From a virus: 31,821 nt of DNA. The position numbers were made by a program, and so were the translations under genes. Location of the stretch: positions 1 to 31,821 of IMG/VR virus record IMGVR_UViG_3300010885_007066; one strand, written 5' to 3'. Shown piece by piece: positions 1-31,821 of the stretch (positions are counted from its first letter, which is position 1; every line of letters begins with the position of its first letter). The notes under the pieces are model-generated. The model worked only from the letters and a program-made list of their open reading frames with translations. It was not told where the DNA came from and made no database searches.

Positions 1-1
1 A

Positions 2-1117
2 CTGGTTTCTAGCTTATCGCAATCAATTTCGCAGGCTATGTCACAGTCTAGCGCAGCTATGAGTGCCGCAGCTAGTGATATATCTAAAATAAATCTAGAT
101 GCTACTGTGTCTAGAATATCTGGTGAAATTGGATCCGGACTGAACGGAGCTACTGCAAGCATCGGTAACGCTATAGATATGGGTCAAAAGTCTCTCCAAG
201 GATTAACTTCTCAGGCAGGATCATTAGGATTAAACAGTGTCACCGGAGCTCTTGGTGGAATCGCAAATCAAGCCACTAGTTTAGTATCCTCAATCGGCGG
301 AGCAGCCGGATCGATTAGTAATATTACCGCCGACGTTGCTGCATCAGTTAACAAATTAACTGGTGGAAATCTTGCAGGCGGACTGTTAAGCGTAGCAAGT
401 TCAATTTCGTCAGCAGCCGGCATGGTTAATAATTTATTAAGTATGCGCCGCGGTGCAAACTTACCAGCAAACGGACAATTGTTTCAGTCAAGAGGAGCAG
501 TGGTATCAATGACGCCCACTCCTAGTAACGATTGGCGTGTTAGATTAGATTGTAATTGGGAATTGTTTAATTCAGATTTATTTAATGCTACATTAAAACA
601 ATCTGGAGGCATGGTATGGCCATATCTTCCGGCAATTACAGTAAGTACGAAAGCTCAGTATACGCAACTAGATCCAGTACATAACAATTTTCCATTTCAG
701 GCTTATAAGAATAGTCAAGTAGATGATATTCAAATTTCTGGAGAATTTAGTTGTGAAAATGAACAAGATGCATATTACTGGATTGCGGCAACTACTTTTT
801 TAAGAACAGCTACTAAAATGTTTTATGGAACAGGACCAAACGTTGGAAACCCACCAATCGTCTGTCAACTAAACGGATACGGTAGTAATATTTTTAATAC
901 TGTTCCTGTAGTTGTTAAAGCAGCATCCTTTGATATGAAAGATGATGTGCAATATATTAAATGTCAAATGGGTTCAATGACTACTCCTTCTTGGGTACCG
1001 ATTATGAGTACTATTAGTGTGACAGTAACACCGATATACAATAGAAGCAGACTACGTCAATTTAGCCTAGAAGATTTTGCCAGCGGTAAAACTGCAAGTA
1101 CTGTAGGATTCTTATAA
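2..1117 (+). CDS. gp48: Tail tube cap / baseplate tube protein, gp48-like (5' end outside window)
   Basis: The frame is open from the first in-frame codon of the window. The ATG at 38 has no convincing ribosome binding site, so the true start probably lies upstream and at least 371 residues are present. Counting from that ATG, residues 1-135 are Ala/Ser/Gly-rich with few charges. From about residue 152 a compact domain begins, with a conserved-looking core (QVDDIQISGEF, then YYWIAATTFLRTATKMFYG, then NGYGSNIFNTVPVVV). From memory this resembles cyanophage gp48, the protein that caps the baseplate and starts tube assembly; T4 gp48 is 364 residues. T4 gp48 and gp54 share a tube-like fold, so gp54 is the alternative. 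The gene ends 1 nt before the gp53 start, consistent with a baseplate operon. The assignment is by motif memory and context, not by alignment. Confidence 0.6.
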   Translation: MVSSLSQSISQAMSQSSAAMSAAASDISKINLDATVSRISGEIGSGLNGATASIGNAIDMGQKSLQGLTSQAGSLGLNSVTGALGGIANQATSLVSSIGGAAGSISNITADVAASVNKLTGGNLAGGLLSVASSISSAAGMVNNLLSMRRGANLPANGQLFQSRGAVVSMTPTPSNDWRVRLDCNWELFNSDLFNATLKQSGGMVWPYLPAITVSTKAQYTQLDPVHNNFPFQAYKNSQVDDIQISGEFSCENEQDAYYWIAATTFLRTATKMFYGTGPNVGNPPIVCQLNGYGSNIFNTVPVVVKAASFDMKDDVQYIKCQMGSMTTPSWVPIMSTISVTVTPIYNRSRLRQFSLEDFASGKTASTVGFL

Positions 1118-1118
1118 T

Positions 1119-1418
1119 ATGGCAGCTTACAAAAAAAGTTCTCCTTATTTTTTAACTAAACAAAATAATCTCTATTTGGAAACATTGACAATTAGATCAG
1201 TGCCTGCCGAAGCAGATGATTTTTTATACAAAATAGAAAATCAATATAATCACCGCCCGGATTTATTATCGTTTGATCTTTATGGAACACCCAAACTGTG
1301 GTGGGTGTTTATACAAAGAAATATGAATGTACTCAAAGATCCAATATTTGATTTTGTTCCTGGTGTGCAAATTTACATACCTAAAAAATCTAATCTAGCA
1401 AAATATCTAGGAATATAA
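1119..1418 (+). CDS. gp53: Baseplate wedge protein gp53
   Basis: A 99-residue protein with the gp53 signature: YNHRPDLLSFDLYGTPKLWW (residues 43-62), followed by a DPIFDF segment and a C-terminal stretch with the pattern G-x-x-I-x-I-P. In T4, gp53 joins neighbouring wedges into the hexagonal baseplate. T4 gp53 is about twice this length, and the short form matches that of marine T4-like phages. The ATG lies 1 nt after the previous stop and has AGGA at 1105-1108. Position just before the hub and spike genes fits the role. No signal peptide or membrane segment is visible, as expected for an intracellularly assembled virion part. Confidence 0.85.
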   Translation: MAAYKKSSPYFLTKQNNLYLETLTIRSVPAEADDFLYKIENQYNHRPDLLSFDLYGTPKLWWVFIQRNMNVLKDPIFDFVPGVQIYIPKKSNLAKYLGI

Positions 1419-1419
1419 C

Positions 1420-3780
1420 GTGGCTGTAGAATATCTTACTGGTACCACACAAATATTTGAGGATGGTACCAAGCTCACGACTTATGCCGACGGAGTAACT
1501 TCCTCTAGAGATCTCGGCGGTATCATTACAATTAAAAAACCAGACGGTACCTTGATTGGTACAACTGATCTTAGCGCACCTTCGAATTTACCTACGGGTA
1601 CTGCAAGTCGAGCAGCTGACGTGTTAGCTACCTATGGAGCAACAGATGCCGCAGCAACTAATGTTTCAAACGCTGCATCAACACCGTCCGGTGTTAGAAA
1701 TCTTGGAACAGTTTTAGATAATCCGTTAGAAAAATTTGCCACGTACAATACATTGTTTACCCTAGCAGCATTGTCAAAAGACGAAGTTAACAATCCGTTC
1801 TTATATAGAAATACAGGATTTAGTGAGGGGCAAGTAGTAATAAGTTCTGCAGGTAGATTTGACGAGCTAAGAGCTAGAACATCATCAGGTACTCCTGAAT
1901 ATTTTATTAACAATTTTCAAATGACACAGGTAGTAACAGGCTCGCCTGATGCAGGTACTTCGACTAGTACAAATATGAGCTTTGATGTATACGAACCATA
2001 TAGCATGGGATTATTTTTGCAAAGTCTTCAATATGCAGCGATCCAAGCTGGCGAAACAGATTACCTTAATGCTCCCTTTTGTTTAAAAATAGAATTTGTA
2101 GGATTTGATGATAAAGGTAATTCGTACATAGATGTTGTTCCTAGATATTATGCTATGCAATTAAAAAGATCTAATTTTACAGTTACAGAAGGCGGAAGTA
2201 ATTATAAATTTGAAGCTGTTCCTTTAAATCATACAGCGTTTAGTGATATTGCAAATAACGTTTACAGTGATATTTCGTTAGTCGGCGACACTGTTAAAGA
2301 AGTATTAGTAGACGGTGAACGTAGTTTAGAAAATGCTCTTAACGACTATCAGATTAAACAAGCTGGAAGCAATCCTGGTTCGCTGCCTGACAAATATGAA
2401 ATACATTTCCCACAAACTTCTTCAGATCCATTGCCAGGAGTCGAATATCAAGAAGAAGCAGGCGCAGTAGTTAGTCTCGGATCAGTCGGCACGGTAAAAG
2501 TTAAATCGTCAAAGAGCGTGTTGTCGCAAGAGTCATTTACGGCGAATCCGATCGGTGATGCATCGTTTGATTTTCAAATAGACTCGGCCGGTAACTATGT
2601 AGCACCTAAAGCTTCGCAAGCCTACGATTCTAAATCAGGTAAAGTTGATACAGCTAAAGTATCTGTTGATGCTAAAAAGAGAACGTTCCAATATTCTCAA
2701 AATACTTCTATAACACAAATTATTACAAGTGTTATTACAGAAAGTGAATTTGCAAAGAAAAATTTAAAACCAGAAAACTGGACCGATGGTATGATTACTT
2801 GGTTTAGAATTGATGTACAGGTTCAAATACTTGGACACGATACTGTACGTAATCAAAAAGCTAAAAAATTAATTATTAGAGTAATGCCATACATGGTGCA
2901 TAGTTCAGTGTTCTCCCCACCAGGGGCAGCCTTAGTTGGTGAACAAGCATTAAAAGATAGAATTGTTAAACAGTACGATTATATCTATACGGGACAAAAT
3001 AACGATTTATTAAAATTTGATATACAAATTAATAATGCTTTTTACACTGGAATTTCTCCAACAGCAGACGGTACCGGTGGTAGAACATCAAACAAAGATA
3101 TTAACAGCGCAGGCAACGATGATATTGAACGCTCTAATATAGGAACTGGAGCCGCCGGTCCAGAAACAGAATTCTCTCCAACAGGTACGCCGTCAGTTAA
3201 GCCGGATACCGCAGCAGCTAAAAAACTTATGGGCGGATCTGGAAACATCACAACAGCAGTAGATATTGCCCAACAATTTCACAAAGCCTTTACTTCTAAT
3301 GTAACTGATATGATCTCGATAAATTTTGATATCATGGGAGATTCATACTGGTTATCAGACAGCGGAATCGGTGGATACATTGCAGGAGCAGAACCTATGT
3401 CATTAAAAACTGATGACGATTCTGTTAACTTTGAAGGCGGTGATACCTACGTTTATCTGAGATTTAGAAGTCCGGTTGAACCTAAGGAAGGAAACGGAGA
3501 TTACCTATTTGTTGATAAAGCAGACAGCCCGTTTAGCGGAATTTATAAAGTAATTAAAGTAGATCATATTGTAAATGATGGTGCTTTTAAACAAAGTCTT
3601 AAAGCAATTAGATTACCATTGCAAGCTAGCGACTTCCAAGGAACCCCACCAGTTGCTAAACCAGCAGCATTGAAAGGAATTACTGGAACGTTGAAAGACC
3701 CAACATCACCAATTGATGATACTGGCGAATACCCTGAAGGATTCACAGCACCAGACGACCTTAACGATTTTTACGGATAA
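1420..3780 (+). CDS. Probable baseplate hub protein (candidate gp27 counterpart)
   Basis: A 786-residue protein starting at GTG. The start is supported by AGGA at 1409-1412 with a 7-nt spacer, by a 1-nt gap after gp53 and by the lack of an ATG until well inside the domain. Visible landmarks: LEKFATYNTLFTLAALS near residue 102, FDVYEPYSMGLFLQSLQYAA near 188, KQYDYIYTGQNNDLLKFDI near 517, and FSGIYKVIKVDHIV near 706. Residues about 570-620 are Gly/Thr/Pro-rich and look like a linker. I recall similar segments in uncharacterised structural proteins of marine T4-like phages. Its place directly before the gp5-type spike suggests the hub ring that holds the spike, the job of T4 gp27 (391 residues). 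That role is inferred from context; the protein is about twice gp27's size and I cannot show homology by eye. Confidence 0.55.
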   Translation: MAVEYLTGTTQIFEDGTKLTTYADGVTSSRDLGGIITIKKPDGTLIGTTDLSAPSNLPTGTASRAADVLATYGATDAAATNVSNAASTPSGVRNLGTVLDNPLEKFATYNTLFTLAALSKDEVNNPFLYRNTGFSEGQVVISSAGRFDELRARTSSGTPEYFINNFQMTQVVTGSPDAGTSTSTNMSFDVYEPYSMGLFLQSLQYAAIQAGETDYLNAPFCLKIEFVGFDDKGNSYIDVVPRYYAMQLKRSNFTVTEGGSNYKFEAVPLNHTAFSDIANNVYSDISLVGDTVKEVLVDGERSLENALNDYQIKQAGSNPGSLPDKYEIHFPQTSSDPLPGVEYQEEAGAVVSLGSVGTVKVKSSKSVLSQESFTANPIGDASFDFQIDSAGNYVAPKASQAYDSKSGKVDTAKVSVDAKKRTFQYSQNTSITQIITSVITESEFAKKNLKPENWTDGMITWFRIDVQVQILGHDTVRNQKAKKLIIRVMPYMVHSSVFSPPGAALVGEQALKDRIVKQYDYIYTGQNNDLLKFDIQINNAFYTGISPTADGTGGRTSNKDINSAGNDDIERSNIGTGAAGPETEFSPTGTPSVKPDTAAAKKLMGGSGNITTAVDIAQQFHKAFTSNVTDMISINFDIMGDSYWLSDSGIGGYIAGAEPMSLKTDDDSVNFEGGDTYVYLRFRSPVEPKEGNGDYLFVDKADSPFSGIYKVIKVDHIVNDGAFKQSLKAIRLPLQASDFQGTPPVAKPAALKGITGTLKDPTSPIDDTGEYPEGFTAPDDLNDFYG

Positions 3781-3783
3781 TAT

Positions 3784-5301
3784 ATGGCAATAGAAGGAAG
3801 ACGATCGGAACAAGTAAACCAAGCCAAAGCAGGTATTGGTAACGGACCTTATCTAGCTAAGGTAGTAAGTCACCTTGACCCGTCGTTCATGTCAAGCCTT
3901 GAAGTAACACTACTACGTGACCAAGGTAATACTGTCGGCGACGAGGGACAGACTTATGTAGTCAAATATATGACTCCGTTCTTTGGAAGCACCTCATACG
4001 AGTTTATGGGTACTAACAAAGGTAATGCAGATGCTTATAACGATACACAAAAAAGTTATGGCATGTGGTTCACTCCACCGGATGTAGGTGTAACAGTAAT
4101 GGTCTTATTTGTTGACGGGAATCCATCTGAAGGATATTGGATTGGATGTATCCCATCTAAATTTGCTAATAGTATGATTCCAGCGATCGGCGGTTCTGAT
4201 CAAGTTGACATTAGCCCAGCAGACAAAGCCAAGTATGCAACCAGTCAACAATTACCTGTTGCTGAAGTTAATAGAAAAGCTAATGATCTTACCAAAGGAG
4301 CAAGTATTGACAAAGTTAAACGTCCAGTACATCCTATTGCAGATAGATTTCTAGAGCAAGGAACGCTCGAAGACGATGTTCGCGGAGTAACAAATTCCTC
4401 AGTTAGGAGAGACATCCCTAACATGGTATTCGGTATTAGTACTCCAGGTCCACTAGACAAACGTGACGGCGCAAAGAAATCATATGTAGGAAGAAAAGAT
4501 TCTCATAGCCCCACCCCTGTTCCAGTAAGTAGGCTCGGCGGAACACAGTTAGTATTTGATGACGGTGACGATCAGTACCAACGTAAAAAACCTGCTAGCA
4601 AAGGCGGTGTAGAATATGCTGATATATTAGCAGGAGAAAAAGGCGAAGCTAATATTCCATATAATGAATATTTTAGAGTTCGTACTAGAACCGGACATCA
4701 GATACTTTTACACAACTCAGAAGATTTGATCTACATCGGTAATGCTAGAGGCACAACCTGGATTGAATTAACTAGTAACGGAAAAATAGACATCTACGCA
4801 GAAGATAGTATCAGCGTACATACTAAAAATGATCTTAACATTCGTGCAGATCGAGACATTAATATGGAGGCAGGCCGTAACATAAACATGAGAACCGTTA
4901 CTGGAAACCTACACGCTGATGTAAAAAAGAATTTAGAATTCGTAGTTGACGGCAACGGTTTTTTAACTACAAAAGGAGCAGTTCATGTAAATGCCACAGG
5001 CAATCTTAATTTAACATCAACAGCCAATTCCAGTATTAGAAGTGCGCATCACTATGAAACAGCTGGAAAGATTGACATGAACGGACCAGCAGCAGCAACA
5101 GCTACTAAAGCAGTAATATTAACTTTAAATGAAAACCTCGAAACAGACGGTACCTTAGATTGGGCAAAAACGAAATATCTAAAATCAGTTCCGCTGAAGA
5201 GTATTATGAAACGTATTCCGATGCACGAGCCTTGGCCGCAGCATGAAAATTTTGCTCCAACATTCTACACACCGGAAAACACAGATAGGGATATACCATA
5301 A
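3784..5301 (+). CDS. gp5: Baseplate central spike gp5-like (OB-fold and beta-helix, no lysozyme domain seen)
   Basis: A 505-residue protein. Residues about 20-125 form an OB-fold of the gp5/VgrG type (VGDEGQTYVVKYMTPFFGST, then GMWFTPPDVGVTVMVLFVDG, then EGYWIGCIP). Residues about 299-438 carry the repetitive strands of a triple-stranded beta-helix (TGHQILLHNSEDLIYIGN, KIDIYAEDSISVHTKNDLNI, DRDINMEAGRNINM). In T4 this protein is the membrane-piercing needle at the tail tip. T4 gp5 (575 residues) has a lysozyme domain between the two parts. Here the linker (about 130-295) is Lys/Asp/Pro-rich and shows nothing like a T4 lysozyme active site. The stop overlaps the next start (TAATG at 5299-5303), implying translational coupling to gp25. 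The gp5 identity is firm; absence of the enzyme is a reading by eye. Confidence 0.88.
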   Translation: MAIEGRRSEQVNQAKAGIGNGPYLAKVVSHLDPSFMSSLEVTLLRDQGNTVGDEGQTYVVKYMTPFFGSTSYEFMGTNKGNADAYNDTQKSYGMWFTPPDVGVTVMVLFVDGNPSEGYWIGCIPSKFANSMIPAIGGSDQVDISPADKAKYATSQQLPVAEVNRKANDLTKGASIDKVKRPVHPIADRFLEQGTLEDDVRGVTNSSVRRDIPNMVFGISTPGPLDKRDGAKKSYVGRKDSHSPTPVPVSRLGGTQLVFDDGDDQYQRKKPASKGGVEYADILAGEKGEANIPYNEYFRVRTRTGHQILLHNSEDLIYIGNARGTTWIELTSNGKIDIYAEDSISVHTKNDLNIRADRDINMEAGRNINMRTVTGNLHADVKKNLEFVVDGNGFLTTKGAVHVNATGNLNLTSTANSSIRSAHHYETAGKIDMNGPAAATATKAVILTLNENLETDGTLDWAKTKYLKSVPLKSIMKRIPMHEPWPQHENFAPTFYTPENTDRDIP

Positions 5302-5738
5302 TGGCAACACTATACAATCAAAAAACCGTCGCGACAAACACCGCATCTGTCGGATCACAGGGTGCCACGGCATTTACATATAAAGGGTTTAATTCTTCAC
5401 AAACTAAAACTCAATTCAAGCTGTTTGATATTGACTTAGTTAAGCAAGATTTAATAAATCATTTTTATATTCGTAAAGGTGAAAAACTAGAGAATCCGGA
5501 CTTTGGAACAGTTATCTGGGATTTATTATTTGAACCGTTCACAGAAGATGTTAAAAAAATGATCGCAAGCGATGTTGAAGCGATCATTAACTATGACCCT
5601 CGCATTGCTGTAAATGCGGTTATTGTAGATAGCACAGACCAAGGAATAAGAATAGAAGCTGAATTAATATACCTGCCTTTTAATTTAAACGAAAAACTTA
5701 AATTAGAGTTCGATAAAAGCAATCGTACAATTAACTAA
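5301..5738 (+). CDS. gp25: Baseplate wedge protein gp25
   Basis: A 145-residue protein close to T4 gp25 (132 residues). The family signature is clear: DIDLVKQDLINHFYIRKGEK, then LENPDFGTVIWDLLFEPFTE, then a helical stretch and YDPRIAVNAVIVD. gp25 belongs to the same family as TssE of type VI secretion. It sits in the inner wedge with gp6 and gp53 and helps nucleate sheath assembly. The first 35 residues are a Thr/Ser/Gln-rich extension. The start codon overlaps the preceding stop by one base. The last gene before a promoter-bearing gap, it probably closes the transcription unit that begins upstream of the window. Confidence 0.92.
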   Translation: MATLYNQKTVATNTASVGSQGATAFTYKGFNSSQTKTQFKLFDIDLVKQDLINHFYIRKGEKLENPDFGTVIWDLLFEPFTEDVKKMIASDVEAIINYDPRIAVNAVIVDSTDQGIRIEAELIYLPFNLNEKLKLEFDKSNRTIN

Positions 5739-5754
5739 GCAGTTTATTTTCCGC

Positions 5755-5762
5755 GATAAATA
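5755..5762 (+). promoter_or_regulatory. T4-type late promoter (GATAAATA)
   Basis: Exact match to NATAAATA, the late-promoter -10 element reported for T4-like cyanophages (T4 itself uses TATAAATA). It lies in the 41-nt gap between gp25 and gp6, 17 nt before the gp6 ATG. This is where a sigma-gp55-type late promoter would serve gp6 and the giant gene behind it. No -35 element is expected for this promoter class. Confidence 0.65.
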
Positions 5763-5768
5763 TAGAAT

Positions 5769-5775
5769 AGGAAGG
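5769..5775 (+). promoter_or_regulatory. Strong Shine-Dalgarno site for gp6 (AGGAAGG)
   Basis: A purine-rich AGGAAGG lies 4 nt before the gp6 ATG and is the strongest ribosome binding site in the first 10 kb. It fixes the gp6 start. It lies close to the expected late transcript start, giving a very short leader. Confidence 0.65.
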
Positions 5776-5779
5776 TAAA

Positions 5780-8700
5780 ATGACCGCTACAACTAGACAA
5801 AATAATTTAATTCTTAACGAAGATTGGAAAAGAATCTATCAGACATTTAAGAATGCTGACTTCAAAAGCTACGATTTTGAAAATCTTCGTCGTGTAATTA
5901 TTGATTATATTAGAGAAAATTATCCAGAAGATTTTAATGATTACATTGAATCTAGCGAATATCTCGCCTTAATTGACGCTATTGCATTTTTAGGACAGAG
6001 TTTAAGTTTCCGAATCGACCTAGCAAGTAGAGAAAACTTCATTGAATTAGCAGAGCGCAAAGAAAATATTTTACGCCTAGCTAGAATGTTAAGCTATAAC
6101 GCTAAACGTAATATTGCCGCCGAAGGATTGTTGAAGTTTGACACAATTAGTACTACAGAAGACATTGTTGATGGAAATGGAAAAAATCTAGCGCAACAAG
6201 TTATTATCTGGAATGACCCAACAAACACTAACTGGAACGAACAATTCTTACTAGTTTTAAATGCAGCAATGTCTGACAACACAGAATTTGGTCGTAGCCA
6301 AGGAACAGCATTTATTGACGGTATTCAAACAGACCAATACCGGTTCAGAACAACATCGAGAGATGTCCCTATCTATACATTTGTAAAAACAGTTGCTGGT
6401 CGTAGAATGGCGTTTGAATTAGTGAGCACATCGTTCCTAGGTAAAGAATCGCTATATGAAGAAGAACCAACACCCGGCAACCAATTAGGATTTATCTACA
6501 AGAACGATGCACGTGGCCCATCAAGTCCAAACAACGGCTTCTTTTTACTTTTTAAACAAGGTAGCCTAGAAGTAGCTAATTTTAAAATTGATGTTCCAGT
6601 AACGAACGAAAAAGTAGCAGTTGATGCTCAGGGCATCAATAATAGTGATGTTTGGTTATTTGCTCTAAGCTCTCAAGGAGGCCAATCAACAAAGTGGACG
6701 CAAGTGCCAAATTTAGTTGGAAACAATATTGCCTACAACAGCTTATCAAATCAAGTTAAAAATATCTACATGATTAATACTAGGGAAAATGATAAAATTG
6801 ATTTGTTATTTTCAGATGGAGTGTACGGAAATTTACCGAAAGGTAATTTTAGAATTTACTATCGAGTAAGCAATGGTCTATCATATTCCATCACTCCTGC
6901 AGATATGCGCGGAATCACAATTTCTATTCCTTATGTAAACACCTCCGGAGCAGCTCATACCTTAACAGTAAGTATGAGTTTAAAATATACTAAATCATCT
7001 TCAGCGCCATCGGAGTCTGTAGACTCAATTAGAGCAAATGCTCCAGCAACATATTATACACAAAATAGAATGATCACTGGCGAAGATTACAATCTTGCTC
7101 CGCTAGCAAGTAGTCAAGATATTTTAAAAGTAAAAGCAATCAATAGAACATCGAGCGGAATATCTAGAAATTTTGATTTAATCGATGCCTCGGGCAAATA
7201 TAGTAGTGTTACGGTATTTGCTGATGACGGATACATTTATAAAAATCCAAGTGAAATGGTTTCTAGTTTTAAATTTGTTAATAAGGTCGATATCTACAAT
7301 TTCATTAGACAATATTTAGAAACCATTTTATCAGATACAGATACCTACAACTTTTATCTTACAAAATTTACAAAGGTAATATTTGTTGACGATACTTCGT
7401 TATGGACAGACGTTGTGACACTTAACGGCTCAAGCACCGGGTATTTTAAAAATTCAGTAGACAACACTAAATTAAAAACTGGAGTTTATACAAATAACAC
7501 ATTGAAATATCTTACACCTGAGTCATTGATTAAGTTTGTCACCCCACCAGGCAAAGCATTTAAAAAAGGTGCGATAGTAACAGCAGATGCAACAGATCCA
7601 TTACAGACTTCCTATATATGGGCTAAAGTTATCAGTGTTGCTGGTGACGGAACAAATGCAGGAAGAGGAGCCCTTACTACCGGGCTTGGGCCAGTGACGT
7701 TAAGCAGTACGATCCCAACAGGTGCGATAGCATCGCGGCTAGTGCCAAAATTTGTTTCTAATTTTCCTACTTCTCTTGAAACTGAAATTGTGAATTTAGT
7801 GTTTGCTAATATTAATTTTGGTCTTCGCTATGATGTAACAGATACTACATGGAAAATTATTACGCCATCTAACCTTAATCTAGTTGATGATTTTAACTTA
7901 GGTAAAGCTGGAGATATTAGTAATTCAAATTTAGACGCCTCGTGGATTATCGCATTTATTAAACAACCAGATCGATATGTTGTGAAATCAAGAGGAATGG
8001 AATATGTATTTGGTAGTATTCAGCAGAATAGATTTTACTTTGACCCAGGTCAAAAAATTTACGATAGTCTTAACGGGACAGTAATCAAGGACCAAGTTAA
8101 GGTATTGGGTATTAATACCGCTTCCGATAAGATTACACAATTAGTGCAAGATATTCCTTTTGAAATTAGCGATAGTATAAAATATGAAGATGGATACCAA
8201 AGTACTAACGAAATTAAATTAGGTTTTTATGACAGCAATAATGACGGAGTAATTGACGACCCTGACGAATTTGAAAGAGTTGTTGGATTAGATTCCGACA
8301 CTCCGTTTATCTTTTTTAAACAAGTAGTCGACACAACAGGATCTATTGTTTATCAGTACCTTGATAATTCTAATGACACTATTATTCCTATACGACGAGA
8401 ACTTGACGTAAACATTAATGACCCGTATATAAATGGTCAATTGTTTTATTTTTATGATAGCACAGAAAATGTTATAAAGCGTATTGATAGAACAACAAAT
8501 ACTTTTGTCATTGACAATACATACAGAGGAAATATTGGCCGTGCAGGTATAAAATTTCAATATATCCATAATGCAAATGTAGATCGTAGAATAGATCCAA
8601 GTGTTAGCAATATTATTGATGTGTATCTGTTAACAAGATCTTACGATACAGATTTTAGAAATTATTTGTCCGGTCTCACTCCGAGTCCAGGAGTTCCAAC

Positions 8701-9190
8701 TTCCGATAGTTTACGAATCAACTTCGGTTCAAATTTAAATGCAATTAAATCTATTAGCGATGAAATTATTTTTCATCCTGTAACATACAAGGTATTATTT
8801 GGCGCTGCTGCAGATAGCAAATTACAGGCCGTGTTCAAAATAGTAAAAAATCCAAGTCGCACATCGAATGACAACGATCTTAAAGTTAGAATTATTTCAG
8901 CAATTAACACATTCTTTGATGTGTCTAATTGGGATTTTGGTGATAAGTTTTACTTGTCAGAACTGATTACATATGTAATTAATTCAACGTCACCTGATAT
9001 TTCTAATATGACAATAGTACCAAAACAAGCATCGCAGTCCTTTGGCAGCTTATTTGAAATACAAAGTAAGGCAGACGAAATTTTTGTTAGCGGAGCTACA
9101 GTGGATAATATTGAAATTGTATCTTCTATAAATGCAGCAGAGATCGGCGCGATCTCTTCAACGATTGTAACATCTACTAGTAATAATTAA
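5780..9190 (+). CDS. gp6: Baseplate wedge protein gp6 (enlarged)
   Basis: A 1136-residue protein. The N-terminus (about 1-130) is typical of marine-phage gp6: DWKRIYQTFKNADFKSYDFE, then YIESSEYLALIDAIAFLGQS and a helical RENFIELAERKENILRLARM. A baseplate-J-like core follows, including NRMITGEDYNLAPLASSQDI near residue 428. The C-terminal part (about 960-1115) has SNWDFGDKFYLSELITYVIN and a QSFGSLFEI segment, as in other gp6 proteins. gp6 forms the wedge ring joining hub to periphery and dimerises to lock the baseplate. T4 gp6 has 660 residues, so extra domains are inserted here, including an acidic EF-hand-like loop at residues 818-830. Stop and next start are 2 nt apart. Confidence 0.9.
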   Translation: MTATTRQNNLILNEDWKRIYQTFKNADFKSYDFENLRRVIIDYIRENYPEDFNDYIESSEYLALIDAIAFLGQSLSFRIDLASRENFIELAERKENILRLARMLSYNAKRNIAAEGLLKFDTISTTEDIVDGNGKNLAQQVIIWNDPTNTNWNEQFLLVLNAAMSDNTEFGRSQGTAFIDGIQTDQYRFRTTSRDVPIYTFVKTVAGRRMAFELVSTSFLGKESLYEEEPTPGNQLGFIYKNDARGPSSPNNGFFLLFKQGSLEVANFKIDVPVTNEKVAVDAQGINNSDVWLFALSSQGGQSTKWTQVPNLVGNNIAYNSLSNQVKNIYMINTRENDKIDLLFSDGVYGNLPKGNFRIYYRVSNGLSYSITPADMRGITISIPYVNTSGAAHTLTVSMSLKYTKSSSAPSESVDSIRANAPATYYTQNRMITGEDYNLAPLASSQDILKVKAINRTSSGISRNFDLIDASGKYSSVTVFADDGYIYKNPSEMVSSFKFVNKVDIYNFIRQYLETILSDTDTYNFYLTKFTKVIFVDDTSLWTDVVTLNGSSTGYFKNSVDNTKLKTGVYTNNTLKYLTPESLIKFVTPPGKAFKKGAIVTADATDPLQTSYIWAKVISVAGDGTNAGRGALTTGLGPVTLSSTIPTGAIASRLVPKFVSNFPTSLETEIVNLVFANINFGLRYDVTDTTWKIITPSNLNLVDDFNLGKAGDISNSNLDASWIIAFIKQPDRYVVKSRGMEYVFGSIQQNRFYFDPGQKIYDSLNGTVIKDQVKVLGINTASDKITQLVQDIPFEISDSIKYEDGYQSTNEIKLGFYDSNNDGVIDDPDEFERVVGLDSDTPFIFFKQVVDTTGSIVYQYLDNSNDTIIPIRRELDVNINDPYINGQLFYFYDSTENVIKRIDRTTNTFVIDNTYRGNIGRAGIKFQYIHNANVDRRIDPSVSNIIDVYLLTRSYDTDFRNYLSGLTPSPGVPTSDSLRINFGSNLNAIKSISDEIIFHPVTYKVLFGAAADSKLQAVFKIVKNPSRTSNDNDLKVRIISAINTFFDVSNWDFGDKFYLSELITYVINSTSPDISNMTIVPKQASQSFGSLFEIQSKADEIFVSGATVDNIEIVSSINAAEIGAISSTIVTSTSNN

Positions 9191-9192
9191 TT

Positions 9193-12100
9193 ATGGCAAA
9201 TAAAGTATTTCCTAAAAGTCAACTTCCGATTCGAAAAACTGCGGATTTCCTTCCACAGGTATTTCAAACAGACGCTAACGACAAATTCTTTAACGGAGCA
9301 TTTGATCCGTTAATTCAACCAGGAACATTAGAAAAGACCGTTGGCTATGTTGGTAAGAGATACGGTAAAACTTATAAAGGCAGTGACGTTTATCTTGACA
9401 CTGATAATACTTTAAGAAGTCGATATCAGTTAGAGCCAGCAATTGTTATTCGAAACAACGGCGAAGTTGAACGATTTTATGATTATATTGATTTAAAAAA
9501 TATGTTAGCTTTCTTTGGTAATACCGAAGAACGTGATGATCTAACAATGCATCAGTCTCATTACTCTTGGAATCCACCAATTGATTGGGACAAGTTTATT
9601 AACTATCGAGAATATTACTGGGTTCCAAGCGGACCACCACCATTACGAGTATACGGTCAAAATTCTACAGTGACCAGCACTTATAGAGTAAAGTTAGCAG
9701 AACAATCAGCATTTGTTTTCTTTCCAGACGGCTATACAAATAATCCAACGCTTACTCTATATCGCGGCCAAAAATACAAATTTATTGTTAATGCTCCAGG
9801 CAACGGTTTTTCTATCAGAACTTCATATGATACTGGGTCGTTACTTTATGTTCCTGACATGGCTTACCAAGCCGGTTCGTTGGTATTATTTGATGGCGGT
9901 CTCTGGAAAGCTAAAGTATCAATCGCACCAGGAGATGGAAGTACTATTGACAAAAATTCTCAAGATTGGGAATTTGTTGAGCTAGCTAACAGCCCAACAG
10001 CATTAGATTATACTAGTGGTCTCACAAATAACGGTGCAGAAACAGGAACAGTAACATTTGATGTACCATACGATACACCGGATGTGTTATATTATCAAAG
10101 CAAAACAGATCCAAATAGATTTGGTAGAATTTTAATTGAAGATATTGTTTCTAATACTACACTTGATATAGAAAAAGAAATTTTAAACAAAGTGACTTAC
10201 ACCAGTGGAAATAACATTTCATTTAGTAATGGTATGGTTGTTTCGTTTGGCGGAACTGCTACTCCTGCAAAATATTCTAAAGGTAATTGGTTAGTTGAGG
10301 GCGTTGGAACAAAAATTAGTCTTACACTGTTTGACGACCTAGTAGTTCCGGTATTATCAGCTACTCGACCAGAAGTATTATTTGACAATGACGGATTCGA
10401 TGACGTTCCCTACGATGATGCGACAACATATCCTTCCTCTCAAGATTATATTACAATTGCGAAAAGCAGTAAAGATGCGAACCCGTGGTCTAGATATAAT
10501 CGATGGTTTCATAAAAGTGTTTTAGACTATTCACATCGAATTTCAGGTTCAAATTCTCCTTTCGATTCATCTGAAACAGCTAGAGCAAAACGTCCTATTA
10601 TTGAATTTCAATCAAATCTAAAATTGTTCCGTCACGGGTCTTATGCGAAAGCGCCAGTTGATTTTATTGACACGTTTACAAAAGATGTATTTTCTAAAAT
10701 TGAAGGAAGTACCGGATATAATATCGACGGCGAAGATGTATTTGAGAGATCTAGAATTTTAGTTGTCGCAGATACAGACTCCCTAGCCAATAATCAAATA
10801 TACGAAGTTAACTTCATCGTATTCGAAGGCCGAAAACAAATAACTTTAAAAACAGTCGAAGACACCCCGTCCGTAATCGGAGAGACTGTTTTAATTAAAC
10901 GCGGCACAGAAAATCAAGGACTCATGTACTATTTTGACGGTAGTTCTTGGTTACCGAGTCAGGAAAAAACAAAGGTAAATCAACCACCACTATTTGATGT
11001 ATTTGATGATACAGGAATTAGTTTTGGTGATAGAGAAACGTATCCTGTTTCGACATTCTCGGGAACTAAAATTATCAGTTATACGGAAAGTTCCTCGGGT
11101 ATCGTTGACAAATATTTAGGATTTGCCTTAAGCCACCTAAACATTGATAATATCGGAGATATACAATTTACCAATGACTGGGACGTTGATGTGTTTACCT
11201 ATGAAGTTGATCGCCAAGCAGTTACTGATCGAATCTTAACAGGGTATTACAAATTTAATGATACGGGTGAATACGCCAACGGTTGGATAGAAACTAATAA
11301 CAAATATATTCAACCAATCATCGATTCTCAGATCGTTGCAGTTGCAACATCGTCAGTAACACTTACTACTATAGATTGGGATAAGTTAGATAAAGATGCT
11401 GAAATTTATTTTTATCTCAACGGAGTAAAAATAACTACACCATATACTAGAAAAGATAAAACTTTTACATTCAGCAGAACTTTTACAGCTAGTGATGTAA
11501 TTGTTGTTAAGATATTTTCAAACATCCCACCTGATACCGGATATTATGAAATTCCTGTAGCGTTAGAAAAAAATGCAGGAAATCGACCAATCGAGTCGTT
11601 TACATTCGGACAAGCAGTGGATCATATTTCGACCGGTTTAGAATTCTATTCTGACTTCACAGGATCTTTTTCAGGTGACAGCGGAAATCTTAGAGATATT
11701 TCTGGTTACCAACAATATACAAAACGATTTCTAAAACATGCAAATCTTTCTGGATTATCTATTTTTATTTTAGCTGATACAGATTTTAACATAATCAAAT
11801 CTATTAAGTTTGCTAAAAAATCCTATACAGAATTTAAAAACAATTTCTTAACAGCAATTGCACAAATTAATTATGATAGTAATATTGCAAATTTTGTTGA
11901 CGATGCAATAAAAGAAATTACAAAAGCTAAAACAGACGCAACTCCGTTTTCAAACTCAGATATGATCGGCAGCGGGTCATTTACACCGATATATCATACT
12001 GTTGAAGATACCGGAATAAAAACTTTTGCATTATCGGAGCAGTTTAGTTTAGATCTTTATCCCACACATACAAGACGTGCGGTTTATGTTTATCACAACG

Positions 12101-15100
12101 ACAGACAGTTAATAGTTAATAAAGAATACGATTTTAATTTAACATTCCCATTTGTTAATCTTAAGATTGATCTTCAAGAAGGCGATAATATTGAAATTAG
12201 AGAATATACTTCTACTGCTATTAACTTTATTCCAGAAACTCCTACAAAATTAGGGATGTATAAAAAATATCTTCCTAACAAGTTCTTAGACGATACATAT
12301 GTTGAACCTCGAATGATGATTCAAGGCCATGATGGAAGTTTAATTACAGCATTTGGCGACTACCGAGATGACGCAATTTTAGAATTAGAATTGCGCATTT
12401 ACAATAATCTTAAATCAGAGTATGACGAACAAATCTTTAACAATGACGATGTATTAGGGGGATATTATAATACTGGAATCTTCGGTAAAGATAAAATATC
12501 TGAAATTATTAATCGAGAATTTTTAAGTTGGATTTCGAATTCAAATGTTGATTATATCACTAACGAATATTTTGATTCTGAAAATTCATTTACCTATACG
12601 TATTCTAAAATGTCTGATCCGACAGGAACACAAAATCTTTTAGGGTATTGGAGAGGAATTTATCGATGGTTTTATGATACTGATCGCCCCCATCGTTGCC
12701 CGTGGGAAATGTTAGGTTTCAGCGAAAAACCCGATTGGTGGGAAATTGAATACGGTCCAGCACCTTACACTAGCAATAATTTAATTTTGTGGGAAGATCT
12801 TGCAAATGGTATTATTAGACAAGGACCTCGTGCGGGGCAATATGCTCGATATTCTAGATCAACATTATTATCACATATTCCAGTCGACGGCGATGGAAAA
12901 CTATTAAGTCCGTTAGAATCTAATCTTGCACAAAACTTTTCTCTAGCCAATGCCACTGCTGACTTTGCACTTGGCGACGTAGCTCCGGTAGAACACACGT
13001 GGGTCAATACTAGTGAATATCCGTTTGCTATTAGTTTAGCACTAGCGTTACTACGACCTATTGATTTTATCGGTCAAAACTTTAATAGAATTCAATCAGT
13101 AACAAATATTTTAAATCAAAAGATTTATAGAACATCGGGAACATTCATTACTCAAGAAGATCTGTTACCCGATAATCTCGGAACAACAGATACCAATGGA
13201 TTAGTAAATTGGGGAGCAGACTATCTCAAGAGTCGAAATATAGATATCGGAATTCTAGGCACCTCAATCATTGCTGCGATCGATGTTGCACTAACACATC
13301 GACTAAGCGGGTTTGTTGATCAGACCCAACAAAAGTTTATTTTAGACAGTAAGACTCCGTCGTCAACTTCAGGTAACGTTTTTGTTCCTCCTGAAAACCA
13401 AAAGGTATTTTTTAACGTTAGTACTCCAATAAGAACTATCGTTTATAGCGGTGTAATTATTGAAAAATTAGACAGGGGTTGGAAAATACGAGGATACGAT
13501 AGTCTCCAACCGTATTTTAAATATTTTGAACCAATTCCTACACAAGCTGATGGGTTAATGGCAGTCGGCGGAATAAGTGAAGAGTTTATAGTATGGACCG
13601 CCCAACAATTCTTCGGTAACGGTGTTATTATTCAACACCAAAATGAGTATTATAGAAGCCTAGGTAGTCATACCTCGGGATTATCGTTCGATTCTACGTT
13701 ATGGAAAAAACTTCCCGGGTTACCTAAGAAAAATGCTGTCGAAGCGTTGAATAGAAAAACATTCAACACAGTTTCTGAAGCTATATTAAACTATGGAACA
13801 GTCCTAACAACTATTCAGTCAGTAGTTGATTTCTTCTTCGGATATGAACAGTATCTAATTTCTCAAGGATTTAAATTCGATCGATATGACAGTGATAATA
13901 AGGTTACACAAAACTGGACAACAAGTGCAAAAGAATTTATGTACTGGACCGTTCATAATTGGGCCACTGGGTCACTAATTACATTAAGTCCAGCTGCTGA
14001 AAAATTAGATATGTCTTTTGCTATCGGTGTTCCGGCTAATTTACTAGATAGTTTTTACGATTATCAAGTGTATAAGAGTGATGGCACTCCGATCGCTCCG
14101 ACCTATCTAAATATTAAACGTGAAGTTCAGCATGTAACAGTAGAAACAACAAATACTACCGATGGAATTTATTTCTTTAAGACACATTTAGTAATTAAAG
14201 AACACGTTGTTATTTTCGACGACCGTACAGTGTTTAATGATGTTATATACGATAAAACCACAGGCTATAGACAAGAGAGAATCAAATCAAGAGGATTCCG
14301 TACAGTTGATTGGGCCGGTGATTACACTAGTCCTGGATTTATATACGACAACGTAAATATTTCAGTATGGCAACCTTACACTGATTATAAACTCGGTGAT
14401 ATTGTGTCATATAAAGAAAATTCTTGGACATGCCAGCAAAATCAAGTAGGTACCTTAGAGTTTGACACTGCAAAATGGTCAATATTAGACTCTACTCCTG
14501 CCCGCTCACTAGTTCCAAATTTTGATTATAGAATTAATCAGTTTTCAGATTATTACAATTTAGATTCGGACGGTTTAGAATCAAGCCAGCGTGATCTAGG
14601 ACGCCACGCAGTTGGTTATCAGAAGAGGGAATATTTACAAAATCTTGCAGAGGATGATGTAACACAGTTCCAGTTGTATCAAGGATTTATTAGAGACAAA
14701 GGAACACTAAATGCTGCTACTAAAATATTTGATAAACTTAGCAAGACTGCAGAAGATGCTATTGTATTAAATGAAGAATGGGCATTTCGTGTTGGTACGT
14801 TTGGTGGTAAAGATCAACTAAAAGAAATAGAATTTTCTTTAGACAAAGGTAAATTCCAACTTAATCCACAACCGATTGTATTTGTTTCTGCAGAGCCAAG
14901 TATAACACTTTTAGATCAATATTTGCGCATACCTCCATCACAGTTTACAAAATCCGATTCGCCGTTTGTAACAAATATGTTACCAAAAGTTATCGCTGAT
15001 AATTTGCAAACTGCAGGTTATGTTAAGCTAGATCAAGTCGATTATATTCTGAAATCTCGTTCCAATATTGTAAGTGTAGATATTGCTGGAGTTAAAGAGA

Positions 15101-18100
15101 ATGATCATTTCTGGATTACATTTGACGGGTTCTCGTGGACTGTGTTACGACTAAACAAAAAACCAATTTTATCAATTACTTCTGCAACAAAAGTTAGTGC
15201 ATCAGTCACGTTAACTTTTAATCGTGATCATAAATTAGCGGTGGGCGATATTATTGGAATTTCAGAGATTGTAAATCTTACAGGTTTCTTTGAAATTACA
15301 GCAGCGACTTTGCGCACAGTAACAGTTACGGTGGCGGCAAATGCACAAGAGCCATTGGTTGATCAAAGTACGGTATACGGAATTTATGGTTTCACTGAAG
15401 CTAGAATTAAATCTCCCGAAGACCTTTTGCCAACGGCAGCAGCGGCGTTAAGGGCAGGATCAAAATTATGGCTCGACTCTGTTGAAGGCATTGGTTGGCA
15501 AGTAGTTGAAAAGAACAAGGTATTTGAGTATAAACAACTCAGTAACTACGGAACATCGGTTCCGTTGGGCGCAGGCTCGGCAGTGCTTCATGCAGATATA
15601 TTAAAACAGACCATTGTAAGTATGCCAGCGTCGTCTGTCGTATCTACCTATCTCGAAAGCGATACATTACAAATTAAACAAGTTATACTTCCAGAGTTAA
15701 TATTAGAATCAATATTAGGAAACTCTTTTGGATCCGCAATGGCAGTGAGCCCGGATAACCGATGGTTAGTAATTGGAGCTCCAAATACATCTGGTGCATT
15801 ATCATTTTACAGAGGCGACTACAGTGCTACAGTAGATTACAACGAAGGCGATATTGTTTTATCTCATGGCAAACTATGGACTGCCAATAAGTTTGTTCCT
15901 AAAAATAAAGATGATAGCACTCGTAATATTATAGGCCTTGGATCTTCTGATTGGGATATTGCAACAGTCGTATCGTATGATCCTGTTCATGGCACCAATG
16001 TTGGGCCGATAAATCAGGGATTGATTAATATCTATCAATGGACGAACAATAATTGGCAGTTGTTTAAAATTTTATTAAGTCCACGAATTGCTGCAAATGA
16101 ATTATTCGGTAGTAAACTCTCCATAGGTTTTGATGGCTTTGATTACTGGATGTCAGTATCTGCGCCAGGTGCCCTAGCCGATCGAGGAAGAGTATACCTA
16201 TTCAAGTTCACTGGAACTGAATGGGAAATGCATGAAAATAATAATTATCGCGGCATTTATGAAAGCAATGTAAGATACCATAAAGGTTCTATAGTCTGGT
16301 GGGACGGAGACTTATGGGAAGCGCAAGTTGACATTAATGAAGATAGCGCCAGCGATAGTACAATTGCTATTCAAAGCAACGATCCAACATTTGCAGCTGA
16401 GTGGAAACAGATAGATCCGGTCTTTACACAAAATTCTTTACCAACAAATATTGCATTAGTTGATGATGGATCAACTCTAGGCCTAGGGTTATTGAGTAAA
16501 ACACAACAAGCTGAATTAACTAAACAAGGCGACCAGTTTGGTAGCAGTATTGCTATGAACAAAGATGGTTCTATACTAGTTGTTGGAGCCCCGGATAGCG
16601 ATGGCGAATACTTTGAAAATTACAAAGGTGAATGGAACAAATATCAAGAATATCAAGTTGGTGATGTTGTTAAGTATGTTGGAAATAATAATAATCCTGG
16701 ATATTCTTCTCAAGGGTATTATAAATTAATCGATCCTAGAAACTGGACAGACGCTACTACTTATGATTCAACATTAACATTTAATAGTGCTAATCAATCT
16801 CCAGAAAACGGAGACCCTTGGGTATCAGTAGGAGATAGCTCTTCTAACTCTACGGGGAAAATTTATATCTATCAACGAGATAGTAATCAAATATATCAAT
16901 TGAAACAAACTATCACAGCACAAACATTAAATGATGTCAACGATACTGGAATTAAAGAATATCTGTATGTAGGTGATAAATTTGGGTTTGCGGTTGATAT
17001 AGATTCTTCCGGAAAAAACATTGTTGTTTCTAGCCCACTCGCAGATATCAATTTACAAAACCAAGGATCTGTTTATTATTTTAATAGTACAAATTTAAGT
17101 ACTCCTACATGGAGATTAAAACAAAAATTAGAAAGCTACGAGGAATATAATAATATTTTATTTGGTTCAAGTGTTAGTATTAGTGCAGGAACTGAACGCA
17201 TTGTGGTAGGTGCAAAGAATACACCATATAAGAAATATTCATATTTTTCTGATAATACAATATTTGATAAAAATACAACTTCGTTTTCCGAATTCCAGGG
17301 ATATGCTGGCCAGGTATACTCCTTTGAGCGTGTTGGCGGAAAATATTTGTTGTCTGAAAAATTACAAGCAGATTTACAAGAACACGAATCATTTGGACAT
17401 AGCGTTGATGCAACAGCCGATATTATTGTAGTTGGTTCGCCTAATTATCAAACTATTACATTACGTTTAGTAGACGATATAGTTATAGGCACACGATATA
17501 CTATTGTAAGTATCGGTAACGATATTAGACCAACAGATTTTACACTGATGGGAGCATCTACTGGTAATGTAGGCGAATCCTTTGTTGCTACACGAAATGG
17601 TATTTTAACTGCCGGTAATTTTGTTATCGGAAAAATTTATATTATTCGGTCAACCGGAACTACATTATTCACCTCTATTGGTGCTGCTGATAATGAGCCG
17701 GGAACAGTTTTCAAGGCAACAGGTATCGGAAGTGGTGACGGCACCGCAGTTCAGGGTACAGGAACAGTAAGCACAGTTGATTTAATAGGAACCGTTAGAA
17801 CATTTAGTAAAATTAATGGTCAAAATTCATTTACGACTTTAGAACAACAAGAGTTGGTAGTAGATACTACTAAAATTAAAAATATTGCATTAATTGATAG
17901 TGTTAAAAATATAAAAATATCAGAAGTTGATATTGTTGACAACGCTAAACTAAAAATATTAGATGTAGCTGAACAAGAATTACAATTTAAAACTCCTTAC
18001 GATCCAGCAACGTATACTAACGGCACTGACGAACAAGTAGTAGCTCCAGACTCCGCATGGTTTGAAAAGAATGTGGGTAGATTATGGTGGAACCTTTCTA

Positions 18101-21100
18101 CAGCCAAATGGGTGTATTACGAGCAAGGCGATACCGCGTATAAAATCGGAAACTGGAATAGATTAATTACAGGAGCAAGTATTGATGTCTACGAGTGGGT
18201 AGAGTCTGTATTATTACCGTCTGAATGGAGTGCATTGGCGGATACTGCCGACGGAATCTCTAATGGAATATCCGGACAGCCCTTGTATCCAAATGACGAT
18301 GTTTACTCTGTTAAACAAATTTATAATCCAGCTACTCAATTATTAACTGAAACTCGATACTACTATTGGGTTAAAGGTTCAACAATTACTCCAACAAATC
18401 TTGTCGGAAGAAAGCTATCAGCGGCAGCAGTTGCAGCACTAATTATTGATCCATCAGTTCTTGGAACTCCGACATTGGCAATTGTCGACAGTGATACTAT
18501 ATTGGCCTATAATTTTGCCAATGCACTAACCTCTGGGTCTGGATTGCTTAATATTGAATTATATAAAGATGCAATAACAGTTAATCCGGTGCATAAGGAA
18601 TATTTGTTATTGTCTTCAGGCGTTGCTGATAGCGTACCTAACTCGGTATTAGAAACAAAGTGGATAGATAGCCTAGTAGGATTTGACCAAGCAGGTAATC
18701 CGGTTCCTGATTCAAAATTGCCAGAACGAGACAAATATGGGTTAAGTTTTAGACCAAGACAGTCGATGTTTAAAAATAAGACAGCGATTTTACAACTCGT
18801 AGTTAATAACATTAACACAATTTTAGCCACAAAGTCCTTTAGTGATACATTAAATTTTAATATATTAAATCTTTTTGATAATATTCCTTCGGTTGAATTA
18901 AACGATTACGATGACGCAGTAGCTACACTAGTAGATCTAACACAGTATCCGGTTAACCGCGTAAGACAAGCAATTTTAAAACCTAATATTATCAACGGTG
19001 AAATTGACACAATAGATATTGTAGATCCAGGATTCGGATACAAAGTTGCACCATATATAGATATTGAAGGTGCAGGAACTGGAGCTACAGCAACCGTAAC
19101 TATTGACAAACAGGGAAGAGTCAGTTCTGTATTAATGCTGACAAAAGGCAAGCGATATGATTCGGCAATTATTAAAATTAGAGAATATTCTGTATTGGTA
19201 GAGTCAGATCCGTCTATAAGCGGGTACTGGGCAATATATTCTTGGGATCAAGCTAGAAATCAATTTTACAGACGCAAAGCACAAGGATACGATACTCGCC
19301 GCTATTGGGAATCTATTGATTGGTGGAAAGATGGATATAGTCCACTAACAAAAATTGCATTTGAAATCCCAGCGTTATATCTAGAACCAACCCTAATAGT
19401 AAATGTTGGTGAGCTAATTCGTGTTCGTGAATACGGAAATGGTGGATGGGCAGTCTTGGCAAAAACTGATGTAGGTCTAGGCGATGTCTTAGGTAATTAT
19501 GTTCTTGTAGGAAGAAATAACGGAACGATTGCTTTAAAAGAATCTCTATATAATACATCAACAACTTCTATCGGTTACGATAATGTTGGATATTACGATA
19601 CAAATTTATATGACTTGTATCCAGCGGCGGAGTTAAGAAATATTTTAAAAGCTGTAAAAGAAGACATATTTGTTGATGACTTAACCGTTGAATGGAATAA
19701 ATTATTCTTTGCCAGTATCTCATATGCCTTCTCAGAACAACCAACAATTAATTGGGCGTTTAAGACTAGCTTTATTAATGCTGTACACAATGTAGGTACG
19801 CTTGAACAAAAATTAAATTATAAAAACGATAATTTGCCAGCATATCAACAATATCTGGAAGAGATTAAACCTTATAGAACTTCTATTAGAGAGTATACAA
19901 GTCGATACAACTTTGTAGAACCTTCAAACACAACCGCAGTTGATTTTGATTTACCGCCAGTATATTCTCCACGAGACGGAAGAATTGTTCCTGTTGGTCA
20001 AGGATATAATCTATTTGATCAGTATCCTTGGAAATTCTGGGCAGATAATCAAGGATTTTCTATATCTAAAATTAATGTATCGTACAGCGGAGAAAATTAT
20101 GTAACTCCACCAACAGTCATTATTGAAGGTAACGGCACCGGAGCAACAGCAAGAGCGTTTGTATCTAACGGTGTAGTTTCTGGAATTGAGGTAGTATCTC
20201 CTGGAAAAAATTACACACTAACTCCAACAGTAACACTAGTCGGCGGTAATGGTTCTAGTCTCAAGATTGCAAAAGCATCAGTTATTTTAGGTGATAGCAA
20301 AGCCAGAATATTTGATATGACATTGAAGTTTGATCGAATTACCAAGGATGGAATGTTAACCTCATTCAGTAATTCACAGCAGTTTACTGTTACAGGAGTT
20401 ACTGCGGTATTTAATCTTGCATATGCTCCGACCCGAGATAAAAATAAAATTAGCATATACAAAAACAATCAGTTGGTCTTAAACAGCGAATATAATTTGC
20501 AATTTTACAGATCAACAGTTGATACATATCAATTATTAAAAGGAAAATTAATTTTTATTACTCCGTTAGTAACCGGTGACATTGTTGACATTGAATATGA
20601 AAAGAATGACGAGCTATTAGACGGAGTCAACAGGATTCAAAAATACTATGCACCGACTGACGGCATGCTCGGTAACGATGTTGGACAGCTAATGACCGGT
20701 ATAGATTTTGGCGGAGTACAAGTCCAAGGCACAACATTTGAGATCACAGGCGGATGGGATGCCCTTCCGTGGTTCACGGACGGATGGGATAGTGTGGACC
20801 CTAATTCGGATTATTATGTAGTAGTTGACGGCAGTACAGCAATAATCAAGCTACCATTTATTCCTGCAGATGGCCAGATGATTTCGATCTACGTAAAACG
20901 TGCAGATACAAAAAATACAGTCAGAATCGACGATCCGTTGTATGATCGGTATGACGGGTCAACAGTACAGGATAACGGTCTAAAAGCTAGACCACCAACA
21001 TCTCTAATGCCTAGTTTCCGAGGAGACGGAAGTACAACTGATATTAGCTTTGAAGGTTACTTTAGAATGCATGCCGGAGATTTAATGATTTTTAGGCCAT

Positions 21101-23562
21101 TCGAAAGTGATGGCTCCGTAGAAATTAATGATCCTAATTTATTAGATACAAAAATCATTGGCGGGTCTTTAGCTGGAATGAGTGGCGCATACTCAACAGC
21201 AACTGGTAAGACGCCCGAAGAAATTATTTTAGACGGTGACGACTTTATTACTCCTACTCAAGTGCCCGCCCCAGAAGAAAATGTTCCAGGTCAGGTGTTG
21301 GATAGTGTTAGTATTAAAGTTTTTCAGAATACTAATTCTGGATCATCACCGATGCAAAACACAGTTTTATTCAGCGACGGATCAACTACTAGATATCCTA
21401 TCGGCTTAACAGTACTTGAGTCGTCTGCGGTATTAGTATATGTAAACAAAGTAAAATATGGATACTATGATTATAATGATGATAGTAATCTAGATTACAC
21501 TATTAGTTTTAACACTAATGAAATTATATTCTTTACAGCTCCTCCAATAAATGCGTTGATTGAAATTATTGCAATTGGTAGAGGCGGTGTAGAGTTGTTA
21601 GATTATCAAGAGTTTATTACAGATGGTAATACAGATCTGTTCTTAACCCAAGCAGATTACGCTACAACACAGTCGGTATTTGTCACACTTGACGGCGACT
21701 ATATTGATACTAGATTTACAAATAGCTCGGATATTGCTATCACTACCGGTGCAGAGATTACTCCAGAAAAGTCTATAGTTCAGTTTGCAAATAAACCAGC
21801 AGCTGGACAGGTAGTAAAAATTATTGCGTTCGGAGCATCATTAAATTCAGATAGCAGTGGGCAATCTATTATTCGTGTAAACAATCAGAGATTTAATTTT
21901 ACCGGCAGTACCCGTACATTTGAACTAGATAGATTTATAGATTTATCTAGAAGTTCAACAGCGGGTTCGATGTTAGTGATGTTGAATAATAAAAAATTAC
22001 GCGGCCCAGACACATATTATACAGTGTATGACGGAACAAATAATAATGTTCTAGTAGGTACTGATCCCGTTGCAACAGTAACAGCAGTGGATATTAAAGT
22101 TTATATTAATAATATATTACAGCCGTTTGTCACTGCATACGTATATAATGGTACTAATAAAACTGTTACAGTAAACACTGCTTTCTTAACACTTCAAGAT
22201 GTTATCAAAGTTGAGATATTAGTTAACGCACAATATTTAATCAGTGCAAATAATAATCTAACTATTAATTCAAATGTAACAATGATCAGCGGCGACCGAT
22301 TAGAAGTAACATGGTTCAGCGAGTACGCAACATATGATATTATATCAGATACATATTCAGGCGGTAAGGTAAATTATTCTCTTTCTAGAGATCCGTTAGA
22401 CAGCAACTATGTTTGGGTTTACCTGAACGGAGACCGATTATCAAACGGCACAGATTTCTATGTGTCATTACCACGCAATGTGGTCTATATCACTAACGAT
22501 ACAACATCTGCCGATGTTGTTGAAATTATACAATTTGGTAATCAAATTTATAAAGATCCTCGAGCCTATGAGATCTATAAAGACATGCTAAACATTACTC
22601 ATTATAATAGGTATTCTTTAGGAGAAGTTAAATTAGCCCAAGATTTAAATTATTACGATACTGAAATTGTTGTAACTGATGCAAGCATGCTAGACGAGCC
22701 AATTGTCAATCGAAATATCCCAGGATCGATTAGCATTAGGAACGAACGAATTGAGTATCTAACAAAAACAGGTAATGTTCTTGGACAGTTAAGACGCGGT
22801 AGTTTAGGATCTGCAATTGGAATTAGTTACCCAGCTGGAACTAGATTATCCAATGCCGGAGCAAGCGATATTATATCTTATTCTGATACACAGGAAAAAG
22901 AAGATTTTATCAGTGGCGGTCCAGCTACATTCGTGTACGACGGTAGCACCCAGTTTGAACTTAATAGTAAAGTAGAATATGGTAACGGAAATAAAGACAA
23001 CCTAATTGTTACTGTAAACGATAAACCCATTAAAGCTTCTAGCTATACTCTAACCGATACTTCGAATGGCGGTTTTATAACATTAAGTATCCCGGTACAT
23101 TATAATGACGGAACTAATGTTGCACTAGCAGATAATGATGTGATTTCTGTAACATCGTTACTTGCAGGACCATTAAGTTTTGTACCGTTACAATCTGATA
23201 GATCGTTCACATCAAGCACAGGAATTCCAACATTGTATAGTATGTGTGATCAACTCGATGTATTTGTTGGTGGTCGAAGACTTAGAAAAGATTCGTTAAA
23301 AGTTTATTCTGAAAAGTTAGGTGCCAGCAGCCCGTCTGCTGACATAACCCTAGCTCCTGAGTTTTCAGTTGACGGTGTTGGAAATTATATCAGAATAACT
23401 GAGCCGGTTCCAGCCGGCACACGTATTTTAATAATTAGAAAAATAGGAAAAATTTGGTACGATAGAGCCGAAACGACAGCTAGTACAGGTGTTACTTTAC
23501 TAGATAACGTAAACCCAATCGCAAGATTCATAGATCAAAAGTCGACTGAGTTGCCTGAATAA
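9193..23562 (+). CDS. Giant (4789-residue) baseplate/tail structural protein at the gp7/gp8 position
   Basis: One uninterrupted frame that begins 2 nt after gp6 with no visible Shine-Dalgarno site, so translation is probably coupled to gp6. The N-terminus (LPQVFQTDANDKFF, RYQLEPAIVIRNNGEV, SWNPPIDWDKFINYREYYW), residues 1037-1070 (IQGHDGS, AFGDYRDD) and 1153-1195 (WFYDTDRPHRCPWEMLGFSE) recall giant structural proteins of marine T4-like phages. Six aromatic GDIV-type modules lie at about 221-263, 1467-1508, 1725-1766, 2212-2258, 2355-2408 and 2484-2546. FG-GAP-type propeller blades span 2177-2760. Two IGA-type repeats follow at 2764-2857. Two GxGTGATA-type repeats lie at 3272-3330 and 3626-3687. 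From about 3730 onward there are repeated beta-sandwich segments. No enzyme motif was recognised. It follows gp6 where T4 has gp7 and gp8, so a peripheral wedge or arm role is inferred; T4 gp7 is only about 1030 residues. The class is fairly sure, the exact function is not. Confidence 0.72.
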   Translation: MANKVFPKSQLPIRKTADFLPQVFQTDANDKFFNGAFDPLIQPGTLEKTVGYVGKRYGKTYKGSDVYLDTDNTLRSRYQLEPAIVIRNNGEVERFYDYIDLKNMLAFFGNTEERDDLTMHQSHYSWNPPIDWDKFINYREYYWVPSGPPPLRVYGQNSTVTSTYRVKLAEQSAFVFFPDGYTNNPTLTLYRGQKYKFIVNAPGNGFSIRTSYDTGSLLYVPDMAYQAGSLVLFDGGLWKAKVSIAPGDGSTIDKNSQDWEFVELANSPTALDYTSGLTNNGAETGTVTFDVPYDTPDVLYYQSKTDPNRFGRILIEDIVSNTTLDIEKEILNKVTYTSGNNISFSNGMVVSFGGTATPAKYSKGNWLVEGVGTKISLTLFDDLVVPVLSATRPEVLFDNDGFDDVPYDDATTYPSSQDYITIAKSSKDANPWSRYNRWFHKSVLDYSHRISGSNSPFDSSETARAKRPIIEFQSNLKLFRHGSYAKAPVDFIDTFTKDVFSKIEGSTGYNIDGEDVFERSRILVVADTDSLANNQIYEVNFIVFEGRKQITLKTVEDTPSVIGETVLIKRGTENQGLMYYFDGSSWLPSQEKTKVNQPPLFDVFDDTGISFGDRETYPVSTFSGTKIISYTESSSGIVDKYLGFALSHLNIDNIGDIQFTNDWDVDVFTYEVDRQAVTDRILTGYYKFNDTGEYANGWIETNNKYIQPIIDSQIVAVATSSVTLTTIDWDKLDKDAEIYFYLNGVKITTPYTRKDKTFTFSRTFTASDVIVVKIFSNIPPDTGYYEIPVALEKNAGNRPIESFTFGQAVDHISTGLEFYSDFTGSFSGDSGNLRDISGYQQYTKRFLKHANLSGLSIFILADTDFNIIKSIKFAKKSYTEFKNNFLTAIAQINYDSNIANFVDDAIKEITKAKTDATPFSNSDMIGSGSFTPIYHTVEDTGIKTFALSEQFSLDLYPTHTRRAVYVYHNDRQLIVNKEYDFNLTFPFVNLKIDLQEGDNIEIREYTSTAINFIPETPTKLGMYKKYLPNKFLDDTYVEPRMMIQGHDGSLITAFGDYRDDAILELELRIYNNLKSEYDEQIFNNDDVLGGYYNTGIFGKDKISEIINREFLSWISNSNVDYITNEYFDSENSFTYTYSKMSDPTGTQNLLGYWRGIYRWFYDTDRPHRCPWEMLGFSEKPDWWEIEYGPAPYTSNNLILWEDLANGIIRQGPRAGQYARYSRSTLLSHIPVDGDGKLLSPLESNLAQNFSLANATADFALGDVAPVEHTWVNTSEYPFAISLALALLRPIDFIGQNFNRIQSVTNILNQKIYRTSGTFITQEDLLPDNLGTTDTNGLVNWGADYLKSRNIDIGILGTSIIAAIDVALTHRLSGFVDQTQQKFILDSKTPSSTSGNVFVPPENQKVFFNVSTPIRTIVYSGVIIEKLDRGWKIRGYDSLQPYFKYFEPIPTQADGLMAVGGISEEFIVWTAQQFFGNGVIIQHQNEYYRSLGSHTSGLSFDSTLWKKLPGLPKKNAVEALNRKTFNTVSEAILNYGTVLTTIQSVVDFFFGYEQYLISQGFKFDRYDSDNKVTQNWTTSAKEFMYWTVHNWATGSLITLSPAAEKLDMSFAIGVPANLLDSFYDYQVYKSDGTPIAPTYLNIKREVQHVTVETTNTTDGIYFFKTHLVIKEHVVIFDDRTVFNDVIYDKTTGYRQERIKSRGFRTVDWAGDYTSPGFIYDNVNISVWQPYTDYKLGDIVSYKENSWTCQQNQVGTLEFDTAKWSILDSTPARSLVPNFDYRINQFSDYYNLDSDGLESSQRDLGRHAVGYQKREYLQNLAEDDVTQFQLYQGFIRDKGTLNAATKIFDKLSKTAEDAIVLNEEWAFRVGTFGGKDQLKEIEFSLDKGKFQLNPQPIVFVSAEPSITLLDQYLRIPPSQFTKSDSPFVTNMLPKVIADNLQTAGYVKLDQVDYILKSRSNIVSVDIAGVKENDHFWITFDGFSWTVLRLNKKPILSITSATKVSASVTLTFNRDHKLAVGDIIGISEIVNLTGFFEITAATLRTVTVTVAANAQEPLVDQSTVYGIYGFTEARIKSPEDLLPTAAAALRAGSKLWLDSVEGIGWQVVEKNKVFEYKQLSNYGTSVPLGAGSAVLHADILKQTIVSMPASSVVSTYLESDTLQIKQVILPELILESILGNSFGSAMAVSPDNRWLVIGAPNTSGALSFYRGDYSATVDYNEGDIVLSHGKLWTANKFVPKNKDDSTRNIIGLGSSDWDIATVVSYDPVHGTNVGPINQGLINIYQWTNNNWQLFKILLSPRIAANELFGSKLSIGFDGFDYWMSVSAPGALADRGRVYLFKFTGTEWEMHENNNYRGIYESNVRYHKGSIVWWDGDLWEAQVDINEDSASDSTIAIQSNDPTFAAEWKQIDPVFTQNSLPTNIALVDDGSTLGLGLLSKTQQAELTKQGDQFGSSIAMNKDGSILVVGAPDSDGEYFENYKGEWNKYQEYQVGDVVKYVGNNNNPGYSSQGYYKLIDPRNWTDATTYDSTLTFNSANQSPENGDPWVSVGDSSSNSTGKIYIYQRDSNQIYQLKQTITAQTLNDVNDTGIKEYLYVGDKFGFAVDIDSSGKNIVVSSPLADINLQNQGSVYYFNSTNLSTPTWRLKQKLESYEEYNNILFGSSVSISAGTERIVVGAKNTPYKKYSYFSDNTIFDKNTTSFSEFQGYAGQVYSFERVGGKYLLSEKLQADLQEHESFGHSVDATADIIVVGSPNYQTITLRLVDDIVIGTRYTIVSIGNDIRPTDFTLMGASTGNVGESFVATRNGILTAGNFVIGKIYIIRSTGTTLFTSIGAADNEPGTVFKATGIGSGDGTAVQGTGTVSTVDLIGTVRTFSKINGQNSFTTLEQQELVVDTTKIKNIALIDSVKNIKISEVDIVDNAKLKILDVAEQELQFKTPYDPATYTNGTDEQVVAPDSAWFEKNVGRLWWNLSTAKWVYYEQGDTAYKIGNWNRLITGASIDVYEWVESVLLPSEWSALADTADGISNGISGQPLYPNDDVYSVKQIYNPATQLLTETRYYYWVKGSTITPTNLVGRKLSAAAVAALIIDPSVLGTPTLAIVDSDTILAYNFANALTSGSGLLNIELYKDAITVNPVHKEYLLLSSGVADSVPNSVLETKWIDSLVGFDQAGNPVPDSKLPERDKYGLSFRPRQSMFKNKTAILQLVVNNINTILATKSFSDTLNFNILNLFDNIPSVELNDYDDAVATLVDLTQYPVNRVRQAILKPNIINGEIDTIDIVDPGFGYKVAPYIDIEGAGTGATATVTIDKQGRVSSVLMLTKGKRYDSAIIKIREYSVLVESDPSISGYWAIYSWDQARNQFYRRKAQGYDTRRYWESIDWWKDGYSPLTKIAFEIPALYLEPTLIVNVGELIRVREYGNGGWAVLAKTDVGLGDVLGNYVLVGRNNGTIALKESLYNTSTTSIGYDNVGYYDTNLYDLYPAAELRNILKAVKEDIFVDDLTVEWNKLFFASISYAFSEQPTINWAFKTSFINAVHNVGTLEQKLNYKNDNLPAYQQYLEEIKPYRTSIREYTSRYNFVEPSNTTAVDFDLPPVYSPRDGRIVPVGQGYNLFDQYPWKFWADNQGFSISKINVSYSGENYVTPPTVIIEGNGTGATARAFVSNGVVSGIEVVSPGKNYTLTPTVTLVGGNGSSLKIAKASVILGDSKARIFDMTLKFDRITKDGMLTSFSNSQQFTVTGVTAVFNLAYAPTRDKNKISIYKNNQLVLNSEYNLQFYRSTVDTYQLLKGKLIFITPLVTGDIVDIEYEKNDELLDGVNRIQKYYAPTDGMLGNDVGQLMTGIDFGGVQVQGTTFEITGGWDALPWFTDGWDSVDPNSDYYVVVDGSTAIIKLPFIPADGQMISIYVKRADTKNTVRIDDPLYDRYDGSTVQDNGLKARPPTSLMPSFRGDGSTTDISFEGYFRMHAGDLMIFRPFESDGSVEINDPNLLDTKIIGGSLAGMSGAYSTATGKTPEEIILDGDDFITPTQVPAPEENVPGQVLDSVSIKVFQNTNSGSSPMQNTVLFSDGSTTRYPIGLTVLESSAVLVYVNKVKYGYYDYNDDSNLDYTISFNTNEIIFFTAPPINALIEIIAIGRGGVELLDYQEFITDGNTDLFLTQADYATTQSVFVTLDGDYIDTRFTNSSDIAITTGAEITPEKSIVQFANKPAAGQVVKIIAFGASLNSDSSGQSIIRVNNQRFNFTGSTRTFELDRFIDLSRSSTAGSMLVMLNNKKLRGPDTYYTVYDGTNNNVLVGTDPVATVTAVDIKVYINNILQPFVTAYVYNGTNKTVTVNTAFLTLQDVIKVEILVNAQYLISANNNLTINSNVTMISGDRLEVTWFSEYATYDIISDTYSGGKVNYSLSRDPLDSNYVWVYLNGDRLSNGTDFYVSLPRNVVYITNDTTSADVVEIIQFGNQIYKDPRAYEIYKDMLNITHYNRYSLGEVKLAQDLNYYDTEIVVTDASMLDEPIVNRNIPGSISIRNERIEYLTKTGNVLGQLRRGSLGSAIGISYPAGTRLSNAGASDIISYSDTQEKEDFISGGPATFVYDGSTQFELNSKVEYGNGNKDNLIVTVNDKPIKASSYTLTDTSNGGFITLSIPVHYNDGTNVALADNDVISVTSLLAGPLSFVPLQSDRSFTSSTGIPTLYSMCDQLDVFVGGRRLRKDSLKVYSEKLGASSPSADITLAPEFSVDGVGNYIRITEPVPAGTRILIIRKIGKIWYDRAETTASTGVTLLDNVNPIARFIDQKSTELPE
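15721..17475 (+). repeat. FG-GAP-type beta-propeller repeats inside the giant protein
   Basis: Six protein-level repeats combine an FG(S/H/F) motif with a V-(I/V)-x-(G/S)-(A/S) strand. They start near residues 2177 (NSFGSAMAV, LVIGAPN), 2302 (ELFGSKLSI, SVSAPG), 2446 (DQFGSSIAM, LVVGAPD), 2594 (DKFGFAVDI, IVVSSPL), 2654 (ILFGSSVSI, IVVGAKN) and 2732 (ESFGHSVDA, IVVGSPN). Six or seven such units close a propeller in integrin-alpha-like proteins, where they mediate binding. Long insertions separate the first four blades. The classical DxDxDG calcium loops of integrins are not evident. Confidence 0.6.
19006..20253 (+). repeat. Two copies of a Gly-rich GxGTGATA beta module
   Basis: Residues about 3272-3330 and 3626-3687 of the giant protein align by eye. 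Each has an entry strand with a G-(F/E)-(G/N)-Y turn, a P-x-(V/I)-x-I-E-G strand, the GTGATA turn, a (Q/N)G-(R/V)-V-S strand and a second G-K-x-Y turn. The second copy is the more complete, ending in TPTVTLVGG. Between them lies a conserved-looking Trp-rich stretch (YWESIDWWKDGYSP, about 3371-3386). Confidence 0.55.
20380..23460 (+). repeat. C-terminal array of beta-sandwich repeats in the giant protein
   Basis: Residues about 3730-4760 contain several degenerate units of the pattern: a Ser/Thr-rich strand, (V/I)-x-V-x-(V/L)-N/D-x-x-x-L/I, a Tyr-rich loop, then an exit strand ending V-x-I-x-x-(F/I)-G. Examples are AVLVYVNKVKYGYYDYND, SVFVTLDGDYID, IKVYINNILQPFV, YVWVYLNGDRLSNGTDF and LIVTVNDKPIKASSYTL. 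Similar units occur near the N-terminus at about 737-777 and 950-1006. A distinct segment at about 4470-4560 has DTEIVVTDASML and RNERIEYLTKTG. The arrangement suggests an elongated fibre-like arm; that is inference. Confidence 0.5.
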
Positions 23563-23565
23563 ATA
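23558..23565 (+). promoter_or_regulatory. T4-type late promoter (AATAAATA) overlapping a stop codon
   Basis: Exact NATAAATA match that overlaps the giant gene's TAA (23560-23562). With T4-type geometry transcription would begin about 6 nt past the octamer, near 23571. This falls at or just after the first in-frame ATG (23570) of the next gene and argues for use of the second ATG at 23591. Confidence 0.6.
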
Positions 23566-23590
23566 GTATATGGAGAAAAAAGAGCCTAAA

Positions 23591-24238
23591 ATGGAACAAA
23601 ATCAGAATCATACTAGTGAAAAACCAGAACAAAAACCGCACGAAACCGGTGGGTTCCACTTCGAAGGGCATATCAAAATATTTGATCCCCAAACACAAGA
23701 GGTGTTTATTAATAAAAGAAATGCCATCCACTATGAAAATATGTCGGTGGCAATGGTGCAAAGTCTTTCAAATCAAGGCCAAGGCACTGTATATCAAATG
23801 GCATTCGGCACAGGAGGAACTATTGTTGACCCAACTGGCCTTATTACATATTTGACTCCAAACACTGTAGGTGTAAATTCGAGTCTATACAATCAAACAT
23901 ATCAAAAGATTGTTGACCAAAATTCATCTCAAAACTCTGATCCTGTAAGAAATAAAATGGAAGTTAGACATATTAGCGGAGCAACATACAGTGATATTAT
24001 TGTTAGTTGTTTGCTGGACTACGGCGAACCAGACGGACAAGATGCATTTGACAATAGTCAAAACATGAGTGGCAGTTTTATCTTTGATGAACTGGGTTTA
24101 AAAAGTTATAATCCTGCAGGAGAAGGAAAACTGTTAACTCACGTTATCTTTCATCCTGTGCAAAAGTCACTAAACAGACTACTACAGATTGATTACACGA
24201 TCCGTGTACAAAGTTTAACTGGATTTAGTGAGGTTTAA
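23591..24238 (+). CDS. Conserved phage structural protein of unknown function
   Basis: 215 residues from the ATG at 23591, or 222 from the in-frame ATG at 23570. I prefer 23591 because the late promoter just upstream would start transcription at about 23571 and because AGAG (23581-23584) is spaced 6 nt from it; the earlier ATG lacks a ribosome site. The first residues are hydrophilic and Gln/Glu/Lys-rich. The body begins with FEGHIKIFDPQTQEVFINKR, then NAIHYENMSVAMVQSL, and ends with FIFDELGL, LLTHVIFHPVQKSLNRLLQI and a DYTIRVQ strand. I recall similar proteins of this size beside giant tail proteins in marine phages, but with no assigned role. Its position between the giant wedge-like protein and the fibre-like genes suggests a small baseplate or fibre-attachment protein. 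It could stand in for T4 gp8 or gp9, but nothing visible proves that. Confidence 0.65.
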   Translation: MEQNQNHTSEKPEQKPHETGGFHFEGHIKIFDPQTQEVFINKRNAIHYENMSVAMVQSLSNQGQGTVYQMAFGTGGTIVDPTGLITYLTPNTVGVNSSLYNQTYQKIVDQNSSQNSDPVRNKMEVRHISGATYSDIIVSCLLDYGEPDGQDAFDNSQNMSGSFIFDELGLKSYNPAGEGKLLTHVIFHPVQKSLNRLLQIDYTIRVQSLTGFSEV

Positions 24239-24240
24239 TT

Positions 24241-26322
24241 ATGACATATAATGTAAATTTTACCGACAAAACAAATACAGCTATTCCAGTATATGACAAT
24301 GTTACTGATGAAAGCACTAGCTTAAAATTTCCAGGACGTAATGTTACGGGCTATGGACAAGTTATTGCAGAAAACTTTTTACATCTACTAGAAAATTTTG
24401 CATCAGTTGACGAACCAACAAACCCTATCGAAGGACAATTATGGTATAATACCGCAGTTGGTACCTTAGAGATATACGACGGCATTGGCTGGAAAGCAGC
24501 AGGTAATATTCAAAAATCTGCCACAGCTCCTACAATCTCAGAAGACAAAGTTGGCGAAATCTGGGTAGACACAGTTAAGCAACAGTTATATGTATGGTCC
24601 GGAAAAACATGGGTTCTAGTTGGCCCACAATTTAGCACTGAAAATGGTTTAAGAACTGGAGTTATTGTTGATTCAATAAGCGACACTGATAACAATACCA
24701 GGAACGTTATTAAATTATTATCTGATGAAGTTCCGATTGCAATTATTAGTAAAGATACGTTTGTTCCTAAAATTTCAATTACCGGGTTTGAACAAATCAG
24801 AACAGGCATTAACATCAATACTTCCCCAGTCGGCAATGCGGTAGCCCTCTCAAAGTTATATGGAACTGCACAAAGCGCAGAATCTCTAATAGTTGCTGAT
24901 AAAGCAGTTCAGGCTGCAAAATTTTTAAGATCTGATATTATTAATACTACAGAATATAGTTTTAATGTTAGAAATAACCAAGGCATCACATTAGGCATTG
25001 ATGGAACATTTAGATTAACAAATACATTAACAGCCGCTTCAATTTATAATGCAACTCCTGGAAGTAGTATTGATTTACAGGTTAATGCAGACGGAACTCC
25101 GAGTACTACATTGAGAGTGATTGGCAACAAAGTAGGTATCAATTTATTGGCTCCCCAGGTAGAATTAGATGTTCAAGGAAGTGTCGGAGTAACAAATAAT
25201 ATTCGAATTACCGGAAGTGATGCTAGTACAAGTTTTACCAATGGTAGTTTTACTACCAAAGGTGGCGCTGCTATTACAAAAAATTTATTAGTAGGTACAA
25301 CATTCGAAGTAGGCGGAAAAACAACAGCGCATGAAATTTTACCTAAGGCATCGAGTACTTACGATATTGGGTCGAGTACATTAAAATGGGGAACTGTTTA
25401 TGCAGAGTCAATTAATGCCGGAACCCTTAAGGGTGTTTTAGATGGTGACGTGGCAGGTAATGCTAGAACATCTACGAATTTAAGATTTAAGACTAGCTTT
25501 CAACTAATCGGTGATGTACAATCTAACGCTGTACAATTTGACGGGTCATATGAAGGCTTAACAAAAGTATTCACTACTAAATTAACATCAGATATTATTT
25601 CTGGGCAAGACGAACCGTTTCCAAACATTTCAGATGAAAAAGATCAAGTGCTTGTATATCGTGACACTGTCGGTCTTTTAAGACAAACTAGAGATGTTTT
25701 TGTGGGAGATCTCGGAATGCCGATTGGTGCAATACTACCATTCGCAGGTGCAAACCTTCCGGACGGGTATCTATTATGCGACGGCAGCGAACAAGAAAAA
25801 GCCAAGTACAAAGCGTTATACGATGTAATTGGTGATGTTCATGGAGTTCCGACTAAAGGAGCAGGAACATTTGTATTACCGGATCTTAGAGGTAGATTTG
25901 CCTTAGGTCTTGACAATATGGATAACGGAACGCAAGTACCTAACATTACTGGATATGGTGGTTATACCGATGCTGGCGGCGGAACAGTTAATAGAATTCC
26001 TGGTACATCTGGAAAAACACTCGGCGGCCATGCGGGAGCAGCAACGAATTCGTTAAACGTTAATAACTTACCCCAGCATCAACACAATTTACAACCTCTA
26101 GATCATCCAGGAGTACAATATTCTGTGGTTAAATTAGATCCTGTTCCAGTAGCAGGTACTAGTCCGGGTTCAGGCCCAGGCCCAACTGCTGCAGGGCAAG
26201 CCCAGTACCTAAATACAACCGGAGGCATTGATACAACAGCCACGTTGGGAGCGGAATTTAGTATTTTAAATCCGTACCTATCTTTAAATTATATCATTAG
26301 AGCTGGCATGCCAGCGTTCTAA
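24241..26322 (+). CDS. Fibre-like protein 1 with C-terminal tail-collar domain (gp12-like tip)
   Basis: 693 residues, with GAGG at 24230-24233 spaced 7 nt from the ATG. Residues 1-190 form the N-terminal domain shared by the next three genes, including YGQVIAENFLHLLENFA and two GxxW repeats (GQLWYN and GEIWVD). A central strand region (about 300-440) has a TYDIGSSTLKWGTVYAESI segment typical of fibre shafts. Residues 493 onward match the phage tail collar domain (MPIGAILPFAGANLPDGYLL, then FVLPDLRGRF). The sequence PQHQH places His613 and His615 like the metal-binding HxH of T4 gp12, and the end NPYLSLNYIIRAG is typical of the family. gp12 is the short tail fibre that clamps the virion irreversibly to the host surface. 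A receptor-binding short fibre is therefore likely, although the N-terminus is unlike T4 gp12. Confidence 0.78.
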   Translation: MTYNVNFTDKTNTAIPVYDNVTDESTSLKFPGRNVTGYGQVIAENFLHLLENFASVDEPTNPIEGQLWYNTAVGTLEIYDGIGWKAAGNIQKSATAPTISEDKVGEIWVDTVKQQLYVWSGKTWVLVGPQFSTENGLRTGVIVDSISDTDNNTRNVIKLLSDEVPIAIISKDTFVPKISITGFEQIRTGININTSPVGNAVALSKLYGTAQSAESLIVADKAVQAAKFLRSDIINTTEYSFNVRNNQGITLGIDGTFRLTNTLTAASIYNATPGSSIDLQVNADGTPSTTLRVIGNKVGINLLAPQVELDVQGSVGVTNNIRITGSDASTSFTNGSFTTKGGAAITKNLLVGTTFEVGGKTTAHEILPKASSTYDIGSSTLKWGTVYAESINAGTLKGVLDGDVAGNARTSTNLRFKTSFQLIGDVQSNAVQFDGSYEGLTKVFTTKLTSDIISGQDEPFPNISDEKDQVLVYRDTVGLLRQTRDVFVGDLGMPIGAILPFAGANLPDGYLLCDGSEQEKAKYKALYDVIGDVHGVPTKGAGTFVLPDLRGRFALGLDNMDNGTQVPNITGYGGYTDAGGGTVNRIPGTSGKTLGGHAGAATNSLNVNNLPQHQHNLQPLDHPGVQYSVVKLDPVPVAGTSPGSGPGPTAAGQAQYLNTTGGIDTTATLGAEFSILNPYLSLNYIIRAGMPAF

Positions 26323-26336
26323 TAACGGAATAAACT

Positions 26337-28244
26337 ATGTCTTATATTATAAACAAAACAGATGGAAGTATATTATCAACAGTTGCTGATGGGCAGCTAG
26401 ATCAGCTTTCATCTGACTTAACACTTGTTGGTAAAAACTACAGCGGCTTCGGTGAGGCATTAAATGAAAACTTCATTAAGTTATTAGAAAATTTTGCTAA
26501 TACTGTACCTCCAAGTCGTCCTATCAAAGGCCAAATTTGGTTTGATGGAAGTGAATCAAAACTTAAAGTTTATAATGGATCGAGTTTCGTTCCAGTAAGC
26601 TCTGCTACAATTTCAAATACACAGCCGTCGACACTGGGTGTCGGAGACTTATGGTTTGATAATGTTAATAAACAATTGTTTTTCTTTGATGGTACCAACA
26701 CAATATTATTAGGACCGTCATATTCTGCCAGTCAGGGGCGAAGCGGATTAATTGTCTCGACTATTTTAGATTCATTAAATCAGACTCGAGTTATTACAAC
26801 ATTATACGATAATGGTTCATTATTAGGTATTTTTTCAAAAGATTCTTTTACTCCTAAGCAACCTATCATTGGGTTTAGTGGTAGCATTATAGCTGGATTC
26901 AATGCTGGAACAATTTCTGGATTTAAATTTAATGTAACAGCAACTAATTCCGAGCAATTAGGGAACGAACCAGCTGCATCGTATCTAAGAAAAAATGCTG
27001 ACAATATTATAAATGGACAATTAACTGTTGTATCGAACAGTGGAGTACTAATTGGTGATTCGCAGCAAGCCCAAATATTTGTAGACAACGGAACAGTGTC
27101 TTTTGTTAACAACTCCAAGAATAATAATATTTCAATAAAAGTAAAACGCGGTGATGCCACAGATATCCCATTTGATTGTAACGCAATAGATCAAACTCTT
27201 AAATTGTACGGATCAAATCCAGGCAGTGAAGTTATTATCGGCGGCAACTTGACTGTTAACGGAAATTTAACAGTATCTGGAGATTCAGTAACAATTAACG
27301 CCAGTACCTTAACAGTCGAAGACAAAGCGATTGAACTAGCTAAACAAACAGGAATTACACCGACTGATGCTAATGCGAGTGGTGGCGGCATAATTTTGAA
27401 AGGAGCATCGGATAAGACGTTCCTATGGACAACAGCTACCTCTTCGTGGAATAGCTCAGAAGATATCAATCTTGCTTTTGGTAAAAAATTAAAAGTCAAT
27501 GGTATTGAAGTTATATCAGGAACAGCATTGGGATCCGGCATTACAAGTATTCCAGGGGTAACAAGTTTTGGTACACAGTCAAGTTTAGTAGTTGGGCCAG
27601 TATTACCGGACGATAATACACTATTAGTAGACCTTGGTTCTCTAGTACCGTCAGGCAACCCACCGACTCCGACCTTGAGAATAGACAGAAACAGAATATC
27701 AACAGTTATCACTAATAGAGATGTTGAAATAGCACCAAATGGTACTGGTAACGTTGCATTAAAACAAGTTACGGGTATTAGATATATTGACCAAGTTACA
27801 GTCGGGAATCCAAGAATTACAGGTATGGGAGACCCGCTAGCATTACAAGATGCTGCTACAAAAAATTATGTCGATACTGTAACACAAAGTAGACCGTTAG
27901 TCTTTAGTATGGATATTTCAGATGCGATCTCTAATGCAGGCATTGCTGGATGGTTGACTCAGGTAGCACCTCCAGGCGAATATAGGAACGGAACAGTTGC
28001 AAGAATATTATGTACATCGTTGTCAAATTCATCAACAACAATTAATATGAACAGCTATGTAACGGCACATCCTACAGAATTTATAACTCCAGACGCCCCA
28101 GGTTCATTAGTTCCTGGTGGAACAGCGTTTGGTGTTGATAACGTTAGTTTTACTCCAGTGACAGTATCTCCACAAGTAGTCTCTGTATATAGAGTAGTTA
28201 AAGTTTACCAGGTGATCACAGGCGCCTGGACATTTGTGGCATAA
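26337..28244 (+). CDS. Fibre-like protein 2 (paralog with ATKNYVD fibre segment)
   Basis: 635 residues starting 14 nt after the previous stop with a weak CGGAA site. Residues 1-190 are the shared anchor domain (FGEALNENFIKLLENFANT, GQIWFD, GDLWFD). Residues about 302-390 hold a fibre module, LTVSGDSVTINASTLTVEDK and then FLWTTATSSWNSSEDINLAF, also found in the next gene. The motif ATKNYVD at 507-513 commonly precedes the distal part of phage tail fibres. The last 110 residues are unlike the paralogs and end in strands YRVVKVYQVITGAWTF. This tip would be the receptor-contacting part; its target is unknown. No depolymerase or chaperone motif was seen. Confidence 0.68.
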   Translation: MSYIINKTDGSILSTVADGQLDQLSSDLTLVGKNYSGFGEALNENFIKLLENFANTVPPSRPIKGQIWFDGSESKLKVYNGSSFVPVSSATISNTQPSTLGVGDLWFDNVNKQLFFFDGTNTILLGPSYSASQGRSGLIVSTILDSLNQTRVITTLYDNGSLLGIFSKDSFTPKQPIIGFSGSIIAGFNAGTISGFKFNVTATNSEQLGNEPAASYLRKNADNIINGQLTVVSNSGVLIGDSQQAQIFVDNGTVSFVNNSKNNNISIKVKRGDATDIPFDCNAIDQTLKLYGSNPGSEVIIGGNLTVNGNLTVSGDSVTINASTLTVEDKAIELAKQTGITPTDANASGGGIILKGASDKTFLWTTATSSWNSSEDINLAFGKKLKVNGIEVISGTALGSGITSIPGVTSFGTQSSLVVGPVLPDDNTLLVDLGSLVPSGNPPTPTLRIDRNRISTVITNRDVEIAPNGTGNVALKQVTGIRYIDQVTVGNPRITGMGDPLALQDAATKNYVDTVTQSRPLVFSMDISDAISNAGIAGWLTQVAPPGEYRNGTVARILCTSLSNSSTTINMNSYVTAHPTEFITPDAPGSLVPGGTAFGVDNVSFTPVTVSPQVVSVYRVVKVYQVITGAWTFVA

Positions 28245-28261
28245 TAAAGGGGCGAATAAGA

Positions 28262-30379
28262 ATGTCATACGTACTTAATAGATATAACGGTAGTCAATTA
28301 TTGGTGTTAGATGATGGCACCCTCGATAATTCAACTAGTATCAATCTAATCGGTCGTAACTATACAGGTTACGGCAGTATTCAAAACGAAAATTTTTTAT
28401 ATCTATTAGAAAACTTTGCTAATACAGCAGCACCGTTACGACCATTGTCTGGTCAATTGTGGTACAACAGCACAACCAAAACATTAAAATTATACGATGG
28501 TGCAGAATGGAAATCTGCTTCGTCAGCAAATGTTGGTGTAGCTCCGCCTACAGCAGGCGAAGGCGATTTTTGGTTTAATACAACCATTAACCAGCTTAAT
28601 GTCTATAGTGGCAGCACATGGAAAGTTATCGGTCCAGAGGCAGTTGCCGGATACGGTGATACAAAAATTGTAGGCATCGAATTAACAGATATCAATGTAC
28701 TCAAACATCCAGCGTTATTAGTTAAAGTAAATGGAATAGTTGAAGCGGTATTTTCAGAAACACGATACGAGATTGCGAATTCAAATGCGATTGTGGGATT
28801 CAGCACATTAGAAAGAGGAATTAATGTTCCGTTAGATTCTTTCTTTGGCGGCAATTTAAGAGGAAATGCTGATACGGCAACAGCTCTTAAAAATTCTCCA
28901 AAGATTAACGGTTTTATTTTTACTGGGACAAATGATGTTACTATTAAATCCCCAACCATTGGTGCACTGAATAAGGGTGCATATATCATAGGTAGTAACT
29001 TTGACGGATCTATTGAAAGAACATGGTCTATTGATGCTGGCCCAGAATCACGTGCAGGCAAAATTGTAGCCAGAGATTCTGCAGGAGGCTTTGCCGCAGT
29101 AGGAATTACAGCAACGACAATTACTGCTGATACATTTAACGGAAAAATTATTTCACCAACAGGCATTACAAGTGAATTTGATCTTATAAAAGCCAATACA
29201 ATCATAGGCGGATTCCTAGCAGGTAATGCTGACACAGCTAACACATTAAAAACAGCCAGAACAATCAACGGAGTTTCATTTAATGGTAGCACAGATATAA
29301 CTATTACGGCTGCTGCTGAAACATTAACAGGCACAAGAATTAAATCAACAGTTGTTGAATCCGCACTAGAAAGTGTTGGGAGATTAAATTCGCTCGAAGT
29401 TAAAGATTCAGGAATTTCAATTGGCAACACAAACAATTTAAATTTATTTATTGATAGCAATAAGTCTAAAATAGTAAGTAATAAAAATCTACAAATAACA
29501 ATATTAGATACTGCCGGAATCGGTGGCCAGTCTACATTAGAATTCCAACCAGGTAGTGCACCTTTATCGGGAGATGCTCCAACTCCAACATTATTACCTT
29601 CCGGGACATGGAACATTGGTGCAAGTTCTCGCAGATTTAATCAAATATACACAGTAATATCTAATGCAACAACATTAAAAGTAGATAGCATTGTACCAAG
29701 TACTCCGGCAGCTACATCAGTAACAGTAGCAACAGACCTTATAGTATCGGGCAACTTCACAGTTAACGGTACAACAACTACAATTAATTCAACACAAACA
29801 GCTATACATGATTTAGTAGTTACTCTAGCTAAAGGTGCAGCGAATCCAACAGCAGCAAATGGTGCAGGTATTGAAATTGATGGTGCTGGAGCAACTCTTA
29901 CATATACAGTAGCTGGCAATAAATGGAATGTTAACAAAGACCTCGATGCAGGTACTAATAATTTTATTACTTCCGGTGCGTTTCAAGGTACTGCAACATC
30001 AGCTCGATATGCTGACTTAGCAGAAAACTATGTATCAGATGCACAGTACGAACCGGGTGAAGTTTTAGAGTTCGGTGGCGAGTTTGAAGTTACTATTGCT
30101 AGCGATTCTACCGCAAAAGTAGCTGGGGTTGTATCTACTAATCCAGCACATTTAATGAATTCTGACTGCGAAGGGCAGTATGTAGTTGCAGTAGCATTAC
30201 AAGGTCGTGTTCCTGTTAAGGTACGTGGTGAAATTCGAAAGGGCGATATGTTAATTGCTGCTGGAAGTGGATTTGCAAGACGAACCACTACTCCACAATT
30301 AGGCACAATTATCGGTAAAGCACTAGAAGATTTCGATGGAATCGAGGGTGTTATAGAAGTTGTAGTGGGCAGGATCTAA
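28262..30379 (+). CDS. Fibre-like protein 3 (paralog with C-terminal DLAE domain)
   Basis: 705 residues with a good site AAGGGG at 28247-28252. The shared anchor covers residues 1-190 (YGSIQNENFLYLLENFANT, GQLWYN, GDFWFN). Two copies of a shaft motif follow: GNADTATALKNSPKINGFIF and GNADTANTLKTARTINGVSF. Residues about 489-578 carry the same VTI/TVEDK-type module as fibre protein 2 (here TTTTINSTQTAIHDLVVTLA). The last 125 residues start with SARYADLAENY at about 580 and contain EFGGEFEV, KVAGVVSTNPAHLMN, VKVRGEIRKGDML and GTIIGKALEDF. I associate this domain with the ends of marine-phage fibre-like proteins. A relation to self-cleaving chaperone domains is possible but not visible. A structural or host-contact role is inferred. 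Confidence 0.68.
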   Translation: MSYVLNRYNGSQLLVLDDGTLDNSTSINLIGRNYTGYGSIQNENFLYLLENFANTAAPLRPLSGQLWYNSTTKTLKLYDGAEWKSASSANVGVAPPTAGEGDFWFNTTINQLNVYSGSTWKVIGPEAVAGYGDTKIVGIELTDINVLKHPALLVKVNGIVEAVFSETRYEIANSNAIVGFSTLERGINVPLDSFFGGNLRGNADTATALKNSPKINGFIFTGTNDVTIKSPTIGALNKGAYIIGSNFDGSIERTWSIDAGPESRAGKIVARDSAGGFAAVGITATTITADTFNGKIISPTGITSEFDLIKANTIIGGFLAGNADTANTLKTARTINGVSFNGSTDITITAAAETLTGTRIKSTVVESALESVGRLNSLEVKDSGISIGNTNNLNLFIDSNKSKIVSNKNLQITILDTAGIGGQSTLEFQPGSAPLSGDAPTPTLLPSGTWNIGASSRRFNQIYTVISNATTLKVDSIVPSTPAATSVTVATDLIVSGNFTVNGTTTTINSTQTAIHDLVVTLAKGAANPTAANGAGIEIDGAGATLTYTVAGNKWNVNKDLDAGTNNFITSGAFQGTATSARYADLAENYVSDAQYEPGEVLEFGGEFEVTIASDSTAKVAGVVSTNPAHLMNSDCEGQYVVAVALQGRVPVKVRGEIRKGDMLIAAGSGFARRTTTPQLGTIIGKALEDFDGIEGVIEVVVGRI

Positions 30380-30389
30380 AAAAGGTTCA

Positions 30390-30397
30390 GATAAATA
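30390..30397 (+). promoter_or_regulatory. T4-type late promoter (GATAAATA)
   Basis: Exact NATAAATA match in the 41-nt gap before the fourth fibre-like gene, 23 nt upstream of its ATG. Spacing allows a leader of about 18 nt that contains a GGAG ribosome site. It would allow independent late expression of the fourth paralog and whatever follows outside the window. Confidence 0.65.
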
Positions 30398-30409
30398 ACA
30401 ATAGATAAT

Positions 30410-30413
30410 GGAG
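30410..30413 (+). promoter_or_regulatory. Shine-Dalgarno site GGAG for fibre-like protein 4
   Basis: GGAG is spaced 7 nt from the ATG at 30421 and fixes the start of the truncated last gene. Confidence 0.6.
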
Positions 30414-30420
30414 CAAAGTA

Positions 30421-31821
30421 ATGGCGTATCAAGTTAATCGATATAATGGGGCATTTTTAGTATCTGTAGAAGACGGAACTATTGACACCACAACGGATCT
30501 GCGTTTTGTAGGTAAAAACTATGCAGGTTACGGCGAAATTCAGAACGAAAATTTCCTACATTTACTGGAAAGTTTCGCAGGAGTCTCAGCTCCACCGAAA
30601 TCAGTCGCTGGACAAATTTGGTACGACAGCGTTACTAAAAAATTAAAATTCTATGATGGCTCACAATATAAGGTAGCCAGCGGAGCAGTTGTTAGTACAA
30701 CAGCACCGGCTGGGTTAGTAGCTGGTGATTTATGGTTTAACGAAACATCTAAACAGCTTTATACTTGGTCTGGAACAAATTTTGTATTAATTGGACCAGC
30801 AGCAGCACCTGAAGCTGGTGCAAGTGGTGCAATTAGTAGAACAATTCAGGATTCTTTAGGTACTCCTGTTCCGATTGTAGAGCTACAAGCAGGGGGAGTC
30901 ACATTAGCAATCATAAGCAAAGTTGATTTCATCATCGGTAATATTAATCCTATAGTTGGATTTAGCCGTGTTAAAAAAGGTATCACATTAATTAACACAG
31001 ATGCAACAACGGGAATAACAACTCCAGCAGCACAACAATATTTTTGGGGTACAGCATCAAACGCATTGAAACTCGGAGGACTTGAATCATCTGTATTTTT
31101 ACAAAAAGGCGATTTAAATTTTGATGAGCAAGCCTGGTTTAGAAACGATAATGGTTTTTATTTAGGTGCTGGCAAAGAATTACTAGTTCATAAACAAAGC
31201 CAAGATCCGTTTTACAATGCCGCCGGCGGAGATCCGTTACGCGATGAGGATCAAATAGTGATTGAACAGCGTCAGCCCAACTCACCTATAACACTTAGAT
31301 TTAAAGTAAATGATAATGATAGTTTAAATCTTTATAAAATACGATCAACAGGAATCTTTCCGGCTATTTCCGGTAATTTAAATTTAGGCGGAACAGTTGG
31401 TAGTACTTCATATGTATGGAAGGAAGTTCATGCATCTAATTTCTACGGAATATTAAACGGAAATATTGTTGAATCGTCTAATCCATCAGCGGCTCTAATA
31501 CTAAACAATGCATCAAGAGTATTAACAGCCAATATAAATGCAAATAACGGTACTCAAGCGTTTGATGCTACAAATAAAATATTTTTTGGACAGTTAGGAA
31601 CTCCCGCATCAAAGACAATCGTCTATGGTGATGTACAAGGTGACATCTCGGGCGAAGCAGGAACCGCTAAGAAATTAGGAGCTTATAGTCCTAATGTCGC
31701 TGCGGTTGCATCAACCGTGGTAATTAGAGATACTACTGGCAATATTAATGCAGTGTCATTTATCGGTACAGCAACACAAGCAGACACTCTAAATGTTAGC
31801 GGTACTTATAGAACCGCATCG
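30421..31821 (+). CDS. Fibre-like protein 4 (3' end outside window)
   Basis: The frame stays open for 467 codons to the right edge. My translation begins MAYQVNRYNGAFLVSVEDGT and shows the shared anchor: YGEIQNENFLHLLESFAG, then GQIWYD, then GDLWFN and a TNFVLIGP end. The middle has a shaft segment resembling that of fibre protein 1 (SYVWKEVHASNFYGILNGNI) and late in the window IVYGDVQGDISGEAGTAKKL. The anchor looks closest to that of fibre protein 3 (both start with a Y-x-x-N-R-Y-N-G pattern), suggesting recent duplication of this pair. The C-terminal domain, which would indicate its binding role, is not in the window. It has its own late promoter, unlike paralogs 1-3. Confidence 0.75.
   Translation, partial: MAYQVNRYNGAFLVSVEDGTIDTTTDLRFVGKNYAGYGEIQNENFLHLLESFAGVSAPPKSVAGQIWYDSVTKKLKFYDGSQYKVASGAVVSTTAPAGLVAGDLWFNETSKQLYTWSGTNFVLIGPAAAPEAGASGAISRTIQDSLGTPVPIVELQAGGVTLAIISKVDFIIGNINPIVGFSRVKKGITLINTDATTGITTPAAQQYFWGTASNALKLGGLESSVFLQKGDLNFDEQAWFRNDNGFYLGAGKELLVHKQSQDPFYNAAGGDPLRDEDQIVIEQRQPNSPITLRFKVNDNDSLNLYKIRSTGIFPAISGNLNLGGTVGSTSYVWKEVHASNFYGILNGNIVESSNPSAALILNNASRVLTANINANNGTQAFDATNKIFFGQLGTPASKTIVYGDVQGDISGEAGTAKKLGAYSPNVAAVASTVVIRDTTGNINAVSFIGTATQADTLNVSGTYRTAS

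Follow-up and report, generated by a model that had tools for sequence, protein, structure and literature searches.

A giant virion protein of the PHROG_10938 family encoded directly after gp6, with an FG-GAP propeller in an exchangeable slot

The window analyzed here, a linear IMG/VR record of 31,821 bases, carries in this order genes for a gp53-like wedge protein (99 aa; 1119..1418, +), a virion protein with no assigned role (1420-3780), a gp5-like hub/spike protein (3784..5301, +), the baseplate wedge proteins gp25 (5301..5738, +) and gp6 (1,136 aa; 5780..9190, +), a giant virion protein of the PHROG_10938 family in the gp7 position (9193..23562, +; identified by its open reading frame, profile match, and relatives), a 222-aa protein of phrog_11259 directly 3' of the giant (23570..24238, +), and four consecutive fibre-like genes (24241-31821), the last of which runs past the window end. 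The gp5-like hub gives weak OB-fold and DUF2345-type matches and no lysozyme domain in Pfam, in which it differs from T4 gp5. Gp6 is about 1.7 times as long as T4 gp6, and is thus enlarged in the lineage, as is the protein in the gp7 slot. The four fibre-like paralogues share about 190 N-terminal residues at 33-43% identity and diverge behind them: the first has a tail-collar domain, and the second and third give weak matches to a Rax2-type propeller and to Peptidase_G2, respectively. A gene for a ~200-aa protein also follows the giant, directly or with one small gene between, in PA5oct-like, Phosso, SCTP-2, Vibrio, and Atu_ph07 phages, and its presence there in several divergent jumbo phages suggests that this protein is a functional partner of the giant.

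The giant gene starts with an ATG at 9193, leaving a gap of 2 nt after the end of gp6 at 9190, and runs through 4,789 codons to 23562 without an internal stop, which confirms the original prediction of an unbroken frame filling nearly half of the window (45%). At the window's base composition, the chance of an open run this long is ~10^-156. Complete IMG/VR relatives from other contigs also have the frame uninterrupted (4,549-4,918 aa), so it is neither an assembly artefact or fusion nor a chance frame, and isolates carry an open reading frame of 3,323-4,555 aa at the equivalent place. The apparent splits in two metagenomic relatives (L066 and L133; L111 is the same contig as L066 and was not counted as an extra case) are frame changes inside continuous homology and were taken as sequencing or assembly errors.

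Much of the chain matches phrog_10938 ('virion structural protein', 3,324 positions) in four stretches at E 3e-303, and the giant as a whole belongs to this single described family in PHROGs. The category 'head and packaging' that PHROGs assigns to this family is doubtful in view of the gene order: giants of the family sit right after gp6 in Rak2-like, PA5oct-like, and Atu_ph07-like jumbo phages. Among isolates with an annotated gp6, the homologues directly following it are Atu_ph07 gp180 (4,449 aa), Phosso (4,555 aa), Cassandra (PA5oct-like; 3,857 aa), 121Q gp582 (3,323 aa), RaK2 ORF070w, CBB_236, and phAPEC6 gp245. In SCTP-2 (gp140, 3,807 aa) and Vibrio phage 2.275.O (3,771 aa), the upstream gene is large and carries no gp6 label in the record; the gp6 profile matches this upstream gene in the Vibrio phage and a gene elsewhere in the genome in SCTP-2. 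These giants are homologous to the window protein over most of the chain and share its place and size. Relatives of the N-terminal part are encoded on at least 594 IMG/VR stretches, and the idea that the giant is a one-off mosaic does not hold. Nor is it unusual as a gene, since giants in the gp7 slot are the rule in the lineage.

Giant gp7-slot proteins are known more widely, as cyanophage S-MbCM6 carries one of 7,022 aa in the same slot (YP_007001806, T4-GC_108; phrog_701/2885), which likewise follows gp25 and gp6 and contains GxGY repeats, about ten of them (L095:3780-24848). A search for homology between the window protein and the cyanophage giants found only the GxGY repeat in common; the S-MbCM6 giant can be bridged to T4 gp7 via phrog_26741, whereas the window protein has no such bridge.

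Presence in purified virions, as originally anticipated, holds for two homologues rather than for the window's own virus. By mass spectrometry, purified CBB virions yielded 21 unique peptides of CBB_236, covering 7.72% of it (PMC5259590), and purified phAPEC6 virions yielded 17 peptides of gp245 (381.88 kDa), at 7.6% coverage (PMC7247149). Virion detection of homologues does not in itself put the giant in the baseplate. The same data bear on whether the giant is a polyprotein from which gp7-, gp8-, and gp10-like parts are released as the virion assembles, as its length and modular build might suggest. We consider this very improbable: phAPEC6 gp245 appears in the list as a single product of 381.9 kDa, though its peptides are compatible with cutting, no protease or cleavage site was identified, and no slice of the protein matches gp8 or the core of gp9.

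The protein opens with a conserved N-terminal region (aa 1-147; 9193..9633, +; phrog_10938 at E 4e-24) that the structure model shows, with low confidence there, as partly helical, followed by a cupredoxin-like domain (aa 148-336; 9634..10200, +; phrog_677 at E 7e-11) of a kind also found in cyanophage gp9-type connectors. Within this domain lies a CBM5/12-like module recognized by motif (~aa 218-265; 9844..9987, +), which most of the sister clade lacks. Conserved core 1 (aa 400-1250; 10390..12942, +) includes a gp10/tailspike-type beta-sandwich at ~aa 710-780 and, at aa 867-910, a helical segment. Conserved core 2 (aa 1400-1900; 13390..14892, +) includes a ChtBD3-like module at ~aa 1468-1507 that matches the chitinase A1 chitin-binding domain at E 0.0012, as well as a CBM_5_12 module at aa 1726-1751 (14368..14445, +) that scores 41.3 bits against a Pfam cut-off of 26.2. 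Beyond the slot described below come conserved core 3 (aa 2890-3206; 17860..18810, +), a GxGY beta-repeat module (aa 3259-3333; 18967..19191, +), a conserved, partly helical segment (~aa 3478-3590; 19624..19962, +), a second GxGY module (~aa 3628-3700; 20074..20292, +), and a C-terminal part rich in 'VYVNG'-type beta modules that is poorly conserved in isolates (20410..23559, +).

AlphaFold2 models of aa 1-1200 (mean pLDDT 80.0, 56 sequences) and aa 2890-3640 (mean pLDDT 76.8, 52 sequences) are moderately confident. The first matches cupredoxins, namely rusticyanin (E 4e-4, prob 1.0) and two-domain laccases, and also residues 1-250 of TSP4 (E 2e-3, prob 1.0), whose XD modules share folds with T4 gp10 (PMC8825819). 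Among predicted viral structures, its matches are the Atu_ph07 protein and proteins of uncultured phages that bear the name 'YHYH domain-containing'. The second model has no PDB match at E <= 0.001 in the fold search, which covers conserved core 3, and no gp7 chain is among the PDB matches listed for either model, gp7 structures being present in the PDB. PDB profile searches with the conserved parts gave nothing significant apart from chitin-binding modules. The Foldseek output carries no aligned ranges, and the cupredoxin placement was made by sequence: we infer that the match falls at aa 148-336 because this stretch matches phrog_677 and relatives keep an NP.LTLYRG..Y.F motif there. The usual Cys, His, and Met copper ligands were not seen on inspection of the domain end, so the domain is probably structural.

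The original prediction was that of a possible wedge component with its own adhesion arm, standing in for separate gp7, gp8, gp9, and gp10. To search for such parts, the family profile was cut into overlapping slices of 300 residues, which were run against T4 gp6-gp11 and gp53 profiles, with reversed slices as the null and the family's own gp6 against T4 gp6 as the positive control (E 8e-5). For gp7 and gp8, no slice matched above the reversed-profile null; homology is rejected at this sensitivity only, remoter homology being beyond the reach of the control. Sequence-profile similarity to T4 gp7 (phrog_964) was likewise not found, nor was a match to phrog_977 or to the gp8-homologous part of phrog_438. 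What phrog_438 ('baseplate wedge') does match lies at its positions 186-262, T4 gp8 aligning at 3-86; this is the GxGY repeat of aa 3259-3333, which also matches head-closure and hub families, and it was rejected as evidence for gp8. Similarly, phrog_677, a gp9-type connector family, matches at 301-347 and 364-411 of 412, its C-terminal part, whereas T4 gp9 corresponds to its N-terminal part (3-112), and homology to T4 gp9 is not supported. For gp10, the signals are weak and at module level (E 0.003-0.007, the best null reaching 0.025), and do not go beyond a generic beta-sandwich. The slices also gave a gp53-like signal at aa 737-893 (E 6e-4 to 7e-4), which was set aside when a deeper alignment left it at E 0.012. 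Judged by where the profiles align, the matches to 'baseplate' families are attributable to promiscuous modules, the GxGY beta-repeats and the cupredoxin-like domain.

With T4 gp7 (1,032 aa), the giant has in common its place after gp6; gp7 is ~4.6 times shorter, and no match to it was found in sequence or, for the two modelled parts, among the PDB fold matches listed. With T4 gp10 and the XD modules of CBA120 TSP4, it may share a generic beta-sandwich (model E ~1e-3, plus the weak profile signal); the likeness seen is limited to short modules and does not take in the gp10 N-terminus or its trimer architecture. Separate gp7 and gp8 genes were found in none of seven complete jumbo-phage relatives, gp6 being detected in all seven (the Vibrio phage record is labelled partial), and gp10 appears in two of the seven as short pieces only. 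Both gp7 and gp8 also went undetected in eight metagenomic contigs of 199-353 kb, which are possibly incomplete. The data fit a giant that replaces gp7 and gp8 but do not prove it. What stands of the original prediction is the conserved position between gp6 and the fibres, the homologues in virions, the propeller and binding-like modules, and the failure to detect a separate gp7 or gp8 in seven complete relatives; what is not supported is homology to T4 gp7, gp8, and gp9, and the gp10 resemblance is weak and limited to a generic module.

The propeller and binding-like modules foreseen from the sequence are indeed present. Six FG-GAP repeats of an integrin-type beta-propeller (aa 2175-2218, 2299-2342, 2443-2488, 2592-2635, 2651-2694, and 2731-2765; 15715..17487, +) were recognized with a clade-specific model over aa 2175-2765, and Pfam FG-GAP_2 scores 66.7 bits against a cut-off of 23. 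The scattered Trp-rich blocks of the original prediction turned out to be largely CBM5/12 (ChtBD3)-like modules, at ~aa 225, 1468, 1726, 2216, and 2361; one passes the Pfam cut-off, and the rest are motif or weak profile matches. In this clade, such modules interrupt the cupredoxin-like domain once and the propeller twice, the latter two lying between blades by motif (~aa 2216-2260 and 2361-2410; 15838..16422, +). The FG-GAP repeats are those of integrin-type propellers, here built into a giant of the baseplate region, with CBM-like modules inserted between blades. In Atu_ph07, FG-GAP repeats occur in a separate gene, gp320 ('hemagglutinin protein'), unlike in the window giant; it encodes a free-standing FG-GAP protein adjoining a tail-sheath gene (L254:2519-3700).

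The propeller sits in a slot (~aa 2109-2871; 15517..17805, +) whose content is exchangeable. Between anchors near aa 1860 and 2945, the window protein has ~1,000 residues, and across the family this distance ranges from ~250 aa in Rak2-like phages to 1,579 aa in Atu_ph07. The PHROG_10938 giants of isolates examined differ from the window protein in having no FG-GAP propeller in this gene; most have ~250-570 aa in the slot, and Atu_ph07 and Phosso have ~1,500-1,600 aa rich in GxGY repeats, in which no FG-GAP was found. Metagenomic relatives near 36% identity retain diverged FG-GAP repeats. In another relative, L129 (4,029 aa, ~50% identical to the window protein), the chain jumps from the equivalent of aa 2108 to that of aa 2872 in one frame. 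This close relative, on a 217-kb contig (L129:15740-16678), cleanly misses the entire propeller, and no FG-GAP match occurs anywhere in that contig. In a tree of the N-terminal region, all 67 metagenomic rows group together against the isolates (support 100), and L129 is placed among the propeller-bearing members (SH-aLRT 97). The tree was built quickly and its isolate branches are long, so its root and deep order are unsure. Since L129 is without a propeller yet nested among propeller-bearing relatives, the simplest reading is that the propeller was ancestral to the metagenomic clade and was lost in L129. Five further loci labelled in the tree as having no blades (L138, L149, L150, L155, and L170) were left out of the argument, their coverage of the slot being uncertain; L153 has a weak FG-GAP match. 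A limited survey of open-access literature returned no description of an exchangeable propeller cassette. The giant is thus a real, well-supported gene of a known family, and its notable part is the exchangeable propeller cassette.

Taking these findings together, we consider it probable that the giant is a large wedge-scaffold protein of a T4-like jumbo-phage baseplate, in the gp7 position, with an exchangeable adhesion or docking cassette. It has gp7's place in the gene order and would probably have it in the structure too, beside gp6, gp25, and gp53, presumably within the wedge and in direct contact with gp6. The conserved segments (~aa 1-200, 400-900, 1000-1700, 1800-1900, 2900-3200, and 3400-3600) would form the common scaffold, and the beta-rich modules between and after them would form the periphery and a docking place for the fibres encoded just downstream. 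In this clade, one fixed slot holds an FG-GAP beta-propeller that has CBM5/12-like inserts; the cassette most likely projects from the wedge and binds glycan, whether that of the host surface, where it would act as a secondary adhesin, or that of a partner protein in the virion.

Since many of its modules are common to fibres and connectors, and the relatives CBB and phAPEC6 have hair-like filaments (PMC5259590, PMC7247149), the giant might instead be part of a fibre or whisker-like appendage. That seems unlikely to us, given that the gene is linked to gp6 and gp25 in those isolates that were examined and that the family is kept in RaK2, where the long fibres map to gp526-gp534, not to ORF070w, and the baseplate receptor-binding protein is gp098 (PMC10253068). 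With the RaK2 fibres and receptor-binding protein in other genes, receptor binding in these relatives does not depend solely on the giant.

For the wedge scaffold itself, the role of the cassette may be read in another way. FG-GAP propellers and CBM5/12-like folds may also serve as structural or protein-docking modules, and the propeller and CBM-like modules could be structural spacers that bind virion proteins, such as fibre adaptors or neighbouring wedges, and not host adhesins. Four fibre paralogues with a common N-terminal region lie just downstream, and the CBM5/12-like motif is spread along the whole chain, even inside the cupredoxin-like domain; gp10-type XD2 and XD3 modules serve as docking sites for tailspikes and fibres in CBA120 and T4 (PMC8825819), and the N-terminal model resembles them. 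We regard this as possible but on the unlikely side, as the slot changes its content among relatives that keep the scaffold, a pattern seen more typically in host-facing parts, and the PDB relatives of the CBM5/12 modules are chitin-binding. A binding role of the propeller cassette is suggested by its module type. A stronger form of the preferred wedge-scaffold reading, in which a single chain of ~0.5 MDa stands in for gp7, gp8, and parts of gp10 and has a fixed-slot exchangeable receptor-binding cassette made of the FG-GAP propeller and CBM5/12 inserts, we hold to be doubtful.

The giants encoded after gp6 rank with the largest proteins that T4-like jumbo phages make, and are labelled just 'structural' or 'hypothetical' across the literature and records surveyed. 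That they form one family, in which a conserved scaffold carries a swap-in slot, offers a concrete and testable view of how baseplates of very large size may be constructed. The slot suggests a place where host binding could evolve within a core structural gene; were the stronger form true, host range would evolve by cassette turnover within a core baseplate gene, and not only in separate fibres.
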